A model generated the notes under the pieces. It was not told the DNA's origin and searched no databases. It saw nothing but the letters and a program-made list of their open reading frames with translations. 64,000 nt of DNA from a virus: IMG/VR virus record IMGVR_UViG_3300011113_000500, positions 1 to 64,000 of that record; one strand, written 5' to 3'. Of the stretch, positions 1 through 64,000 are shown piece by piece (positions within the stretch are counted from its first letter, which is position 1; each line of letters starts with the position of its first letter). The translations under genes and the position numbers were made by a program.

Positions 1-49
1 TAACGGTTAAATTAGACCCGTCCACATATCCTGATATACCTGTATTCAT
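1..49 (-). CDS. N-terminal fragment of a gene running off the left edge
   Basis: An ATG at 49-47 opens a reading frame that stays open for 16 codons to the window edge. It lies 4 nt after the TAA of the upstream gene and is preceded by a GAAG-type purine stretch, which matches the spacing of its neighbours. Too little is visible to say what it encodes. Confidence 0.4.
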   Translation of the reverse strand, partial: MNTGISGYVDGSNLTV

Positions 50-53
50 GGCA

Positions 54-824
54 TTACTTCTTTTTATAAGTTTCAACACCTTCACGGATCAAACCGCGTA
101 CGTGACGCACATACTGCCAACGACGCACAATGTTAATGCTGGTAGTAACAAAATACGTTATGCTCAATGCACCAAATCCAATTGCCCAATACGTGTTACC
201 CAATTGGATTTCTAACAAGGCAATCAATAACATGTACATTGGACGATCATATTCCAACGCACCTTCCACAAAGGCTTTCACACGATCCCATACCGTAACA
301 CGCTGTGTACCAATCGCGGCATTCATGGCTTCCAATCGATCCAACAATCCATCCCAATCCACTTGCGCTGCGTATTCACTTTCCGAACATCCATCATTGC
401 ATCCGCAATCATCATAGGCACATGCTTCTGTATATCCATGAGCGCCACGATCCCATACATATGCTTCTTTGGCATAATCACGCTTGGCTTCGGCTTCTTT
501 CTCTGCATACTTTTCCTTTACCATTTCACTGCTAATACGCATTGCACGCTCAATGGCTTCTTTGGTCTTGGCATGTTCCACTGTCTTGCCGTTAACCGTT
601 GTTTGGATCTTTGGATAACCCAATTGGTCATTATTCTTATTGCCGTAACTGCGCGATTTGCGTGGCTTAGTGTCTGATGTCGTAGACGAAGACGAAGACG
701 AGCCTTGCTCGGCTTTAACCACATCGTTAGCCACAACGGCTTTTGGTTTGCGTTTCTTGTAATAACGCTTCTTTTTTACTTCTCCGGTGTTCATCTTCGG
801 AGCCTTTTCATTTTGATTTTCCAT
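54..824 (-). CDS. basic, low-complexity protein with C-terminal membrane segments
   Basis: This 256-residue protein has a Lys/Arg-rich N-terminus (residues 10-30), a serine run near residues 42-47 and an acidic, Cys-containing middle (about 130-150). The C-terminal quarter holds two hydrophobic stretches (about 197-232) followed by a basic tail. That suggests a membrane anchor with a long charged cytoplasmic region. No family was recognised. It is first in a block of small membrane-protein genes and follows the next gene after about 20 nt. Confidence 0.75.
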   Translation of the reverse strand: MENQNEKAPKMNTGEVKKKRYYKKRKPKAVVANDVVKAEQGSSSSSSTTSDTKPRKSRSYGNKNNDQLGYPKIQTTVNGKTVEHAKTKEAIERAMRISSEMVKEKYAEKEAEAKRDYAKEAYVWDRGAHGYTEACAYDDCGCNDGCSESEYAAQVDWDGLLDRLEAMNAAIGTQRVTVWDRVKAFVEGALEYDRPMYMLLIALLEIQLGNTYWAIGFGALSITYFVTTSINIVRRWQYVRHVRGLIREGVETYKKK

Positions 825-844
825 AACTGGTTCTCTGTTTATTA

Positions 845-1072
845 TTATACATTTTCGTATTCTGTGATCTGGCCTGGCTTAATTAATTCCTTGGCACAAT
901 TGCGAACGGCTATCCATTCTTCGTATGTTAAAGCAATACGCCTTACATCTTTACCTACCTTAACTTCGATATCAATACCCTGGCCGTTACTCCATTCAGT
1001 AACTTCAGCGCCGCCTTTAGGTAAGTCGTAGTTGCTTTGAAACACTACATACGCGCTATTTCTGGTAGTCAT
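845..1072 (-). CDS. small hypothetical protein
   Basis: The product is about 75 residues beginning MTTRNSAYVVF. The frame is open further upstream (in-frame ATGs at 1093 and 1126), but those starts lie inside the preceding gene, whose stop is at 1080-1082. The ATG at 1072 follows that stop by 7 nt and has an AAGTTAAG purine stretch before it, so I prefer it. No family recognised. Confidence 0.6.
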   Translation of the reverse strand: MTTRNSAYVVFQSNYDLPKGGAEVTEWSNGQGIDIEVKVGKDVRRIALTYEEWIAVRNCAKELIKPGQITEYENV

Positions 1073-1079
1073 CTTAACT

Positions 1080-1313
1080 TTATTTCTTTCCATTTTTACG
1101 CTTCTTATTAGGGTTAGTTGATACATCGAAACTTACATGATACATTTCTTGATCCATTTTAGGACCTGACTTATGCTTTTGGATCTTGTATTTAGATCTT
1201 ACTTCGCCTAGCTTGCTATCGATCTGATTCGACTTCATACCGTGGAAAGACAATGTCGTCACATCACGGCCGTTAATTTTAGTTGGTTCAATATGAACTG
1301 ATAAACGATACAT
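1080..1313 (-). CDS. small basic hypothetical protein
   Basis: The product is 77 residues: a hydrophilic beta-like N-terminal half and a very Lys-rich C-terminus (NKKRKNGKK). It sits 11 nt downstream of a small membrane-protein gene in the same transcription unit. No recognisable motif; the basic tail might bind nucleic acid, but that is only a guess. Confidence 0.65.
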   Translation of the reverse strand: MYRLSVHIEPTKINGRDVTTLSFHGMKSNQIDSKLGEVRSKYKIQKHKSGPKMDQEMYHVSFDVSTNPNKKRKNGKK

Positions 1314-1324
1314 AACTTTTATTT

Positions 1325-1543
1325 TTATTGTTGGTTGCTATTTCTTGTTACTCCCATTCCAATGTTACTTATTATCATTAATGCCCATATGGCAATACTT
1401 GACCAGAAGTTAAATTGGATATTGGTTCCTAATGTATTAAGTGACCATATGATAACATATGGTACGCCTAAGGCTACTAGTACAGTTAATACTATTGCAA
1501 ATACCATTGCAGCCGGATCGGTCGGATCTATTTTTACATTCAT
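1325..1543 (-). CDS. small two-helix membrane protein
   Basis: The product is 72 residues with two hydrophobic helices, about 13-36 and 44-63, and a short polar tail. It overlaps the end of the next upstream membrane gene by an ATGA-type junction at 1540-1543, so the two are probably translationally coupled. Function unknown. Confidence 0.65.
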   Translation of the reverse strand: MNVKIDPTDPAAMVFAIVLTVLVALGVPYVIIWSLNTLGTNIQFNFWSSIAIWALMIISNIGMGVTRNSNQQ

Positions 1544-1764
1544 TTCTTTTTACCTTTAAGGATACGATATATACCGTAACCGTTTAATATTATTATTGTT
1601 CCACTTAAAGCCAAATGGCTGATGTTGTCTATATAGAAGTCATATACTATCCATCCTATGTCTCCTAATGACCACACTAGCATGGCTGGCAAATATTTCT
1701 GAATACTATTCAGATAATAGCCAACCAATACTAATACGGTACATATCCAACCAACCAAAACCAT
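1540..1764 (-). CDS. small three-helix membrane protein
   Basis: The product is 74 residues with three hydrophobic segments (about 2-18, 24-43, 48-67) and a Lys-rich end (KGKKK). The pattern of GWxxTVLVLVGY, then SLGDIGWIVYDFY, then a last helix resembles small bacterial membrane proteins of the CBU_0592/SemiSWEET size class, but I cannot assign it. It shares one base with the stop of the vWA gene, so it is probably co-translated with it. Confidence 0.65.
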   Translation of the reverse strand: MVLVGWICTVLVLVGYYLNSIQKYLPAMLVWSLGDIGWIVYDFYIDNISHLALSGTIIILNGYGIYRILKGKKK

Positions 1765-3842
1765 TATACTACTTCTAAAAACTTTTTATTCATTGTCTTC
1801 GATACTTCCGTTACTGAATTAACATCAATGAACGTTGCATCTTTGCCATACATATGTACAAAGTTATTTTTACTACTACCACCGGCGTGGCCGATAAAGT
1901 AACTAATTACTTTGATACTATTTGCAATCATCTTCTGCACTTGCTTACGGGTATGATCAAATGCAATCTGTCCATAATACGATCCTGAATAAGGTTCACC
2001 ATCGCTAAAGTTAAGGAAATAGGCATCCTTACCTTTTGCATCTTTGATAATCTCATCCATTACAGCATCGAAGCATAATCCTTCGGGAGTAGTACCACCA
2101 GTACCAATATACTGAACTACCTGATTGAATTGCACTAACTTATGCTTACGGCTATCATATGCAACTACCATTAATGGACTATCACGATATGTACCTGCAA
2201 AATGCGTATCACATCGATAACTAATCACACAATCCATATTTTCGATCATGCTACATGCTTTCGCAATTGCCGTAGCTGTCTTCACAGCCTGATGCATTTT
2301 ATCACCACCCATCGATCCACTATTGTCAATCGAGATATGAATGATACTAGGAGTATAACTAAACGTCTCTAACTTCTGGAAGATACCTTCATGACCAAAT
2401 CCTGCACTAGCAATCATTCGTTTATCTATCTTACCTGATCTTAAACGATTGAATTTAGTATCTCTAGACTCAGCCCTTACCTTAAGACGTTTACCTAACA
2501 ATGTACCTAATATCATACCTTCTTTCACTGCCATTGAACTACAACCGTTAACAGCATTCTTACTTCTCCACCACATACCACATTCAACATTCTGTATCAT
2601 GTTAGGTGTAACATTACGTACTACTATCACACTCTTCTTGAAAGGACCAGCATCAACATCTACCGTATCTACATCTCCGGTATCCAAAGCCTCAACCGTA
2701 TTGTCTAGCTTCTTATTGGAGTTCTTTTTCTTAACACGGCCTTGAAGGAAGTCTTCTTGCTGTCTCATGATCTTTCTCAACTGATCCTTTTGCTTATCTG
2801 TTAACTCTAACTCATCACCATCCTCATCTCCTTCATCATCATATCCATCGCCTTCATCCTGGCCATCTTGATTACCTTTGGATCCGCCTTTGTAATTATC
2901 TTCTCCTGTATCATCGCTATCTTCACCATCCGATCCAGACCCGTCATCGTCATCATCTTCTCTTGTTTCGGCCTTCGGCTGTTTACCACCCTGGCCTTGT
3001 CCTTTACCTTGACCACCTTGTTCCTCTCCTCCTTCTTGCTCCTGATCCTCTTTAGCCTCTGGCTTAGGAATATTACTTTCAATGATTTGGAAAATTCTAA
3101 CTGCTACGTTAAGGGCATCATCCGTAGATTGTAATCGGTCTATATTATCTAGATCCAATACATCCCATATCTCTCGCAACCCTTTCAAGGCCGTTAAGTC
3201 ACGATTAGGATTCGTTATATTGATAAGGCGGAACATATACGAGTCCCAATCCTCTGTACGATATTCTGTCGACTGTAATCCTTTGTCAATGATCTTATGA
3301 TTGAAATACTTATCATAAAGTGCATTGTAATACCCACGGTAACCTGGTGCTGTTCTATACACAAAATTATCGATCCTTCTATCTTCTACCACATTGATAA
3401 TGTCCTTCAATCGATAAGCAACATATTGACATGCATCCCAACGATCAGCCTGACTATATTTTTCTATCATAGGTAACACGATATGATCATATTCTGCACG
3501 CGCTAAAGTATCTGTCAAATACTTTAAAGTATCAAAATTAGTTAACTTGATATGCGATCCTTCATGCAAAGCTAATCCTACATTGCTATCGAAGTCCTTC
3601 GGATCGGATGAAGTTGAAATAGTCACAACCTTACCATTGGTATATGATTGGTTGTTACTGCTAAACTTCACCGGAATGTTTTCTCCGGTTACAATGCGTA
3701 CGAAATTACTAACGGCTCTCTTATAGCCTGCTAATGCAACTGCATCTTTGCCATTTCCTTTCTCGGAAATTCTGTCGATGAAATCCTGGTTCAACCAGAA
3801 GCCGGATGTCATCTGTTTTTGTTTGGTTGGTTTTTTATTCAT
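1764..3842 (-). CDS. vWA-domain protein with N-terminal HExxH, partner of a MoxR-type ATPase
   Basis: This is a 692-residue protein. Near the N-terminus is HEGSH (residues 93-97), which fits an HExxH zinc-peptidase motif. The middle (about 265-350) is a very acidic Gly/Gln/Asp-rich linker. The C-terminal third has a von Willebrand A domain with a MIDAS motif (DNSGS, about residue 500) and later GTGGTTPEG and FSDGEP. The layout resembles CobT or putative metallopeptidase/vWA proteins that work with a MoxR/CobS-type AAA+ ATPase, and such an ATPase is the next gene upstream. The promoter -7 box ends only 4 nt before the ATG, so translation may be leaderless or may start at Met11 (3812), which has an A-rich lead. 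The real substrate is unknown. Confidence 0.85.
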   Translation of the reverse strand: MNKKPTKQKQMTSGFWLNQDFIDRISEKGNGKDAVALAGYKRAVSNFVRIVTGENIPVKFSSNNQSYTNGKVVTISTSSDPKDFDSNVGLALHEGSHIKLTNFDTLKYLTDTLARAEYDHIVLPMIEKYSQADRWDACQYVAYRLKDIINVVEDRRIDNFVYRTAPGYRGYYNALYDKYFNHKIIDKGLQSTEYRTEDWDSYMFRLINITNPNRDLTALKGLREIWDVLDLDNIDRLQSTDDALNVAVRIFQIIESNIPKPEAKEDQEQEGGEEQGGQGKGQGQGGKQPKAETREDDDDDGSGSDGEDSDDTGEDNYKGGSKGNQDGQDEGDGYDDEGDEDGDELELTDKQKDQLRKIMRQQEDFLQGRVKKKNSNKKLDNTVEALDTGDVDTVDVDAGPFKKSVIVVRNVTPNMIQNVECGMWWRSKNAVNGCSSMAVKEGMILGTLLGKRLKVRAESRDTKFNRLRSGKIDKRMIASAGFGHEGIFQKLETFSYTPSIIHISIDNSGSMGGDKMHQAVKTATAIAKACSMIENMDCVISYRCDTHFAGTYRDSPLMVVAYDSRKHKLVQFNQVVQYIGTGGTTPEGLCFDAVMDEIIKDAKGKDAYFLNFSDGEPYSGSYYGQIAFDHTRKQVQKMIANSIKVISYFIGHAGGSSKNNFVHMYGKDATFIDVNSVTEVSKTMNKKFLEVV

Positions 3843-3846
3843 ATTC

Positions 3847-3878
3847 TAAAGATAAGGACATTTTCTCAATTAGGCAAA
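3847..3878 (-). promoter_or_regulatory. Bacteroidetes-type promoter for the vWA gene
   Basis: On the minus strand, TTTG (3878-3875) and TATCTTTA (3854-3847) are separated by exactly 20 nt. This fits the TTTG / TAnnTTTG layout of Bacteroidetes sigma-A promoters. The -7 box ends 4 nt before the ATG at 3842. Confidence 0.7.
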
Positions 3879-3927
3879 GCTTTTTACTGCTTTTTTTCGG
3901 TTTTTTACTGCTTTTTTCGGAATTTCA

Positions 3928-3954
3928 GGGGGCAAAACATTACATCTTGCCCCC
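3928..3954 (-). terminator. GC-rich hairpin between the AAA+ and vWA genes
   Basis: GGGGGCAA and TTGCCCCC form a perfect 8-bp stem with an 11-nt loop. It lies 29 nt after the stop of the AAA+ gene and just upstream of the next promoter. There is no clean U-run directly after the stem, so termination efficiency is uncertain. Confidence 0.55.
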
Positions 3955-3982
3955 AAACTCCGCTTCGCACCCCTACGAAAAA

Positions 3983-5149
3983 CTAGAACGGTAATGATGA
4001 CTTATTAGCACCATCCGTTCCAAATATGTTTCTATTATCTTCATCATTCGCACAATACTTCTGCACTATTTGCTTGATATATGTTCTTTCACTATCTACT
4101 CCTCCTGCCTGATCATAAAATGGATAGATACAAACTTCTGCCGCCTCACCTAATGTAAATCCATCGGCAATCAATCCGGCCATCTCTACCGTTAGACGCG
4201 TACTAATTGCACTAGATATCTTAGCATTATCATTTGCCATTTCCTTGCGAGTGATACTTGCAATCTCTGCAATGGTATCAATCATGTTATCAGGACAACT
4301 TGGAGCAATCATCTTCAATAACTTTGTCTCTTGTTGCTGATCCAACACATCCATCTCCACAATAATGAATCGATCCACTAACGCTCTGTCCATCGCTCTA
4401 GTCGCGGTATACTCCGTACCAATGTTCGCTGTTGCGATAAACGTTACACCTTCGGCTACCGGAATGGTAGGAGCATTCTCATGCTCATCTAAGCGTAAAT
4501 ATCTTTGTCCCTGATCCAAAACCGTCATTAAGATGTTCCATGCCTCAGGATGTGCTCTCGATAACTCATCTAACAAGATAACGGCATCCTTAGTTTGGAT
4601 CGCTTTTACAAAGACCGATTCACAAAAGGTTGTACCTGTATCTTTCTTGAAGTGGGTGTTACCAATCAAAGTACCTCTTGGATCTTGAGTGGCACCTAAG
4701 TTAAAATAAAAGTCTGGACGATCCAAAGCCTTAACTAAGGACTTAGCAGCTTGCGTCTTACCACATCCTGCAGGACCGGTCATCATAATGTTCTTACCTC
4801 TAACCGCTGACCGTACCAAGTACTTCCATTTAAGGTCAGGCATAATAATCGTCTCTGGTCTAAGCTTTACAGCTTCGTTATGAATGAAATTCAAAATTGG
4901 ATCTTCCATAGGGGTCTCTACTGCTTTTGGTTGTTCAATAATACTCTTTGTATCACTTGCTTCTGTCGGGTCTACTCGTCGTGCCCTTTGGCTATCATAG
5001 TCGAAGCAAAGTACCTGTCCATTGTCATGAGCCTTCCGGGCCATAATATCTCGGATCGGTACGTTAATAACTTCATTGCTATTAACACTTCTAAAGATCC
5101 ACTTACCATTTTTAAGTTCTGGGCGAACATATACTACCGTCGTTTTCAT
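3983..5149 (-). CDS. MoxR/CobS-type AAA+ ATPase
   Basis: This is a 388-residue protein with an N-terminal extension of about 90 residues. The AAA+ core has Walker A GPAGCGKT (125-132), Walker B ILLDELSR (191-198, D194/E195) and a sensor-like FIATANIGTEY, with RAMDRALVDRF downstream. This matches the MoxR/CobS branch, which remodels partner proteins together with a vWA protein, and the vWA gene follows immediately. Each gene has its own promoter, with a hairpin between them, so they may be tuned separately. The target complex is not visible here. Confidence 0.88.
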   Translation of the reverse strand: MKTTVVYVRPELKNGKWIFRSVNSNEVINVPIRDIMARKAHDNGQVLCFDYDSQRARRVDPTEASDTKSIIEQPKAVETPMEDPILNFIHNEAVKLRPETIIMPDLKWKYLVRSAVRGKNIMMTGPAGCGKTQAAKSLVKALDRPDFYFNLGATQDPRGTLIGNTHFKKDTGTTFCESVFVKAIQTKDAVILLDELSRAHPEAWNILMTVLDQGQRYLRLDEHENAPTIPVAEGVTFIATANIGTEYTATRAMDRALVDRFIIVEMDVLDQQQETKLLKMIAPSCPDNMIDTIAEIASITRKEMANDNAKISSAISTRLTVEMAGLIADGFTLGEAAEVCIYPFYDQAGGVDSERTYIKQIVQKYCANDEDNRNIFGTDGANKSSLPF

Positions 5150-5181
5150 AGGGGTTATTATTTGGTTTTATTATTATTTCA

Positions 5182-5213
5182 TAAAGATAAGTACACTTTC
5201 TCGTAAATCCTAA
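5182..5213 (-). promoter_or_regulatory. Bacteroidetes-type promoter for the AAA+ gene
   Basis: The minus strand reads TTAG (5213-5210), 20 nt, TATCTTTA (5189-5182). An A-rich leader of about 30 nt separates it from the ATG at 5149. Confidence 0.7.
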
Positions 5214-5230
5214 GAAAATGTTAACTTTTT

Positions 5231-6079
5231 TTAGAACTTCATATTATTCAAGGCTCCCAATATCTCTTTGGTGGATCCGGTTGGGGTGGTCGGGGTTGGA
5301 TATTTGATAGATTGGATCGACCAGCTCTTATCATATGCATATGGTCTCATTACAATCGTGATCCCATTAGCCAATGTCAAACAAATACCTCTATGGTGGC
5401 TATGGAACCTATCATAATGTCTACCGCGCCATTTACCTACATAGATAGTCTCTTCAGCTACCTTAGCGCCTGGATAGACCGCATTCCAATCTGTATCTTT
5501 GATCATCGATGCTATAACATCTGCCTCATTCTTTGCAGATACTTTACTATCATAATGATCCTGGATCTGTTGGATTATGGTCTTGACATTTTTATATGCC
5601 TTGTTATCTTGTTTATACCCTAAGCCGTTGGTATACATTTTATAACCGCGGCTTCTGGATGACCATCTACTAGATACATAATGTTCTCTTACTTCAATAC
5701 GCACATTAGGATCGTCATTGAATACTATATATGCACGCGTAATATCACCTTTCACTTCAGCTATCTGTACACGGTCTTCGTAGTTATCACTGTAACTCAT
5801 TGGACTGCAATCACACTCCTTAGTGTCATACTTGATAGTAAACTTTGTCGATGCCTTTTGGATCTGTTTATAATAAGCTTCTGTATGCTCAACTTGGGTC
5901 TTACCTTCATCCTGGCGACGTTGTAGATCCTTTTTAGCATTAGCAATCCTTTCATGGTTGTATTCAAACTCCTTAACGGCTTGCTCATGCTCTTTCAATT
6001 TAGCTTGCGCCGCGGCAATAATAGCCTTTTCTTTTTCAATGTCAATAACATTCATGGTAGGGGTGGTTTTTGTTTTCAT
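5231..6079 (-). CDS. hypothetical protein with N-terminal coiled coil
   Basis: This is a 282-residue protein. Residues 12-70 are Glu/Lys/Ala-rich and heptad-like, suggesting a coiled coil. The rest is a mixed alpha/beta region with many Tyr, Arg and Ser residues, including a SSRWSSRSRGYK stretch. No family recognised. It has its own promoter 22 nt upstream and precedes the ATPase/vWA pair, so it might act with them, but nothing in the sequence proves this. Confidence 0.75.
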   Translation of the reverse strand: MKTKTTPTMNVIDIEKEKAIIAAAQAKLKEHEQAVKEFEYNHERIANAKKDLQRRQDEGKTQVEHTEAYYKQIQKASTKFTIKYDTKECDCSPMSYSDNYEDRVQIAEVKGDITRAYIVFNDDPNVRIEVREHYVSSRWSSRSRGYKMYTNGLGYKQDNKAYKNVKTIIQQIQDHYDSKVSAKNEADVIASMIKDTDWNAVYPGAKVAEETIYVGKWRGRHYDRFHSHHRGICLTLANGITIVMRPYAYDKSWSIQSIKYPTPTTPTGSTKEILGALNNMKF

Positions 6080-6101
6080 ATCCTTTTTATTAATATTTCA
6101 T

Positions 6102-6133
6102 AAAATTAAGTACATTTTCTCTATTAGGCAAAG
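6102..6133 (-). promoter_or_regulatory. Bacteroidetes-type promoter
   Basis: The minus strand reads TTTG (6133-6130), 20 nt, TAATTTTA (6109-6102), 22 nt before the ATG at 6079. Two 25-bp repeats lie just upstream (6165-6214). Confidence 0.65.
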
Positions 6134-6164
6134 CTTTTTGTAACTTTTTTTCAGAAATGTTTTA

Positions 6165-6214
6165 ACTAGTTGATTATCAATAAGTTATAACTAGTTGATT
6201 ATCAATGGATTACA
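6165..6214. repeat. two tandem 25-bp promoter-associated repeats
   Basis: Two 25-bp units start at 6165 and 6190 and share AACTAGTTGATTATCAAT. The core TTGATTATCAA is palindromic. The units lie upstream of the promoter at 6102-6133, as at several other promoters in the window. Confidence 0.7.
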
Positions 6215-6220
6215 AACTCC

Positions 6221-6472
6221 CTAATTTAGTAAGGCTTTGAGGCTGGATCGGCGTTCTTCTATCATCTCATCCAATTCCTCCTTGACTATCTTAGCAATGG
6301 CCACTGAAGTCATTACCGATAATAGCTGAGTCCTTTGTGCATCCTGATCGCCGATCCCTAAGTCTACATTCTCCCGCAGGTACTGAATATCTTCTTCACA
6401 TCTAGCAATGGCTTTACGCATTTCTTTGCGATGTGCTACTAACTGATCAAATTCTCTGTGTATATTTAACAT
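6221..6472 (-). CDS. small coiled-coil protein
   Basis: This 83-residue, almost wholly helical, charged protein has a REMRKAIARCEEDIQYLREN segment and a second charged helix near the end (VKEELDEMIEERRSS). It is likely a short coiled-coil hairpin. No family recognised. It is last in a run of five small genes from 7837 leftward. Confidence 0.65.
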   Translation of the reverse strand: MLNIHREFDQLVAHRKEMRKAIARCEEDIQYLRENVDLGIGDQDAQRTQLLSVMTSVAIAKIVKEELDEMIEERRSSLKALLN

Positions 6473-6478
6473 GGTTTT

Positions 6479-6631
6479 TTATTTTTGATTTTCACTACAA
6501 CATCTACATTTGCTTCTCCCTGAATGACCTTTCATTCGTTCTTTAGGAGTCCAAACTGCTACATATATTAGGAGTGCTATAAACAATCCATTGAGAGCGC
6601 ATAATACCGCATAACCTATTGTGTCTAACAT
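6479..6631 (-). CDS. 50-residue membrane protein with Cys cluster
   Basis: ATG 6631 to TAA 6479 encodes MLDTIGYAVLC... with one hydrophobic helix (about 4-27) and a basic, Cys-containing tail (KCRCC). It fills the gap between two genes with only 6 and 4 nt spare. That placement and the helix argue it is real. Function unknown. Confidence 0.55.
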   Translation of the reverse strand: MLDTIGYAVLCALNGLFIALLIYVAVWTPKERMKGHSGRSKCRCCSENQK

Positions 6632-6635
6632 AATT

Positions 6636-6809
6636 TTATTCTTCTATATGATTATATACTAATTTCATTACCCAGGCATTTACAAACTCATACATACCGC
6701 ACACGTTACGTGCTTCTTCTTCGGTTTCGTAATAAATTATACCGCCGTCTTTATCTTTCATGAATCCCATGTTTCTGAGATCGATGATAACATAATGTCC
6801 TTCTTTCAT
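6636..6809 (-). CDS. 57-residue hypothetical protein
   Basis: ATG 6809 to TAA 6636 begins MKEGHYVIIDLRNMGF and continues with YETEEEARNVC. It looks like a small alpha/beta protein in which an acidic helix follows a strand pair, a common phage size class. It lies 4 nt before the next gene. No family recognised. Confidence 0.55.
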   Translation of the reverse strand: MKEGHYVIIDLRNMGFMKDKDGGIIYYETEEEARNVCGMYEFVNAWVMKLVYNHIEE

Positions 6810-6826
6810 AGTTTTAAATTTAGTAG

Positions 6827-6943
6827 TCAGGATAGTATTTGGATTAGTGAATACACTAAAACTATACTACCAAAAATGTAAATAATCATAGGGTCAAATG
6901 GATGACATCCTTTTTCAAGTTCTTGATGGAATTTTTTAATCAT
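6827..6943 (-). CDS. 38-residue single-helix membrane protein
   Basis: ATG 6943 to TGA 6827. A polar N-terminus is followed by a hydrophobic helix (IIYIFGSIVLVYSLIQIL). Its ATG overlaps the TGA of the upstream gene (ATGA), which supports coupled translation. Function unknown. Confidence 0.5.
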   Translation of the reverse strand: MIKKFHQELEKGCHPFDPMIIYIFGSIVLVYSLIQILS

Positions 6944-7146
6944 ACATCTAAATCAATTACTTTACCTACTTGTTTAGTCCAAAAACTAGCAGTTGGAATA
7001 ACAATAATTACCATTGCTAATAACCAACCCCATATTTGCCATCCTAATTCTGTATCACTTTCATTAGTGATAACACCCCACATTCCGATTGCTCCAATCA
7101 ATGTTACTATGATTGTATTGATAATAATTTTAAAAAACTCTTTCAT
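6940..7146 (-). CDS. small two-helix membrane protein
   Basis: The product is 68 residues beginning MKEFFKIIINTIIV, with two hydrophobic segments (about 5-24 and 37-54). The frame extends upstream to 7230, but that would lie in the preceding gene, which stops at 7160. The ATG at 7146 follows that stop by 13 nt and is preferred. Confidence 0.6.
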   Translation of the reverse strand: MKEFFKIIINTIIVTLIGAIGMWGVITNESDTELGWQIWGWLLAMVIIVIPTASFWTKQVGKVIDLDV

Positions 7147-7159
7147 ATCCTTTTTTACT

Positions 7160-7837
7160 TTAAAATGTTTCGTTATAGTATTGTTCTGCATCCTTGAATG
7201 TAACTTGGCTCGTGATATTTCTATTGTCAAGTATACTATTTATAACCTCCTCCTTGTGCATTGCTTTGGCTTGTTGAATTATTGTGCTTAATTCTCTGCC
7301 ACTATATAGTTGTTTCTCTAACCACTCTATACTACTTTGTTTCTTACCTTCCGTACGATCCGTAATACTATAACCAGCACTATCAAACTCTGGACCGTTA
7401 TCTTTCCATGGATCATTCTCCGTTGGAATACCTTCTGGCCATGATTGTGGATCCATATCAGCATAACGGGCGGCCTCATCTGGATCAGAAATGTAACCTA
7501 ACAAGTAATTCAATCGATCCTCATATTCTGAATCGTTATCTATATTAGCCAAATAATGATATACGTCTAATTGAGCTAAAAGTGCATCTTCATATGTAAA
7601 TGCGCCAATATGCCATTCAAATTCCATATCTGGATATTGTGAAGGTATTAAAGCTTCCTTCCAATCATAGATTGAAAATACAACACCTTTACTTTCTAAA
7701 TGCCAATCAGCATTTGATTTATCACCGAACTGATACTGTGGTGCACCAAAGGCTTTTATTAGATTGTTGTAAGTAGTTTTAACTACATGACCATGGTAGC
7801 TTGTACCACTCAGCGACTTGTTTGTTTTTACTATCAT
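7160..7837 (-). CDS. hypothetical protein with a shared C-terminal QYYNETF module
   Basis: This is a 225-residue protein. Residues 1-100 look like a compact alpha/beta domain (YHGHVVKTTYNNLIKAFG, then DADWHL-type segments), followed by an acidic region. The last 60 residues (SSIEWLEKQL, QAKAMHKEEV, AEQYYNETF) recur almost intact as the whole body of the protein at 8942-9190. The module may be a shared protein-interaction tail. First gene after the promoter at 7861. Confidence 0.75.
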   Translation of the reverse strand: MIVKTNKSLSGTSYHGHVVKTTYNNLIKAFGAPQYQFGDKSNADWHLESKGVVFSIYDWKEALIPSQYPDMEFEWHIGAFTYEDALLAQLDVYHYLANIDNDSEYEDRLNYLLGYISDPDEAARYADMDPQSWPEGIPTENDPWKDNGPEFDSAGYSITDRTEGKKQSSIEWLEKQLYSGRELSTIIQQAKAMHKEEVINSILDNRNITSQVTFKDAEQYYNETF

Positions 7838-7860
7838 AGGGGTTATTTTTAATTAGATCA

Positions 7861-7892
7861 TAAAATTAAGTACAATATTTCAGAAAACCTAA
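7861..7892 (-). promoter_or_regulatory. Bacteroidetes-type promoter
   Basis: The minus strand reads TTAG (7892-7889), 20 nt, TAATTTTA (7868-7861). It is 23 nt before the ATG at 7837. Three 25-bp repeats follow upstream. Confidence 0.65.
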
Positions 7893-7912
7893 GGAAAAGT
7901 AAGAAAAGTTGT

Positions 7913-7987
7913 AACACATTGATTCTCAACAGGTTATAAGTTATTGAATATCAACTAGTTATAACTCATTGTAAATCAATGTGTTAG
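7913..7987. repeat. three tandem 25-bp promoter-associated repeats
   Basis: Units begin at 7913, 7938 and 7963, with varied sequence around a TTGAnnATCAA-like core and a GTTAT end. They are followed by a 23-bp element (7984-8006) identical to one at 11814-11836. No gene occupies 7838-8066 apart from these elements and a short CCGTA/TACGG hairpin at 8050-8062. Confidence 0.65.
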
Positions 7988-8066
7988 GTACTTTATAAGA
8001 GAACGTTTAACGAACTCGCCATGCTTATTGGGGTCTTAACCAACCCGAGCCGTATTATACGGATAT

Positions 8067-8552
8067 TCAAAGGCTATATGTGTCTATCTTATAGTTTAAG
8101 AATAACCTTAATGGTTGCCCTTTATCGTCGTGTAGCTTGCTGTTCCATAACGATCCTGGCTGCACTACGTAGTGACATTCTATTGTCTCTACCGCATTAT
8201 TCCCGTTAGTCAGATATTGTAATGCCTGATAGGTGAATGTTACTACATTCTTTGTTACCTCATTCCGTACATATATCATTCTATCTAATCTATGATCCAC
8301 TTCCTGCTCAAAGTCTCGGAAGCTTCCAAATGGATTGTTTGGGATGTACATCGGTAAATCATCTATGAGTGTTAATTGATTCGTCGCCTCATCATACTCA
8401 AAGTCTTCTATGTCTAGCATGCGTACAGCACGAGGGGACTTTCGTTTAGTGGTACCAGGATAATACCTTGGATCTTGAGTGCCCCAGTAGTCGTCGACGG
8501 CATTTAATATCTCTCCCATAACAAAGTCTTCATAATCATTTACTGGTTCCAT
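8067..8552 (-). CDS. hypothetical protein
   Basis: The product is 161 residues, acidic at the start (MEPVNDYEDFVMGEI), with a mid-section around residues 70-125 that reads like beta strands. No motif recognised. It ends a short operon of small genes (8970 to 8067). A short inverted repeat about 5-17 nt past the stop could help termination. Confidence 0.7.
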   Translation of the reverse strand: MEPVNDYEDFVMGEILNAVDDYWGTQDPRYYPGTTKRKSPRAVRMLDIEDFEYDEATNQLTLIDDLPMYIPNNPFGSFRDFEQEVDHRLDRMIYVRNEVTKNVVTFTYQALQYLTNGNNAVETIECHYVVQPGSLWNSKLHDDKGQPLRLFLNYKIDTYSL

Positions 8553-8554
8553 AC

Positions 8555-8734
8555 TTAGTGTATTATATTATTAATAGTATCTGGTCTCCACTCTATTGTA
8601 GTTGAGTCCTCTTTCTGTGTTACTATGATTGGTACTTGTTCTCCATACTGATCCGTCCAATATAGATCTTGGGATCTTTCGAGTGAACATCCCGTTAAGA
8701 GTGATGCAATTGCTATTGTGATATACTTACTCAT
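8555..8734 (-). CDS. small lipoprotein
   Basis: ATG 8734 to TAA 8555 encodes 59 residues. The N-terminus MSKYITIAIASLLTGC is a short lipoprotein signal with the lipobox LTGC, so the mature protein would start at Cys16. It sits 2 nt from both neighbours. Outer-membrane or periplasmic location is inferred; its role is unknown (an outer spanin or superinfection factor are possibilities). Confidence 0.6.
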   Translation of the reverse strand: MSKYITIAIASLLTGCSLERSQDLYWTDQYGEQVPIIVTQKEDSTTIEWRPDTINNIIH

Positions 8735-8736
8735 TA

Positions 8737-8970
8737 TTAGCCTGCTGATTGATATTGGTTACCCTTTTGTTCTATAGCATCTAATACCCTAAACAATGGA
8801 ACTAGTATTGTTCCGTTAGTGTATACTTCTTTGCTGTCTTTGAAGCTGTAGTCCATGATAAAGTCTATGATCTTAAGCTGTTCCTCATCGGTGATGTATT
8901 GCAGTCTGCTCTTTATGGATAAGTCTTCTTTGATCTCTTGTTTACTCGTCTCCACCTCCAAATGTTTCAT
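8737..8970 (-). CDS. small hypothetical protein
   Basis: The product is 77 residues: a charged N-terminal helix (about 1-25) followed by a helical ITDEEQLKIIDFIMDYS segment. It overlaps the last 29 nt of the upstream gene. No family recognised. Confidence 0.6.
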   Translation of the reverse strand: MKHLEVETSKQEIKEDLSIKSRLQYITDEEQLKIIDFIMDYSFKDSKEVYTNGTILVPLFRVLDAIEQKGNQYQSAG

Positions 8971-9190
8971 TGTAGTATTGTTCTGCTGTTATATCATTAC
9001 CATAACCCCAATTTGTTTGACCATTAAATCTGCCTTTTTGATAAGCATCTTTAACCTCCTCCTTATGCATTTGCTTGGCTTGTTCATAAACACTTTTAAA
9101 ATTTTTAGTCATTTCAGATGCTTCAGCAACATAAAAAATATCTTTTATTTGCTCTTCCAACCATTCAATACTACTTTGTTTCTTTTTCAT
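8942..9190 (-). CDS. small protein made of the IEWLE/QYYNETF module
   Basis: This 82-residue protein consists of SSIEWLEEQI, QAKQMHKEEVKDAY and AEQYYNETF, the same ordered motifs as the C-terminus of the 7160-7837 protein. Such short helical proteins are frequent in phages of Flavobacteriia, as far as I recall. Function unknown. It follows the next gene's region after 5 nt. Confidence 0.7.
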   Translation of the reverse strand: MKKKQSSIEWLEEQIKDIFYVAEASEMTKNFKSVYEQAKQMHKEEVKDAYQKGRFNGQTNWGYGNDITAEQYYNETFGGGDE

Positions 9191-9195
9191 AATTT

Positions 9196-9462
9196 TTAGT
9201 TTTTAGAGTTTTTCCATTTAGGCATTTCATACCAAACTTGTTCTGTTATAGGTGATTCAACGTCATCTATGTAAATTTTTACTTTACCTAAGTATTTAGG
9301 ACTATCTATATGACTAACAACATCTACACACTGCTTGGCTTTATCAAGTGGATTAATAGCGCCACCATATAAATTCCCGTAGCTGTCTTTGAAAACGCTC
9401 ATATACATAGGCTCAACCTTAACTTGCTTACCAAATAATAACCTCTTTAAAAAATCTTTCAT
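9196..9462 (-). CDS. small hypothetical protein
   Basis: The product is 88 residues beginning MKDFLKRLLFG. The ATG at 9462 lies 5 nt after the upstream stop; a longer frame to 9510 would overlap that gene. The start is an amphipathic basic helix and the remainder looks like beta strands with a SHIDSPKYLGKVKIYID stretch. No family recognised. Confidence 0.65.
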   Translation of the reverse strand: MKDFLKRLLFGKQVKVEPMYMSVFKDSYGNLYGGAINPLDKAKQCVDVVSHIDSPKYLGKVKIYIDDVESPITEQVWYEMPKWKNSKN

Positions 9463-9467
9463 AATTT

Positions 9468-9704
9468 TTAGTTTGTAATTGATTCTATTTCTTGTTTTAC
9501 TTCTATCCAATAAGAGTAGTAATTAATTTTATCCAAATCAAAATCTAAATGCTGTCCGTGAGTCATACGTAATTTATAAATCTCATCAACTGCAATCAAT
9601 GCGCATTGTTTTGCTTTATGAGTATTTATAGAACACCCCTCATAATCCAATACATTCATTCTAAACGTATCTACTAACTCCTTTGCTTTTTCTTTTGGTG
9701 TCAT
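9468..9704 (-). CDS. small helical hypothetical protein (MTPKEKAKEL type)
   Basis: The product is 78 residues beginning MTPKEKAKELVDTFR with a second helix HKAKQCALIAVDEIYKL. This pattern of a short helical pair is common in phages and prophages of Flavobacteriia. No biochemical function is known to me. It is part of an evenly spaced run (gaps of 5 nt, each start preceded by AATTTTTAGTTT-like complement) from 10215 to 9196. Confidence 0.65.
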   Translation of the reverse strand: MTPKEKAKELVDTFRMNVLDYEGCSINTHKAKQCALIAVDEIYKLRMTHGQHLDFDLDKINYYSYWIEVKQEIESITN

Positions 9705-9709
9705 AATTT

Positions 9710-9967
9710 TTAGTTTTTAGTTATATCAATCCATTTCCATCCTAAACACACCTTCATCATTGTACGATGAAACCAGTTAGGTTTTTTCTCAAACGCAACA
9801 CAGAATCCTGCAGCACCTCCTAAACAATAATAACCCACATATTTAGGAGATGGTTTAAATACAAATGATGCATTGTTTTGAACTACCCCATCAGCATATT
9901 CACTAACTTGTTGTTTGATATGTTCTGGTGTTTCGTTCATTAGACGTTCTACTGTTTTAGTTTTCAT
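9710..9967 (-). CDS. small hypothetical protein
   Basis: The product is 85 residues. A helical start (MKTKTVERLMNETPEHIKQQ) is followed by a Gly/aromatic segment (YYCLGGAAGFCVAF) and a Trp-containing end. It might have one short membrane-associating stretch. No family recognised; same small-gene run and same 5-nt spacing as its neighbours. Confidence 0.6.
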   Translation of the reverse strand: MKTKTVERLMNETPEHIKQQVSEYADGVVQNNASFVFKPSPKYVGYYCLGGAAGFCVAFEKKPNWFHRTMMKVCLGWKWIDITKN

Positions 9968-9972
9968 AATTT

Positions 9973-10215
9973 TTAGTTTCCAATTTTAGTTACTATTGTA
10001 AATTCAATAGTGCTGTCATTATTATTTTCATTTTTAAATTGTACCTGTCCACCACTAGGCTCAATATCTGATACTAATGTTTCAAATGGTAGTTGGGTGT
10101 CTAATTCGTTTTGTAGGATTTTTTTAAATTCACTTGTGAATTCAAAGATGTTCTTTTCTATAGTATTCTCAATTATTTCTTTAATTAGAGTACCTCTGTT
10201 ACTTTTATTTTTCAT
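9973..10215 (-). CDS. small hypothetical protein
   Basis: The product is 80 residues: a basic helical first half (NRGTLIKEIIENTIEKNIFEF) and an Asn/Glu-rich second half that looks like beta strands. No motif recognised. It follows the small gene at 10222-10389 by 6 nt. Confidence 0.6.
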   Translation of the reverse strand: MKNKSNRGTLIKEIIENTIEKNIFEFTSEFKKILQNELDTQLPFETLVSDIEPSGGQVQFKNENNNDSTIEFTIVTKIGN

Positions 10216-10221
10216 AATTAT

Positions 10222-10389
10222 TTAGTTTTCATCTTCTAAATTTATATTTGTTAATTCAATTAATGCTTCTTTTCGTCGCATCTTCTCTAATATCTCTAAT
10301 CCATGTCTAGATACTATAAAGTGAGCATCGTTCATAAAGATGCTATTCCATACTATTTTTAATGCAAATGCGTTCCAAAATACCTTCAT
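10222..10389 (-). CDS. 55-residue hypothetical protein
   Basis: ATG 10389 to TAA 10222 encodes MKVFWNAFALKIVWNS..., largely helical with a KMRRKEALIEL segment. Its ATG overlaps the TGA of the upstream small gene (ATGA), which supports it being real. Function unknown. Confidence 0.5.
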   Translation of the reverse strand: MKVFWNAFALKIVWNSIFMNDAHFIVSRHGLEILEKMRRKEALIELTNINLEDEN

Positions 10390-10514
10390 GATTTTATATC
10401 CTCCACTGATAATTTTATTTTACCATCAGCTATATAGTTTATGATACGGCCTGCTTCTTTCATGTTTTTACATCCAGATAAATCTACCTTTATCAATCTT
10501 CGTTTCTTTTTCAT
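10386..10514 (-). CDS. 42-residue basic protein
   Basis: ATG 10514 to TGA 10386 starts MKKKRRLIKVDLSGCKN and continues with a short helix (EAGRIINYIADGKIKL). It overlaps both neighbours by ATGA junctions, so the three genes 10813-10222 look translationally coupled. Function unknown. Confidence 0.5.
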   Translation of the reverse strand: MKKKRRLIKVDLSGCKNMKEAGRIINYIADGKIKLSVEDIKS

Positions 10515-10813
10515 ATTTCTTTTTCGTATTTAGTATGTGGATAAAAATCTACACAATAAACCTTTACCTGCTCAAGCTCTAACCCACCGTTGAAATCATC
10601 TACTTCATAGACATGATGTCCTTCAAGTTCATCTGGGTATTTGCTATCAAATGGCACCCATTCAATATACTTAGCCTTATTGTCTGTTCCTATTCCATAG
10701 TATTCATCTATACCTGCTTTAAGATCCTCTTCTGTATGAGCAGTTGCTATTGGCTTTCCCCATTGAGTTAATGCTACGTATGTAACTTTAATATATGTTC
10801 TTGTTTGTGTCAT
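10511..10813 (-). CDS. small hypothetical protein
   Basis: The product is 100 residues and acidic, with an alpha/beta look (YIKVTYVALTQWGKPIATAH, then an EEDLKAGIDEYYGIG helix). It is possibly a small regulatory or inhibitor protein, but this is not supported by any motif. It lies 4 nt after its upstream neighbour. Confidence 0.6.
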   Translation of the reverse strand: MTQTRTYIKVTYVALTQWGKPIATAHTEEDLKAGIDEYYGIGTDNKAKYIEWVPFDSKYPDELEGHHVYEVDDFNGGLELEQVKVYCVDFYPHTKYEKEI

Positions 10814-10817
10814 AATT

Positions 10818-11027
10818 TTATATATTTAAAAATTCTATAGGTGTCCAGTAATAATATGCGTTACAAAGTATATCTTCACCTTTTTTAACTTTATAAAGTA
10901 TCTCAGCTGTTTCTAACCATCGTGTTTCACCATCAATAGTCATTGGCCACCATAAGAATTTTGTTTTAGTTCTTTTAATGTCATCCCAATAAGCATGCAT
11001 TAGCTCTTTTTCTTTTGTAAATCTCAT
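10818..11027 (-). CDS. small hypothetical protein
   Basis: The product is 69 residues and rich in Trp, Tyr and Lys (FLWWPMTIDGETRWLE). It overlaps the phosphoesterase gene by ATGA at 11024-11027, so the two are likely co-translated. No family recognised. Confidence 0.6.
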   Translation of the reverse strand: MRFTKEKELMHAYWDDIKRTKTKFLWWPMTIDGETRWLETAEILYKVKKGEDILCNAYYYWTPIEFLNI

Positions 11028-11683
11028 ATCAATCTTTTTTCGTGATGATCCTTCGGTAATGATAGTTTAGCAATTGGTTGCTTGTCCATTATCCTTAATA
11101 TATTATCTAAATCGATAGGTTCCAAATTATTTCCATCCACACCGACATCCATTGCTTTACCATCAGCCACCCTAAGGTGATTAGGTAAATGTACATGTCC
11201 GTGCAAGTGAATGACACCACCGTTCATATTGATCCAACTAGCAATTGGATAATGCATACAAACAAAAGTATATCGATCCATGGCATCCTTTTTAGTAACA
11301 CCGGGACGTTTAACTTCCAAATACAAATACTCTTGTACTGAGCTAAACAAGCTTTGCACATTGTCTTTGTTTCGTTCGATATGATGATCATGATTACCAA
11401 GTACCAAATGCACATTCTGGCATATGATCCTATCACGAAATTGTTTGATACTTTCAAACCCACCGAATGACCAATCACCTAAGTGGATCAAGATATCATC
11501 CTGATGTACGTGTTTGTTAATATTAGATACTAACTCTTCGTTCATCTTCTCCAATGAACTAAAATCACGCGTCACCGAATCGGCATCTGTCCATCGTGTA
11601 GTTGATCGGCATATGTTGGCATGGTTGTAGTGTGTATCACTCGTAAACCATAGCCTTTGACCTTTCTTTAATTCAATCTTCAT
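11024..11683 (-). CDS. calcineurin-like metallophosphoesterase
   Basis: The 219-residue protein shows the metal-binding motif series of this superfamily in order: SDTHYNHANI (about 15-24), GDWSFGG (about 70), GNHDHH (about 96-101), a CMHYP site and a C-terminal HGHVHLPNH. All ligands appear present, so it should be an active phosphoesterase. The substrate (nucleotide, RNA end or phosphoprotein) cannot be told. It is the first gene behind the promoter at 11701 and lies next to the RNA ligase/kinase genes, so a role in RNA end-processing is possible but unproven. Confidence 0.85.
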   Translation of the reverse strand: MKIELKKGQRLWFTSDTHYNHANICRSTTRWTDADSVTRDFSSLEKMNEELVSNINKHVHQDDILIHLGDWSFGGFESIKQFRDRIICQNVHLVLGNHDHHIERNKDNVQSLFSSVQEYLYLEVKRPGVTKKDAMDRYTFVCMHYPIASWINMNGGVIHLHGHVHLPNHLRVADGKAMDVGVDGNNLEPIDLDNILRIMDKQPIAKLSLPKDHHEKRLI

Positions 11684-11700
11684 ATCTTTTAATTAGATCC

Positions 11701-11732
11701 TAAAGATAAGTACAATATTTCAGAAAACCTAA
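11701..11732 (-). promoter_or_regulatory. Bacteroidetes-type promoter for the phosphoesterase operon
   Basis: The minus strand reads TTAG (11732-11729), 20 nt, TATCTTTA (11708-11701). It is 17 nt before the ATG at 11683, and the flanking bases are nearly identical to the promoter at 7861. Confidence 0.7.
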
Positions 11733-11752
11733 GGAAAAGTAAGAAAAGTTGT

Positions 11753-11817
11753 AACTCATTGATAATGAACTAGTTACAAATCAATTGATTATAAGTCGTT
11801 GATTATCAATGAGTTAG
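11753..11817. repeat. 25-bp promoter-associated repeats, middle unit shortened
   Basis: Two full units (11753 and 11793) flank a 15-nt partial unit. The last unit contains the palindromic core TTGATTATCAA. A 23-bp element (11814-11836) identical to 7984-8006 follows. Confidence 0.6.
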
Positions 11818-11868
11818 GTACTTTATAAGAGAACGTATATTGAACTTATAGCCCGTACGGGTATTTTG

Positions 11869-11887
11869 GATCATATCGTTTATGATC
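11869..11887 (-). terminator. hairpin downstream of the RNA ligase gene
   Basis: GATCATA and TATGATC form a 7-bp stem with a 5-nt loop, 22 nt after the ligase stop. A second palindrome, CCCGTACGGG, lies at 11852-11861. There is no clear U-run, so a terminator role is tentative. Confidence 0.35.
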
Positions 11888-11908
11888 TTGTTCAGGCCGT
11901 TCTATATC

Positions 11909-13066
11909 TTAATGAGAATCGCCTACATCGTGTTTCTCTCCGTAGATGAGATAGTCTGGATTGATCACTTTGGCAACCTTGTTTCGTTCACCCGATGTAT
12001 GTTTGATTACAATACCTTCATGTGGTACTTTGGTACCTTCAATAAAGTTGTTGAATGTGAATTGATCTTGAATTTCTTGAGACCAAAGCCCAACATATAA
12101 TATTGGTACATGAGGCAAATCAACACCACCAATAAAATCATAAGACTTACCAATCATTGTAAGATGAGTTGCTTCACCAGCAAAATACCTACCATCCCAC
12201 ATAACATCGAACCCAGCAAACTCTAACTCCTTCAATCCATAGTCATAGTTCTTTTGAATACCAGGACCATATATCTCACCATAAACTACTACTCCACTTC
12301 CAACTTCAGCTGGTGTGTGGTTCTTAACAAATGCCCATAACTTGTTTTTGATATCATACTTATCAGCAATTGTTCTCCATACGTCTGTGTCATAGAAACC
12401 TTGAGTATCAGATCCTTTCTCTACGTTATGTGAACCATAAACATATTCATATTCAATCCATTCATCAGCCAAACGTAAGAATTTTTTACACTTATCCCAA
12501 AATGATAATTTACGTTTCTTAACAATACCATAACGAGCATTTGTACCATGAATCTTACGAGTGATTTGAACATAATCATCTTCACTGAACATTCCGGTTA
12601 CATTCTTAATGTTAGGGAACTTATAGTATACCGTGAAGTTAGGATTCTGGTGATACTTGATCTTACGTCCTGATGCTAATTGGACTTGTACTGCTGGTGG
12701 TTCGTATTTAAAGATGCTCATGGCTTCCATCATATCTCTACCCTCAAAGTACTCATTACGAGTACCTTTGTATGGTACGTGCGATAGAGGAATGATTAAG
12801 CATTCAGAATATACTCCTCTCAATTTAACAGTACGAACACGACCACCTTTACGTAAGTAGTTGGTTACATTCATTGCGTCTGAAAGTTCTTGAGGTATGA
12901 CTGCATCTGTTGTTGCTACAACCACTAAGTCATCTACCTTGTACTCTCCTTTCTTGGTGATAGCTTGCCATCCACCTGCTAAGGCTACTTCAATATTATC
13001 TGCACCTGGAATTGGTATAAGTTCACCAATACGTGCTACATAGCATACACTATTTTGATTTTCCAT
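11909..13066 (-). CDS. RNA ligase with N-terminal OB-like domain (DRB0094-type)
   Basis: This is a 385-residue protein. The nucleotidyltransferase motifs are clear: motif I KIHGTN with nucleophile Lys171, VVYGEIYGPG (motif III-like), EGIVIKH (motif IV) and a final VAKVINPDYLI (motif V). About 160 residues precede motif I. This matches the Deinococcus DRB0094 RNA ligase type with an N-terminal OB-like domain, rather than T4 Rnl1. It seals 3'-OH/5'-PO4 RNA ends in known relatives. The polynucleotide kinase gene 1 nt upstream suggests a repair pair, probably against host anticodon nucleases. Confidence 0.88.
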   Translation of the reverse strand: MENQNSVCYVARIGELIPIPGADNIEVALAGGWQAITKKGEYKVDDLVVVATTDAVIPQELSDAMNVTNYLRKGGRVRTVKLRGVYSECLIIPLSHVPYKGTRNEYFEGRDMMEAMSIFKYEPPAVQVQLASGRKIKYHQNPNFTVYYKFPNIKNVTGMFSEDDYVQITRKIHGTNARYGIVKKRKLSFWDKCKKFLRLADEWIEYEYVYGSHNVEKGSDTQGFYDTDVWRTIADKYDIKNKLWAFVKNHTPAEVGSGVVVYGEIYGPGIQKNYDYGLKELEFAGFDVMWDGRYFAGEATHLTMIGKSYDFIGGVDLPHVPILYVGLWSQEIQDQFTFNNFIEGTKVPHEGIVIKHTSGERNKVAKVINPDYLIYGEKHDVGDSH

Positions 13067-13067
13067 A

Positions 13068-13451
13068 TTATAACTTTATTTCAAAACGTTTTCTCATTTG
13101 TTCTATCTTATCATCTGGGCATCCGTGGATGTTTTTACTATCATGTCTATTCTCTACTATAAGGCAAGATGTTTGATACCCATACTTCTCAGCCAATTCA
13201 AAATAAGCATCCATTTCCCATTCTTGGGTAAATGTATTTGAAACTACAATCATACCTAACCCATCTTCCATGGAGTGTTCAACACGTAGTTTGCACCAAT
13301 TATGTGCTTGATTAAGCTTCGAAGCATCAAACTTATATTCGCCGTCTTGCATAAAATATTGATCCGCTTCAAACATATAACAGCCTAATGACTTAGCTAG
13401 TGTTGATTTGCCCGATCCAGGCAATCCTCTTAATAATATTAACTGCTTCAT
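13068..13451 (-). CDS. P-loop polynucleotide kinase-like protein
   Basis: The 127-residue protein has Walker A GLPGSGKSTLA near the N-terminus, a DQYF-type acidic site after the second strand and a SNTF segment, as in the 5'-kinase domain of phage PNK enzymes. There is no phosphatase domain. The ATG at 13451 overlaps the TGA of the gene before it; a TTG 6 nt further upstream is less likely. Together with the ligase it would heal and seal broken RNA, with the 3'-phosphate perhaps removed by one of the two phosphoesterases. Confidence 0.82.
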   Translation of the reverse strand: MKQLILLRGLPGSGKSTLAKSLGCYMFEADQYFMQDGEYKFDASKLNQAHNWCKLRVEHSMEDGLGMIVVSNTFTQEWEMDAYFELAEKYGYQTSCLIVENRHDSKNIHGCPDDKIEQMRKRFEIKL

Positions 13452-13816
13452 AACCAACCTTCTTGTTTTAACTCTTTCAAAAATGCTTTGAACTCGGCTT
13501 CACCTTGCAAGCATACCGATTCTTTCAAATGCTCCATTGACTCAGGATCGTTTATTAACACTCCTCTGAACCAAGCATTGTTATCCCAAAAATCTTCCTT
13601 CCAAGGTCTTTCTCGTTTGTCTGTGAACTCGATGTCAATATCCTCAAAGTAAGTACCTGGCGCATCCGGTCTCTCCAATCTGATTGCTTCGAAGCAATAC
13701 TTGTCGCTTTCAATACTTCTTGATTCAGAACGCATGATGTTAATCTCCACTTCTGGTGATTGTTCTTCTTGTTCGCGAACATACCATACTCCATTTACTT
13801 GTATTCTGTCTTCCAT
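13448..13816 (-). CDS. acidic hypothetical protein
   Basis: The product is 122 residues and strongly acidic. It has a FEDIDIEFTDKRERPWKEDF segment and a helical EAEFKAFLKELKQ end. It is coupled to the kinase by an ATGA overlap and separated from the next upstream gene by 2 nt. No family recognised; it may simply ride in the RNA-repair operon. Confidence 0.65.
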   Translation of the reverse strand: MEDRIQVNGVWYVREQEEQSPEVEINIMRSESRSIESDKYCFEAIRLERPDAPGTYFEDIDIEFTDKRERPWKEDFWDNNAWFRGVLINDPESMEHLKESVCLQGEAEFKAFLKELKQEGWL

Positions 13817-13818
13817 AA

Positions 13819-14406
13819 TTAAGGTATAAATAATATTGTTGGGTTGTCTTTATGTATTTCTATATCTGGGTACTTAGTTTTAAACGTCTCTGTATCAAAC
13901 GGCTCTGTAATCAAATGGCATCCGTTTCTAGTTTCAATGACAGCCAAACATTTTGATTGACCGAATGGTTTACATTCATAATCAATAGTAGCTAGCATTA
14001 ACGGATCCGGAAAGCTCGTACCGTCACAATCTAATATCCATGTCTTAGTCTCTCTCGGTTCACCATTGTTACGGCCGATGGTAGTTTCTAAACTAGATTT
14101 GATTCCTTCATATTGACTATTTGCAATCAACTCGGCATTATGCCGTAAGCATTCAAAACTAATTGTACTCCACTTCCTTCGGTTCAAATGAATATAGGCT
14201 CTGGCATTGAATGCCTCACACATTTGAATTATCTCCTTTTCATTCTTATCAAACTTTTCTAAGCTTGAAATCATATAGGAACGAATAACTCTATTGCTAG
14301 ATCCTAATTCAGGATGTTCCTTTTTGCGTTGAATGATCTGAATGAAGTAAAAGTAATCTTCTTCAAACTTCAACATCTTTCTTATTTGATCGAAATTATA
14401 TACCAT
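13819..14406 (-). CDS. hypothetical protein, possible primase-like fold
   Basis: The 195-residue protein has a helical N-terminal half. A C-terminal part contains WILDCDGTSFPD and then IETRNGCHLITEPFD. The spacing of an Asp-rich strand followed by a ss-RNGxHL strand loosely recalls archaeo-eukaryotic primase/PrimPol cores, but key residues cannot be confirmed and I treat this as unknown. It overlaps the preceding gene by 11 nt. Confidence 0.65.
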   Translation of the reverse strand: MVYNFDQIRKMLKFEEDYFYFIQIIQRKKEHPELGSSNRVIRSYMISSLEKFDKNEKEIIQMCEAFNARAYIHLNRRKWSTISFECLRHNAELIANSQYEGIKSSLETTIGRNNGEPRETKTWILDCDGTSFPDPLMLATIDYECKPFGQSKCLAVIETRNGCHLITEPFDTETFKTKYPDIEIHKDNPTILFIP

Positions 14407-14647
14407 TGGTCAATGCTTTAACTAGTCCATTATCAGTTCTATTATATTCTGAGTAGTCAACGTATCCTAACTCAACTAACTTTGCTCTATAACAATCCAA
14501 CTCTTCGTCTGTCATGATCGCAAATAGTTTAAAGATACGTGCTTCAGCATCTGATGCTAACTCTGCATTCTCATCATACTTCTCCGTAGTTGATTGCTCA
14601 TAGCAATGAATGCATTCTTTAACTTTATCTGTGTAATGTTCGCTCAT
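14396..14647 (-). CDS. small acidic helical protein
   Basis: The product is 83 residues with two acidic helices (EKYDENAELASDAEARIFKLF and EELDCYRAKLVELG). It overlaps its downstream gene by 11 nt and its upstream gene by ATGA, so it is tightly coupled. No family recognised. Confidence 0.6.
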   Translation of the reverse strand: MSEHYTDKVKECIHCYEQSTTEKYDENAELASDAEARIFKLFAIMTDEELDCYRAKLVELGYVDYSEYNRTDNGLVKALTNGI

Positions 14648-14865
14648 ATACCTTGCTCCATTTTAAGTTGTTGTTCGTGATGTTCAACCTCGCTATAAAC
14701 CGCTAAGTTGAGATAGGTATTATTCCAGGCTTGATGGAATAGGTATTCAGAAGCCCATTCAGGCTCAAGCGTACGAAGAATTCCTGCTTCATAATCTGAG
14801 ATCTTTACTTTAAGCTTAAGATCTGCTATTAACTTGTCTAATAATTGTTCTACTGTGTATGTCAT
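14644..14865 (-). CDS. small hypothetical protein
   Basis: The product is 73 residues, helical at the start (MTYTVEQLLDKLIADLKLK), with an aromatic middle and a Glu/His/Gln end. It is 12 nt from its upstream neighbour, with a GGGGTTATTTA-type complement shared by several starts in this block. Function unknown. Confidence 0.6.
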   Translation of the reverse strand: MTYTVEQLLDKLIADLKLKVKISDYEAGILRTLEPEWASEYLFHQAWNNTYLNLAVYSEVEHHEQQLKMEQGI

Positions 14866-14877
14866 AGGGGTTATTTA

Positions 14878-15231
14878 TTACTTTTTAAATCCAACAAATT
14901 TAACATCAAGGTCTTTAACATATCCGCCGTCAACCAATTCAGGCCAACAAAATTCATTCAGCCAATGGTTTGGTACCATTTCCAATTCTTTACAAGCATC
15001 ATCATAAATGCCTTGTATATCGTAACCATATCCGTGGCCGTAAGCACAAACTGCTCTTGCAATGGCTCGTACATCTTCATCATCACATTCTTCATATGCA
15101 TTGTTTAGAGCCGCGCGGATCGCTTGCTTCATGTTGGCCGAAACTTTATCGTTATGGTCATACATTTCTGAACTCCATGGTCTGGTAATCTCGATACCAT
15201 ACTCCATACCTAACACTTTTGTTTTACTCAT
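14878..15231 (-). CDS. hypothetical protein
   Basis: The product is 117 residues: a helical central part (MKQAIRAALNNAYEECDDEDVRAIARAV cut into two helices) followed by a Gly/Tyr-rich AYGHGYGYD stretch and a Trp/Pro-containing end. No known family seen. It is the second gene behind the promoter at 15443. Confidence 0.65.
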   Translation of the reverse strand: MSKTKVLGMEYGIEITRPWSSEMYDHNDKVSANMKQAIRAALNNAYEECDDEDVRAIARAVCAYGHGYGYDIQGIYDDACKELEMVPNHWLNEFCWPELVDGGYVKDLDVKFVGFKK

Positions 15232-15244
15232 AGGGGTTATTTAT

Positions 15245-15421
15245 TTACGAATTAATATAATTTTCACATGCTTGGTGTGTACCAATAAACTTACTCTTAC
15301 CGTTGACATCCACCACCTCATAGGCCATTGCTGTTGCTGGGCAATATGCACCATAACTATTCTCTGGGTAGTCACCCATTGTCTTACCGGTATAATTAAT
15401 TCTGAATCTTGGTTGATACAT
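15245..15421 (-). CDS. 58-residue hypothetical protein
   Basis: ATG 15421 to TAA 15245 encodes MYQPRFRINYTGKTMGDY... with two Cys and a VVDVNGKSKFIGTHQACE segment, probably a small beta/alpha protein. It begins 21 nt after the promoter -7 box, as expected for a first gene. Confidence 0.55.
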   Translation of the reverse strand: MYQPRFRINYTGKTMGDYPENSYGAYCPATAMAYEVVDVNGKSKFIGTHQACENYINS

Positions 15422-15442
15422 ATATCCTTCTTATTAATATTT

Positions 15443-15474
15443 CATAAAATTAAGGACATTATTTCAGAAAACCT
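15443..15474 (-). promoter_or_regulatory. Bacteroidetes-type promoter
   Basis: The minus strand reads TTAG (15474-15471), 20 nt, TAATTTTA (15450-15443). It probably drives the genes from 15421 leftward, including the RNA-repair genes. Confidence 0.65.
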
Positions 15475-15507
15475 AAGGAAAAGTTAACAAAGTTACAGGA
15501 AAGTTGT

Positions 15508-15582
15508 AAGTAATTGATTATCAATGAGTTATAAGTCATTGATTATCAAGTGGTTATAAGTAATTGATTATTAAGTGGTTAG
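15508..15582. repeat. three tandem 25-bp promoter-associated repeats
   Basis: Units start at 15508, 15533 and 15558 and are the most regular set in the window: AAGTnATTGATTATCAA then a variable GTT(A)T end. The palindromic core is TTGATTATCAA. The units lie 34 nt upstream of the -33 box. Confidence 0.75.
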
Positions 15583-15612
15583 ATGATCCGTGTCTATTGG
15601 GCTTGAGAATAC

Positions 15613-16290
15613 CTAATCTTGTACTTGTTTTTCTAACAAATTCTTATTCTTCCATATCTTTTTATCATACAACCGTAACTCTTTTTCAAACTCTTTAAAC
15701 TGAATACCTTTGAAGTAATCTATTGTGGGATAGTACATTTGATTATATTTTACCTGCAGTTGTTTCAGTTCTTCATATTCCTTCTTAGTCATTTTTACTA
15801 ATTGAATGATATCTCCACGATCAATACTAAACATGTTATAGTCATCTAAATTAATAAAATATACATAGTTATACGGCGGGATCGTATATAATAGACTAGG
15901 TCCAGCTGCCATTTCACGTATTGTAAGATTCAGTTCATCTGCCCATTTATATGTAGTATCGGCTACATACTGAATACTATCCACTTTTAGACTTAACCGT
16001 GTAACTAGTTTTGATAAACTATCAACCTTCTGTGTATTTGAAACTTCAACGAATACTACCTTCTGTTCATACTTTGTGATAGTATCTGTCTGCATTTTGA
16101 TAATCGATTGCATATCACGAAACTTTTTATTAATAGCGTTAGCCTGTTCAATGGTCATAACAACTACTGGCGTTCTACCATCATCATCTACTGTTTCGTA
16201 AGGATATTTACTCTTGGTCGGTTGGGACTTCAAGGTTCCAATTGGACCTAGGGCGAGCAGGAGCAGGAGTAGGGATAGGAGTGTTTTCAT
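15613..16290 (-). CDS. secreted coiled-coil protein of the lysis cassette
   Basis: The 225-residue protein has a classical signal peptide (MKTLLSLLLLLLALGPIGTLKS). It continues with a long heptad-like region (about 50-115) and a charged helical C-terminus. There is no lipobox. Its first 83 nt overlap the end of the TM/coiled-coil gene upstream, which is the nested arrangement typical of inner/outer spanin pairs. Spanin-like function is inferred from position and topology only. Confidence 0.7.
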   Translation of the reverse strand: MKTLLSLLLLLLALGPIGTLKSQPTKSKYPYETVDDDGRTPVVVMTIEQANAINKKFRDMQSIIKMQTDTITKYEQKVVFVEVSNTQKVDSLSKLVTRLSLKVDSIQYVADTTYKWADELNLTIREMAAGPSLLYTIPPYNYVYFINLDDYNMFSIDRGDIIQLVKMTKKEYEELKQLQVKYNQMYYPTIDYFKGIQFKEFEKELRLYDKKIWKNKNLLEKQVQD

Positions 16291-16510
16291 AAGCTTGTAC
16301 TTGTTCAGTTAAAGTTGTAACCTGCTCTGTTAACTGTTGATTTTCAGTAGCAAGTTTTTTATTCTCATCTGTTAAGGTCTTGTTCTCTTCTGTTAATGTA
16401 ACATTTTCTTCTACAACCGTAACATGGCCATCACCGGCCAAAAACACATTAGCTATAACTAAGCCTATAACTGCTAACAAAACTCCGTATAAAACTAATT
16501 TCTTTTTCAC
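16208..16510 (-). CDS. inner-membrane coiled-coil protein (i-spanin-like)
   Basis: The product is 100 residues: an N-terminal TM helix (VLYGVLLAVIGLVIANVFLA), then a near-perfect heptad coil with repeated LTEENK, LTDENK and LTEQV units, and a Pro-rich tail. One TM plus a periplasmic coil is the i-spanin (Rz-type) layout. It overlaps the holin-like gene by ATGA and the next secreted protein by 83 nt. Confidence 0.7.
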   Translation of the reverse strand: MKKKLVLYGVLLAVIGLVIANVFLAGDGHVTVVEENVTLTEENKTLTDENKKLATENQQLTEQVTTLTEQVQAYENTPIPTPAPARPRSNWNLEVPTDQE

Positions 16511-16788
16511 TTTTTAGATTTACTTAATAAGATTATTTCTCTCAAGTCCTTAAGTGCCTGCGTATTATTATCTAACGCACCTTGGATCTTACCAGTATCT
16601 GTTTTAATATAATCGTTAAGTTCTTTTTGTAGATCTTCTACTTTTTTCTTTAACGAATCTTCAGATGCCAATTGACGTTTTAACATATACCATAGGACAG
16701 CTCCTAATCCAAGTACAATGACACCTAATGCACCGTACTGGGTTAGTACTTCAAATGGACCAAATGATTGTGCTTGTAGTAGGATCAT
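16507..16788 (-). CDS. holin-like small membrane protein, copy 2
   Basis: This 93-residue protein has one TM helix (YGALGVIVLGLGAVLWYML) followed by a basic KR and an amphipathic coil. It is clearly paralogous to the next gene upstream (shared QYGALG/DYGALG, GAVxWYMxKR). The single-TM-plus-coil shape resembles BhlA/UviB-type holins. It overlaps both neighbours by ATGA. Confidence 0.7.
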   Translation of the reverse strand: MILLQAQSFGPFEVLTQYGALGVIVLGLGAVLWYMLKRQLASEDSLKKKVEDLQKELNDYIKTDTGKIQGALDNNTQALKDLREIILLSKSKK

Positions 16789-16976
16789 TTTCTATCTCTT
16801 AACTCTTTTTCTAGTTCATCTATTTTAGCTTGTAGTCTATCCTTCTCAGCCATGTTACGTTTAAACATGTACCATCCTACAGCTCCTAATGCCAACACTA
16901 CTAAGCCTAATGCTCCATAGTCTATTAATTTTTCGAAAACACCAAATTCAGGTGCTTGTAAAAAGATTTGTTTCAT
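16785..16976 (-). CDS. holin-like small membrane protein, copy 1
   Basis: The 63-residue protein has the order FGVFEKLIDYGALG, a TM helix, WYMFKR, then a short charged helix ending KELRDRK. It is the shorter tandem paralog of the 16507-16788 product. It lies 11 nt after the endolysin gene, so a holin or anti-holin role is likely. Confidence 0.7.
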   Translation of the reverse strand: MKQIFLQAPEFGVFEKLIDYGALGLVVLALGAVGWYMFKRNMAEKDRLQAKIDELEKELRDRK

Positions 16977-16987
16977 AAGGGATCACT

Positions 16988-17449
16988 TTATTTTGAAAAA
17001 TATAAATCGGCTTCAGCCGTTCTTCTAGTTACTAATCCTTTCAATACCTTTCCGCCGGCCTTCGTCCATTTCATAAACTCGTCTCTAATAGACGGGTCTG
17101 TAGGATTAGCATTTACTTTTTTTAGTAAGGTACTGTTCTTAAGATTTGCAGGACCTAAGTTATAACAAAACGATACTAAAGCATCGAATTGAAATTGGTT
17201 GATATCATCACGGCAATATGAATCTACATACTTAGCAAACTTATGTAGTTCATGTTTTAATAATTCTATACCACGTTCTTCCGTGATTGCAGGATCATTC
17301 ATAGATACTTTAGTACCGTTTTCATAGAATGTGTTACCATATCCTATGGTAGGAATACCTGCAGGACATTTATACGGTTTGGATGACCAGCCTTCGAACT
17401 TCTTAACTAAGTTAATACAGTTACTGGATGCGTTAGTGATTTTTTCCAT
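16988..17449 (-). CDS. GH24 lysozyme-type endolysin
   Basis: The 153-residue protein contains KKFEGW and, spaced exactly E-8aa-C-5aa-T, the residues KCPAGIPTIGYGNT. This is the catalytic triad pattern of T4/P21-type lysozymes, with Cys in place of Asp. A WTKAGGKVLKGLVTRR segment closes the domain, as in the family. There is no signal peptide, so export would need the adjacent holin-like proteins. Peptidoglycan cleavage is a well-supported prediction. Confidence 0.92.
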   Translation of the reverse strand: MEKITNASSNCINLVKKFEGWSSKPYKCPAGIPTIGYGNTFYENGTKVSMNDPAITEERGIELLKHELHKFAKYVDSYCRDDINQFQFDALVSFCYNLGPANLKNSTLLKKVNANPTDPSIRDEFMKWTKAGGKVLKGLVTRRTAEADLYFSK

Positions 17450-17476
17450 AATATTCTCTCCAGTAATAAATATACT

Positions 17477-18211
17477 TTACTGCTCGATTTTTCCTATTCT
17501 AAACTTTCCATTTTCATGAATTAAGTACTGCCCCTCATCTAAAGCATCGATAAAGAAATACCTACCACCTGTAGCCTTACCCGTATCGATCCTCTTTACT
17601 TGAGTATGACCTACAATCTGTATATAATCTTTTTTCAAGAATGTTTTCTTGTTACCGGACATCAATGACATCGGGCGGATCCAGATAGGTGTTTGTGTTT
17701 TTGAATCACCATATGGATTGAATCCACAAAACATAAACTGAAGTGGCTTGTATTTCCAGATATCATTTACATAGTCAGCAATACTTCCTGATTCGTACTT
17801 TTCTTGTTCTACCAACCAGTTATGACCTATACCTGCATGGGAACATAAAATGTTATCAAACTGATAGCACATTTGTAAGTGATCCTTGTTCTCTTCTAAC
17901 AATTGTCTAATAACAGGAGCTGCACCGTGTTGGTAACCTGAGTATGTTTCACCAAAAGGGAAATAATGGTAATCGTGGTTACCAATCAACATGATAACCT
18001 GAGTCTTTCGTTGAGTATCTAATCCTTCATCTGTAAAAGCAGTTTCTTTGTATTCAATGATCTCTTTGAAATTGTATTGCTGTTCCGCACTACCGATATT
18101 AAAGCTATCAAAGTAATCGCCTATAAAGATAACACGATCCGCATTTTCTCTTGCTACGATATCCTTCCATATGGATCGGCCGTGAATATCTCCGATGAAT
18201 ATTGTTTTCAT
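17477..18211 (-). CDS. second metallophosphoesterase (Ser/Thr phosphatase-like)
   Basis: The 244-residue protein has the full metal motif set: FIGDIHGR (5-12), FIGDYFDS, LIGNHDYHY, SHAGIGHNW and IVGHTQVKR. It is closer to PPP/ApaH-type phosphatases than the 11024 protein is. The substrate is unknown. It is the last gene of a four-gene unit starting at 19114. Confidence 0.87.
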   Translation of the reverse strand: MKTIFIGDIHGRSIWKDIVARENADRVIFIGDYFDSFNIGSAEQQYNFKEIIEYKETAFTDEGLDTQRKTQVIMLIGNHDYHYFPFGETYSGYQHGAAPVIRQLLEENKDHLQMCYQFDNILCSHAGIGHNWLVEQEKYESGSIADYVNDIWKYKPLQFMFCGFNPYGDSKTQTPIWIRPMSLMSGNKKTFLKKDYIQIVGHTQVKRIDTGKATGGRYFFIDALDEGQYLIHENGKFRIGKIEQ

Positions 18212-18215
18212 ATTA

Positions 18216-18488
18216 TTAGTCTATTGTTCGTATATATTGATAACTATCAAAGTAAAAACTATAACCAGCATTCTTAAGTTCTTTTGATATGCGATAAGCA
18301 ATGTGACCACGTGGCTCCGTATCAGTAACCTCGCTATGCTTAGCTTCTATCTTAGCCACTCCTTCTTTTAACATCACTGCCATTTCATCCGCAGTGTACC
18401 TACGCTTAGAATGAATCTTCTTGGTTAGTTTTTCTACTAGTGATTGGCAAGCCTTGTCGCCTTTCTTGGTAAACATTTCAAATTCCAT
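18216..18488 (-). CDS. small basic hypothetical protein
   Basis: The product is 90 residues: a Lys-rich N-terminal half (LVEKLTKKIHSKRRYTADEM) and an alpha/beta C-terminus. The composition would allow nucleic-acid binding. It lies 4 nt before the phosphoesterase gene. No family recognised. Confidence 0.6.
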   Translation of the reverse strand: MEFEMFTKKGDKACQSLVEKLTKKIHSKRRYTADEMAVMLKEGVAKIEAKHSEVTDTEPRGHIAYRISKELKNAGYSFYFDSYQYIRTID

Positions 18489-18501
18489 AACTTTGGTTTT
18501 T

Positions 18502-18756
18502 TTATTTATACTTGTTGTAAATTGATTCTATTGTCTTTAAGTCCTCGTCGCTCATTGCATAGAACTTCTTGCCAAGAACTATACATCGATCCATGTGCTC
18601 ATTTTCTAACATGCTACCTATCATGTTACCTTCTGGTAAAAGTACATAACCGTCTTTAACAAGCAAGTCGATCAATTCTTCGCGCTCACCTCTACCGCAA
18701 TTGTCAAGAAATTCTTCTGGATCGATGTCCATACTGTCTATATAAAATACTGGCAT
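18502..18756 (-). CDS. small acidic hypothetical protein
   Basis: The product is 84 residues and acidic, with EEFLDNCGRGEREELIDLL and a C-terminal DEDLKTIESIYNKYK helix. It is 1 nt from its upstream gene. No family recognised. Confidence 0.6.
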   Translation of the reverse strand: MPVFYIDSMDIDPEEFLDNCGRGEREELIDLLVKDGYVLLPEGNMIGSMLENEHMDRCIVLGKKFYAMSDEDLKTIESIYNKYK

Positions 18757-18757
18757 A

Positions 18758-19114
18758 CTATTTTAGGATTTTGTGAATTTGAATGTTAACTCTGCGTTTA
18801 AAGCATTTCCATGTTTTGCTAAAAGACTGATCCGCTTCTCCGTTATGAAATAGATACTCTTTGCACTTATTCAATCTTAACGTAATACCATGACGATATT
18901 CTTTAGTCAATTCAAAGAATGTATTCTTATGAAGCATGTGATCATTGATCCAAACGCCTCCTGGTATTTTACCATTACATCCTTGCCATGTAACCAAACG
19001 CGTACGGCTTTCATTGAAAATGTCAAATAGGAAGATGTCAATGGTGTGATCATCTAAATTAGGCTGAAACCATAGCTCATGGGTGCCTTGCTCAATGGAT
19101 AATTTTTGTATCAT
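18758..19114 (-). CDS. hypothetical protein
   Basis: The 118-residue protein has a mostly beta look (TIDIFLFDIFNESRTRLVTW) and a basic C-terminus rich in Lys and Trp. First gene behind the promoter at 19132. No family recognised. Confidence 0.65.
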   Translation of the reverse strand: MIQKLSIEQGTHELWFQPNLDDHTIDIFLFDIFNESRTRLVTWQGCNGKIPGGVWINDHMLHKNTFFELTKEYRHGITLRLNKCKEYLFHNGEADQSFSKTWKCFKRRVNIQIHKILK

Positions 19115-19131
19115 ATCTTTTAATTAGATCA

Positions 19132-19163
19132 TAAAGATAAGTACAATATTTCAGATAGACAAG
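19132..19163 (-). promoter_or_regulatory. Bacteroidetes-type promoter
   Basis: The minus strand reads CTTG (19163-19160, one change from TTTG), 20 nt, TATCTTTA (19139-19132). It is 17 nt before the ATG at 19114. Confidence 0.6.
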
Positions 19164-19194
19164 AAAAAAGTAAGAAAAGTTTCAGAAAAGTTGT

Positions 19195-19269
19195 ATCTTA
19201 TTGATAATGAACTAGTTATAATCAATTGATTATCAATGAGTTATAAGTCATTGAAAATCAACAAGTTAA
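19195..19269. repeat. three tandem 25-bp promoter-associated repeats
   Basis: Units begin at 19195, 19220 and 19245. The middle unit carries the perfect TTGATTATCAA palindrome and the outer units are diverged (TTGATAATGAA, TTGAAAATCAA). Confidence 0.7.
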
Positions 19270-19290
19270 ATGGCTTATGTTTAAAGGGCT

Positions 19291-19767
19291 CTAGTTGCAC
19301 CCTTTTTTCACCTTCTTTTCTAAAGCATCTAAAGCATTGTATGTAGATTCACGGCCCGGATCTGGAAGTACTTCCATATACATCATTACCAATCCACTAT
19401 CATTTGTATCATAGTATTCTGTTTGCAATGTACGTGGAGCAAATCCTTTTTTAAGATCGGTTATCATTTGCAATATCTCTTGCTCGCGTTGTGCCAATGA
19501 ATTGGTACATTCTTGTTGATTGAATACAATCTTCTTATTTAAGTCTACAATACGATCGCCTTGGTCTATTAATGCATGATGTAAAGAATCTATTTCAGCT
19601 CGTTGTTCTTTTATCTGTACTTGCAACTCTTTATTGTCAGGAGCAAATCCTTTAACTATCGAAGGACCTAATGAAATCACTGTAATTGTTATTAACAGTA
19701 ATACTAACGCTATTATACGTTGCTTTCTAGAAAACTTGTTTAATATGTTAGGAACGTCTAATGACAT
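19291..19767 (-). CDS. membrane-anchored coiled-coil protein (second i-spanin-like)
   Basis: The 158-residue protein has a TM helix at about 19-36 (IALVLLLITITVISLG) followed by a heptad-rich periplasmic region (about 45-95) and an Asp/Tyr-containing C-terminus ending in Cys. It begins on the last base of the lipoprotein gene. Lipoprotein plus TM-coil is the spanin pair layout, so this may be a second spanin set or a related envelope-spanning complex. Confidence 0.65.
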   Translation of the reverse strand: MSLDVPNILNKFSRKQRIIALVLLLITITVISLGPSIVKGFAPDNKELQVQIKEQRAEIDSLHHALIDQGDRIVDLNKKIVFNQQECTNSLAQREQEILQMITDLKKGFAPRTLQTEYYDTNDSGLVMMYMEVLPDPGRESTYNALDALEKKVKKGCN

Positions 19768-20051
19768 TAGTTATTCTCTGGATTATGATCTATTGGATAT
19801 TCTTCTTGTCCAATCACATCATCTTCAAAGTTTGGTTCCAATGTATTAGGATCAACTTGTTCTTCGAAAGGAATATCACGTACAGGTAATGTAGGATCGC
19901 CATAACATCCACCGCCGGTATTATCATCCGCCGGGCAACATTTTTCTGTATTGTTTGGATCTAAACAACTAGGACATGTACAATTGTTATGTTTGCACGC
20001 TGTTAACGATAATACTACAAACAAAGTTCCTAAAGTAAGCATTTTTCTCAT
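19767..20051 (-). CDS. Cys-rich lipoprotein (o-spanin-like candidate)
   Basis: The 94-residue protein has a lipoprotein signal with lipobox LTAC (Cys19), then a short Cys-rich stretch (six more Cys between about 24 and 50) and an acidic Pro/Glu tail. It shares one base with the TM-coil gene downstream and overlaps the gene upstream by ATGA. Outer-membrane anchoring is inferred. Confidence 0.65.
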   Translation of the reverse strand: MRKMLTLGTLFVVLSLTACKHNNCTCPSCLDPNNTEKCCPADDNTGGGCYGDPTLPVRDIPFEEQVDPNTLEPNFEDDVIGQEEYPIDHNPENN

Positions 20052-20299
20052 CGTTGGCTCCTTTTCTTAAGCATTTCTATTTTATGTTTCAATTCTTCGT
20101 CGTCATAAAGACCTTCGGCTTCATCTTCACGTGCAGCCTTTAATCTAAATCTTAATCGATCGAAATCTGATTCGTTCTTCTTTTTTTTTATTACGATCTG
20201 TTCAACTGGTTCACGTGGATCGATCCTATCTAACAATAGTCCCCAGCGTTTCATTACGCGCTTGCGCAATGCCAACCATATTTTTTTTAATCGTATCAC
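20048..20299 (-). CDS. small basic-helical protein with uncertain start
   Basis: The open frame gives 83 residues from a GTG at 20299 (MIRLKKIWLALRKRVMKRWG...). The nearest ATG (20315) is in a different frame, and the two frames meet at a run of seven A. Reading through with a one-base slip would give MNESDSDTIKKIWLALRKR, which looks more natural. The true start is therefore unclear. The C-terminal half is a charged helix. Function unknown. Confidence 0.5.
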   Translation of the reverse strand: MIRLKKIWLALRKRVMKRWGLLLDRIDPREPVEQIVIKKKKNESDFDRLRFRLKAAREDEAEGLYDDEELKHKIEMLKKRSQR

Positions 20300-20330
20300 T
20301 ATCAGATTCGTTCATACAATAATAAATATA

Positions 20331-20807
20331 CTAATTATTGGACTTTACCGTACATTCTTCTTCTGGAGTATATACTCCTATCTTCTCGTTATGTAGCAAG
20401 CCTTTACCATATTTGGTAAGACGTTCCTGATAACGTTGTTTAACGTAGTCATTGATTGGTATTGCATTACCTTCTTCATCTATTCTAACAAATTTAATCT
20501 TGGTCTGTGTTACTATAGTTTGTGTACCTGTATAAACATTATGCTTACGTACTTCTATATAAAGTGTCAAAGATGTCTTTCCAAACTCTTCAACCTTACC
20601 GTACAACTTAAGGATCGATCCTACCTTTACTGGTTGTTTGAAAAGTAATTCATCGATCTTTAAAGTAACTATCTTAGGCGTATCACAAATTTGTGCAGCG
20701 TAGCTTGCCGCGGCATCATCTATCAATGATAATAGTACACCGCCAAACATGTTGTCATGTACTCCTATATCCGACTTCTTACAAATATATGTTGTTATTA
20801 ATTCCAT
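20331..20807 (-). CDS. hotdog-fold acyl-CoA thioesterase
   Basis: The 158-residue protein has the hotdog core: NMFGGVLLSLIDDAAASYAA (central helix with Asp), FKQPVKVGSILKLYGKV and a TSLTLYIEVRKHN strand pair. This matches YciA/acyl-CoA hydrolase proteins, which cleave acyl-CoA to free acid and CoA. Such a metabolic gene is unusual in a phage. It has no obvious metabolic neighbour here, and a changed substrate is possible. Confidence 0.82.
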   Translation of the reverse strand: MELITTYICKKSDIGVHDNMFGGVLLSLIDDAAASYAAQICDTPKIVTLKIDELLFKQPVKVGSILKLYGKVEEFGKTSLTLYIEVRKHNVYTGTQTIVTQTKIKFVRIDEEGNAIPINDYVKQRYQERLTKYGKGLLHNEKIGVYTPEEECTVKSNN

Positions 20808-20808
20808 A

Positions 20809-20901
20809 CTAATTACTGTTTACTACTGCTAACAGAATTAGTGACAGTGATAATATCAATACTATGATTGACATGAGCATGTCTTTGTAACTCTGTTTCA
20901 T
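20809..20901 (-). CDS. 30-residue single-helix membrane peptide
   Basis: ATG 20901 to TAG 20809 encodes a short polar start (MKQSYKDM) and one hydrophobic helix (SIIVLILSLSLILLAVV). It fits tightly before the thioesterase gene (1 nt gap). Small phage membrane peptides of this shape are common; function unknown. Bases 20902-20939 upstream show no further gene. Confidence 0.45.
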   Translation of the reverse strand: MKQSYKDMLMSIIVLILSLSLILLAVVNSN

Positions 20902-20939
20902 TGTTTTGAAAAATGTTTTTATAAGCTATATAACGATCG

Positions 20940-21233
20940 TCACTTCTCATGATATTCTTTATTAGCTCTAGCTTTGAGATCCTCTAGGAACTCATCACGT
21001 TGTCCAATTAGATACTTCTCACGTTCAACTAATCGCGCTCGTTCTTCGTCGGTTAGTTTTAGTACTAACTCTTCTTTTTCTTGTATCATTTGTCTATACT
21101 CATCCATTTGTTTATTGAATAGAGTATTTTGATAATACATTATTCCAACTAAAATAATGATCGTAAATGACTGTTCTTTAAGTTTACTTAAGAACGTGTC
21201 TCCATAACTACTTACTTTAGTTTCGTTTTCCAT
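20940..21233 (-). CDS. TM plus coiled-coil protein
   Basis: The product is 97 residues from the ATG at 21233 (MENETKVSSYG); an upstream in-frame ATG at 21248 is possible but lies in a tight spacer. It has one TM (SFTIIILVGIMYY) then a long charged coil (about 38-90) with EEL/VEREKYL repeats. Topology resembles i-spanin-like or scaffold-type envelope proteins. Function unknown. Confidence 0.6.
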   Translation of the reverse strand: MENETKVSSYGDTFLSKLKEQSFTIIILVGIMYYQNTLFNKQMDEYRQMIQEKEELVLKLTDEERARLVEREKYLIGQRDEFLEDLKARANKEYHEK

Positions 21234-21248
21234 ACTAATAAATATCAA

Positions 21249-21374
21249 TTACTCATCAAATAAATCTTCTCCCTTATAATCAGGATGATTTTTTTGCATG
21301 TAATCAATTCCTCGAACCATTGCAATAGCTATTATAGTTGCTAATACAAATGAAATAATTGCTGATACTATCAT
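21249..21374 (-). CDS. 41-residue membrane peptide
   Basis: ATG 21374 to TAA 21249: one hydrophobic helix (SAIISFVLATIIAIAMV) and an acidic tail. The ATG overlaps the TGA of the zinc-ribbon gene (ATGA). Function unknown. Confidence 0.5.
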   Translation of the reverse strand: MIVSAIISFVLATIIAIAMVRGIDYMQKNHPDYKGEDLFDE

Positions 21375-21598
21375 AAAAATAATTTTTTAAAGATTTCCCA
21401 CTTTGATCGAAACTCTATTCGCTCAAACTTATTGTCTGAGTTTACAATCCAAGCGAACATACCACTGCTCCAACGCTTATAAGTACAACGTCTGCATACC
21501 AGGTTCTTACCTTGATGCTCCGGACGTTGATAAGGTCTAGGGTTCTTGGTGAACATGAACAATGGATATGTTCGCTTACAATCAAAGCATTGCTTCAT
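21371..21598 (-). CDS. small zinc-ribbon-like protein
   Basis: The 75-residue protein has CFDC near the start and CRRC near residue 35, an arrangement of two CxxC knuckles expected to bind one zinc ion. The rest is basic and aromatic. It is probably nucleic-acid or protein binding. It lies 2 nt after the T9SS-type gene's stop. Confidence 0.65.
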   Translation of the reverse strand: MKQCFDCKRTYPLFMFTKNPRPYQRPEHQGKNLVCRRCTYKRWSSGMFAWIVNSDNKFERIEFRSKWEIFKKLFL

Positions 21599-21600
21599 AC

Positions 21601-22197
21601 TTACTTGATTATTTTCGTTGTATAAAACATTCCATTATCATCTACTAATGTAATAACATATGTACCAGCTGGAAGTATATCAGAGTTCATCTTAATCGTA
21701 GTGCTAAAGTAATTATTCTCATACACACAAGATCCATCAACTGCATACATTCTTATCATACCCGAATTGGACGGTGTATTGATATTGAATATACCGTTAA
21801 CTGGATTAGGCCATGTCTTAATATTATTAGTTAACTCTTCAGTTACTGAATCAACCCACGGCACTTGTATAGTGTAGGTAGCCACTTGCTGTCCTGCTCC
21901 TAAGTATAATACTGTATCTATACATTGTTCTACCATGCATGGAGCGTCTGAAATAACACATATGTTAAGTGATAGACTATCGATCCCAGGTAGTATTCCT
22001 ATATAATAGTTTCCAGCTGGCTGCTGATTGAACATTATAGATCCTTGGATACCGCCTCCGTAATAATATCCTACTACAGAATATGGACAAGGGCTGGCAT
22101 TATCAATGTAAAGATTAAAGGAAGTGAATACCTGTGACGAAGCATTCAATCCGATGAATGCAAAAAGAGTTAAGAAAAGTAATTTGATCTGTTTCAT
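21601..22197 (-). CDS. secreted protein with a T9SS type A sorting domain
   Basis: The 198-residue protein has a signal peptide (MKQIKLLFLTLFAFIGLNASS), a beta-rich middle with four Cys, and a C-terminal domain of about 75 residues. That domain has the order WPNPVNGIFNI, IRMYAVDGSCVYE, LPAGTYVITL and a final TTKIIK. This is the pattern of the Por/type IX secretion C-terminal sorting signal found in Bacteroidetes. The protein should be exported by Sec and then moved by the host T9SS to the surface or medium. The middle domain (20-120) is not recognised. Confidence 0.8.
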   Translation of the reverse strand: MKQIKLLFLTLFAFIGLNASSQVFTSFNLYIDNASPCPYSVVGYYYGGGIQGSIMFNQQPAGNYYIGILPGIDSLSLNICVISDAPCMVEQCIDTVLYLGAGQQVATYTIQVPWVDSVTEELTNNIKTWPNPVNGIFNINTPSNSGMIRMYAVDGSCVYENNYFSTTIKMNSDILPAGTYVITLVDDNGMFYTTKIIK

Positions 22198-22215
22198 ATT
22201 GTTTATTTTTAGTTA

Positions 22216-22455
22216 TTATTCTATTGTTAGATTATCTTCTAGAAGCATCTCTCGGATAACATCTCTCAGCCTATAGCATACATCCATCTCTTCTTCAGTC
22301 GCTTCACCGTTACCTTGTAATGCAGCTCCATGTTTATGTACACTTCGAAGCTTTTGATCTAGTTCCCAAATGAGTTGTTTATACTTATGTCCGTCCATTG
22401 CTACACGAGCATCGTTTATCTCATCTTCTCCGAATTCAATTATTATTTTTGCCAT
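22216..22455 (-). CDS. conserved small phage protein
   Basis: The 79-residue protein has the pattern EFGEDEINDARVAMDGHKYK followed by WELDQKLRS and a RLRDVIREMLLE helix. Proteins of this form (short acidic strand, helix with YK, WxxDQxLR) are common and uncharacterised in many T4-like phages. It abuts the next gene by one base. Confidence 0.7.
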   Translation of the reverse strand: MAKIIIEFGEDEINDARVAMDGHKYKQLIWELDQKLRSVHKHGAALQGNGEATEEEMDVCYRLRDVIREMLLEDNLTIE

Positions 22456-22850
22456 TAGTTTAAAGGTATTAAGTTATAAATCCAAGCGTAATCATTATAC
22501 TCGACAGCTAAAAAGTCTTCACCTGCTTCATTTTCTATTAAATAAAGTCTACAACGTTGTCCTGCCAGGTCATAGGCATACCAATACACTGCCGATCCTT
22601 TTACTTCAACATCTTCAGATTCTGAATAGATTGTATAATGTTGCTTCACTGGAGAATTGATAGATATTTCTGTCGATTCGATTGTGATTAGTATTGATTC
22701 AATTTCCTTTGATCCGGTCCACTCAAAATCTTCCGTACGGGTGTTTTTAACTCCCATATTTAACGTAGTTGCTCTGGCATATACAGCATCTTGTGCATAT
22801 CCAATCACTAAAAATAGTGATAATAAAAGTGTTGTAATTATTCTTTTCAT
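22455..22850 (-). CDS. secreted beta-rich protein
   Basis: The 131-residue protein starts with a signal peptide (MKRIITTLLLSLFLVIGYAQ; QD after the cut is typical of Bacteroidetes) and continues with predicted beta strands and no Cys pair of note. Periplasmic or exported. Its position next to the T9SS-type protein hints at a shared surface role, unproven. Confidence 0.65.
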   Translation of the reverse strand: MKRIITTLLLSLFLVIGYAQDAVYARATTLNMGVKNTRTEDFEWTGSKEIESILITIESTEISINSPVKQHYTIYSESEDVEVKGSAVYWYAYDLAGQRCRLYLIENEAGEDFLAVEYNDYAWIYNLIPLN

Positions 22851-22863
22851 TTGTTTTATTTAT

Positions 22864-23415
22864 TTAGTCCCACCAACCTCTAATACCTGATCCGTCAAAT
22901 TGATCCAGGAACTCGGACTTCTTACTGAACTTGCTATAGTCTTGTCCTTTGATTAGATGAATAAGCTCTTCCCAGCCTTTCGTTTGTATCTCACGAGCTC
23001 TCTTTAGGATCACATCATTATGTTTATCTTCTTCATCTGTCGTACTGGGTATCATAAGATACAACTCAGGATTGTCTTCTGTTTGCTGGAATGTAAAGTC
23101 TCTGTAAATGAACTCCATGCCTAACTCCTTCTCCGCTTCTTCGATAAAGGTTTCGTTATTAAACATATCAAGCAAATATACTAATCGTTTCATGGCTTCT
23201 ACTTTCTTTTCTTTAGATATCCATTCTTCGATACCTCGTTCTTCTACATTAGTATGTATGTCTTTTATAGCAGCAGACATAAAATCAAACACTCCGTGAT
23301 GTCCACTATACCAACGATAGCTCCATAAGGCTTTACGGAATATCCAAAGTGATCTGAAAAAACTAGGAATATCATATCTTAACACTTCCCAGTAACGTTG
23401 TAACCTGTATCTCAT
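22864..23415 (-). CDS. conserved phage hypothetical protein
   Basis: The 183-residue protein has an N-terminal Trp/Arg/Phe-rich stretch (RYWEVLRYDIPSFFRSLWIF), then a helical acidic body. Similar proteins with the FFRSLWIFRKALW-type start occur in many large phages, with no known function. It overlaps the lipoprotein gene by ATGA. Confidence 0.68.
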   Translation of the reverse strand: MRYRLQRYWEVLRYDIPSFFRSLWIFRKALWSYRWYSGHHGVFDFMSAAIKDIHTNVEERGIEEWISKEKKVEAMKRLVYLLDMFNNETFIEEAEKELGMEFIYRDFTFQQTEDNPELYLMIPSTTDEEDKHNDVILKRAREIQTKGWEELIHLIKGQDYSKFSKKSEFLDQFDGSGIRGWWD

Positions 23416-23600
23416 CTACGTTTCTTTTTAGGTGAACACTTATGTTGCAATTGATTATAGTTATGTTTATTAACGCGTTGCGTTGACTTATGCATTTGAT
23501 TGCCAGTCTTGCGATGCTTGTTATAATTATAACCATGTTGTTGTGATGCACATGATACCAATATCACAGATGCAATCAAGAAGTAAATTAATTTTTTCAT
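23412..23600 (-). CDS. small basic lipoprotein
   Basis: The 62-residue protein has the lipobox VSCAS (Cys17), then an Asn/His/Lys/Gln-rich, very basic mature part. It overlaps genes on both sides by ATGA. Envelope location inferred; role unknown. Confidence 0.6.
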   Translation of the reverse strand: MKKLIYFLIASVILVSCASQQHGYNYNKHRKTGNQMHKSTQRVNKHNYNQLQHKCSPKKKRR

Positions 23601-23737
23601 TCTTCGTTGTACTTATATTTTTCGCGTTTATATTGTTTACCGCTAGGTTTAGCTTTTTGAATCATCTTTCTACGTATGATTTGAGCTACATGCCTCGGAC
23701 GTAATCCGTTGATTAATTGTTCGTCATCTGTTTTCAT
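23597..23737 (-). CDS. 46-residue basic protein
   Basis: ATG 23737 to TGA 23597 starts MKTDDEQLINGLRPRHVAQI and ends with a Lys/Tyr/Glu-rich tail. The ATGA overlap with the lipoprotein gene supports it. Function unknown. Confidence 0.5.
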   Translation of the reverse strand: MKTDDEQLINGLRPRHVAQIIRRKMIQKAKPSGKQYKREKYKYNEE

Positions 23738-23882
23738 AGTCATCTCGGTTTACTATTAAATAATGTCCGCGATAATAACCACACACTTCTCTGAGATACG
23801 TACGTTCCGTACGCCATTGAGACCAATCGAAATCAACTTCGTGCCATGTATCATCATTCGGAAATCTAACTCTTGCTTTCAT
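23724..23882 (-). CDS. 52-residue hypothetical protein
   Basis: ATG 23882 to TGA 23724 (an ATG one codon upstream is also possible) encodes MKARVRFPNDDTWHEVDF... with several Trp, Tyr and Arg. It overlaps the next gene by 14 nt. Function unknown. Confidence 0.5.
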   Translation of the reverse strand: MKARVRFPNDDTWHEVDFDWSQWRTERTYLREVCGYYRGHYLIVNRDDYENR

Positions 23883-23891
23883 CATTTATAA

Positions 23892-24407
23892 TTATCCTTT
23901 TTCTACCCAACGGCATTCGTAATTAGGAAGTACTGCCTTCTTTGCATATGTGTCAATGCAAGGTTTACCGGTATGGTATTTTCCTGCTGCCTTCTTCCAA
24001 CATTTAGTCTTTTTATAATTTTCAGACATTATCTTCATGGAAATGTATACATTCAATTCTATACTATCACGCAATGCTTGCTTTGTTACTTTGAACCCAG
24101 CATAATGCGATGCATATTGTGGCATAATCTGCATAGGACCTACAGCACCGCATCGTGAAGTCTTTCTATGATCGTACAAGCTATCACTAGGCCCTCGATA
24201 TGTTGTTTCTAAATAGGCAATATTGAAGGCAACATGTAATGGTATATCAAAGGAATCCGCATATAACACTATGGCATTATACATTCTCTCTGCATTGGTT
24301 AATGGTGCCGGTTGAATTGGTTCTGGCTCTTCATTATACTTACCAAACATTACTAATGATACCGAAATTAGCAGGCATACTGCTATAAAGTACATAACTT
24401 TTTTCAT
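23892..24407 (-). CDS. lytic transglycosylase (SLT-type)
   Basis: The 171-residue protein has a signal/anchor helix (YFIAVCLLISVSLVMFG) and then an SLT domain: YLETTY with the catalytic Glu (about residue 68), CGAVGPMQIMPQYA and AAGKYHTG. It would cut peptidoglycan with a 1,6-anhydro product in the periplasm. It could serve lysis or remodelling. First gene behind the promoter at 24429. Confidence 0.85.
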   Translation of the reverse strand: MKKVMYFIAVCLLISVSLVMFGKYNEEPEPIQPAPLTNAERMYNAIVLYADSFDIPLHVAFNIAYLETTYRGPSDSLYDHRKTSRCGAVGPMQIMPQYASHYAGFKVTKQALRDSIELNVYISMKIMSENYKKTKCWKKAAGKYHTGKPCIDTYAKKAVLPNYECRWVEKG

Positions 24408-24428
24408 AAGCTTTAATTATAATTTTCA

Positions 24429-24460
24429 TAAAGATAAGTACATTTTTTCAAAAATCCTAA
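24429..24460 (-). promoter_or_regulatory. Bacteroidetes-type promoter
   Basis: The minus strand reads TTAG (24460-24457), 20 nt, TATCTTTA (24436-24429). It is 21 nt before the transglycosylase ATG. Confidence 0.7.
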
Positions 24461-24480
24461 GGAAATGTTAAAAAAGTTGT

Positions 24481-24505
24481 AAGTCATTGAAAATCAATGG
24501 ATTAA
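24481..24505. repeat. single 25-bp promoter-associated repeat
   Basis: One copy of the unit (AAGTCATTGAAAATCAATGG...) lies 20 nt upstream of the -33 box and is followed directly by the terminator hairpin. Confidence 0.55.
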
Positions 24506-24508
24506 CGT

Positions 24509-24537
24509 AAAAAAGGGGCTTTGACACCCCTTTTCTC
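24509..24537 (-). terminator. rho-independent terminator
   Basis: On the minus strand AAAAGGGG and CCCCTTTT form an 8-bp stem with an 8-nt loop followed by TTTTTTA-like bases, 23 nt after the stop of the gene at 24560. This is the clearest intrinsic terminator in the window and would end the tRNA/24560 transcript. Confidence 0.8.
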
Positions 24538-24559
24538 TGTAGACGTTCCATGTTTAATG

Positions 24560-24943
24560 TTATCCGTTAATTAGTTCTTTCTTTAATTTCTTATCTGAAA
24601 AATAAGTATCGATCAGTTTGTCAACACGCTTATCCGTGTATGACGTGCTTTGTGTAACTGCATCTGTGATTTGTCCGTTTATCTTTAAATCCATCTCACG
24701 CTGCAAATCAGTTACATGTCCATAAGCATGACGCTCCATGTTATCCATTCTACGATCTAAGTCTTCACGAAAACGATGAATACTGTCCCACGTGTTACGA
24801 TCCGATGAGTGTATCATCTCTTCTTGCTGTTTAACTGCTCTTAACAATTTGCTAATCTTAACTACACCCCAAACGATTGTTGCTATTGCTATAGCTCCAA
24901 CTATCGAGAGCATACCTAAAACAAAATACATTGTTGTTTCCAT
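24560..24943 (-). CDS. membrane-anchored coiled-coil protein
   Basis: The 127-residue protein has one N-terminal TM helix (FVLGMLSIVGAIAIATIVWGVV) and then a long coil (about 30-120) with MDNMERHA and DKRVDKLID heptads. Possibly a spanin-like or scaffold protein. It is the only protein between the terminator and the tRNA genes. Confidence 0.65.
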   Translation of the reverse strand: METTMYFVLGMLSIVGAIAIATIVWGVVKISKLLRAVKQQEEMIHSSDRNTWDSIHRFREDLDRRMDNMERHAYGHVTDLQREMDLKINGQITDAVTQSTSYTDKRVDKLIDTYFSDKKLKKELING

Positions 24944-24982
24944 AATTTATCTCCTTTTATATTTCAAAGAACGTCTACATTG

Positions 24983-25056
24983 TGCGCCCTCCTGGGATCG
25001 AACCAGGCACCTACTGATTATGAGTCAGTTGCTCTAACCGAATGAGCTAAGGGCGC
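24983..25056 (-). tRNA. tRNA-Met(CAU) (or Ile2-CAU)
   Basis: A full cloverleaf: acceptor GCGCCCT/AGGGCGC, D-arm GCTCATTCGGTTAGAGC, anticodon stem ACTGA/TCAGT around CTCATAA (anticodon CAU) and T-arm CCTGG-TTCGATC-CCAGG. CCA is not encoded. An elongator Met or an Ile tRNA with modified C34 cannot be told apart from sequence by eye. Confidence 0.9.
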
Positions 25057-25061
25057 TTGCA

Positions 25062-25097
25062 GCGTAGTGGGGCTGCAGACCCCTGAGGCTACTACGC
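25062..25097 (-). other. strong hairpin in the tRNA spacer
   Basis: GCGTAGT and ACTACGC pair over 7 bp and enclose a second stem GGGG/CCCC. It lies 5 nt from tRNA-Met. A processing signal or remnant of a tRNA acceptor stem is possible. The rest of the spacer (25098-25167) shows nothing I can name. Confidence 0.45.
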
Positions 25098-25167
25098 ATT
25101 TTATCCTCTTTAGCAAAAGCCATACTCTGGGACGCTGTTCTTATGGGTAGCGTAGCATGTACTTTAG

Positions 25168-25272
25168 TAGTCAGGACAGGATTCGAACCTGTATGATGGG
25201 TTTTTCGAGAACTTCGTTGTACTTCCTATCCACATCTACTCGATATAGCGTCTACCATTCCGCCACCTGACT
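25168..25272 (-). tRNA. tRNA-like element, 105 nt, with abnormal anticodon region
   Basis: Acceptor AGTCAGG/CCTGACT, a leucine-type D-arm (GCGGAATGGTAGACGC) and a T-arm ACAGG-TTCGAAT-CCTGT are all intact. Between D- and T-arms lie 55 nt in which no normal 7-nt anticodon loop can be drawn. The best fit is TATC/GATA around an 11-nt loop. At 105 nt it is about 20 nt longer than a normal class II tRNA. It could hold a small insertion, be a pseudo-tRNA, or have another function. Confidence 0.55.
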
Positions 25273-25276
25273 GTAT

Positions 25277-25309
25277 GTGGGCTACCCTCCTTTCGTCGCA
25301 ACCGCCCAC
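25277..25309 (-). other. hairpin in the tRNA spacer
   Basis: GTGGGC and GCCCAC pair over 6 bp with a 21-nt loop, 5 nt before the tRNA-like element at 25168. Possible processing element. Confidence 0.35.
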
Positions 25310-25328
25310 CCGTTGTGATTTCAGATTG

Positions 25329-25403
25329 TAGTCAGGACAGGATTCGAACCTATGCTTTCTCATACTATATGAGCGGGCCATTACCAAATTTCGCCACCTG
25401 ACT
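25329..25403 (-). tRNA. tRNA-like element, 75 nt, possible UAG anticodon
   Basis: Acceptor stem (AGTCAGG/CCTGACT) is identical to the neighbour at 25168, and the T-arm differs by one base. The anticodon arm GCTCA-TATAGTA-TGAGA gives 4 pairs and a loop with UAG at 34-36, but position 33 is A (not U) and 37 is U (not a purine). So it is either a degenerate tRNA or one with unusual decoding. UAG would read leucine CUA codons. Confidence 0.5.
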
Positions 25404-25408
25404 ATTTT

Positions 25409-25425
25409 GAGGATGAGAAGTCCTC
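25409..25425 (-). other. anticodon-arm-like hairpin
   Basis: GAGGA/TCCTC encloses the 7-nt loop CTTCTCA on the minus strand. It looks like an anticodon arm with UCU, but no T-arm follows. Probably a spacer hairpin or tRNA remnant. Confidence 0.3.
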
Positions 25426-25426
25426 T

Positions 25427-25483
25427 GTGTTGTGTCATAACTGGATGACCTACCAACTAATTCCTTTCTCAAGGGAACAACAC
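25427..25483 (-). other. closed multi-stem RNA structure in the tRNA spacer
   Basis: GTGTTGT and ACAACAC pair over 7 bp and enclose two hairpins, TTCC...GGAA and GTCAT...ATGAC. This looks like a small three-way junction, lying 6 nt from tRNA-Glu. No known family recognised. Confidence 0.4.
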
Positions 25484-25488
25484 ATATG

Positions 25489-25560
25489 TAGTCGGTAGGG
25501 GATTCGAACCCCTATGACAAGAATGAAAATCTTGTATCCTAACCCTTAGATGAACCGACC
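25489..25560 (-). tRNA. tRNA-Glu(UUC)
   Basis: Acceptor GGTCGGT/ACCGACT (G-U at 1-72), anticodon stem CAAGA/TCTTG around TTTTCAT (UUC), T-arm AGGGG-TTCGAAT-CCCCT. Normal class I length. The 3' end of the upstream protein gene reaches 15 nt into its 5' side. Confidence 0.88.
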
Positions 25561-25791
25561 AAGATTAGTATTTACTTTTTTCTTGCCAGCCTTCTTAACA
25601 GCTTTCTGTTTAACTGGTTTAGGTTTCTTTTCTTTCTTAAGTTTTCGATTAGTCATGGATTCTAATACTCCTGGAGCGTATTCAATCTCTGTCTTGATCG
25701 GGCCGTTCTTAAATTTATTAAGATCATAGTACCATATACTAGTGCTAAATTCAGACGTATATGTACGTGTAAACTTTGTTTTGCCTTCCAT
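25546..25791 (-). CDS. small protein with Lys-rich C-terminus
   Basis: The 81-residue protein has an N-terminal beta-like part (FTRTYTSEFSTSIWYYDL), then a very basic tail (about 50-75). It lies between tRNA-fMet and tRNA-Glu and its last five codons run into tRNA-Glu. Probably real because of composition and tight fit, with a DNA/RNA-binding tail likely. Confidence 0.55.
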   Translation of the reverse strand: MEGKTKFTRTYTSEFSTSIWYYDLNKFKNGPIKTEIEYAPGVLESMTNRKLKKEKKPKPVKQKAVKKAGKKKVNTNLGRFI

Positions 25792-25804
25792 AACTCAAAA
25801 TTAG

Positions 25805-25877
25805 TAGCGGGGGATGGATTCGAACCACCGGCCTTTAGGTTATGAGCCTAACGAGCTACCAACTGCTCTACCCCACA
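25805..25877 (-). tRNA. initiator-like tRNA-fMet(CAU)
   Basis: Acceptor TGTGGGG/CCCCGCT leaves a 1-72 mismatch (T-T), which is the hallmark of bacterial initiator tRNA. The anticodon arm TTAGG-CTCATAA-CCTAA has CAU, and the D-arm AGCAGTTGGTAGCT and the T-arm are normal. A phage initiator tRNA could support high-level initiation. Confidence 0.8.
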
Positions 25878-26815
25878 ATATAAAAATGCCTGAGACTACA
25901 GCATATGTACTAGGTCTTTTGTCGGATTATGTATTCCCTTCTTGTCCACCAACTTTTGATTGGTATCCTAGCAATGCCGGTTATTTAAGTGAACCACTCT
26001 TTGAGCTACATGTTTTGGACTACTCTCGTCGTACTCTATCTGTTCAACCCTGCCGAGCTGATTCATCCTTGCGGGACTACAAACTTTTCAAACGAATCAC
26101 CTTAGGCTTGCGACCTTCGATGGCAATGAACAACTCATTACTAGGTAGGCATCTTTCGTCCGTAGCTGGTAAGCACTTATGCTTTGTTAATTATTAGTTT
26201 TGCTGATAATAGTGCAAAGTGTATTAGTTGCAGATTCGGAAAGTAGTGGCTTACCATTAAGCTAACCCATCTTTTGAACGAGTCAATACTCAACTACTCT
26301 CTGAAGTGTCCCCACTTCCATACTTCAAGAATTCTACGTAAATAAACTTTGGTAAGTCTATCTCCGGTGCAGTAACAGCACCACCTGTACACTGACATTG
26401 CCTTTCGGCTTTAAGATCCCTCTTGTATTGGAACTCGCAATGATATACTCGGATAAGCATACTTCTTGCAGAATATTCGTTCCTATAGGTTATTCTTATT
26501 GCTCTTCCGAACTCAACCAAATGACCTGCATCACCTGGTCATCAATTCACTTCCCTTACAGTGTCACCCTCAGGTACAAAGAATTGATGATATCCTACTT
26601 GCCTACTCAAGCTCGCAACAACCGAAGCTATTACAAACCGCAAACCACATTAACTAAGGTGATTCACTTTATCCTGGTTTCCCAGTTTATTTAACGACCA
26701 TAGGCGGCCGATTATCATTTATCAGATTAAATGTCTCATAATCAACCCGAAGGTCTCATAATCAACTACTGAATGGATAATAATATTTTCAAAGAACTTT
26801 CTATCTTCTAACTTA
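25878..26815 (-). ncRNA. candidate large structured non-coding RNA in the tRNA cluster
   Basis: About 0.94 kb between tRNA-fMet and the promoter at 26820 holds no convincing protein gene, in a genome that otherwise has almost no empty space. On the minus strand it carries many stems: a 10-bp pair (26539-26548 with 26581-26590), GAAGTG/CACTTC (26303-26318), GGTGC/GCACC (26366-26382), an 8-bp pair at 26190-26210, AAGCA/TGCTT (26171-26184) and ACCAA/TTGGT (25948-25964). It also has a UUCG tetraloop (26745-26754) and a GAAA tetraloop closed by GCC/GGC (26400-26409). A tRNA 5'-half-like segment lies at about 26236-26273. Size, promoter and tRNA linkage recall GOLLD/ROOL-type phage RNAs. I cannot confirm a family. 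Confidence 0.55.
26733..26766. repeat. two direct repeats flanking a UUCG hairpin
   Basis: GTCTCATAATCAAC occurs at 26733 and again 20 nt later, with the ACC-UUCG-GGT hairpin between them on the minus strand. They sit in the 5' leader of the candidate non-coding RNA. Confidence 0.5.
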
Positions 26816-26819
26816 TACC

Positions 26820-26851
26820 TAAATATAAGTACGATATTTCAATTTTCCTAA
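26820..26851 (-). promoter_or_regulatory. promoter in front of the candidate non-coding RNA
   Basis: The minus strand reads TTAG (26851-26848), 20 nt, TATATTTA (26827-26820). The first protein start downstream is about 1 kb away (25791), beyond tRNA-fMet, so this promoter appears to serve RNA genes. Confidence 0.65.
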
Positions 26852-26886
26852 TCTTTTTGAAACTTTTTTTCAAAAATGTTTTTTCG

Positions 26887-26972
26887 TACCCGGAGTGGGA
26901 CTTGAACCCACACGAGCATTACTGCTCATCAGATTTTAAGTCTGACATGACTACCAATTCCATCACCCGGCC
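26887..26972 (-). tRNA. tRNA-Leu(UAA) with altered 5' acceptor strand
   Basis: Class II tRNA, 86 nt: anticodon arm TCAGA-CTTAAAA-TCTGA (UAA), variable arm GAGCAGTAATGCTC and T-arm GTGGG-TTCAAGT-CCCAC. The 5' acceptor strand GGCCGGG pairs imperfectly with TCCGGGT (G-G at 2-71, G-U at 1-72 and 7-66). A fragment 0.5 kb away (27441-27468) has the strand GCCCGGA, which pairs fully. The first 10 nt also encode the end of the HNH gene. Confidence 0.82.
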
Positions 26973-27397
26973 ATTCTTTTTGCTTTTAAGGCATGTGATA
27001 TCTTTTTTTTATGTTCGTCACTTTTAAATTTACCTTTATTACCTCTCCCGCCAGCGGACTTATCACCGCTACCATTACGGCGACATGCTTCTGCATAGCC
27101 ATATTTTTCAATCGAACGTTCCCATACACTTTTCCATGTACCATTCTCTTTCGAATCATTTACATTCTCTTTAGGAGTACCAAAATATAAATGTTTTGGA
27201 TTCGAACATTTCGCATTATTACATTTATGACATAGTAAAATTTTATGTCCAGATGGTATTGTTGTTTTTAAAAACTCTGCTAATAATCCTTTGAAGTTAG
27301 TAGAGTTACCTCCTCGTTCAATACACGCATCAGACATATCTAAATGAAGCTGTCTGTCAGATACCGGCAATTCAATGTAAAGTTTAATATCGATCAT
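26963..27397 (-). CDS. HNH homing endonuclease with NUMOD3-like motif
   Basis: The 144-residue protein has LLCHKCNNAKCSNPKHLYFG and then PKENVNDSKENGT, the HNH_3 homing-nuclease pattern. The C-terminus has a NUMOD3-type DNA-binding motif (FKSDEHKKKISHALK). The ATG at 27397 has AAAGGA in front; an upstream ATG at 27424 is less likely. Its stop lies inside tRNA-Leu, and a tRNA-Leu 5' half lies just upstream. This fits a mobile endonuclease inserted into a tRNA gene. Confidence 0.85.
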   Translation of the reverse strand: MIDIKLYIELPVSDRQLHLDMSDACIERGGNSTNFKGLLAEFLKTTIPSGHKILLCHKCNNAKCSNPKHLYFGTPKENVNDSKENGTWKSVWERSIEKYGYAEACRRNGSGDKSAGGRGNKGKFKSDEHKKKISHALKAKRMAG

Positions 27398-27440
27398 ATA
27401 TTCCTTTAAAATAAATATACACATTGAGCCGATTCTATAT

Positions 27441-27468
27441 GCGTGTCTACCGATTCCACCATCCGGGC
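27441..27468 (-). pseudogene. tRNA-Leu 5' half stranded by HNH insertion
   Basis: On the minus strand GCCCGGATGGTGGAATCGGTAGACAC is a leucine tRNA from position 1 to the end of the D-arm; the sequence then leaves the tRNA pattern. GCCCGGA pairs perfectly with the 3' acceptor strand TCCGGGT of tRNA-Leu at 26887. It looks like the original 5' half of that tRNA or of a tandem copy. Confidence 0.7.
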
Positions 27469-27472
27469 ATTG

Positions 27473-27589
27473 TTAACTAAATAACCAAGCCACAAACCTA
27501 AACACACTGGCAACTGCCCATAAAGCAATAACACTTATTGCAAATACTGCAGCCACTGTCGTAAATACATCTACCGGATCTTTTTTCAT
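27473..27589 (-). CDS. 38-residue membrane peptide
   Basis: ATG 27589 to TAA 27473: MKKDPVDVF then one long hydrophobic helix ending FRFVAWLFS. It starts 20 nt after a strong promoter and is the first gene before the split tRNA. Function unknown. Confidence 0.5.
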   Translation of the reverse strand: MKKDPVDVFTTVAAVFAISVIALWAVASVFRFVAWLFS

Positions 27590-27609
27590 ATATTTCTTAT
27601 TAACAATCA

Positions 27610-27641
27610 TAAAGATAAGTACATTTTTTCAAATAGGCAAA
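27610..27641 (-). promoter_or_regulatory. Bacteroidetes-type promoter upstream of the tRNA-Leu region
   Basis: The minus strand reads TTTG (27641-27638), 20 nt, TATCTTTA (27617-27610), the best match to consensus in the window. One 25-bp repeat unit (27673-27697) lies upstream. Confidence 0.75.
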
Positions 27642-27672
27642 GCTTTTTGTAACTTTTTTTCAAAAAAGTTGT

Positions 27673-27697
27673 AACTCATTGATTATCAAAAGTTTAT
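27673..27697. repeat. single 25-bp promoter-associated repeat
   Basis: One unit, AACTCATTGATTATCAA followed by AAGTTTAT, overlaps the last codons of the HNH gene at 27686. It has the perfect palindromic core. Confidence 0.55.
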
Positions 27698-28213
27698 ATG
27701 ATGACGCCCTTTAGCACCAAATGGATTACCTACCTGTAGATAATAACAATTGAAGCAAAGCATACGTAAATTCTCCCGTACATGATCATTACGATCGCCG
27801 TTTAAATGATCCAATAGCAATGGAACGGTATAATCGGTTATTCGTCTTTCTTCAAAACCACAGCAATCACACTTTTCTTCAAACTCGCCAGACCTTAACA
27901 AGCGTTCTTTAAGTTTGTATCGATTGTATCCATAATGTTTACCTTCCAGAATAGCTTTGATACTATACGGTCCAGTCAATTTAACTGGCATTGGTTTTGG
28001 AATACCTTTACCAAACGGATTCTTATGTAGGTCAAACAATGTTTTGCCTGTAGCCGGATCGATATACATTTTAGCATACTTCTTGTATACATCATATGAT
28101 ACCTTAAGGAATCTCGCAGCTCCTTTACATGACTTAGAGTTTTCCATTGCATAACGGATCTCTGTCTCTGTTAAGTTGTAAGGTTGTCTTCCTTGTCCTT
28201 TCGCGAATGGCAT
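27686..28213 (-). CDS. HNH endonuclease with zinc knuckles
   Basis: The 175-residue protein has an N-terminal helix-turn-helix-like part (NLTETEIRYAMENSKSCKGAARFL). A C-terminal HNH domain follows: CDCCG, VPLLLDHLNGDRNDH and NLRMLCFNCYYL, with two CxxC pairs. Probably a homing-type or DNA-processing nuclease. It lies directly upstream of the promoter for the tRNA-Leu region. Confidence 0.85.
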   Translation of the reverse strand: MPFAKGQGRQPYNLTETEIRYAMENSKSCKGAARFLKVSYDVYKKYAKMYIDPATGKTLFDLHKNPFGKGIPKPMPVKLTGPYSIKAILEGKHYGYNRYKLKERLLRSGEFEEKCDCCGFEERRITDYTVPLLLDHLNGDRNDHVRENLRMLCFNCYYLQVGNPFGAKGRHHINF

Positions 28214-28221
28214 AGTCTATG

Positions 28222-28578
28222 TTATAAATGTTCTACTTCAACTTCCGCGCCGTTTTCATTGTCTTCAAACACCGATACATATGTACATTCAAAATGTTCT
28301 AACAATTCACGCGCAATCATTTCACAACTCATTGCTCCGAATACATGGCTACGATCTGATATACTATAATACTTATCGTGCAGATATTCTATTACATCAC
28401 GTTTAAACATAATGAATTCAATATCACGGTCATCGTGGTATACTGCTTTCTTAAGTGTTATATGGAACATGTGCCTATGTAAATCTGATAGGAATGCTAC
28501 TTCTGGAAAAATATCTTTTGCAGCAGGCCAACAATGTAACCCATCTACTTGTAGTTTAACTATAACATTTGTTTTCAT
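28222..28578 (-). CDS. queD: QueD/6-carboxytetrahydropterin synthase-like protein
   Basis: The 118-residue protein has GLHCWPAA (strand with His), LHRHMFHI (the paired zinc His site), a SCEMIARELLEHF helix and a final SVFEDNENGAEV strand with the family Glu. This matches the QueD/PTPS fold that makes carboxy-tetrahydropterin in the 7-deazaguanine pathway. No QueC, QueE or FolE is visible here, so it would rely on host or distant phage genes. The DpdA-like gene at 59862 fits the same pathway. Confidence 0.72.
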   Translation of the reverse strand: MKTNVIVKLQVDGLHCWPAAKDIFPEVAFLSDLHRHMFHITLKKAVYHDDRDIEFIMFKRDVIEYLHDKYYSISDRSHVFGAMSCEMIARELLEHFECTYVSVFEDNENGAEVEVEHL

Positions 28579-28667
28579 TAGAATAAATCATTTAAGTGTT
28601 CTGGACATTCATCTATAATATAATTCTTTATAAACATTGTCCATTTAGTTCGTAACCAATTAATCAT
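28578..28667 (-). CDS. 29-residue peptide
   Basis: ATG 28667 to TAA 28578: MINWLRTKWTMFIKNYIID... It shares a TAATG junction with queD. The promoter -7 box ends 3 nt before its ATG, so it may be a leaderless start that couples into queD. Function unknown. Confidence 0.4.
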   Translation of the reverse strand: MINWLRTKWTMFIKNYIIDECPEHLNDLF

Positions 28668-28670
28668 GAT

Positions 28671-28702
28671 TAAATATAATTACTAATTCTCAGAAATCCA
28701 AA
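28671..28702 (-). promoter_or_regulatory. promoter for the queD-like gene
   Basis: The minus strand reads TTTG (28702-28699), 20 nt, TATATTTA (28678-28671). It abuts the end of the clpS-like gene and ends 3 nt before an ATG. Confidence 0.65.
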
Positions 28703-28993
28703 TTATTTTTTAACTTCTAACGTAACCGTTAGTCCTGCTTTTGATAACATAGAGTAGATCATGAACGATTCATTTTGGCCTCCATGGTATACAGATGCCG
28801 ACCCATTCTCATGTACTAGATTAGCCAATTGTACTGCACGTAACGTATTACACATAGGTAATGATGTTGTAAATGTTTTAATCACATGATCAAACGAATT
28901 CACACTATCATTATGTACTATCAATACACAATGCCTACGTTTCTTACGTCCTTTACTTTTCGAAGTGCTCAACTTTAACGACCTTGTCACCAT
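28703..28993 (-). CDS. clpS: ClpS-like adaptor
   Basis: The 96-residue protein has the ClpS core: VLIVHNDSVNSFDHVIKTF, RAVQLANLVHENGSASVYHGG and SKAGLTVTLEVKK. In bacteria ClpS binds ClpA/ClpC and N-degron substrates. A basic N-terminal tail of about 20 residues precedes the core. A phage copy could redirect host proteolysis. It overlaps the next upstream gene by 41 nt. Confidence 0.85.
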   Translation of the reverse strand: MVTRSLKLSTSKSKGRKKRRHCVLIVHNDSVNSFDHVIKTFTTSLPMCNTLRAVQLANLVHENGSASVYHGGQNESFMIYSMLSKAGLTVTLEVKK

Positions 28994-29165
28994 ACTTTGC
29001 TATTAAATATCTTGTTGCCTTTGTCCTATCCTCATTACCGTACGCTGTTATAGCTTCTACTACACTCCTATAATCGTCGATTATATACACTTCATATACA
29101 TTCTGCGTATCAGTTAGGGTTATTTCGCATTGATCTACGACCTGGCTTAGTATTTTCCAATTCAT
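28953..29165 (-). CDS. small hypothetical protein
   Basis: The product is 70 residues with an alpha/beta look (NVYEVYIIDDYRSVVEAI). It overlaps the neighbours on both sides by 41 and 56 nt, unusual even here, so the start could be further in. No family recognised. Confidence 0.5.
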   Translation of the reverse strand: MNWKILSQVVDQCEITLTDTQNVYEVYIIDDYRSVVEAITAYGNEDRTKATRYLIAKYGDKVVKVEHFEK

Positions 29166-29343
29166 CTATTGCCTTTTGTATTAACGTACACTTTTCAAAT
29201 TCATCTCGTCCTGCGTAATAATCTAACAATTTTGATAGCAAAAACTTTTTCTTTTCTTTATCAAAATACTCTGGCCAGACACCTGCACCAATTATTATAC
29301 TATATACTTCTTCGACGGTTAGTTCTAAATAATTATCACTCAT
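29110..29343 (-). CDS. small helical hypothetical protein
   Basis: The 77-residue protein has LTVEEVYSIIIGAGVWPEYF and a Lys/Leu-rich helix with DYYAGRDEFEKC. First gene of the clpS unit; the promoter -7 box ends 4 nt before its ATG. No family recognised. Confidence 0.6.
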   Translation of the reverse strand: MSDNYLELTVEEVYSIIIGAGVWPEYFDKEKKKFLLSKLLDYYAGRDEFEKCTLIQKAIDELENTKPGRRSMRNNPN

Positions 29344-29347
29344 ACCG

Positions 29348-29379
29348 TTAATATAATAACATTATTTCAAAGAAACAAA
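29348..29379 (-). promoter_or_regulatory. promoter for the clpS unit
   Basis: The minus strand reads TTTG (29379-29376), 20 nt, TATATTAA (29355-29348). It directly abuts the stop codon of the SOD gene. Confidence 0.65.
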
Positions 29380-30051
29380 TCAATAAGATACAGTACCAAC
29401 TGCTTTTTGTAAACGTGTTTGTGCAGATTCAAAACAAACTATTTTAAAGAAATCGTTAACATACTTTGCACGATCGTTTTTATACTTCAAGTAATAAGAA
29501 TGTTCCCATAGATCCAATCCGATAAGTATATCACCTGGAATGTTTACTATGTTCATATATGGGTTGTCTTGATTGGGAGTAGTTGCAAAATATAATTGTC
29601 CATTATGATGCATTAACCAACACCAGCCAGATCCAAAATGCTTTGATGCAGCTTCAATAAAGGCTTCTTTGAATTTATCAAACGATCCAAACTGCTTATT
29701 GATCATTGTCAATAGAAGACCATCTTCGATCTTACCCTTACGTTCTGGGTTAAGACCGTTAAAATATATTGTATGGTTGAAATACCCACCCATATTGTTT
29801 CGGAATGTATCACTATATGATCCTACTTTAGATAATAAAACACGTTCAACGTCGTCACCATAGGTTACTGGAATAGCTTCTTTCTTTATAGCTTCGTTAG
29901 CCTTTTCTATGTATCCCATATAATGTTTAGTGTAATGGGTCTTCATAGTTTCTTCATCGAATGGAGAATACTCACTGTACTTGAATGCTAACTTTACCGG
30001 AGTTAGTTCAAATTGTTCTGCTTCACGTAATAATGATTTTAATGATATCAT
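29380..30051 (-). CDS. Fe/Mn superoxide dismutase with a prohead-type leader
   Basis: The 223-residue protein has all four metal ligands of Fe/Mn SOD: His in THYTKHY, His in GYFNHTIYF, and Asp and His in LDLWEHSYYLKYKN. It would turn superoxide into H2O2 and O2. The start MISLKSLLRE differs from normal SODs and matches the short leaders of neighbouring virion-type proteins, ending in L-R-E like a T4 prohead protease site. Packaging in the head is therefore plausible. It is the last gene of the 35-29 kb run before the promoter at 29348. Confidence 0.88.
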   Translation of the reverse strand: MISLKSLLREAEQFELTPVKLAFKYSEYSPFDEETMKTHYTKHYMGYIEKANEAIKKEAIPVTYGDDVERVLLSKVGSYSDTFRNNMGGYFNHTIYFNGLNPERKGKIEDGLLLTMINKQFGSFDKFKEAFIEAASKHFGSGWCWLMHHNGQLYFATTPNQDNPYMNIVNIPGDILIGLDLWEHSYYLKYKNDRAKYVNDFFKIVCFESAQTRLQKAVGTVSY

Positions 30052-30054
30052 GAC

Positions 30055-30618
30055 TTATTTTTTAAAGGCGTCTGGTTTTAATGTAGTTTCTATATCCGGA
30101 AATGCTTGTTTCAATGCATCTGCATACTCTGAACGTGTTAGTAAGTATTTAATAAATTTATCAACAGCTTCATCTGTTAGGTATCCGGGAACTTCATCAG
30201 AAGACCCACTGAAACCACGAACTTTGCCAAGTGTAAATTTACCATCTTTATAATCTACTCCCATACTAGCCACCCCTTCGAAACGCGGCGCTGTGAATTC
30301 AAAGTCTATGCCTGGTTTATTTGCTCCGCTAATAGCTTTCAAAAAAGATTTACCTAGTTTTTTAAAAAATCCACTATCTTCCTTATCCTGAACATCGTCT
30401 TTTGGTAAATACGTCCGTACGTTAGTTAACTTGGCATTAAATTTAGCAGCTTTGTTAAGCAAAGGATAATAGTTTATCCAAATTAAAAATTCGTCTGGAG
30501 CTGATGACGCTTTTTCATCTTCCGCTTCCGTACTATTTTTATAAACAATATCCGATTTTTCTAAAAGATGTTGTTTTTTAACAACATGTTCTGGTATTAA
30601 AGTTTTTAATTTTATCAT
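30055..30618 (-). CDS. probable virion protein with prohead-type leader
   Basis: The 187-residue protein begins MIKLKTLIPEHVV, a leader ending in I-P-E. The body has an acidic N-terminal part and a C-terminal alpha/beta region with EFTAPRFEGVASMGVDYKDG. No enzyme family recognised. Located 3 nt upstream of SOD with the same kind of leader, so possibly a head-interior protein. Confidence 0.6.
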   Translation of the reverse strand: MIKLKTLIPEHVVKKQHLLEKSDIVYKNSTEAEDEKASSAPDEFLIWINYYPLLNKAAKFNAKLTNVRTYLPKDDVQDKEDSGFFKKLGKSFLKAISGANKPGIDFEFTAPRFEGVASMGVDYKDGKFTLGKVRGFSGSSDEVPGYLTDEAVDKFIKYLLTRSEYADALKQAFPDIETTLKPDAFKK

Positions 30619-30642
30619 AAAATTTCCATTTTACTTATTTAT

Positions 30643-31686
30643 TTATCCTTCTATTTTCATGTCCTTAGCATCTTTCATATCGTCCTTCGCCGAATCGATC
30701 ATAGCTTTACCTTGTTCTATTTTAGCCTTTGCAGCATCTATTGCAGCATCTTGTTCTTCTTTAGAAGCTTCTTCTAGTTCGTCTTCATCATCATCCCAAT
30801 CTTCATCATTCCAATTTGGATCGGTTTTACCAAGATAAAAATCGTCTTCATCATCCATATCAACTACATCAAAGTCATCCATATCATCAGTATATTCTTC
30901 ATCATCTATCGGAGCTAATTGATCTATAGTTTTTATTAAAGAATCTCCAGGCGAATATGTATCGCCGTTGTTAGTAACCGAATACTTAACAACCTTACCA
31001 ATTTCTCCAGGTAAATCCATTATCTTTTGCACAATACCCATTGAGCCGTAATGCATACATCCCGGATTGATGTTTTGGATCATATCACCTACTTGGATTG
31101 TATATGGTTCAGATACATCAGAAACATTCAAATCTTCTTCAACTTTTTTAGGAAGACCTTTATGTTTAGTACCCGCAAATTTTTCTAGGTCTTTTTCTGA
31201 CATAGCATCAGCCACTTTAACAATAGCTTTGTTAACATCGTCTTTTGCAGTATCACCACGCTTTACACTTAAAGCAGTTCCAAAGAACTTTTGTTGTTGT
31301 TGTGATAGTGCCTTTTCTACCAATGATTTAAGTTTCATATTTTGTTTTCCTTCGAATGGATTTTTTTTACCCTCACCTTCCTTCTCTTCTTTATCTTTCT
31401 TTTCTTCTGGTTCTTTTTTTGCGCCAGGCACTTCATCTTCTGAAGCTTTTTTGAATGTCTCTAAATCAACATGTTGATTGCCAACTAATAAATGGTCTAT
31501 TAGTTTATAGTCAAATGATTCCATTTCACCGTCGGTATTCATACCAAATCCAACGTCATTATCTTCTACATCATCCGTATCGGTGATAGTCAAATATCCG
31601 CCATCGACATATACCTTTACAGGCATACCTGTCATAACGAATTGACTTATAGTAATGTTATCAAAATATTCTGGTGTTTCTGCCAT
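30643..31686 (-). CDS. acidic virion-type protein, DUF3008-like middle, possible internal start
   Basis: The 347-residue protein has an N-terminal domain (1-80) and a Lys/Glu linker. At Met117 a second start-like MKLKSLVEKALSQQQQKFFG follows a GGAAAACAAAAT lead. The next part (MSEKDLEKFAGTKHKGLP) resembles the short DUF3008 family of phages. The C-terminus is very acidic (DDMDDFDVVDMDDEDD) with an Ala/Lys helix. Two products, full-length and from 31338, are plausible. Confidence 0.65.
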   Translation of the reverse strand: MAETPEYFDNITISQFVMTGMPVKVYVDGGYLTITDTDDVEDNDVGFGMNTDGEMESFDYKLIDHLLVGNQHVDLETFKKASEDEVPGAKKEPEEKKDKEEKEGEGKKNPFEGKQNMKLKSLVEKALSQQQQKFFGTALSVKRGDTAKDDVNKAIVKVADAMSEKDLEKFAGTKHKGLPKKVEEDLNVSDVSEPYTIQVGDMIQNINPGCMHYGSMGIVQKIMDLPGEIGKVVKYSVTNNGDTYSPGDSLIKTIDQLAPIDDEEYTDDMDDFDVVDMDDEDDFYLGKTDPNWNDEDWDDDEDELEEASKEEQDAAIDAAKAKIEQGKAMIDSAKDDMKDAKDMKIEG

Positions 31687-31717
31687 ATGTTATCCAATTT
31701 AATATAAATATCTATGA

Positions 31718-32053
31718 TTACATAAAGACTTGTATACAAACAATAACTACCGCTAATAATAAACATATGAAAGTTTTCATCGTTAACGGCTCATTAAACA
31801 AGGCCATTGACATTGTAGTAAACACAATTATTCCAATTGCAAATCCTATCAGTCGACTCGGCCATAATTCTCCAGCGCTAGCTAATACTAGATACTTTGT
31901 AGATTGCATGTACAACCAAGCTAATGGCACTCCCATTAGTATTACGAGCCAAGTGTGATCCTTGAAGGTTTGATATTTAACATATCCTTGTATTTGAATA
32001 AAGGTTAGTATTTGGGCTACTAAGCCATATATAAACCCAATAATATAGTTCAT
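31718..32053 (-). CDS. four-helix membrane protein (DMT/SMR-like)
   Basis: The 111-residue protein has four hydrophobic segments. The last pair, MALFNEPLTMKTFICLLLAV, resembles EamA/SMR-type transporters in which a Glu precedes the final helix. Similar short membrane proteins occur in other large phages. Transport activity is not proven. Coupled by ATGA to the next upstream gene. Confidence 0.65.
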   Translation of the reverse strand: MNYIIGFIYGLVAQILTFIQIQGYVKYQTFKDHTWLVILMGVPLAWLYMQSTKYLVLASAGELWPSRLIGFAIGIIVFTTMSMALFNEPLTMKTFICLLLAVVIVCIQVFM

Positions 32054-32307
32054 GATTTAATGATTAAAAGCTTTAAGTCTCCCGTGCCTTTTATAACACG
32101 GTGTATACGCTCTTTTTGAATGAAAATAGGTTTATCAAAACCAATTGGTAGTTCATTGTCAAATTGAAATTGCCAATCCGTTGTATGTAGTGCTTCAATT
32201 GTACGATCCTCAGCATCCCGATGCCATATAAGATCCATTTCATCTATACTTGATTCGAACAAACGATAAGATAAATTTGCTAGTGTAACTTCTTTATAAG
32301 GTTTCAT
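32050..32307 (-). CDS. conserved phage protein, cupin-like
   Basis: The 85-residue protein has the order MDLIWHRDAEDRTIEAL, DWQFQFDNELPIGF, then IPKERIHRVIKGTGDLKL-type residues. This pattern is frequent in T4-like phages, with unknown role. The WHRD and IHR His residues suggest a small cupin-like barrel. Confidence 0.68.
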   Translation of the reverse strand: MKPYKEVTLANLSYRLFESSIDEMDLIWHRDAEDRTIEALHTTDWQFQFDNELPIGFDKPIFIQKERIHRVIKGTGDLKLLIIKS

Positions 32308-32322
32308 TGTAATTTTCTACTA

Positions 32323-33075
32323 TTAACGATATGTTATTGTCGATGGCCCTAAAGCACATGAAAGTGCAACTGAACATGAAACTTGGAATATCATATAAGG
32401 ATATTGTATTACTGGCGCTGATACTCCGTAATACCCGATTTGTGATTCGCCTGTATAACTTGATATTAATCTATCGGAGTTAGCATTTGTATTTCCAGCC
32501 AATCCTCTTATATAATAAGTTGTTGTTCCAGTTTCAGTGTCATTGAAATTAGATGTAAAGAATGTTCTTTCTATATGATACTTGGTATTGGCAGAGCTAG
32601 TAAAATTATATGTAGCTAATAAAGTATCAAGGGTTGTTCCATTGGAAGAGGCATATAACGCAGATGCAATAATAGCTCCAGGCGCATATCCAGATGTTAT
32701 TATTGATAAATCTAACCAATAGTTTCTATCTACATTGATGATATTATGACTGAAGAGTGTTGTTCTCCCAGCACCGACCCAGCCATCTTCACCGACTGTC
32801 TGTGATAACACCCCTCCGAATGTTAAAATAGATGGAATATACAGTCCAGGTGTGACATATGATGCTGTCGCAGCAGTACCTTGTAATGAGCCTGTTATTC
32901 CGCCAGTAACAGTTAGAGATCCGGTAATGGCTTGGGAACCAGTATTAAAGACTAAGCTATCGGTTATGTTAATGAGATTGTTTCTCACAATAGCTGCTGT
33001 AATAGCGCCGGTTGTGTTATCTGCTATTTGCGTATTAATGGCAGATTGTAATGTACTTTTGTTTTGTTGTGACAT
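32323..33075 (-). CDS. virion/fibre-type structural protein
   Basis: The 250-residue protein is Thr/Ser/Gly/Asn-rich. A short helical start is followed by the repeat-like phrase SLTVTGGITGSLQGTAATASY, which is typical of phage appendage proteins, and then a long beta-rich part. Probably a fibre or head-decoration protein. The rich Ser/Thr surface could be a target of the glycan cluster nearby (inference). Confidence 0.7.
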   Translation of the reverse strand: MSQQNKSTLQSAINTQIADNTTGAITAAIVRNNLINITDSLVFNTGSQAITGSLTVTGGITGSLQGTAATASYVTPGLYIPSILTFGGVLSQTVGEDGWVGAGRTTLFSHNIINVDRNYWLDLSIITSGYAPGAIIASALYASSNGTTLDTLLATYNFTSSANTKYHIERTFFTSNFNDTETGTTTYYIRGLAGNTNANSDRLISSYTGESQIGYYGVSAPVIQYPYMIFQVSCSVALSCALGPSTITYR

Positions 33076-33087
33076 GGTTTAATTTTA

Positions 33088-33309
33088 TTAGTTAAAGGCG
33101 TTTGAGAATGCACTAGAAAAAGCTCTAACAGAAGGAGTTGAAGCTCCACTACTGCCAGCCGCTAATTGCTGTAATTGATAATCGCGTAATAAATATTCCT
33201 GAAGTAACTGCTGTTGATAATGATCATAAGCACGTTTTTGCTCCAGTAACGGTAAATTTCTAATATGATTTAGTCTAACAAATTCAGACCATAACATTGA
33301 CGGATACAT
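33088..33309 (-). CDS. small virion-type protein
   Basis: The 73-residue protein has a helical Gln/Leu-rich middle (YDHYQQQLLQEYLLRDYQLQ) and a Ser/Ala end. Located between two structural-type genes with 12 and 24 nt gaps. No family recognised. Confidence 0.6.
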   Translation of the reverse strand: MYPSMLWSEFVRLNHIRNLPLLEQKRAYDHYQQQLLQEYLLRDYQLQQLAAGSSGASTPSVRAFSSAFSNAFN

Positions 33310-33333
33310 ATGTATATATTTTTATTTATTTTA

Positions 33334-33900
33334 TTACCAGTAAGTGCTCATGTTAGACCCCATACCTAAGCCTTTTGCATATCTAGGTAAATTGCATGCC
33401 CAGTAGCCTGCCTTAGTACGATCTTTCTTTTTATCACATTGATGACGTGCAGCAAAAGCTTTTCTTGCTTCTGGATTACGTATTTTAGCGCTCAATCCGG
33501 TAGTATCTCCAAACGATATCTTTTTAACGTTGCCTGTCTTAGGATTCTTCACATAAACGTAATACTTACGACTACCACCACGTTTAGGTTTATTAAGATC
33601 AACGTCTTTACCTTGATATTCAGCTTCATTCATGTTTTCAATCATAGGTAAATCTAAAGGAACCATTACTCCTTCGTATAGAGCAAATTCTCCTATATCG
33701 GTGCCTAGTACTTCCTGATCATATACATCGGCTTCTAGTTTACCTTCACGTAATAATCGTTTAGCTTCTAACATTAACATGCAGTATGCAGAAGATCCGT
33801 ATCGGAATACATTGTCATGTATTGATATCTTGTTATTGATATGATATCTTAAATTTTCTGATATCACTATCTCATTGAGTATGTTGCCTAATTTTACCAT
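33334..33900 (-). CDS. virion-type protein with DUF5872-like C-terminus and prohead-type leader
   Basis: The 188-residue protein starts MVKLGNILNEIV, a leader ending in L-N-E. The second half has KRGGSRKYYVYVKNPKTGNV, ISFGDTTGLSAKI, RKAFAARHQCD and GYWACNLPRYA, the pattern I know from DUF5872 phage proteins. Likely structural; biochemical role unknown. Confidence 0.7.
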   Translation of the reverse strand: MVKLGNILNEIVISENLRYHINNKISIHDNVFRYGSSAYCMLMLEAKRLLREGKLEADVYDQEVLGTDIGEFALYEGVMVPLDLPMIENMNEAEYQGKDVDLNKPKRGGSRKYYVYVKNPKTGNVKKISFGDTTGLSAKIRNPEARKAFAARHQCDKKKDRTKAGYWACNLPRYAKGLGMGSNMSTYW

Positions 33901-33912
33901 CGAATATAAATA

Positions 33913-34050
33913 TTACTTATGTTTATTACTACGAGGCTTTTGTTTAGGTAGTTCATCGTGTTCCGTACGTATACGTTTTTTCATCTTTTGCTTTTTGATA
34001 GGTTCATCATCTTCGTAACTATCAATCTGATTAGGATGGATCTTTGCCAT
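33913..34050 (-). CDS. 45-residue basic hydrophilic protein
   Basis: ATG 34050 to TAA 33913: MAKIHPNQIDSYEDDEPIKK then a Lys/Arg-rich tail. It fits exactly between two genes (2 and 12 nt). Function unknown. Confidence 0.5.
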   Translation of the reverse strand: MAKIHPNQIDSYEDDEPIKKQKMKKRIRTEHDELPKQKPRSNKHK

Positions 34051-34052
34051 GA

Positions 34053-34301
34053 TTAATTTGGAATTCTGACTTTAAGTTTTGAAATTGCATCTAAAAACTC
34101 TTCTGCGGTTAGATGCTTACCGCGATCCGTAACAATATCGATATGATTAATAATATCATGTTCAGTGTCTATAATTTTTTTAAGTACTTTAAAACCGCTA
34201 GCGGCCCAAAAGACTCCAAATCCATTATCTTCGCCTAATTGCCTATCATCTTTAATAACATCGTTCATTGTATCATCTGGAAATAGAATAAAATATCTCA
34301 T
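34053..34301 (-). CDS. conserved small phage protein
   Basis: The 82-residue protein has YFILFPDDTMNDVI, LGEDNGFGVFWAASGFKVL and a C-terminal LTAEEFLDAISKL helix. The pattern of LFPGD-type start and FWxxSGF occurs in many large phages without known function. Coupled by ATGA to the epimerase gene. Confidence 0.65.
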   Translation of the reverse strand: MRYFILFPDDTMNDVIKDDRQLGEDNGFGVFWAASGFKVLKKIIDTEHDIINHIDIVTDRGKHLTAEEFLDAISKLKVRIPN

Positions 34302-35152
34302 TTATTATAAATATTTAATGATTTTATATAATCCTCTACATTTTCTGTCGGATGCCATCCTAGAATATCGTTAGCCGTTGTATCTGTACATAACGTTTCT
34401 TGAGCCTCGCCGGGTTTATCTTCCATATATTCTATATTTGTTACTCCGTACATATTAGCAATATCACGTACTGAATAATTCTTACCACGGCCTAATTCAA
34501 ATTCATATCCCCAAGCATCTCGTTCATATACTTTAATTAATGCATCTACAATATCATGTACATGTGTAAAGTCTCTACGTTTAGAGCCGTCGCCGTATAT
34601 TATTAACGACTTTCCTTCCTCTATTCGTTTCTCCCATGCGCCTAATAAAGTACAGTACCCACCTTCCTTTAAATGATATGGGCCATAAACATTATAAAAT
34701 CTAGCTATACTAGCTTTTAAATTATAATGTATTTGAAATAGTTTGATAATTTCTTCACCTACATCTTTGCTAAAAGTATATGGATTTTTAAATTTACCTG
34801 AATGGTGTGAACTGCTACCGGCATACACTAATGGTATTTCATTTTCCGCACACCATTTTGCTAACTTCATTGTAGCGTTTGCATTTGTGGTAAAATATAG
34901 TTCCGGATCTGAGAATGATGGCTGTATCCTTGCGGTTGCCGCTAAATGATATACTACATCGAATCTTCCGTATCCGGAATAGTTACTTACATTACGTATA
35001 TCAAACTCAATATACTGACACCCTTTTTGATGATTTGATTTAAGTCCAGTATGATAATTATCAAAAGACACTACCGTATGCCCTTCAGACAATAATCTTT
35101 TAATTAGATTCGTACCTACAAATCCAGCTCCGCCTGTTACTAGTATGTTCAT
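34298..35152 (-). CDS. NAD-dependent sugar-nucleotide epimerase/dehydratase
   Basis: The 284-residue SDR has the dinucleotide motif GGAGFVG (7-13), the VVYHLAA strand, an SSS site and the catalytic YTFSK pair. The C-terminal part has RRDFTHVHDIVDAL, as in GalE/RmlB-type enzymes that act on UDP- or dTDP-sugars. It is the last gene of the glycan cluster; product stereochemistry cannot be told. Confidence 0.88.
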   Translation of the reverse strand: MNILVTGGAGFVGTNLIKRLLSEGHTVVSFDNYHTGLKSNHQKGCQYIEFDIRNVSNYSGYGRFDVVYHLAATARIQPSFSDPELYFTTNANATMKLAKWCAENEIPLVYAGSSSHHSGKFKNPYTFSKDVGEEIIKLFQIHYNLKASIARFYNVYGPYHLKEGGYCTLLGAWEKRIEEGKSLIIYGDGSKRRDFTHVHDIVDALIKVYERDAWGYEFELGRGKNYSVRDIANMYGVTNIEYMEDKPGEAQETLCTDTTANDILGWHPTENVEDYIKSLNIYNK

Positions 35153-36369
35153 AACTTAATTAATTCATGTTCATATGTTTTTACATGTAAAATAGTAATT
35201 TTAAAACAATCGATATGATACTCTCCACATACTTCGTCTATATCTACATCTTTAATTGTTTGTGCTATTACATGCGATAAATTTTGTATGATATCGAAAG
35301 ATCCTTGAGTAAATTTGTTAGCATCAAACTCAACTATTATATCATTTTCCGCATATGGATCGTTTTCTTTTTTGATAAGTACGCGAGTACGTAGATCAAA
35401 CTTAGTATTACTCTGCTCCATTTCAATATAGTCTTGTAGTCTACCTATACTGAATACTTCTTCTGTATATATTCTATCACACCATGGTTCTAGGGCCTGT
35501 AACAGACTAAGGTTGCCGTTATTCATTACAAATGCTACATTATATTTAGGCGGTATTATAGGTTTCATTAAAGCGTCATGTTGTACAAAATGTCCCCATT
35601 TACGAATAAAGTTTCGACTACTACGTACATTTTGAGCTTCCCATTCTGTACTATTTTTACCTGGTGTAGTTAACGTAGGATTAAATCTACTTCCGCGGCA
35701 TGTCATATGATATACACATCCTTTCCATGTTTGGATGAACTTAACTCCATTTAATTGAAATCTATTAAAGATATCACTATCTTCTTTACTCTGCGGTGCA
35801 TATAACGGATCATGTCCGCCTATTTCTTGGAAGTCAGCTTTCATAAATGCCCATGGAGCAAATATGCCTTCTGTTATAGTATTTCCTTTGAAACTATCAA
35901 CCGACGAGAACCATTCCAAAAATTCTCCTTCATTAAAATCTTCAGGCTCAACTCCCCAATCTGCTAATACTTTCTCAGGCCCGTCTGGATGTAATGGCGG
36001 CTCGATTCTTGTTAATGATACAATTTTTTTAGAACCTATATGTTTTTCAATCTCATCTATTGCGCCCGGGCATAGATACATATCTGCATGATATATCATA
36101 CATACGTCATAACTAGCCACTTCATTGACCAATCTATCATATAAAATAGTATGCCCCAAACGTTCCGGGCCTTCGTTGCGAATACATTTAAAGTTAGTAT
36201 CACCGCCTTCTAAAACTTGTTGACACCATTCCCATGTGCCGTCAGTACTAGCATCATCGGCTACGCATATCTCTACGATATGTTCGCCTTGATTGTCTCT
36301 AATTGCTTGATATGCCCATTTAAGGTATTTCAAGTTATTTCTTGTTGGTTGTATTATTGATATGTTCAT
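35149..36369 (-). CDS. family 2 glycosyltransferase
   Basis: The 406-residue protein has a GT-A domain: ISIIQPTRNNLKYLK at the start, CVADDASTDGTWEW, and MIYHADMYLCPG with the DxD-like metal site. EDSDIFNRFQLNG follows. The last 130 residues are an extra domain. It overlaps the epimerase by ATGA. Donor and acceptor unknown. Confidence 0.85.
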   Translation of the reverse strand: MNISIIQPTRNNLKYLKWAYQAIRDNQGEHIVEICVADDASTDGTWEWCQQVLEGGDTNFKCIRNEGPERLGHTILYDRLVNEVASYDVCMIYHADMYLCPGAIDEIEKHIGSKKIVSLTRIEPPLHPDGPEKVLADWGVEPEDFNEGEFLEWFSSVDSFKGNTITEGIFAPWAFMKADFQEIGGHDPLYAPQSKEDSDIFNRFQLNGVKFIQTWKGCVYHMTCRGSRFNPTLTTPGKNSTEWEAQNVRSSRNFIRKWGHFVQHDALMKPIIPPKYNVAFVMNNGNLSLLQALEPWCDRIYTEEVFSIGRLQDYIEMEQSNTKFDLRTRVLIKKENDPYAENDIIVEFDANKFTQGSFDIIQNLSHVIAQTIKDVDIDEVCGEYHIDCFKITILHVKTYEHELIKL

Positions 36370-36375
36370 ATTTTT

Positions 36376-37311
36376 TTATTTAAATACATTATGTATTGTT
36401 TCATATAATTTACTATAATCACGATATCCACGTGCCAGTATGTCATCTTTTTTATCGATTATCGGATATATTGGAGCATTTGATAGTTTCTTGAAATATG
36501 AATCTCCTTCGAAGTATCCAGGACGTATATCACCTGATGTATTAACATAGATTACAACCGGCATACCGAAGTAACTACATAAAATACTAGAACCTCCTCC
36601 CATTGATATGAATCCGGATGCTCTAGAATATATCTTTAATTGAGACTCATTATATGTACCTGGTATACTTGTTACAATATCATCAAATAGATATGCATTG
36701 TCTAACATTTCAATCAATTGATAATCCGTAATGATACCTACACCCTCAACATTTGCTGATATGTTCGGATTAACTAACTCATTCGGGTCAGTAGCAAACT
36801 CAGTATTTTTAGGTCGTTTATATATAACAGAATAACCCTTTTCGGTTAAGTATGTAATGATATTATATAAGGATTCTATATCAAAATATCCTACCGGTGA
36901 TACCCCATGTTCTAGATTATAACGATTTGATATCACAATAAAATTATCTGGTAATTCTAACGATGCATCAAAATACTTAGTTTTATAATCCGGAGCTATC
37001 CATTTTGAATAATCTAAACATCCATTCATTTCATATTGTTCAGCTTCAGTTAGTTCCGAATAATCTTTACCTGTCAATGCTATAGCATTATGATGTATCC
37101 ATGTATTCGGCAAATTCTGCACTCCATTAGTTCTGTTATCTACACTACGTTTAGAATATCGCTCTTCAACATCATCTGTAAAGAAATAAAAAGGCTTCAT
37201 ATCTGTACATGTGATCACTTTTTCTAACATGCCATGTTGTTTCAGCCAATTAGCATATGGAATTGAACAAACTAATTCATATCCAAATTCTGGGTACACA
37301 TCAATTGTCAT
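36376..37311 (-). CDS. GT-B-like glycosyltransferase
   Basis: The 311-residue protein has a FISMGGGSSILCSYFGMPVVIY stretch typical of the donor side of GT-B enzymes such as heptosyltransferases or GT61-type proteins, and a GYSVIYKRPKNTEF segment. No full family match by eye. It lies between sugar-nucleotide genes and overlaps one by 11 nt. Confidence 0.6.
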   Translation of the reverse strand: MTIDVYPEFGYELVCSIPYANWLKQHGMLEKVITCTDMKPFYFFTDDVEERYSKRSVDNRTNGVQNLPNTWIHHNAIALTGKDYSELTEAEQYEMNGCLDYSKWIAPDYKTKYFDASLELPDNFIVISNRYNLEHGVSPVGYFDIESLYNIITYLTEKGYSVIYKRPKNTEFATDPNELVNPNISANVEGVGIITDYQLIEMLDNAYLFDDIVTSIPGTYNESQLKIYSRASGFISMGGGSSILCSYFGMPVVIYVNTSGDIRPGYFEGDSYFKKLSNAPIYPIIDKKDDILARGYRDYSKLYETIHNVFK

Positions 37312-38020
37312 AGTAATATTCCTTTAACTGTTTTAACTGTTCATCTATATCAATTGTTTTGATATGCGGTATTAAACATTTATCAATACCTTTATCAACT
37401 GGTATAATATCGATACGTTTATTAAATATTTGCGATATGAATTGTAACAATGAATGTTTAGATATGCAGTTTCCAGATACTATCGTCTCTACATTATATC
37501 TATCCCAATCTGACATCAAACATTCACATTGTTTAGCCCATTCATATGTAGTAATACCATTCCACATAGCTTGTGTATATCCATTACACGAATCATCGTT
37601 AGTATTTAAAAACCATTCGAGTAAACTTTTCTTATCACGCAGCTCCGGTCCGATTATCGAACTTTTTATAATCTTCGTACGTTTACCATGTAATACAATA
37701 TAATCGCGAGATACTTTTTTAGACAATCCATAATCATCGTTATCCATTTCACAGTCAGTACCAGGATGTATAATTCTAGCATTTGAATTCATATCTAGCC
37801 AAGTCGGTAACATCGAGTTAACATTAAAGTCAGATGTTTTTTGCGGTATTGCGCCTATAGCATTAATAATAAAATCTCCAGAAAAATTTTCTACGGCTGA
37901 CATAAATTCCTTTGAAGGGAATCTACTATCTATTGTAGATATATCATGGCCTTTATCTTTAAAATACTTTACAAGCATATGGCCTAACATGCCATTATGA
38001 CCTAGGATTAAAATATTCAT
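37301..38020 (-). CDS. RmlD-like SDR reductase
   Basis: The 239-residue protein has LGHNGMLGHMLVKYF (dinucleotide motif), FIINAIGAIPQ, DDYGLSKKVSRD (catalytic Tyr-xxx-Lys) and an extended C-terminal part. This matches dTDP-4-dehydrorhamnose reductase-type proteins. Together with the CapD/PseB-like gene it could build an unusual deoxysugar. Confidence 0.78.
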   Translation of the reverse strand: MNILILGHNGMLGHMLVKYFKDKGHDISTIDSRFPSKEFMSAVENFSGDFIINAIGAIPQKTSDFNVNSMLPTWLDMNSNARIIHPGTDCEMDNDDYGLSKKVSRDYIVLHGKRTKIIKSSIIGPELRDKKSLLEWFLNTNDDSCNGYTQAMWNGITTYEWAKQCECLMSDWDRYNVETIVSGNCISKHSLLQFISQIFNKRIDIIPVDKGIDKCLIPHIKTIDIDEQLKQLKEYYYDN

Positions 38021-38927
38021 AACTACTTAAAATATTATTTAATTCATTCTTTTCAACAACTACTTTATCACTAGAAAAATCTGTGAATGGTAAACTTTCG
38101 TTATATACATCTTTATAGTGCATGATATAATATCCGTTATTTGTTTTTACCCTAGGAGCCTCTTCTATAGAAAACATTGATTCATGAATTTTTTCTGAAA
38201 TACGTGGCACTCCTATTTCGTATTCTAGTCCGAATAATTCACGATAGATTTCAAACAAATCTATGATTCTAAATGCTTTTACATCTGGTATTACGTTATA
38301 TCCTGTCAATGTCAATGCATGTTCTATCAAATCAACAGCCTGTTCCGCAGTTATCATAAATCTAGTCATTTCGGTTGAATATACTTTCAATTTATACTTT
38401 TTACGTATAGCATCCCATATTAATGGAATCACACTTCCGGTAGAATTCAATACATTACCATATATCGCTGAAGATAATAGTACATTTGATTTCTCTGCAT
38501 TTACAATAAAAGATTCGCCGGCTACAAATTTCATTGCACCGTACAATGTAGTAGCGGCTCTAGATTTATCCGTTGATACAAAGCATGCGGCTGAAAAATC
38601 ATTTTCTTCTGCGACACGTCTCGAATTAACAGCTCCATTAATAATAGTTTGTACGCCTTCTTCTATGTTCTGATCGACTGCCTCGATCTGTTTTAATGAC
38701 GCAGCAAAAATACCAATGTCATGCCCTTTCGATGCTCGCTTCATTAAATCAAAATTACGCACATCTCCTATCACACAATTGATATTAGGAAATTCTTTTT
38801 TAAGATAATAATGTTTAGCTTCGTCACGACTATAAATAGTAATTTCATTATCGTTATAGTAACGATCTATCAAACTACGTCCAAGGAATCCAGCTCCTCC
38901 AGTAATAAAAATTTTCTGATTTTTCAT
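37995..38927 (-). CDS. CapD/PseB-like UDP-sugar dehydratase/epimerase
   Basis: The 310-residue protein has FITGGAGFLGRSL, IFAASLKQIEAVDQN, CFVSTDKSRAATTLYGAMK (Ser-Thr-Asp-Lys and Tyr-xxx-Lys) and EMTRFMITAEQAVDLI. These are the hallmarks of polysaccharide biosynthesis dehydratases of the FlaA1/CapD/PseB type acting on UDP-GlcNAc. It overlaps the RmlD-like gene by 26 nt. Confidence 0.87.
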   Translation of the reverse strand: MKNQKIFITGGAGFLGRSLIDRYYNDNEITIYSRDEAKHYYLKKEFPNINCVIGDVRNFDLMKRASKGHDIGIFAASLKQIEAVDQNIEEGVQTIINGAVNSRRVAEENDFSAACFVSTDKSRAATTLYGAMKFVAGESFIVNAEKSNVLLSSAIYGNVLNSTGSVIPLIWDAIRKKYKLKVYSTEMTRFMITAEQAVDLIEHALTLTGYNVIPDVKAFRIIDLFEIYRELFGLEYEIGVPRISEKIHESMFSIEEAPRVKTNNGYYIMHYKDVYNESLPFTDFSSDKVVVEKNELNNILSSYEYFNPRS

Positions 38928-38939
38928 ATGATGAATATA

Positions 38940-39833
38940 TTAAAGATTATTCGTAAAATCTAATTTTGTGATCACTTTGTTATTATAAATTGGTTTAACA
39001 AATGTCTCAGAATCATGATCTGGCAATCGACCCCATTTATTAATAAACTTCTGCATATTATTTTGTTCTGATACTTGTTGTCGACTCGACTTCGAAGTTA
39101 GTTTATCTTTCGCCTCATCACGAAAATGACTGCCGCGCGCACTGAAATGATATACTACTGACTTGCTAGTCATTTGAAATTGATAGCCTTCTAATTGCAT
39201 ACGTATGAATAAATCCATATCCTCCCAACTAGCAGGAGCAAATAATGGATCATTGCCGCCGATGTACACATAGTCATCTTTACGACAAAAGAATCCTGCA
39301 CCTCCGCCTTTACGAACAGATATATCATTAGTATTAGAAAATTCTAACGCCCATTGATCAAAATATTTGCTATCAAAATCATTATGATATGCTCCGAATT
39401 CTTCTTTGGGCACAAATATCGTACCGGGACGATATTCTGGATCGTTAGGAAATATCTTTGGTTGTATTCTAAAGGATGATGCTATAAGTCTAGTGTTAGG
39501 ATCTAGTCCTTCGTATAACTTAAGTAATTCTAAATCTTGATTAGGTGCAATCCACATATCAGAATGAATAATATTGACAAATTTTGTTTGTGCCATATCT
39601 ACGCATATATTCATTCCACCGCCGATTCCCTTTTCATATTCATTTGATTCGATTCGATACGTTAACTTTAGCTTATCCGCATTCTGCTCTAACCATTCAT
39701 TAGTTCCGTCCGTACAATTTTCTGCGTAAACAACAATAGGTTGTTCTTTATAAAATGCATTCTGCCGTACAGATTGAATCGCTAACTTAAGATATTCTAA
39801 ATTATTATTTGTAGATATGCAAGTAGTAATCAT
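38940..39833 (-). CDS. family 2 glycosyltransferase
   Basis: The 297-residue protein from ATG 39833 (MITTCISTNNN); a TTG upstream is possible but the ATGA overlap supports the ATG. GT-A motifs: VVYAENCTDGTNEW, IIHSDMWIAP (metal site), GGAGFFCRKDD and EDMDLFIRMQLEGY. The last 40 residues are basic. Paralogous in outline to the GT at 35149. Confidence 0.85.
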   Translation of the reverse strand: MITTCISTNNNLEYLKLAIQSVRQNAFYKEQPIVVYAENCTDGTNEWLEQNADKLKLTYRIESNEYEKGIGGGMNICVDMAQTKFVNIIHSDMWIAPNQDLELLKLYEGLDPNTRLIASSFRIQPKIFPNDPEYRPGTIFVPKEEFGAYHNDFDSKYFDQWALEFSNTNDISVRKGGGAGFFCRKDDYVYIGGNDPLFAPASWEDMDLFIRMQLEGYQFQMTSKSVVYHFSARGSHFRDEAKDKLTSKSSRQQVSEQNNMQKFINKWGRLPDHDSETFVKPIYNNKVITKLDFTNNL

Positions 39834-40549
39834 ATTTCTTTTTCCCAATCAATTAATTTAGTAAGCCAATATGATTCCCCATGTGTTGAATATCCCGGTA
39901 GAGGACTTATCAAACGTCTGCCTTTAGCTCCTAATTCTAAAAACATAGAGAAATCATATGGATGTCCTTGCTTTTGTCCGGTTTCTGGGTGATAACCGTT
40001 TGTAAATTTACGTATGATATCTTCATCATCTTTCAGTGTACCTGCCAATGCCGCAAAGGTCATTGTAGTTGAATTTGTGATTTTCCAATGACATGAGTTT
40101 GTAAGAAACACACGCGTCTCTTCACTATTATCCTTACATAACTTATTACCTCCTAGATTTCTTGGCATATACTTATCTGGATGATCATATAAGGTAACAT
40201 AATCTACATTTAACATAAAAGCTTCTTTTAATGCCTTATCTGCTCCAGTACGATGTATATAATCATTTTCTACAAAGTATACCAACGTATCATCTGATAA
40301 TTTTAAAGCTTCTTCAAACGCTAACGTAAACGTACCGGCGCCGTTGCCTATTTTACATTGAATGATATTTTCATTTGCTATATATGTACGAATCATATTA
40401 AGCGTAGCATCGCTGACATTATCAGCTATAATTGTTATATCATTACTACCGAAATGCTTAGTAAAGTTACGTAAACAATTTTCGTTATTAATATACGATG
40501 GCTTTACTTTATTGTAACCGCCATCAGATATTCTATAATAAACTTTCAT
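39830..40549 (-). CDS. GT-A-like protein
   Basis: The 239-residue protein from ATG 40549. GNGAGTFTLAFEEAL and YFVENDYIHR suggest a nucleotide-sugar fold with an END metal site. HPDKYMPRN and a C-terminal STHGESYWL follow. Related proteins occur in phage and bacterial glycan clusters. Family not certain. Confidence 0.65.
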   Translation of the reverse strand: MKVYYRISDGGYNKVKPSYINNENCLRNFTKHFGSNDITIIADNVSDATLNMIRTYIANENIIQCKIGNGAGTFTLAFEEALKLSDDTLVYFVENDYIHRTGADKALKEAFMLNVDYVTLYDHPDKYMPRNLGGNKLCKDNSEETRVFLTNSCHWKITNSTTMTFAALAGTLKDDEDIIRKFTNGYHPETGQKQGHPYDFSMFLELGAKGRRLISPLPGYSTHGESYWLTKLIDWEKEI

Positions 40550-40551
40550 TT

Positions 40552-41517
40552 TTATTTCCAAACATCTTGCCAGGTATATGACTTATATCCTGGATTAAAT
40601 AAATTATAACAATTCTCTGAACACATTTTATTAGCCTTTGAATACCAATCATGCGATTTGCGTTTAGCATCTATATCAGAATTTAAGTACGACTGTTCAC
40701 CTTGCACATACATACGTTTTTTAGGATGCTTACGATTATGAACTAGCAATATATTCTTAAAGTGATATTGAGGTATATTACCTAATATTTTATTAGTCAT
40801 TAACATAAATGAAGAATCTTCATGAATAAAGAATACTGAATTAGGTATGTTAACGCCTGCCCGTATAACTTCTGCGGATATTACTAATCCACATCCGTTA
40901 AATTTATGAGGTGATATAATACGCACGTCTAAATCACTAATCGAATCATTAAACGAGTTCATCTCATCTTTAGTCATAGTATATGGTATACTCCACCAGT
41001 GTTCAGAATCTCCTTCGATAAAAGGTTTATCCGTAAATTCTGTATGTTCTAATGGAGTCCATGTACTGTCCCACATTTTACAAATTCCGAATGTAGCTAA
41101 ATACTTGGGAGTTTGATTATTTACCTGTTGATGTAATGAATCTAGAATGACAAATGCTTGTTTAGGTACAAGCATATCAGACTCGCCCCATATTAAAACA
41201 TCTGACGTATTACAGTATACTTGATTAAATTTTCTACGATAATCAGCAATTGTATGAATATCCCCGACACTACGTATTTGATAGTTGTTTATTCCTAAAT
41301 ACTCTTTAAATATAGAATATATACGTTCTTCCAAAGACCAAAATTCTTGATCCTGTAAACTAGTTTTTTCAAGATCTTGATTCATTACAACTGTACAATC
41401 AACAATGATTTCTCCATCATATTGTTTAATAGCATCTGCTAATGACTCGACATAATCTTTAATCAGATCGACCTCATACCATTGTACGAGGCATCCTATT
41501 GCAAATTTAGTTTTCAT
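40552..41517 (-). CDS. GT-A-like glycosyltransferase
   Basis: The 321-residue protein has VLIWGESDMLVPKQA as its metal site, an AIGCLVQWYEVDL start and a long C-terminal part with Tyr/Trp. It is tightly packed between two other transferases (2 nt gap and 11 nt overlap). Donor unknown. Confidence 0.65.
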   Translation of the reverse strand: MKTKFAIGCLVQWYEVDLIKDYVESLADAIKQYDGEIIVDCTVVMNQDLEKTSLQDQEFWSLEERIYSIFKEYLGINNYQIRSVGDIHTIADYRRKFNQVYCNTSDVLIWGESDMLVPKQAFVILDSLHQQVNNQTPKYLATFGICKMWDSTWTPLEHTEFTDKPFIEGDSEHWWSIPYTMTKDEMNSFNDSISDLDVRIISPHKFNGCGLVISAEVIRAGVNIPNSVFFIHEDSSFMLMTNKILGNIPQYHFKNILLVHNRKHPKKRMYVQGEQSYLNSDIDAKRKSHDWYSKANKMCSENCYNLFNPGYKSYTWQDVWK

Positions 41518-42244
41518 AATTATGTTTAATATTTTCCCACGTAACTTGCATTATTTCATTCCTAAGATTCTTTTCAAATCCATTAAAATGCCATACATAT
41601 CCGTTATTAATAAACTTTAAATCATTTATTAATTCTTTTCTATTTAAATGAGTTAAGTTCCATTTTTTATTTAGAAAAATTATATCCGTATCACGTTTAG
41701 CAATAAAATTAACAGGTGTCTGGTCAGTACCTTTACGTAACGTAGTCTGCATATGTATTAATGTATCACTATTTTCAGACCAAAACTTTGTTATAGTATC
41801 ACATAACGACTTATGTGTCTTATTCAACACAATAAATCCGCAGTTGAAATATTCAGTCCAATCTAACGATACATCTGTAAATAATTTTTGATATCCGTTA
41901 ATACTATCAACAACCCAGCCTATATTATCATTATCACTACAAGCTGCAAATTTATTTTCCGTGAGATCAAAGAAATTTGGTGCATCCCATTTAATCATAG
42001 TATCTACATCTACTAAAGCAACTTGATCATACTCAATTTCGTTTTGATCTAGTATATCTAACACATGCCATCGTTGCCATGTAGCTTTCATATAACTAGG
42101 ATCAGTAATAGGAGTATCTAATACTATTAATTGTACATCATGTTTTTCGCACCAATACTTCCATGTATTTAAACAATATGTTGCATAATTAATAGTATCG
42201 TAGTTTGTTTCTAAATTTGTAATAAAAACTATGTTATTTGGCAT
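41507..42244 (-). CDS. GT8-like glycosyltransferase
   Basis: The 245-residue protein from ATG 42244 (MPNNIVFITNL); the frame is open further upstream but overlaps the next gene heavily. ALVDVDTMIKWDAPNFFDL has the DxD site, and NCGFIVLNKTHKSL and QTPVNFIAK fit GT8/nucleotide-diphospho-sugar transferases. Confidence 0.72.
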   Translation of the reverse strand: MPNNIVFITNLETNYDTINYATYCLNTWKYWCEKHDVQLIVLDTPITDPSYMKATWQRWHVLDILDQNEIEYDQVALVDVDTMIKWDAPNFFDLTENKFAACSDNDNIGWVVDSINGYQKLFTDVSLDWTEYFNCGFIVLNKTHKSLCDTITKFWSENSDTLIHMQTTLRKGTDQTPVNFIAKRDTDIIFLNKKWNLTHLNRKELINDLKFINNGYVWHFNGFEKNLRNEIMQVTWENIKHNYEN

Positions 42245-42971
42245 ATGAATATTCCGCAGATAATGTTCTATATTCGTTGAATATATGTAATAAATTTTGT
42301 TTTTCAAAATAACTGAACATATTTGTTTCGGCATTTCGACAATATGTAGTTAGGTCGATGTCACTAGCACCTGACTTATATGTTTGTGCAGAATGATGAA
42401 TTAATGGGCATTTATCAACAACCCCTACTTTCCAACCTTGTTGTTCGCAAACAATACCTGATAAAACATCTTGTCCCCAACCGTATATTAATTCATTTGG
42501 AAATTGTTCAATATGTTCTATAAAGTCTTTATGTAGTAACGGAGCTTGAAAATCTACCCATTTAACATCACGAACCCCGTCAGTATTCCAACAATGCATA
42601 TATTTCCATTTACATTGATTATTTACTTGTAAAACGCAAGGCGATACAATCTTATAATCGTTAGTAAACATTTCATGGCGTAATGTTTTTATAAAATTAG
42701 GACCTTGTAAAATTAAATCATTGTTAAGTGATAATAAACTATCATAATTTCCAGACTCTATAAAAAACTGTAATGCAATATTTAAAGCTCCGCCGAAATA
42801 TGTATTTTGTCCAGTTTCGTGTGTAGTATATTTACTTTTACGATCATCACGCGATCCGTTATCAATTAAAATTAAATCATAATCATCGTTTTCGTATGGC
42901 TTTAAACTTTCCCAGAGCGAATCAGTAATCTCTGGCATGTTATGATTATAAATCACTGCTAATGTTTTCAT
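42234..42971 (-). CDS. family 2 glycosyltransferase (rhamnosyltransferase-like)
   Basis: The 245-residue protein has LAVIYNHNMPEITDSLWESL, LILIDNGSRDD, YFGGALNIALQF and LSLNNDLILQGP, the order of WbbL/rhamnosyl-type GT2 enzymes (NND in place of DxD). It lies 1 nt from the TylF-type gene and overlaps the GT8-like one by 11 nt. Confidence 0.82.
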   Translation of the reverse strand: MKTLAVIYNHNMPEITDSLWESLKPYENDDYDLILIDNGSRDDRKSKYTTHETGQNTYFGGALNIALQFFIESGNYDSLLSLNNDLILQGPNFIKTLRHEMFTNDYKIVSPCVLQVNNQCKWKYMHCWNTDGVRDVKWVDFQAPLLHKDFIEHIEQFPNELIYGWGQDVLSGIVCEQQGWKVGVVDKCPLIHHSAQTYKSGASDIDLTTYCRNAETNMFSYFEKQNLLHIFNEYRTLSAEYSYAK

Positions 42972-43610
42972 TTATTCCTTTATTATATAACAACCGCATG
43001 GCATACTTTGAAGATCAAATTGAATAATTTCATCTGACTCTGGATGCCTTAGTTTAATTTCAATTTCACGTGCAGTAAAAAAGTCATGTATTGCATGCCG
43101 CGTTTCTACTAAACATGTATCGTCAAAAATAATATAACCGCCAGTAACAACTTTGTCATATAAATGATCTAATACTTCTTTAGTAGCTGAATATGCATCT
43201 ACATCAATACGTAACAAACTTAATGACTGAATATCTGCATTTGATAAAGTATCATCTACATATCCAACTAGAAAATTGATATCATTTATATCGACGCCGT
43301 TAGTTTCAAACGTTTGTATAACATCGGCATATGGAACAGTCATACCGCCTAATTTATGAGTTTCTTTAGAAAAACTATATTTAGCTTTAGTCGGATCTTG
43401 AAATCCTGAAAAACTATCTGCTAACCATAATTTCTTATTAGGAAAAATTTTTCGTAAAAATATTCCCATTCCCCCTTTCCAAACGCCACATTCGATAATA
43501 TCACCGTCTATTGCTTGAATATACTCCGTATGTCGTATTATAGTTTTAAATCGTTCCAATGTAACTTTAGTAAGTCTATCATCGATTATTTGTTGTGCTA
43601 ATTCAATCAT
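42972..43610 (-). CDS. TylF-type methyltransferase
   Basis: The 212-residue protein has DGDIIECGVWKGGMGIFL (SAM loop), LWLADSFSGFQDP, LLRIDVDAYSATKEVL and GYIIFDDTCLVETRHAI. This is the macrocin O-methyltransferase (TylF/NovP) pattern, which methylates sugar hydroxyls. It would O-methylate a sugar of the phage glycan. Confidence 0.87.
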   Translation of the reverse strand: MIELAQQIIDDRLTKVTLERFKTIIRHTEYIQAIDGDIIECGVWKGGMGIFLRKIFPNKKLWLADSFSGFQDPTKAKYSFSKETHKLGGMTVPYADVIQTFETNGVDINDINFLVGYVDDTLSNADIQSLSLLRIDVDAYSATKEVLDHLYDKVVTGGYIIFDDTCLVETRHAIHDFFTAREIEIKLRHPESDEIIQFDLQSMPCGCYIIKE

Positions 43611-44139
43611 TTCGTTGTAAAATACTTAAGCCGTTGTTATTTGTATATCTTTCTTTTAATTGCCATTCTGGATGCTCAGATAAAAATGTTTCAACAGCCG
43701 GCCAAAGTCCGCCTTCTTTACCTGTTACTTCATCTGTATATGCAAATTTAGATGTATCGTGTAAAATAATATACTTACGTACTTTATCTGCATGCAATTT
43801 CAATTCTTGAGTTAGTTGATCATGTTGATGTAAAGTGTCGATAAATAATAGATCTGTTTCTTCTATTTCAACTGAAAGTACATCTTTTTGATGGAATTGT
43901 AATTGTATTCCGACTTCATTAGCAGCTGCTATAGCAGTATCTATATTGTTAGATCTCATGATATCATAACAAATTAATTTATTAGGCATACTTTTTAGAA
44001 ATGCCCATGTCGATACTACATTACGTACTCCCATTTCCGTTATGTGTTTACATTGCGAAGCATAATGATGTAATGTTGGCATATGTTCATTAATATCAGA
44101 TTTACGTTCACAGAACTTTGAATAGTGTTGATTTATCAT
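43603..44139 (-). CDS. Rossmann-fold methyltransferase-like protein
   Basis: The 178-residue protein has ITEMGVRNVVSTWAFL, LICYDIMRSN, LLFIDTLHQHDQLTQEL and YIILHDTSKF, similar to the cephalosporin hydroxylase/CmcI-type methyltransferase group. It overlaps genes on both sides by 4-8 nt. Substrate unknown, probably a sugar. Confidence 0.72.
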   Translation of the reverse strand: MINQHYSKFCERKSDINEHMPTLHHYASQCKHITEMGVRNVVSTWAFLKSMPNKLICYDIMRSNNIDTAIAAANEVGIQLQFHQKDVLSVEIEETDLLFIDTLHQHDQLTQELKLHADKVRKYIILHDTSKFAYTDEVTGKEGGLWPAVETFLSEHPEWQLKERYTNNNGLSILQRND

Positions 44140-45011
44140 ATAAAATTATTATGTTGTTTTATTTCTTTTGGATGATCTATTTCTATACGTACGATATACC
44201 GTAATAAATCATTTTCATGACGATCAGGGCGTATTACGATTTTATCTAAACGATTTTCTTGTGCTTGTAGCAGAGCCTGCCGTACGGCATTTGAATAATA
44301 GTCTGGTCGTATAAGTTGTCTAAATCTTAATTCTTTATATTTGCCCGGGCGCCACCAAGCGTAATGAAATATATATCTAGGAAAAATATGTAATTGTGGA
44401 TATTTTTGACTAGTAAAATTACTTACTATACTCTTGTAATATTCCCATGTACCAAACTTTATAACGATTCTACGTTTATGTATACGACTTTCATCTAAAC
44501 TTTCAGCCTCAATATAATATTGATTTTCGATAAAATCTAAATACGGTGCTTGCAATCCACTATCATTTGTCAATTTGTCAATATATTGATTTAATACAAT
44601 CATATCGTTCTTATGAAAGAAAACGTCGCCTTCTAACGGGAATATTAAATCGCCTGGTTCGATTTGTATATCAAACTCATTAAAGTTACTTACAGCATGC
44701 ACGTAACACTCATTAGCATCTAGATTCGAATAGTTCATGGCATTCCATATTATTCGTTTATCCGGATACATATCTTGAGCTTGTTTAATTACATGTTGTA
44801 ACTCCAATGTGTCCCATGCCAGATTAGTATCTAAATGACAGAATTCTGTACGAAACATTTCATCCACGCCTCCCTTATTTTCAGGTCCTTGCGGAAATAA
44901 TCCTTCATTATATATAATGATGTCTGGATCGATAGTATCAATTAGATTATCGATTTGTAGTTTTGCAAAATGTGCTTCAGCAAAACATGGAATTATAACT
45001 ATCTTTTTCAT
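44136..45011 (-). CDS. probable glycosyltransferase, family not assigned
   Basis: The 291-residue protein has IPCFAEAHFAKLQIDNL at the start and FPLEGDVFFHKND, an acidic site in the place of a GT-A DxD. A basic C-terminus with RFRQLIRPDYYSNAV follows. Its place in the middle of a transferase run supports a sugar role. Confidence 0.58.
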   Translation of the reverse strand: MKKIVIIPCFAEAHFAKLQIDNLIDTIDPDIIIYNEGLFPQGPENKGGVDEMFRTEFCHLDTNLAWDTLELQHVIKQAQDMYPDKRIIWNAMNYSNLDANECYVHAVSNFNEFDIQIEPGDLIFPLEGDVFFHKNDMIVLNQYIDKLTNDSGLQAPYLDFIENQYYIEAESLDESRIHKRRIVIKFGTWEYYKSIVSNFTSQKYPQLHIFPRYIFHYAWWRPGKYKELRFRQLIRPDYYSNAVRQALLQAQENRLDKIVIRPDRHENDLLRYIVRIEIDHPKEIKQHNNFI

Positions 45012-46006
45012 TGTTTCCAGAATGAGTATATACCATTATCTAATTCATAATCAGACCATACAAAACGATCTCTCATAGGCTGTTCTTGTGCCCATGACCA
45101 CATCTTAGTTAATCCTTCTTTAAGGTCTGTTTTATGCTGAAATCCTAGAATGTCAATCGATTTTTGATAACTAGGTATTGCTGTATGTACTTCATGGCGA
45201 CCCTCTAAATATATTTTATTGCCACCACCGATAACTTCAATTAGTGTATCAGCTGCTTCATTTATACTATGTTCATGTATACCGCCCAAATTAATAATTT
45301 GTTTAGAAGCTTTTGGTTCGATAGCCGCATTAAATAATGGCTCTAATGAATCATCTATATATGAAAAAGCACGTTGCTGTGTACCGTCTCCGTATATAGT
45401 AATATCTTGTCCATTTAAATGATAATACATCCATATACCTAATACATTACGATACTTATCCCATATGTTCTGCTTCGCTCCATATACATTATGCGGACGT
45501 ATGATACAATAATCTAATCCATGCTGTTCATTAGCAATTTCAATATCACGTTCACATGCTGCCTTCGCTACGCCGTATGGATCAATCGGATCGCGTTTCA
45601 TGTCTTCATGAAATATTCCGCCCTCACCAAAACCATATACTGCCATCGTAGATGTAAACACTAAACGTTTAACATTATGTCGAATACATTCATTGACTAT
45701 ATTTGCTGTAGCTACTAGATTATTTTGATAGTTAAACGTACGTATAAACGGAGAGAGTCCTTCGGCTGCATATGCAGCTAAATGAAATACGTACTCTGGC
45801 TTATGTGAATTAAATATTTCTTTTAGTTCTATATTTTTAACATCTGTTTTATAAAAAATAACATTTGGATGTATATTTTCTATATACCCGCCGGATAAAT
45901 CATCTATCCCAATAATTTGATATTCTGGCTTATGTTCAATTATCCAATCTGCTAATCTACTTCCTAATAGACCAGCTACCCCCGTAATTAATATTGTTTT
46001 ACTCAT
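45008..46006 (-). CDS. NAD-dependent sugar-nucleotide epimerase (GalE-like)
   Basis: The 332-residue SDR has ITGVAGLLGSRL, VFHLAAYAAEG, VFTSTMAVYG, DPYGVAKAACE (Tyr-xxx-Lys), PHNVYGAKQ and AFSYIDDSLEPL. A typical UDP-glucose 4-epimerase/UDP-glucuronate decarboxylase outline. Length is normal for the family. Coupled to neighbours by ATGA overlaps. Confidence 0.88.
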   Translation of the reverse strand: MSKTILITGVAGLLGSRLADWIIEHKPEYQIIGIDDLSGGYIENIHPNVIFYKTDVKNIELKEIFNSHKPEYVFHLAAYAAEGLSPFIRTFNYQNNLVATANIVNECIRHNVKRLVFTSTMAVYGFGEGGIFHEDMKRDPIDPYGVAKAACERDIEIANEQHGLDYCIIRPHNVYGAKQNIWDKYRNVLGIWMYYHLNGQDITIYGDGTQQRAFSYIDDSLEPLFNAAIEPKASKQIINLGGIHEHSINEAADTLIEVIGGGNKIYLEGRHEVHTAIPSYQKSIDILGFQHKTDLKEGLTKMWSWAQEQPMRDRFVWSDYELDNGIYSFWKQ

Positions 46007-46770
46007 AATACTTTCCCGTTAACATGATGTACTGATCTAGGTGCTCCTAATCTATCGTAAATATAAACACCCCATTTTTTTAACGCATCTTCGAATGACG
46101 TTTCTTTTATCTGACGTTGATATTCGTCTTGTAATTCTCGTTCAATTGTTATATGTTCTTTTATCGACGGATCATTTAAATAAGACATCCATACAGTTTG
46201 CCAATTACTCGTACGTCCTAAATATGGATTATTCGACCAACCATTAGTACCACATAATGTAATATTAGTGTTATCAATAGCAAATGTGATTTCTTTCAAT
46301 TCAGAATCACAATTAAACACAATGTTATTTCTTTTATTGAATCTAACATAGTTTATATCATTATTAGACTCCATTAGCTGAATTAATTTAGAGAAATTTA
46401 CATCGCGTTCAAAATGCCAATCATGTTCGAACCATAAAAAATAATCTGTACTTACGGAATTAATCAAATTGATTATAGATTGTCTAATACCTTTAGTAGT
46501 TATTATTAAATTAATATTTGGATAATCAACTAATAGTTTACGTAAGTTATCTAAATATATACAACTGCCTTCATCTGAAGGATCGTGATCTAAAGATATA
46601 TAATGCTGAATATCACGATGTCCTAAATATTCATATAATTTCTCAATCGTACTTTCGATTAATAACGTAGATGTAGTACTACGACTATGATCAAATTTAT
46701 AGTTTTTATCTAATCGATGCGCTGATGCCCTAAAATGTGTCGTTGTTAGTATTGTTAATTTATCTTTCAT
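46003..46770 (-). CDS. GT-A-like protein
   Basis: The 255-residue protein has LTILTTTHFRASAH at the start, YISLDHDPSDEGS and WFEHDWHFERDV as likely nucleotide-sugar and metal sites. It ends with RLGAPRSVHHVNG. No exact family. Located between an epimerase and a methyltransferase. Confidence 0.6.
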   Translation of the reverse strand: MKDKLTILTTTHFRASAHRLDKNYKFDHSRSTTSTLLIESTIEKLYEYLGHRDIQHYISLDHDPSDEGSCIYLDNLRKLLVDYPNINLIITTKGIRQSIINLINSVSTDYFLWFEHDWHFERDVNFSKLIQLMESNNDINYVRFNKRNNIVFNCDSELKEITFAIDNTNITLCGTNGWSNNPYLGRTSNWQTVWMSYLNDPSIKEHITIERELQDEYQRQIKETSFEDALKKWGVYIYDRLGAPRSVHHVNGKVL

Positions 46771-47360
46771 ATCTTATTCTCTTTGAAACATAGATAACAC
46801 ATCACACCCTCACTATCATAAATAGTATTTGTATTGATAGACATAAAGAAATTATATCCTAAGGTACGTAATAATTCGATCCATTGTACTTTAGTTTTAC
46901 AATTGCAATGTGTTGGATCGACCTTTGACACTTCTAAATGAAAATCAACTCCATTAGTACTACATGGAATACGTACTAACATCATATTACCGTTTAGTCT
47001 AGAAAACGTATCTGTAATTTCTTTATCTGTCATATGTTCTAGAACATCTAAACAACATATTAAATCGTAATCTATATTATCAATATTTTCTAACATATCG
47101 ATATTTTTCGACTTGCATTGTTGCACAGCCCAGGATGATATATCATATCCTTGTACATTACGATATCCATTTTCTAACAATCCTTCAATTAAAAACCCTA
47201 CAGCACATCCATAGTCCAAAATTTTACTATCAGCCGTTATTAGATTAAATGACTTTAATAGCATGTCTATTTCATGAGCATGCTTAACGTATTTTGGTTT
47301 TCTATTTAAATACGTAACGTAATTGACTGACTTATAATAGTCTTCGTTATAATGATTCAT
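46767..47360 (-). CDS. class I SAM methyltransferase
   Basis: The 197-residue protein has ILDYGCAVGFLIEGLLENGY (motif I), VQGYDISSWAVQ (motif II), DLICCLDVLEHM (motif IV) and a Cys/His-containing C-terminus. This is the UbiE/Methyltransf_23 type common in glycan clusters. Substrate unknown. Confidence 0.82.
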   Translation of the reverse strand: MNHYNEDYYKSVNYVTYLNRKPKYVKHAHEIDMLLKSFNLITADSKILDYGCAVGFLIEGLLENGYRNVQGYDISSWAVQQCKSKNIDMLENIDNIDYDLICCLDVLEHMTDKEITDTFSRLNGNMMLVRIPCSTNGVDFHLEVSKVDPTHCNCKTKVQWIELLRTLGYNFFMSINTNTIYDSEGVMCYLCFKENKI

Positions 47361-47362
47361 AC

Positions 47363-48487
47363 TTATGCGAAATTTTTATCTGGCATTTCATTTGCAACTG
47401 TATATAAAAGTTTATTATTAAACTTATAGTAACAGAATTTACATGAACTACACCAATTCTTACCTTTGTTATTTTTTACTTCGTATGGATATCCTTTTTC
47501 TTGAAATTGTTTATTCATTTTATCCCAAGACTCTTTGATATTATCTACACTACAGATTGCCCATTCTTCATCATACACTCGTTTTTCTAAAACATGACTT
47601 GTACATGCATATACATTATACGTACCGCCATGTGGTGCAGGAGCTACATATGGACGAATCATCCCGACATAACAACCGTCATTGTAAGGCGAATCGTCAT
47701 ATCCAATATCTTTAATAAAGAATTTATTCAACTCATCTACTTTATCTACAATTTCCTTCCATCGATCTTTTACGGCAGCATTATTTCCTTTAATTAAGCA
47801 ATTTCCTGCTAATCGTACAAATTTAATTTCTGGATGTAAATTTACTAATTTAGCAATGTTTTCTATAGTCTGTACAGATGTGCCTTGATAAACACGATTA
47901 GTTCTAGACAACTCATCGGCTACGTAGTTACCCGTATCATCAGTCTGTCCGTCATATATGATGTAACTAAATGCTAATTTTTCATATGGATATCCATTAA
48001 AATCATAATCTTCAGGTCGTTTACCTTCATCCAATTGGATTAGACTAATACGTATCCAATCGATCATATCATATACAGACGGATCTAACCATTTCTTAAA
48101 TGAATGACTATTAGTTATAATTCCAATATCATATCCTAACGAATCTGCATATCTAATAACATCATTAATATTTTGTTTAGTTTCTCTATCACGATATAAT
48201 AACGGATTACCACCGCCAGTCAATTCTACACTTTTAGCTCCTAAGTCTCTAAAATCTTTTAATATTTGTTGAATTTTTGCAAACGGTAAATATGTTTTTA
48301 TAGGTCGTGCAGCGACTGAACAAAAAGGACAATCAGAATCACATGCTTCTATCGGAGCTAATTGTACTGTAATAGGTTTGATAACGCGTTCATGCTGCAT
48401 GGCATGTAATACATCTGTATGTTGTAAAAGTTTATCACCCCACGTACTATACTGTTGAGTTAGTAACTCATGTTTATTTTCTTCCAT
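47363..48487 (-). CDS. radical SAM enzyme
   Basis: The 374-residue protein has the Fe-S motif CDSDCPFC (Cys49, 53, 56), followed by ELTGGGNPLLY (SAM contact) and a C-terminal Cys group (WCSSCKFCYY) like a SPASM/twitch auxiliary cluster site. It may modify a sugar or a peptide side chain. It is the only redox enzyme in the glycan cluster and is unlike the usual phage radical SAM (QueE, NrdG). Confidence 0.84.
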   Translation of the reverse strand: MEENKHELLTQQYSTWGDKLLQHTDVLHAMQHERVIKPITVQLAPIEACDSDCPFCSVAARPIKTYLPFAKIQQILKDFRDLGAKSVELTGGGNPLLYRDRETKQNINDVIRYADSLGYDIGIITNSHSFKKWLDPSVYDMIDWIRISLIQLDEGKRPEDYDFNGYPYEKLAFSYIIYDGQTDDTGNYVADELSRTNRVYQGTSVQTIENIAKLVNLHPEIKFVRLAGNCLIKGNNAAVKDRWKEIVDKVDELNKFFIKDIGYDDSPYNDGCYVGMIRPYVAPAPHGGTYNVYACTSHVLEKRVYDEEWAICSVDNIKESWDKMNKQFQEKGYPYEVKNNKGKNWCSSCKFCYYKFNNKLLYTVANEMPDKNFA

Positions 48488-48908
48488 TTACTATATCCTT
48501 AAATTGTTTATCAATAGTATTTTTATTTCTAGCTCTTCCTTCGTTAGCTTTACGTAATCTTTTTTCATTAACTATCATACGTTCTAGACTCGGATGTTCT
48601 TTTTTTGTTTCTTCTAAACGAGCTCGATCTGCTTCTCCAATGTTAATATCGTTTTGAATCAAATCTTCAAGCTCTTCTAATATAGAAGATTCATTAAATG
48701 TTCTATATTCTTCTACATAATTATATGAATTTTCTTTCAAAGATTCAAATATTAGTTCAGATATTTTTTTCTTTATTTCATCAATAACAATTGTTTGATG
48801 ATTCATTTTATCAACTAATCCATCTTTACGAAAGAAGTATAACTTGATATTCTCCGTAATTAATCTATCTAAATACGCACTTAATGTATCAATGTTAGTT
48901 ATTCTCAT
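48474..48908 (-). CDS. charged helical protein in the glycan cluster
   Basis: The 144-residue protein is nearly all helical and charged, with an acidic middle (ILEELEDLIQNDINIGEADR) and a basic end. No enzyme motif. It overlaps the radical SAM gene by 14 nt and the GT-B gene by ATGA, so it may be a partner protein of one of them. Confidence 0.6.
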   Translation of the reverse strand: MRITNIDTLSAYLDRLITENIKLYFFRKDGLVDKMNHQTIVIDEIKKKISELIFESLKENSYNYVEEYRTFNESSILEELEDLIQNDINIGEADRARLEETKKEHPSLERMIVNEKRLRKANEGRARNKNTIDKQFKDIVNGRK

Positions 48909-49921
48909 GTTCCGATGCCTTTAATTGTTAGTAATTGATTATAAAAATATTCAACTAAACTTTCCTGCGCGTATTGTTTAGAATATTCCCTACGCATGTT
49001 TTCAGTTAGATGCGGTTGTAGCTGTTTATAATTAGATAATACGTAATCAATTTTTTCTTCTACATCTGACCAATCATATTTACATGCAATATATGTTTCG
49101 TTATCCTTGTATATGTATGGATATGATTGTATATGTGACATATCGGGCTTAATTAATACACTGCCAAAACTAGCAGCTTCTATATCACGTACAGCCATTT
49201 CGCCGTAGCCAATTGGAGCCATTACTATTTTAGAATTGTACATGTTTTCGTAAAATTGTGATTGTGGTATACGAATACCTTTTTCTCGTTTAACTACATT
49301 GTACGTTGTATTTGATAGTTTATTTAAAAGATTACGACGATGATCATCATAGTATGCCGATGTTAATTTTTCATATTCATAGTTATCTACATCGCCCCAG
49401 CTAAACATACAGGATATATCATATTTTTTATCCGATGAATATTGATACCATGTAGGCTGAATTGTTGATAACCAATTAGTCCCACTTAATTTGATTCTAT
49501 CAATAATATCATCAATATACGGTACAGAATAATCTCCCTCGCCCCAATACATGCGTCCATTAATCCAACCACGCTTATACAACGAAATATCATTTAGTAA
49601 TGTATTCTTAAACATGACTAATACATCTGTATCATGTAATACTTCAGCAGTACCTATTAATGAATGAGAATCTTGTCCGTCGAGTAAAAATACATCCTTA
49701 CCGAATTGACTGACAAACTTAATACCGTCATCAATTGATTGCTGTAAACTAACTTGTTTATTAATAAAACTAGCTTGTGCTATAAATGCATAATCATATG
49801 AATCGTCGTTAACTACAAATCTAACTCCTACATCTTCGAACAATGATTGTGCAAATACATATGGCCGAAATGCTATTTCATTACGATGTTTATCATGTTC
49901 GATAAGTTTTATTTTAATCAT
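48905..49921 (-). CDS. GT-B-like glycosyltransferase
   Basis: The 338-residue protein has MAPIGYGEMAVRDIEAASFGSV in the second half, a donor-binding pattern of family 1/exostosin-like GT-B enzymes. An earlier FLLDGQDSH segment and a DISCMFSWGD strand precede it. Length is normal. Confidence 0.68.
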   Translation of the reverse strand: MIKIKLIEHDKHRNEIAFRPYVFAQSLFEDVGVRFVVNDDSYDYAFIAQASFINKQVSLQQSIDDGIKFVSQFGKDVFLLDGQDSHSLIGTAEVLHDTDVLVMFKNTLLNDISLYKRGWINGRMYWGEGDYSVPYIDDIIDRIKLSGTNWLSTIQPTWYQYSSDKKYDISCMFSWGDVDNYEYEKLTSAYYDDHRRNLLNKLSNTTYNVVKREKGIRIPQSQFYENMYNSKIVMAPIGYGEMAVRDIEAASFGSVLIKPDMSHIQSYPYIYKDNETYIACKYDWSDVEEKIDYVLSNYKQLQPHLTENMRREYSKQYAQESLVEYFYNQLLTIKGIGT

Positions 49922-50547
49922 AATGTATCGTAATAGTTATTTTGACGTTCTTGTCTATCAATTGATTTAGGATGAAACAATGCATATTCTTCTGTCATCG
50001 GAATATATGTGAATTGTTTATGATTGACAAGTACTTCATGAACTTTATTTTGCCACTGAATCTTACCATCGTTTTTGTAAATTCTGTGTTGCCAATCTGG
50101 CCAGTTCACCCATCCGTTACTATCAACTCTCCACCCCCATTTTTGTATATGTTCTTGCGTCAGACCTTCAACAGTATTCACACGCGGTACTAAGTATACA
50201 TCGACATCTGGATTACTTTCTAGTATTGCGGGCAAGTCTTGCATGATGTGCAGGTGCGGATATTCATCAGCATCTATTTGAAAGATATAATCGCCTGTAC
50301 AATATGATGTTAGTTTATTTTTCCATTCAGCAAAATGTCCTTCAAAATTTGCTGCCCATACTGTCAGATGATCCATGTTATGCATTTCGTAATGCCGTAA
50401 TGTCGAAACTAATTCATCATTGGCTTTTGTAGCATCCATTAATACTACAATTTCATCTATAGGACGTTTAGAAGAAAGAAGGAGATCAAGCAAACGCTTA
50501 ATCTCCTCTAATTCATTACAAACTGTTATTGCGTAGCTTATCGTCAT
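49918..50547 (-). CDS. family 2 glycosyltransferase
   Basis: The 209-residue protein from ATG 50547 (MTISYAITVCNE); an ATG three codons upstream is also possible. GT-A motifs: DEIVVLMDATKAN, GDYIFQIDADEYP (metal site) and WQHRIYKNDGKIQW. A small GT2 of the waaE/KdtX-type outline. It overlaps the next upstream gene by 32 nt. Confidence 0.82.
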   Translation of the reverse strand: MTISYAITVCNELEEIKRLLDLLLSSKRPIDEIVVLMDATKANDELVSTLRHYEMHNMDHLTVWAANFEGHFAEWKNKLTSYCTGDYIFQIDADEYPHLHIMQDLPAILESNPDVDVYLVPRVNTVEGLTQEHIQKWGWRVDSNGWVNWPDWQHRIYKNDGKIQWQNKVHEVLVNHKQFTYIPMTEEYALFHPKSIDRQERQNNYYDTL

Positions 50548-51028
50548 ACAATGCATTTGTTAAATCAAATAATTTACCCATAGCTAATTCAAAATCTTGA
50601 CTATCAAACTTATCAGCTAATTCTGTTGCTGCGCGCGACTGATAGAAACGTCCTTCCTTGCCTGGTACTGGATATTTTTCACGATCTTCATCTGAAATTG
50701 GTATTACAGGCGCCACTTCCCAATGAGCGTCTGTTAATGTATCGCCTGCTACATAAAGCATTCCTGCAGGAGTTTGCATGAAAGCTGGATACCATACTAG
50801 GTTACGTTCTTCATCCACTTTAGATAGGTCACGCATTAGTTGTGATACTGTATCATGATACTGCAATTGTGCCGGAGATTCAAATTCAAACATTGAATTG
50901 GATACATATCCCGATTCCATACATACATAACTTATTGTTTTTGATGATTCATCTACTTCGATAATAACACATTTATTGCCGGTGATAGGAGAAATTTCAT
51001 CATAATCCGCTTTTAATTCTGTTGTCAT
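50516..51028 (-). CDS. conserved phage hypothetical protein
   Basis: The 170-residue, acidic protein has KCVIIEVDESSKTISYVCMES and a VAPVIPISDEDREKYPVPGK segment. Proteins with this outline occur in other large marine-type phages near structural or glycan genes. Function unknown. Confidence 0.62.
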   Translation of the reverse strand: MTTELKADYDEISPITGNKCVIIEVDESSKTISYVCMESGYVSNSMFEFESPAQLQYHDTVSQLMRDLSKVDEERNLVWYPAFMQTPAGMLYVAGDTLTDAHWEVAPVIPISDEDREKYPVPGKEGRFYQSRAATELADKFDSQDFELAMGKLFDLTNALYDDKLRNNSL

Positions 51029-52356
51029 ACTGTAACTTTATTTAATTTTGGTAATGTTATTTTCGGAACTTCTGTATTTGTTGTTCCTACTTTATTTAAT
51101 TTTGGTAAATTCAATTGTACTTGTTTTGGTACTGAATTTAACGCATTGTCGATGATACCTACAAATTCATCAGCCATCATATCTAAATTGAATACTTCAC
51201 GTGATAAATATGCTTGCTTTCTAGACTTTTCTAAATATGGCTTATAATCATTTACACAATCACGTAACACGCTAGCAGCATATCCGTAGTCTACAGTAAA
51301 CCATTGCGAATCTTTTAGTAAGAATTGATCTGCTGCAGAAGGATGTATTGTAGTTAATTGTCCAGGTAACAATGTTGAATGCTTTAAAAAGTCTATATGT
51401 CCAGACCAGTTAGATGCTATCACAGGCTTACCTGTTACTGAAAACTCAAGTAGTGGTCGTCCAAAGCCTTCACCATGCGTAAATGATATCATAGCTTTTA
51501 CTTTAGGATGATTATAAAGACTATTCATTTCTTCATCTGTTAAATCGCCATGTACAATATAAATGTTAGGAGCATTTTTTCCATATGGAGCTACAATGGC
51601 TTGAATTTTTTTCATTAACTCTTCACGATCTATTATACTAAAAGTGGCATGGCTTGTTTTAAGTATTAGACCTGGACGATTGTGCGCTGACTTGTTTTTA
51701 AATGCTTCACAAACTGTTTTGATCATCATAGCTACATCTTTACGATCGGCTCCAAAATCTCCTCTTAGCCAATGCCCGACAAACAAATAACAAAACGAAT
51801 CTGTTATATTTGATAATTCATTTGTAATAGAATCATGAATTTTATCTGTCTTTTTATAAATGTTTGTATCAATTCCCTCGAACAATACTTTAATAGGCTT
51901 ATTTAATTTAAGCGTACCAGTCTGTTGATTTGTATTTTTATCAACCATTTGATACGTAGATTCTATAAAACTCTTTTTAGAATGTTCTGAAGTAGTAATT
52001 ACCATGTCCATTCTGTTACATCCTTCGAGCCATTCCGGAGAAACCATATTAGTTTCAATACCTGCAGTGATACCGATATTATATTTACCTGGAGCCTGAA
52101 ACTCATTCGGCACTGATATTTGAATAAAAACATCTGGCTGACGATTGATAGGCTGTCTAGCTATAACATTTGATATTGCTACATGATCCGGATTATCTGC
52201 TTTAAGTGCATCCATAGGAGTGTTACCCCATGGGAGTGATATAATTTGAATGTCATACTTATTGGCTTTGATTAAGCTAAGTACTAAATCTCTGGTATGA
52301 TTCCCGTATCCAGAACGGGTAGCCACAGGGCCTTGTATAACTATAAATGGCTTCAT
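51025..52356 (-). CDS. family 4 (GT-B) glycosyltransferase with C-terminal LPKLNKV repeats
   Basis: The 443-residue protein has GYGNHTRDLVLSL at the start, KPIKVLFEGIDTNIY, LFVGHWLRGDFG and SFTHGEGFGRPLLEFSVTGKPV, a typical GT4 donor site with E-x7-E-like residues. The C-terminus carries two copies of a short motif, LPKLNKVG and LPKLNKVTV. The next gene starts with the same motif, suggesting a shared docking tag. Confidence 0.85.
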   Translation of the reverse strand: MKPFIVIQGPVATRSGYGNHTRDLVLSLIKANKYDIQIISLPWGNTPMDALKADNPDHVAISNVIARQPINRQPDVFIQISVPNEFQAPGKYNIGITAGIETNMVSPEWLEGCNRMDMVITTSEHSKKSFIESTYQMVDKNTNQQTGTLKLNKPIKVLFEGIDTNIYKKTDKIHDSITNELSNITDSFCYLFVGHWLRGDFGADRKDVAMMIKTVCEAFKNKSAHNRPGLILKTSHATFSIIDREELMKKIQAIVAPYGKNAPNIYIVHGDLTDEEMNSLYNHPKVKAMISFTHGEGFGRPLLEFSVTGKPVIASNWSGHIDFLKHSTLLPGQLTTIHPSAADQFLLKDSQWFTVDYGYAASVLRDCVNDYKPYLEKSRKQAYLSREVFNLDMMADEFVGIIDNALNSVPKQVQLNLPKLNKVGTTNTEVPKITLPKLNKVTV

Positions 52357-53804
52357 AATACTCCTACATTTTCTAATTTATTAACTGGCTCGACTTTGAA
52401 TACAGTGAACCTTTTTCTAGGCGTCCACTTTTCCAAGCATGTAGTAATGCATTCAATAAATCTATCTCCCATTCTTCGTGCTGACATATTAGATTCATTA
52501 CCACATACCCACTCATGCCCCTTCATACCGTACTGCACACGGGTCTCTTCTGGCATTTCGTACCAATATGTTATTGCATTTGCGACATCTTTGAAATCAA
52601 CGCGATCGTCAAAGATATATGGTGTTTGAGGTGAACCTTGTAATGAACGGTTAGTTGGGAACACAGGTTTAGACCAAACACCATGCTTCTTGTAACGGCC
52701 GGTATGATTGGTCGGAAACTCTGTAGTGAATTCTATCCACTCGCCATTTTCATCTTCAAATCGGCAATGATCTTGCAATCCGCCAGTTACATTATTAATG
52801 ATAGGAGTACCTGCCATTAATGATTCTGCACCTGATAATCCAAATCCTTCATTTGAAGCTATATTAACAGTTACATCTGCTAGATTATAAAAGAAGTTCA
52901 TCATTTTATTATCTACCGGGCGATCGCTAAAAATAATTTTATAATCTGGACATATCGCATTTTTAACTGCTATTAGATCAGTTCCATTATCATCAATCGG
53001 TTGCGTATGCATTAATAACACACAACGGTCTGCTTTTTCTTTAGGTAAAGATTTACAAAACTCATTATACGCTAAAATAAGATCGCCGGGTTGTTTACGA
53101 CGTATGTTTCTGTTATTCCAGAATATTACAAAATCAACATTGTTAGTTGTTTTGAAATTAGATTTGAATTCGTTAAATTCGTTGTACAACGGATGTGTAT
53201 CTGTAATAGGCTGAATATGTTTTTCGTTAATACCATGCGGTACCCATTGTACAGCCCAATCTTCTTTTGGATATTTCTTTAAGACATTTAAAACAATGTT
53301 CTGTGTTTGTTTAGAAATATTCATTAATAAATCACATGATTCGTAGAATGGTTCATTCCAATGTGGATACGGCAAATCGTCCCAAATATTATAATACATA
53401 ATCGGAATACGTTGACGTACTGTATGTTCCATTTGGTATAGCCATCCCCAGAATCTAGGATCCGTAAAATGCAGAATCGCATCTGGTTTTTCTATTTCCA
53501 TTAACTGCATTAAGATGTTAGGATCTCCATATCCGCTATATGGATATAACTTAACATATGCATCTTCGACTCCAGTTTCTTTTTTAGATTCTTCACTTAG
53601 GTCAAAAATCTTTCCTTGGTCTGGATGTTTGATCGCTGCTCCTAACTGTACCCAATCAAATTCTTTTACCGTGTTCAATACAATTTCGCGTGACATAGTA
53701 GCAATACCACTATGCATGCGCATGTCATCGGACAATAATAAAATTTTCTTTTTCTTAGGCTTGTTAGGATCTACTTTTCGTAACTTAGGTAAATTCAAAT
53801 TCAT
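52353..53804 (-). CDS. family 4 (GT-B) glycosyltransferase with N-terminal LPKLRKV
   Basis: The 483-residue protein starts MNLNLPKLRKVDPNKPKKKK, then LLLSDDMRMHSGIATMSREI. The donor side has SNEGFGLSGAESLMAGTPII. It is joined by ATGA to the other GT4 that carries LPKLNKV tags. The two probably act in sequence on the same acceptor. Confidence 0.85.
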   Translation of the reverse strand: MNLNLPKLRKVDPNKPKKKKILLLSDDMRMHSGIATMSREIVLNTVKEFDWVQLGAAIKHPDQGKIFDLSEESKKETGVEDAYVKLYPYSGYGDPNILMQLMEIEKPDAILHFTDPRFWGWLYQMEHTVRQRIPIMYYNIWDDLPYPHWNEPFYESCDLLMNISKQTQNIVLNVLKKYPKEDWAVQWVPHGINEKHIQPITDTHPLYNEFNEFKSNFKTTNNVDFVIFWNNRNIRRKQPGDLILAYNEFCKSLPKEKADRCVLLMHTQPIDDNGTDLIAVKNAICPDYKIIFSDRPVDNKMMNFFYNLADVTVNIASNEGFGLSGAESLMAGTPIINNVTGGLQDHCRFEDENGEWIEFTTEFPTNHTGRYKKHGVWSKPVFPTNRSLQGSPQTPYIFDDRVDFKDVANAITYWYEMPEETRVQYGMKGHEWVCGNESNMSARRMGDRFIECITTCLEKWTPRKRFTVFKVEPVNKLENVGVL

Positions 53805-53852
53805 TACTTTTTTCCTTATGTAACCGTTCTTTTTGTTTATTATAAATATGCT

Positions 53853-54254
53853 TTACGATAATATAACAACCTTTTTGTTAAATCGTTTTGCTGAATTTAT
53901 TGCACTTTTTGTACCATCTGCCTTTGACCCTTCCGGTATCAAAGCTACCATCACATCACATGTTTTTGCAATTAACATGTTCCTATGATGAAATTGGCTC
54001 ACATGATATTGTTTGTTATAATAATCATCTGACATAGCACTGTATAAGTTTCTAGGTGTATGTGCCGGATTAAATTCTTTGTAATCGATTCCAAATTCTA
54101 ATGCATACTTTTTAGCATACTTATCAGCGCCTTCTTTAGCCCCTCCAGATATTATTATTAATTCATCGCCAAATTTTCGTTTTAGATCAAATAATAAGTC
54201 TTTGATCTTACGAACATTTTCATATTCTCGACTTCCGACTATTGCTACTTTCAT
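53853..54254 (-). CDS. SLOG/YspA-type Rossmann protein (DUF2493-like)
   Basis: The 133-residue protein from ATG 54254 (MKVAIVGSREYEN). VAIVGSRE, IIISGGAKEGADKYAKKYA and DVMVALIPEGSKADGTKSAI fit the SLOG superfamily (DprA/YspA-like), which binds nucleotides or nucleic acids. It overlaps the nuclease gene by ATGA. Role in phage unknown. Confidence 0.78.
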   Translation of the reverse strand: MKVAIVGSREYENVRKIKDLLFDLKRKFGDELIIISGGAKEGADKYAKKYALEFGIDYKEFNPAHTPRNLYSAMSDDYYNKQYHVSQFHHRNMLIAKTCDVMVALIPEGSKADGTKSAINSAKRFNKKVVILS

Positions 54255-55186
54255 CCTTTTACTCGCTTTGCCTTTGGACATAAATTTTCATTATTCGCAA
54301 AATCACAATATTTGCAATTTTTATTATTCTTACCTGCTATAGCTATATATTCACGTGCAGTATTATAACTGCCATCTTCATTAAAACATTGTCTAATCCA
54401 ATCTTCAATTTCACGTTTTACTTTGTTACGAGTAGGTTTACCGCTTGCAGGAACGAATGATTGTATTCTTTTTTGAGGGAACATTGCATCTTCTACTAAC
54501 TTACGTTTAAGTATAATGTATTCTACTTTAATCTTTTCAACATCATGACCGTACTGCTGAGAGTAATAATCTTTATAAATTACTAACTGCGCTGTCTTAG
54601 TCTTATCAGCCTTTTGATATTTGTTCCATCCAGATGTACTAGTCTTAAAGTCTAAAATAATAATTTCATCTGTACGTTTATCTCTTAATACAACGTCTAA
54701 ATATGATATCATTAAAATATTATCGCGGCCATCTAATACTGGATGACATATAGGCACTTCAATTCCTACTAACTCTTGATTCTTGTTAGAGAAATATACT
54801 GACCTATTACGTTTCATGTAATTGATAATTGCAATACCATCACGGAAAAACTCTGCCATTTCTTCTTTGTTAGAAAAATGCTCTTCGGTTTGGGCCACGG
54901 CTTCTTTATATAAAGTAGACATTCTTTCACGTAACATACTTTCTAAATCCATTTCATCGGCAGCTTTTGCTGACTTAGTGAATATAGTTGTTACATAGTT
55001 TTGTAATGTCTCGTGCATAGCCGTACCAAACAACGTATGAATACTTTGCGAAAAGGTACGTAAATTTTGTATATATGCTAACTCCCATTGTTTAGGACAA
55101 TTAGAATACATAGTAAATTGTGAATATGATACTTTACGATCACCTTCCTTAGGCTCTCGCTTACTAAACTCTATAAATTTTTGCAT
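54251..55186 (-). CDS. PD-(D/E)XK nuclease, Cas4/RecB-like with Cys cluster
   Basis: The 311-residue protein has FGTAMHETLQ (motif I His/Glu), MISYLDVVL (Asp) and IIILDFKTSTSG (D-x-K). One Cys near the N-terminus (NCPKQW) and three near the end (CKYCDFANNENLC) give the four-Cys Fe-S pattern of Cas4/AddB-type nucleases. Probably a recombination or DNA-end exonuclease in phage replication. Promoter -7 box ends 4 nt before the ATG. Confidence 0.85.
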   Translation of the reverse strand: MQKFIEFSKREPKEGDRKVSYSQFTMYSNCPKQWELAYIQNLRTFSQSIHTLFGTAMHETLQNYVTTIFTKSAKAADEMDLESMLRERMSTLYKEAVAQTEEHFSNKEEMAEFFRDGIAIINYMKRNRSVYFSNKNQELVGIEVPICHPVLDGRDNILMISYLDVVLRDKRTDEIIILDFKTSTSGWNKYQKADKTKTAQLVIYKDYYSQQYGHDVEKIKVEYIILKRKLVEDAMFPQKRIQSFVPASGKPTRNKVKREIEDWIRQCFNEDGSYNTAREYIAIAGKNNKNCKYCDFANNENLCPKAKRVKG

Positions 55187-55190
55187 AATC

Positions 55191-55222
55191 TAAATATAAT
55201 AACATTTATGCAATTAGACAAA
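55191..55222 (-). promoter_or_regulatory. promoter for the nuclease and probably the glycan cluster
   Basis: The minus strand reads TTTG (55222-55219), 20 nt, TATATTTA (55198-55191). No other clear promoter was seen from 53.8 to 34 kb, so it may feed the whole cluster. Confidence 0.68.
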
Positions 55223-55223
55223 T

Positions 55224-55439
55224 TTATTTTGATATTTGTTCAATTCGTCTGTTTAGATACCATAATGCTTTGTTAAGATCTTCAAGTTCTTTTGTAGAAT
55301 CTTTCTTACCTGCCCGTGATATATACTTAATAACGTTGCCTAAGCAAAAATCTAATTCCCAGGCTTCGATAACTTTGATAGCCTCATATACGTTGCCTTT
55401 GCCACCATAATGGGTAGGATGATTCACTGCTTCTTTCAT
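55224..55439 (-). CDS. DUF3310 protein
   Basis: The 71-residue protein has VNHPTHYGGKGNVYEAI, LDFCLGNVIKYISRAGKK and LEDLNKALWYLNRRI, the signature order of DUF3310, common in phages and sometimes called nucleotide kinase-like. Small, soluble, function unknown. Coupled by ATGA to the clamp loader gene. Confidence 0.88.
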   Translation of the reverse strand: MKEAVNHPTHYGGKGNVYEAIKVIEAWELDFCLGNVIKYISRAGKKDSTKELEDLNKALWYLNRRIEQISK

Positions 55440-55882
55440 TTCATTAATTTTTTTATTTCAGAATCTGTCTTACCGTATAATTTTAATACAGATTCTAATT
55501 CTTTACCATTATCTAATTCAAACCAGATATTGATATACTCTTCAGCATCACGTTCTGATACTTGAAAATGTTCTGCAACAAACGTTACTAATTCATTTTC
55601 ATACTTATCAGATTTTTTACCTTTAATGTATTTAGCAAATACTTTTCTTTTAGGTAAGATGTCTAAGTATAATTGATAAACATGTTTACGATCTAACGGT
55701 CCGATTGTATACTGTTGAAACATATCAACGAACTCTATTAGATCATAACTCATGCTCAACCATCGATTGATAATATAAGGAGAAAAAGACTTCTGATCTG
55801 CTTCTGAAAGCTTTTCCCAGGGAGTCTTCTTCTCCGTTATGTTTGATAAATGGTCAAATATTGTTGCTACTTTAGTACTCAT
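55436..55882 (-). CDS. clamp loader small subunit (gp62-like)
   Basis: The 148-residue protein has PWEKLSEADQKSFSPYII, FVDMFQQYTIG, LYLDILPKRKVFAKYIKGKK and a final acidic helix. This matches the gp62-type small subunit of T4-like clamp loaders. It should form the loader complex with the gp44-like ATPase at 57750 and load the clamp at 59137. Confidence 0.8.
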   Translation of the reverse strand: MSTKVATIFDHLSNITEKKTPWEKLSEADQKSFSPYIINRWLSMSYDLIEFVDMFQQYTIGPLDRKHVYQLYLDILPKRKVFAKYIKGKKSDKYENELVTFVAEHFQVSERDAEEYINIWFELDNGKELESVLKLYGKTDSEIKKLMK

Positions 55883-56106
55883 TTAGGCATAAATTCTTCG
55901 TTAATATGACCGCAGTCATCACAACGAAATGTTGGTACAGGTATAATTTGTTCTTTACCGCTAGGTGAAATTAAAGCCGGAACACGTTTAAATGCATTTA
56001 CTTCTTTAAAAAATCTACCGCCGCAGTTCTCACATACAATATCCGTAAGATCTTCTACTCTAAGTCTCGGACCTTCTGTAGATTGCATATTTTCTTTCTT
56101 TGCCAT
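55879..56106 (-). CDS. zinc-ribbon protein
   Basis: The 75-residue protein from ATG 56106 (MAKKENMQSTEG) has CENCGG and CDDCGH about 33 residues apart, a zinc ribbon of the type seen in late transcription or translation factors. It may be a T4 gp33/55-like factor or a DNA-binding protein; neither is proven. It lies 19 nt after GroEL's stop. Confidence 0.65.
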   Translation of the reverse strand: MAKKENMQSTEGPRLRVEDLTDIVCENCGGRFFKEVNAFKRVPALISPSGKEQIIPVPTFRCDDCGHINEEFMPK

Positions 56107-56125
56107 ATTATCCTTAATATATAGA

Positions 56126-57739
56126 TTATAAGTCGTAATTAATATTTTTATCTGACTTTTGTTCTGGAATTTCAATTAATGCACATTCCGTCATTAATAT
56201 CATTGATGCAACTGATGCCGCATTCTGTAATGCAACACGTTCAACTTTCTTTGGATCGATAATACCAGACTCGTATAAGTCTTCGTATTGTTCTGTATGA
56301 GCATTATATCCATACGCAATGTTTTCATTTTGTTTGATATCTCTAATCACAACCGATCCATCGGCTCCTGCATTTGCACATATCTGACGAAGTGGCTCTT
56401 CAATAGCACGCAATACAATATTAATACCAATCGTCTCATCTTCATTCTTACCTATGAATGCGGAACGTTCTGCCGCTCTAATCAAAGCAATTCCGCCGCC
56501 AGGTACTATACCTTCTGCAATTGCTGCTCTAGTAGCACTTAATGCATCATCAACACGATCCTTCTTCTCTTTCATTTCAATCTCAGATGCAGCTCCGATA
56601 GATAAAATTGCAACACCTCCTGCTAATTTTGCCAAACGTTCTTGTAACTTTTCACGTTCATAGTCGGAAGTTGAAGATTCAATTTGTACTTTAATACTTT
56701 CTATACGGTTGTTAATATCTTCTGTAGCCCCTGCACCGTTAACAAAAGTAGTATCATCTTTAGTAACAACTACTTTAGAAGCAATGCCTAGATCATCTAA
56801 ACTCACACTTTCTAATTTATGACCTAACTCTTCTGATACAAGCGTACCTCCTGTTAGTATTGCAATATCTTCTAACATTGCTTTTCTTTTATCTCCAAAC
56901 CCTGGAGCTTTGACTGCTACTACTTTCAATCCACCACGTACTCTATTCATTACCAATGTACTTAATACTTCGCCTTCAACATCTTCAGCTATAATAATCA
57001 AAGGCTGACCTGTCTGTACTACCTTTTCTAGAATAGGCAAGAATGACTTCATGTTTGAAATCTTTTTATCATAGATTAAGATATAAGGCTTTTCATAAAC
57101 CGTTTCCATTTTAGTCGTATCTGTTACAAAGTATGGAGATATGTAACCACGATCGATTTGCATACCTTCTACTGTAGTCAATTCCGTTTGCATACCTTTT
57201 GCTTCTTCAACAGTAATAACTCCTTCCGTACCTACCGCCGCCATTGCTTCTGCAATTAACGATCCAATAGCCTCATCATTGTTTGCTGATATAGTTGCAA
57301 TTTGTTTAATCTGATCAGAGTCGCCTTCGATCTTAACTGCGATATCATCTAACGAATCTACAATTGTAGCTACTGCAGTATCAATACCACGTTTCAAATC
57401 AATTGGATTAGCACCAGCCGTAACATTTTTTAGTCCTGCAGTTACAATAGCCTGTGCTAATACTGTCGCTGTCGTAGTTCCGTCACCTGCTAAATTAGCA
57501 GTTTTGCTAGCAACTTCCTTTAACATTTGTGCTCCTGCATTTGCAATAGGATCTTCCAATACAATTTCCTTTGCTACAGATACACCATCTTTTGTGATTA
57601 CTGGACTTAGTCCTGGTTTCTCAATCACAACATTACGACCTTTCGGACCTAATGTAACTTTTACTGCATTCGCTAATGTATCAATTCCAATCTTTAATCC
57701 ATTGCGACTATCAGCATTCATAAACACTTTCTTTGCCAT
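56126..57739 (-). CDS. groEL: GroEL-type chaperonin
   Basis: The full-length 537-residue group I chaperonin has [33 protein letters not shown] (ATP site), [13 protein letters not shown] and [19 protein letters not shown]. The usual C-terminal GGM repeat is missing; the protein ends SDKNINYDL. No GroES gene is seen in the window, so it may use host GroES or a T4 gp31-like partner elsewhere. Probably for folding of the capsid or other phage proteins. Confidence 0.93.
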
Positions 57740-57749
57740 AACTTGTTCC

Positions 57750-58679
57750 TTATTTTAATTCGTTAAGTAATTTTACAATTGTCGACATCATATGTAATTC
57801 TTTATCAACTACAAATGAATCTTGATATTGAGATTCTGCCAATATTAAGATTGCAGCAGCGATATGCCCTTTAGCATATTCATCGATTTCATCAAACAAA
57901 AACTTATGTAGATTAGTAAAGTCCTTAACCTTACTATCCGCAATAAGTTGTCTAATTTCTTTGAAAGCATCTTTCTTGTTAAGATCACTTCGAAGAATAT
58001 CTAACAACTTAGTCATGTAATTTGCTTGAATGATACTATCATTATCTACACGCAGTTCTCCGTTAATGACTTGTCTTTGACATGCATTTAACACACGACG
58101 TATATCTGGATATCCAGCATTGATAATTGTAACTAAATCTTTCTTATCGTATTTTATACTCTGTTCATCTAATATACCTACAACCCGTTTTGCTACATCG
58201 CCTTTACTTGGAGGTATAATTGCAAATGCCTGACATCTACTTTGAATAGGATCTATGATCTTTTCAACGTAGTTACATGTAAGAATGAATCGGGTTGTAT
58301 TGGAAAATGTTTCCATTAGATTACGTAATGCGGCTTGACCGTTAGCAGTCATATAATCAGCCTCATCTAATATTACAATCTTCCATTTACGGAATCCAAT
58401 TGTACTTGCAAAGTTTTTAATCTTTGTTCTAACCGTTTCGACATTGTTTTCGTCTGATGCATTAATATACATTACATCTGCATCTACATTATTAGCAATG
58501 ATCTTTGCCAATGTTGTTTTACCAGTACCTGCTTGTCCATAAAATAACAAATGCGGTACATCACCACTTTCTAAATACAACTTAACTTTATCAATGATAT
58601 GTTCATTGCCTACATACCCATCTAATGTACCTGGCCTGAACTTTTCAACCCATAAACTATTTTCTTGATTTCCGAACAT
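57750..58679 (-). CDS. clamp loader ATPase (gp44/RFC small-subunit-like)
   Basis: The 309-residue AAA+ protein has [11 protein letters not shown] (Walker A), [12 protein letters not shown] (Walker B), [20 protein letters not shown] (sensor 1) and IQSRCQAF (SRC motif). Length and order are as in T4 gp44 and archaeal RFC small subunit. Works with the gp62-like and clamp proteins. Confidence 0.92.
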
Positions 58680-58697
58680 AACTCTTTGTTATAAATA

Positions 58698-59135
58698 TTA
58701 ATTACCAGTTGAACCATAGCCACCATCTCCACGCTCTGTCTCTGAAAGTTCATTTACCTCTTCCATTTCAATTGTCGGATATGGCATTACAACTAACTGA
58801 CCGATACGATCTCCTTCTTGGAATCTTTTTAATCCGGCAAAGTAAGCTTTAGGTGGCATCTTATATCTAAATTTAATTTCACCTCGATATCCAGAATCAA
58901 CTACCCCAACACAATTTGCTAAGATTAAATCTGTTTTTGATACAGACGATCTTGGAAATAACAATCCAACATATCCTTCTGGTATCTCAACGGCTATACC
59001 AGTATTATATTCAATGAACCCGTAGTTATTGTCAATAGTAGATGCTATCGCAGTCATATCAAGGCCAGCATCTCCCGGCTGAGCATAGCTAGGAGTTACT
59101 GCCTTAGGTGTTAATTTCTTAAATCTTACTTTCAT
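58698..59135 (-). CDS. dut: dUTP diphosphatase
   Basis: The 145-residue protein contains all five dUTPase motifs in order: PGDAGLDM, FPRSSVS, GVVDSGYRGEI, QEGDRIGQLV and RGDGGYGSTG. It turns dUTP into dUMP and PPi, keeping uracil out of phage DNA. A trimeric type by length. 1 nt from the clamp gene. Confidence 0.95.
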   Translation of the reverse strand: MKVRFKKLTPKAVTPSYAQPGDAGLDMTAIASTIDNNYGFIEYNTGIAVEIPEGYVGLLFPRSSVSKTDLILANCVGVVDSGYRGEIKFRYKMPPKAYFAGLKRFQEGDRIGQLVVMPYPTIEMEEVNELSETERGDGGYGSTGN

Positions 59136-59136
59136 A

Positions 59137-59856
59137 TTACGTTGTTTGTAACTGTACTAGATAATAAGTTGATGTATATGTCTTACCAGTAAAGATTGCA
59201 CGAGCCAACCCCGCGGCTGATACTTCCAATACTGCAGTCTCTGCATCTTTATTTGCTTGAAGTACTTCTTTAAACAAATTACTTGAGAAACATACTACTG
59301 ACATGTCCTGGCAAGTTTCATTTTTACAATCAACTTCAAACTTAATACGATTAGTATTGATAGATGAATAATTCATAATGAATTCTACTTTACCATTCTT
59401 ACATGCGATACCAAAGTTTTCTGACTCAGGTAATGCATTTTTTGCTTTGATAAATCGATTAACATAGTCTTTATCCATTGTCACCTTCACACTCCAATCT
59501 GGTAATTGCTTTAGTTCTGGTACTTGACGAATAACTGATAGATCTGCTAACATAAATGTCATATTAACATCCTTATCTGATACTGCCAGGCTTACTGACT
59601 TTTCAGCAATCTTGTTAACCGATACATCTAAGTCTTCATTAACTGCTGAAAGCATTTTTACTAATTGCGGAGTTGCATAAACACCTAACTCATTAGTACC
59701 TAAATCTAAATTAGCAGTTACAGATCCAATAACATTCTGGTCATCTGTAATAAATGATGTTTGGATTGCTCCATTATCTGCAACCCATTTAACTGATGTA
59801 GTTGCTCCGGCCAAATGATAACGACCGATAAAATTTAAAAGTTCTGTCTTTTTCAT
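59137..59856 (-). CDS. sliding clamp (gp45-like)
   Basis: The 239-residue protein lacks short motifs but has a gp45-like order: LNFIGRYHLAG, a strand-rich body with LSVIRQVPELKQLPDW and a C-terminal YYLVQLQ edge. Length (T4 gp45 is 228) and its place between the clamp loader and PolB support the call. Confidence 0.82.
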   Translation of the reverse strand: MKKTELLNFIGRYHLAGATTSVKWVADNGAIQTSFITDDQNVIGSVTANLDLGTNELGVYATPQLVKMLSAVNEDLDVSVNKIAEKSVSLAVSDKDVNMTFMLADLSVIRQVPELKQLPDWSVKVTMDKDYVNRFIKAKNALPESENFGIACKNGKVEFIMNYSSINTNRIKFEVDCKNETCQDMSVVCFSSNLFKEVLQANKDAETAVLEVSAAGLARAIFTGKTYTSTYYLVQLQTT

Positions 59857-59861
59857 ATTAT

Positions 59862-61046
59862 TTATTTTGTTTCGAAGAATTGATTAAAAGTGTTTTCATT
59901 AGTTGATATGATATGCGATCCACCAAATTGCATATAGTGATGACGATACTTCTCATAGATATGAATTGCATTATCTGGATCTTCAAACATCTCATTCATA
60001 CTTTTAAGAATTTGATAAAGGTCGCCAGGTACAATTGTTTCTAACAATTCCATATGAGCATCACATAACTCATTTACCATATCAATAGTCTTGTTAAATG
60101 CAAATACATTATTCAAAACCATTTTCAAAGTACAATCGCCGTCATATTTAGCTACATCGCCAAATGTCATTACAATAGGATGACCAAACGGATTAGGAAC
60201 TTTATCTTCTGGATTATATGGAAGGTTATCTCCTTTAGGGAAATACAAATGACTAAACGTCATCTTACTCAATTGAGGTGAATGCAAATACGTTCCGTAT
60301 ACTGGATACTGTCCTGGTGATGAACTATCTGTCGATACTTGTATTCTGCCATCAAAGTGCTTATTGAAATTCTTTTGAAGAATACTTAGCAAATAGAAAT
60401 CACTAATTTTAGAAATACCTAACAAGTGAATGTAACCATTACGTTTTTTTTCAAACTCTCTATTCTGTAATAGAACTGCCAATGCATAAAAGAAATCAAC
60501 TAACTTCTGCGGACCACCGACACACCATCCACCAAAGTCAAAATCTTTAACTTGATCATACCAATGAGAATATTGATGTGTATTCGATCCTTGCAATACA
60601 TTTAAGAATGTACATTTACCAGACTGATTGTTTTCAAACCATTTAAAGTTTTCTAAACTAATTGCCAATGAATCTTCAAATCGATTAGCATATGTAGTTC
60701 TCGGTGGAATATCTAAGTTCGCAGCAATATCAGCATTATTTTCTAACCAATGGAAGATAGTTTCACGCAACTCCGTAGACCATTTCAGAGCACCACGAGC
60801 CAATTGGTAACCACCCGAGTCGCCAAATACAAATGCTTTTTCTAAACCAAAATCCTTACGAGTTTCTGGCTTCTTGTAATAGTGTCCTGCAGTTACCAAG
60901 AAGTATGGATGTCTCCATTCTTCCGGAAATTCTTCTGCATAGAATCTACTAGTTAATCCTGGCATCACATCTTTATTCTTTTTAAATGCATCTGCTGTAC
61001 CGCCGGCTGATAGGCTCGGAAAGTAAATAAACTTTTTCTTATCCAT
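59862..61046 (-). CDS. dpdA: DpdA/TGT-like transglycosylase
   Basis: The 394-residue protein has FGDSGGYQLARG (Asp of the base-binding site), ADIAANLDIPP (second Asp), GGWCVGGP (flavin-type barrel motif), IHLLGISKIS and STDSSSPG. This is a TGT-fold barrel as in DpdA, which puts preQ0-type 7-deazaguanine into DNA. The usual TGT C-terminal zinc site is not seen. The queD-like gene at 28222 fits. A tRNA-modifying role cannot be excluded. Confidence 0.75.
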   Translation of the reverse strand: MDKKKFIYFPSLSAGGTADAFKKNKDVMPGLTSRFYAEEFPEEWRHPYFLVTAGHYYKKPETRKDFGLEKAFVFGDSGGYQLARGALKWSTELRETIFHWLENNADIAANLDIPPRTTYANRFEDSLAISLENFKWFENNQSGKCTFLNVLQGSNTHQYSHWYDQVKDFDFGGWCVGGPQKLVDFFYALAVLLQNREFEKKRNGYIHLLGISKISDFYLLSILQKNFNKHFDGRIQVSTDSSSPGQYPVYGTYLHSPQLSKMTFSHLYFPKGDNLPYNPEDKVPNPFGHPIVMTFGDVAKYDGDCTLKMVLNNVFAFNKTIDMVNELCDAHMELLETIVPGDLYQILKSMNEMFEDPDNAIHIYEKYRHHYMQFGGSHIISTNENTFNQFFETK

Positions 61047-62094
61047 TGAATAACACCTTTAATAATGATGAGCTCGAAAAGAACTCTGTATGTAATTTAT
61101 TTGTTAATTTATGTAAATCTTTTGCGCGCTCGTCATATGTTGATATCCAGTTACGGATCAATTTAACTAAATCAGTTTTGTATACTAAGAAGTTTTCATA
61201 CGACTCTGTCCATTCACTAGGATATTTAAACTGAGATGTATACATTTCTGAATAACTTAAACGATCCGGTACCATTGGCAATGCACCTGCTATTGCTCCT
61301 TCATAACATGATATACCTAACGTTTCTTGCAAATTTGCCGAGAAAACAATTTTTGCCTTCCCCAATAATTGGTGATACTCTGCCTTAGTCAATTTTTCTT
61401 CTTGACATACTACAAAATCAAATTCAGGCAACTCTTCTGCCAAATCTCTAAAAATCTGTACTTGTTTCTCTGGAGCAATTCTATGAGGGAATACTATAAT
61501 ATTTTCTTTCTGACTAACGTTTAATGTATCTTTAAGATATTCCATTGGCCATCCAGTACGGAAACAATATACATTTTCATATCCGTAACGAGCTCTAAAT
61601 ATTTGAATATGATAATCAGATGCGAACCAATTGTAATCAATAGCGTGAGCTAATGAAGATTCAAAGTCTCGAACCCAACGGTCTTTGATTAAACGGCCTA
61701 AAAAATCATTTTCATCATAATTACCTGCATGCCATAGAGCATGTATCTTAATTGGAATCTCTAACAACTGACTCATATACTTAAGTTGAATAATAGTTGG
61801 ATTCCAAGCATCTGTATACAAAAAGATATCGCCTGGCTTAATATCGCCTTTACAAAACATGTTAGCGATCTTCATCATTTGAGAACTTTTATACACGTTA
61901 GTACCACCGAAGTTTAAGAATGCGCCTGGCGTAGTTGCAGCTGGGATATTATCCGAGCCTTCAATTGATTCGACTACATATGGCAATCCATTATCATTGG
62001 CATATTCTCTAATTAACTTAGGTATCCATGTCTTCCATTGACCAGTATATCTAGTATCAACAGCTTCTAAATCTACAATCCAAATCTTATTCAT
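61039..62094 (-). CDS. GT-B-like glycosyltransferase next to DpdA
   Basis: The 351-residue protein from ATG 62094 (MNKIWIVDLEAVD). NIIVFPHRIAPEKQVQIFRD and AKIVFSANLQETLGISCYEGAIAGALP give the GT-B donor site of GT4-type enzymes. It overlaps the DpdA-like gene by 8 nt and is far from the main glycan cluster. A role in glycosylating modified DNA bases is possible but inferred. Confidence 0.75.
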   Translation of the reverse strand: MNKIWIVDLEAVDTRYTGQWKTWIPKLIREYANDNGLPYVVESIEGSDNIPAATTPGAFLNFGGTNVYKSSQMMKIANMFCKGDIKPGDIFLYTDAWNPTIIQLKYMSQLLEIPIKIHALWHAGNYDENDFLGRLIKDRWVRDFESSLAHAIDYNWFASDYHIQIFRARYGYENVYCFRTGWPMEYLKDTLNVSQKENIIVFPHRIAPEKQVQIFRDLAEELPEFDFVVCQEEKLTKAEYHQLLGKAKIVFSANLQETLGISCYEGAIAGALPMVPDRLSYSEMYTSQFKYPSEWTESYENFLVYKTDLVKLIRNWISTYDERAKDLHKLTNKLHTEFFSSSSLLKVLFNG

Positions 62095-62536
62095 AAGTAT
62101 CGAATTTATAATCATCAGGAGTTACACGTTGCATATTATGCACGGTCGTACATAGCAAAGAATAGTCGCCATAAACAACTTTGATAGTATCTGTCTCTTT
62201 AAGTAAAGATGCTGACGGTTCTGATAACATCAATAGTATATGGCAATGAATTCTAATCATTGGCGGTATTTGAGATAACATACTAGGTGTTACTTCTAAA
62301 GAAATAAATGTAGTATTATCTTTTAAACCAAAGACCGTTTCCCAATCAAAACCTTTTATACCATAGACTAATTGCTGAACTGCAGTTGAACAAAAATAGA
62401 TATGCGCAGGAATATTATCAATACATGTAATACCTCGATCTGCTATCTCTGTTAAGTCTGAAATAAATAATGTATCAATATCAGTAAATCGTCCTTCAAC
62501 TTCTTTACCGTACCAATAACCTTTGTAACCTATCAT
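62087..62536 (-). CDS. hypothetical protein
   Basis: The 149-residue protein has GYKGYWYGKEVEGRF at the start and a beta/alpha body with CSTAVQQLVYGIKGFDW. No family recognised. It overlaps the glycosyltransferase by 8 nt and is first behind the promoter at 62562, together with the DpdA-like gene downstream. Confidence 0.65.
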   Translation of the reverse strand: MIGYKGYWYGKEVEGRFTDIDTLFISDLTEIADRGITCIDNIPAHIYFCSTAVQQLVYGIKGFDWETVFGLKDNTTFISLEVTPSMLSQIPPMIRIHCHILLMLSEPSASLLKETDTIKVVYGDYSLLCTTVHNMQRVTPDDYKFDTYE

Positions 62537-62561
62537 ATAACTTTTTATTTTTTATTGAATC

Positions 62562-62593
62562 TAAATATAATAACATTCTTCTATAAATCCTAA
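62562..62593 (-). promoter_or_regulatory. promoter of the dpdA-like/clamp unit
   Basis: The minus strand reads TTAG (62593-62590), 20 nt, TATATTTA (62569-62562). The -33 box overlaps the stop of the polymerase gene. It is 25 nt before the ATG at 62536. Confidence 0.65.
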
Positions 62594-64000
62594 GAAAAAC
62601 TGAAGAATTTTCCAACATTGTTATTTTCTGGAATCTTACCCCAAGCCATGGCATTGTAAAAATCTGACAATTTATTATATAATGACGATGTAAAGACTTT
62701 ATCATAATCAACATATGTAGTAACTATATCTACAATCTGTTCTGGGTCGTCATATCCTTTCATGGCAATCTGTTCCAAGTTTAAAGGGTTCTGTTTAAGA
62801 TAAGTCCATTTAATCTTTTCACCGTCAATAATTTCACGTACTGACTTGATATCGTAGTACTTTAAAAGGTCGTTATAGTTTAATGCAGCTTTGACATGCA
62901 CAGGAGTCCCTTTAGGTCTTTGTGCAAACGGAGGAGTTCTTTTAGTTGTATACTTACTTAGTTCTTTAACTCCGGTAGGTGCCATAATATCTAATACCGG
63001 TACGGTTTTCATATGATCCTTGAACTTAAGTATTTTATCATCTAATGTAACCTTATCAATATCATTTAAGATATCCTTAAGTACTTCTGCCATAAACTTA
63101 CGAAATGCCGGAGGAAAACTAGATCTAACAACATCTAATCCTTTAACATCTAATCGAGATATTGTATGACCTTCTTGATTGATCAACCACTGGGCATATC
63201 GTTTCTTTGCAATCCAAATACCTGCCTTGGCTACAAATTCTTGTTTAATGTCAAATCTATGAGATGATACGTTATGAAACTTATCAGCATAAACATTATA
63301 CGACCTATTGATAAATGATTGTACTTCACTAGCAATTTCAATAGTTTTTTCTGCCATCCATTTTTCATCTGTAGCATCAAATTCTGGATATCGTTTTTCT
63401 ATAATCGGCAATGACGAAAAGAATGTCGAATCTGTATCAGTATAAATACAATAATCTTTTTCTACACCTAATTCTTTAGTATAATACTTATTACCAATAT
63501 CAGCCGTAAACTTAATTAACTGCTGACCAGTACTTGTAATGGCTACTGCATTATCCGGATCGAAGAATCTAAAACCGGCATTACCTAACACTCCGTAGAA
63601 CGAATTCAACAAGATCTTTGTAACTAATTGTAATCGGTCATAGTATTCTGCTTTATCAGCATCACCCTCTTTTTCAAACTTCTTTTTAAGATTTTTATAA
63701 TCAACACGTTCTTGAAACCACTTATCAAGAATTGTAGGAATAAATCCTTTAGAAGTCATATCATATACAACACCATTTGCTGCAATCGACATATTATTAT
63801 CTTGCAGATACTTACGTAGTTCTTCACTTGTAGACCAGCCATTGTTACCCATACTATAATGCATACCAGTATTTCTAACATAAGCATGTCCGTCAAATTT
63901 ATCTAACTTACCTACTTTTGTTTCCGGAGATACATTAAGTGTCATAATGATACTAGGATATAGAGAAGTTAAGTCAAGGTCATATATCCATTTATAACGA
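62590..64000 (-). CDS. family B DNA polymerase, palm-thumb part (5' end outside window)
   Basis: The frame is open to the right edge. Just upstream of Met at 63945 it reads DLTSLYPSII (motif A), so that Met is internal and the gene continues beyond 64000. Motif B (KILLNSFYGVLGN) and motif C (IYTDTDSTFF) follow in order, then the KKRYAQW thumb element. It ends with FSFS rather than a classical PIP box. The exonuclease domain lies outside. Replicative polymerase of the phage. Confidence 0.94.
   Translation of the reverse strand, partial: RYKWIYDLDLTSLYPSIIMTLNVSPETKVGKLDKFDGHAYVRNTGMHYSMGNNGWSTSEELRKYLQDNNMSIAANGVVYDMTSKGFIPTILDKWFQERVDYKNLKKKFEKEGDADKAEYYDRLQLVTKILLNSFYGVLGNAGFRFFDPDNAVAITSTGQQLIKFTADIGNKYYTKELGVEKDYCIYTDTDSTFFSSLPIIEKRYPEFDATDEKWMAEKTIEIASEVQSFINRSYNVYADKFHNVSSHRFDIKQEFVAKAGIWIAKKRYAQWLINQEGHTISRLDVKGLDVVRSSFPPAFRKFMAEVLKDILNDIDKVTLDDKILKFKDHMKTVPVLDIMAPTGVKELSKYTTKRTPPFAQRPKGTPVHVKAALNYNDLLKYYDIKSVREIIDGEKIKWTYLKQNPLNLEQIAMKGYDDPEQIVDIVTTYVDYDKVFTSSLYNKLSDFYNAMAWGKIPENNNVGKFFSFS

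Follow-up and report, generated by a model that had tools for sequence, protein, structure and literature searches.

A complete GOLLD RNA in the tRNA cluster of a virus with T4-like replication genes, with a leader resembling boxA and an initiator-like tRNA at its 3′ end

Results

The Locus and the Phage That Carries It

The window, by which we mean the whole 64,000-nt stretch of DNA that was analyzed, belongs to a 68.4-kb IMG/VR virus record with T4-like replication genes, in which the DNA polymerase fragment and the clamp loader are closest to those of Microcystis, Synechococcus, Pelagibacter, Sinorhizobium and uncultured huge phages, all at less than 60% identity. The phage also encodes, on the minus strand, an Fe/Mn superoxide dismutase (29380-30051) and a GroEL (56126-57739), and a long minus-strand run of genes at 34298-53804 has translations that read like glycosyltransferases, nucleotide-sugar epimerases and methyltransferases, a putative sugar-modification block that is unusually large for a phage. 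The subject of this study is a stretch of ~0.93 kb between a tRNA-Leu(TAA) and a tRNA with a CAU anticodon, laid out as follows (A1 denotes the alignment of GOLLD loci described below, and env-38 the GOLLD RNA whose structure has been published).

24982-25056, minus strand: elongator-type tRNA-Met(CAU), with C11:G24 and the anticodon stem UGA/UCA
25804-25877, minus strand: initiator-like tRNA(CAU) called by ARAGORN, beginning 9 nt past the GOLLD 3′ end
25887-26301, minus strand: GOLLD 3′ domain (Rfam RF02032), model positions 1-416 of 416, 263.9 bits
26187-26240, minus strand: variable linker in the 3′ domain, consisting of unpaired and poorly conserved A1 columns, at the position of the disordered linker of env-38
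26302-26800 (to ~26815), minus strand: GOLLD 5′ domain, outside the Rfam model, which aligns with 36 other phage loci and whose helices 2-23 covary
26539-26548 / 26581-26590, minus strand: 10-bp stem (helix 8), with two-sided changes in 7 of 9 counted pairs and 98.8% pairing
26782-26797, minus strand: boxA-like leader GTTCTTTGAAAATATT, with the core GTTCTTTGA at 26789-26797, just after the expected start of transcription
26818-26851, minus strand: candidate GOLLD promoter, with TTAG at 26848-26851, a 20-nt spacer and TATATTTA at 26820-26827
26886-26972, minus strand: tRNA-Leu(TAA), which bounds the GOLLD stretch

Two HNH endonuclease-like genes lie upstream of the GOLLD stretch near the tRNA-Leu (26963-27424 and 27686-28213, both on the minus strand), and HNH genes are likewise found near GOLLD in Mycobacterium aubagnense and Acinetobacter phage AM24.

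The Stretch Belongs to the GOLLD Family

The initial annotation, made from the letters alone, had proposed a large RNA of the GOLLD or ROOL kind, being either a member of such a family or a new analogue of it. An Rfam search of the window, which was the check suggested at that time, identifies the minus strand as GOLLD: the match spans the whole of model RF02032 and its score of 263.9 bits (E=4.8e-74) lies well above the curated gathering cut-off of 150 bits, whereas tmRNA and RNase P RNA had no match in the window even at E<=1. The same holds for ROOL RNA, which resembles GOLLD in being large, phage-linked and cage-forming but has a different fold, and no other large RNA family matched the stretch even at this permissive threshold. 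A match to sR5 at 26700-26745 scored 21.4 against a cut-off of 40 and was taken as chance.

As the Rfam GOLLD model describes only the 3′ half of the molecule, the 0.5 kb upstream of it was examined separately. Relatives were collected from IMG/VR with one conserved motif of the 3′ domain, by which 90 stretches were found and 80 listed; 71 of the 80 listed records (34 of 41 and 37 of 39 in two batches) score above the GOLLD cut-off. A scan of bacterial genome contigs with one exact motif only gave 75 matches, none of which is GOLLD by profile search and which we regard as chance, and plasmids held no match to the Rfam GOLLD consensus. In the 5′ region most of the relatives can be aligned to the window, with 91% identity for the nearest counterpart (L059) and mostly 65-75% for the others, the overall range of 65-91% referring to alignable parts only.

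Thirty-seven distinct full-length phage GOLLD loci, the window included, were brought together in alignment A1. Its consensus fold comprises 192 pairs, in which 97.2% of cells are standard-paired, compared with 79.0% when the letters of the 3′ strands are shuffled and ~40% when the partners are slid. Two-sided changes occur in 139 of the 192 pairs against 97.6 in shuffles, and none of 500 shuffles reaches any of the observed measures; the shuffles ignore relatedness while the slid controls preserve it, and the fold, having been derived from the same alignment, is biased in its own favor, but the gap to the slid controls is nonetheless very large. The helices span both domains. Those of the 3′ region (24-39) nearly all have two-sided changes, giving the conserved, covarying 3′ secondary structure by which GOLLD RNAs are recognized, and the less conserved but structured 5′ region of ~400 nt that accompanies it in this family is found at 26302-26800 (helices 2-23, 37 loci). 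Covariation among homologues from related phages, which had also been put forward as a check, is therefore present in both domains.

Several details of the initial annotation can be read against this fold. The UUCG loop, the GCC-GAAA-GGC hairpin and the 10-bp stem that it pointed out are all present. The tRNA 5′ half that it saw embedded at 26236-26273 is called by neither ARAGORN nor Rfam and was rejected, the sequence being part of the covarying GOLLD helices 24-26. No tRNA was found in the linker at 26187-26240, which, by analogy with env-38, would be expected to lie within the cage. Its description of ~0.94 kb without a credible gene holds: protein homologues, named beforehand as an observation that would speak against a noncoding RNA, were searched for in Pfam and PHROG and none was found at E<=0.01. 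Frames of 127 and 98 aa on the plus strand and 76 aa on the minus strand do exist, but we give practically no credence to one of them being a gene, since none has a relative in either database and the relatives differ by numerous indels while conserving base pairs, and a protein-coding origin of the stretch was rejected.

The Rfam score, the covariation over both domains and the relatives scoring above the cut-off thus identify a member of the known GOLLD family and not a new analogue. Judged from its sequence, the minus strand encodes a complete, full-length GOLLD RNA of ~0.93 kb. GOLLD RNAs are borne by phages or prophages, often near tRNAs, and the RNA described here comes from an IMG/VR virus record and has five tRNAs around it. 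Members of the family are expressed as large RNAs whose level rises during lysis.

Compared with the RF02032 family and its env-38 member (PMC12286853), the window RNA shares the full 3′-domain model, the two-domain layout, the length of ~0.9 kb, the phage-borne state and the setting in a tRNA cluster; it differs in having no tRNA in its linker, and the comparison with env-38 covers the 3′ domain. The GOLLD RNA of M. aubagnense, which is expressed at a low level, similarly lies, along with an HNH endonuclease gene, within a large cluster of tRNAs, but differs in having its own pseudo-tRNA inside GOLLD and an actinobacterial host (PMC6582537).

Loop Contacts of a Putative Cage

Cryo-EM of GOLLD env-38 is reported to show 14 copies forming a hollow cage through kissing loops and A-minor contacts (PMC12286853). 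By position and pattern, we equated loops of the window RNA with L20, J13/15, L21a and L21b of env-38.

26181-26182, minus strand: GC that follows the linker, assigned to J13/15; its partner is the hairpin-loop GC at 26110-26111
26110-26111, minus strand: GC in a hairpin loop, equated with L20 (B7-type kissing contact), complementary to 26181-26182
26071-26072, minus strand: self-complementary GC in the loop assigned to L21a (bridge B8), from the A1 loop pattern
26052-26053, minus strand: GC in the loop assigned to L21b (bridge B9), kept in 37 of 37 loci

The B7-type dinucleotides are complementary in all 37 loci (GC/GC in 19, GG/CC in 16 and UC/GA in 2), with at least four concerted switches on a tree built without those columns. 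The L20-J13/15 pairing that characterizes bridge B7 is thus found, and we infer that the two loops correspond to L20 and J13/15 and that the pairing here would join separate molecules. The L21a-type loop reads CGCAA in 31 of the 37 loci and GGCA in three, and two huge-phage sequences have CG, in agreement with the GC/CG switch published for bridge B8 of GOLLD (PMC12286853); one locus with an insertion (L044) was left out of this count.

Two huge-phage genomes, LR745206.1 (L152; 634,780 bp) and LR756502.1 (L153; 642,428 bp), are unannotated and carry a full GOLLD, at 4440-4845 (287 bits) and 4421-4827 (275 bits), respectively; at the B7-type contact both read UC/GA instead of GC/GC.

The window RNA therefore retains B7-, B8- and B9-type loop pairs like those of env-38 (PMC12286853). 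By analogy, it would assemble into a hollow homo-oligomeric cage, with cage formation and stoichiometry carried over from this single cryo-EM structure.

An Initiator-Like tRNA Directly 3′ of GOLLD

The tRNA that closes the stretch had been annotated as tRNA-fMet. Its initiator-like character stands, as the tRNA at 25804-25877 has A11:U24 and, by inspection, a U1.U72 mismatch in place of a Watson-Crick 1:72 pair; an fMet identity is plausible but falls short of the strict form, as the anticodon stem is AGG/CCU and lacks the three G:C pairs (GGG/CCC) of initiators. The window has both CAU types, the initiator-like one adjoining GOLLD and the elongator type at 24982-25056.

Among 75 distinct GOLLD loci, a tRNA follows GOLLD within 30 nt on its 3′ side in 28, and 22 of these tRNAs have the anticodon loop CTCATAA. 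For tRNAs called by ARAGORN, the anticodon is CAU in 19 of 25 GOLLD-adjacent tRNAs compared with 29 of 301 others in the same loci (p ~4e-13; both the tally and the p value ignore relatedness, and there are 7 changes on the tree). Just one of the 19 adjacent CAU tRNAs (L054) has the elongator-type C11:G24, which is present in 13 of the 29 CAU tRNAs elsewhere. A11:U24 is found in eight of the 19 and an RGG/CCY anticodon stem in eleven, with the full initiator GGG/CCC in six (L002, L066, L229, L232, L249 and L255); the remaining adjacent CAU tRNAs are variants that do not fall firmly into a class. The spacing of 9-10 nt between GOLLD and tRNA recurs in Acinetobacter and Streptococcus phages and in LR756502, where the tRNA is Asp (Acinetobacter), has a UUA anticodon (Streptococcus prophage) or has an undefined anticodon (LR756502).

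Other arrangements were seen at individual loci. Streptococcus phage Javan636 (L293) has, 10 nt past GOLLD at 1874-1951, a tRNA with the anticodon UUA (ARAGORN), possibly an ochre suppressor. In phage DSS3_MAL1 (L294; 1370-1833 and 1891-2307) a tRNA-Arg lies within the GOLLD span and a tmRNA gene follows directly downstream. At five loci (L090, L003, L011, L037 and L040) a conserved short element (CGCAA...AGAGGNTCGTTTCCTCTATTGCG) replaces the tRNA in the first ~60 nt past GOLLD and, by eye, looks like an acceptor stem and T-arm without D and anticodon arms.

No tRNA lies directly 3′ of GOLLD in 45 of the 75 distinct loci, and at several of these terminator-like hairpins are visible by eye, so that a tRNA is not needed at this site and release by RNase P cannot be general. 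The env-38 RNA is described as located downstream of a Met-tRNA, and the linker as a place where tRNAs are sometimes found, and the available part of that account mentions neither an initiator-like tRNA directly 3′ nor a boxA-like leader (PMC12286853). As a recurrent feature, the initiator-like CAU tRNA directly 3′ of GOLLD is apparently new.

Whether this adjacency has a function is close to an even call. It is quite possible that the initiator-like tRNA is simply one of the tRNAs in a phage array, placed beside GOLLD by shared ancestry and a common insertion site and without any functional link: these phages are rich in tRNAs, a Thr, Gly, Asp or UUA-anticodon tRNA can occupy the site, and many GOLLD loci have no tRNA there at all. 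Such an origin is harder to square with the prevalence of the CTCATAA type next to GOLLD (22 of 28) when CAU is found in so few of the other tRNAs (29 of 301), and with a spacer that is as short as 9-10 nt even in unrelated phages.

A Probable Bacteroidota-Like Promoter and the Likely Host

The initial annotation had placed a consensus promoter at 26820-26851. A promoter upstream of GOLLD is likely, though of another type than the general sigma-70 one, which was rejected: a scan for TTGACA/TATAAT calls none at 26820-26851, and its matches in the region number 9 against 10.3 expected. What stands directly before GOLLD, at 26818-26834 on the minus strand, is TCGTACTTATATTTAGG, a copy of a motif that is repeated across the phage. 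This motif, TTGTACTTATCTTTATG, has 9 matches compared with 0.85 expected, a number reached by none of 100 shuffles, and further copies stand before protein genes. In front of the leader motif, many relatives also have TAnnTTTG or TAnnTTTA, with the exact TAnnTTTG in 15 of 41.

Promoters of Bacteroidota have the form TTTG-N20-TAnnTTTG (the -33/-7 type), which TTAG-N20-TATATTTA resembles, and transcription would start at ~26812-26818. Shine-Dalgarno-like sites are rare in the window (9 of 62 frames; background 7.9%), which fits Bacteroidota. Together, the form of the promoter motif and the rarity of Shine-Dalgarno-like sites make a host among the Bacteroidota likely. There is no second TTGTACTTATCTTTATG-type copy on the minus strand between 26818 and 24443, and GOLLD and the four tRNAs downstream of it may hence be one transcription unit.

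A boxA-Like Leader Shared with Bacteroidota rRNA Operons

Of 63 distinct GOLLD loci, 41 carry the motif GTTCTTT[AG]A in the 5′ leader, where 0.28 would be expected from shuffles and 1.12 from its density elsewhere in the loci. In a set of rRNA operons from Bacteroidota genomes, mostly of the class of Mucilaginibacter (Bacteroidia), the same motif is present in 20 of 22 16S leaders (0.03 expected) and 14 of 18 16S-23S spacers (0.15 expected). Identity between GTTCTTTGAAAATATT and some Bacteroidota rRNA leaders extends to 16 nt, as expected of a boxA that matches the rRNA leaders of the (presumed) host group, and in the A1 consensus fold the leader motif is essentially unpaired. The motif thus occupies the site that boxA has in rRNA operons. 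In E. coli, boxA of these operons is reported to bind NusB and NusE (S10) and is regarded as a safeguard against Rho-dependent termination (PMC4807359). From the leader core common to Bacteroidota 16S leaders and GOLLD leaders, we infer that the phage GOLLD RNA may be antiterminated like rRNA, via a boxA-type leader. Like the leaders of rRNA operons, GTTCTTTGAAAATATT stands close to where a long structured RNA that is not translated begins; unlike them, that RNA is phage-encoded and without rRNA, and a boxA role is suggested by likeness of sequence. Its occurrence on GOLLD appears to be new.

The leader motif is missing in 22 of the 63 loci and was not found near the GOLLD of Acinetobacter, Mycobacterium, Streptococcus or Ruegeria phages. 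Its absence in these four host groups marks it as a feature of a clade and not part of GOLLD as such, and we rejected the boxA-like leader as a general GOLLD feature. A second GTTCTTTGA lies at 24964-24972 on the minus strand, in the same possible transcription unit; a total of two matches in the window is within what chance can give (17 of 100 shuffles).

This distribution also allows another account, in which the RNA is GOLLD but GTTCTTTGA is part of the start region and not a boxA, resembling rRNA leaders without binding Nus factors. Conservation largely confined to a single related clade (33 of 37 A1 rows), the loci that lack the motif and its absence near GOLLD of other host groups would all agree with it. 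We nevertheless think it rather unlikely, given the identity of up to 16 nt between GTTCTTTGAAAATATT and Bacteroidota rRNA leaders, the 41 loci, which are far beyond the 0.28 expected by chance, and a motif that is almost unpaired in the fold, as expected of a protein-binding leader.

Discussion

Overall, the best explanation of the locus, and in our judgment a probable one, is a GOLLD RNA of a T4-like phage that is transcribed in the manner of rRNA, is freed at its 3′ end through a tRNA and forms a cage. RNA polymerase would transcribe GOLLD from the candidate promoter at 26818-26851, and the boxA-like leader would load the NusB/S10 antitermination complex of the host, in the same way as rRNA operons do, which would let the untranslated 1-kb RNA reach its end without termination by Rho. 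Processing of the tRNA, by RNase P at its 5′ end, would then free the 3′ end of GOLLD, and the RNA would fold and self-assemble via its kissing loops into a hollow homo-oligomeric cage, comparable to the 14-mer of env-38.

As to what such a cage may do, handling of tRNA or ribosomes late in infection seems the most likely of the options, a role favored by the link with tRNAs and by the published finding that GOLLD pulls down ribosomes (cited in PMC12286853). One published GOLLD is reported to be dispensable for phage production (cited in PMC7567579). A more specific proposal is that the GOLLD of Bacteroidota phages mimics an rRNA operon, its boxA leader recruiting Nus factors, processing of its initiator-type tRNA freeing the 3′ end, and its cage acting on translation initiation late in infection, for instance by holding initiator tRNA or ribosomal subunits; taken as a whole we consider this improbable and offer it as speculation.

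On the question of why phages carry protein-free GOLLD cages, this locus and its relatives offer two features open to bench experiments. The rRNA-like leader hints at a way for a phage to produce untranslated RNA of a kilobase in length, and the recurrent initiator-like 3′ tRNA hints at how that RNA may be ended and at a link to translation. The locus and its relatives also suggest Bacteroidota as likely hosts for a large group of GOLLD phages from the environment.
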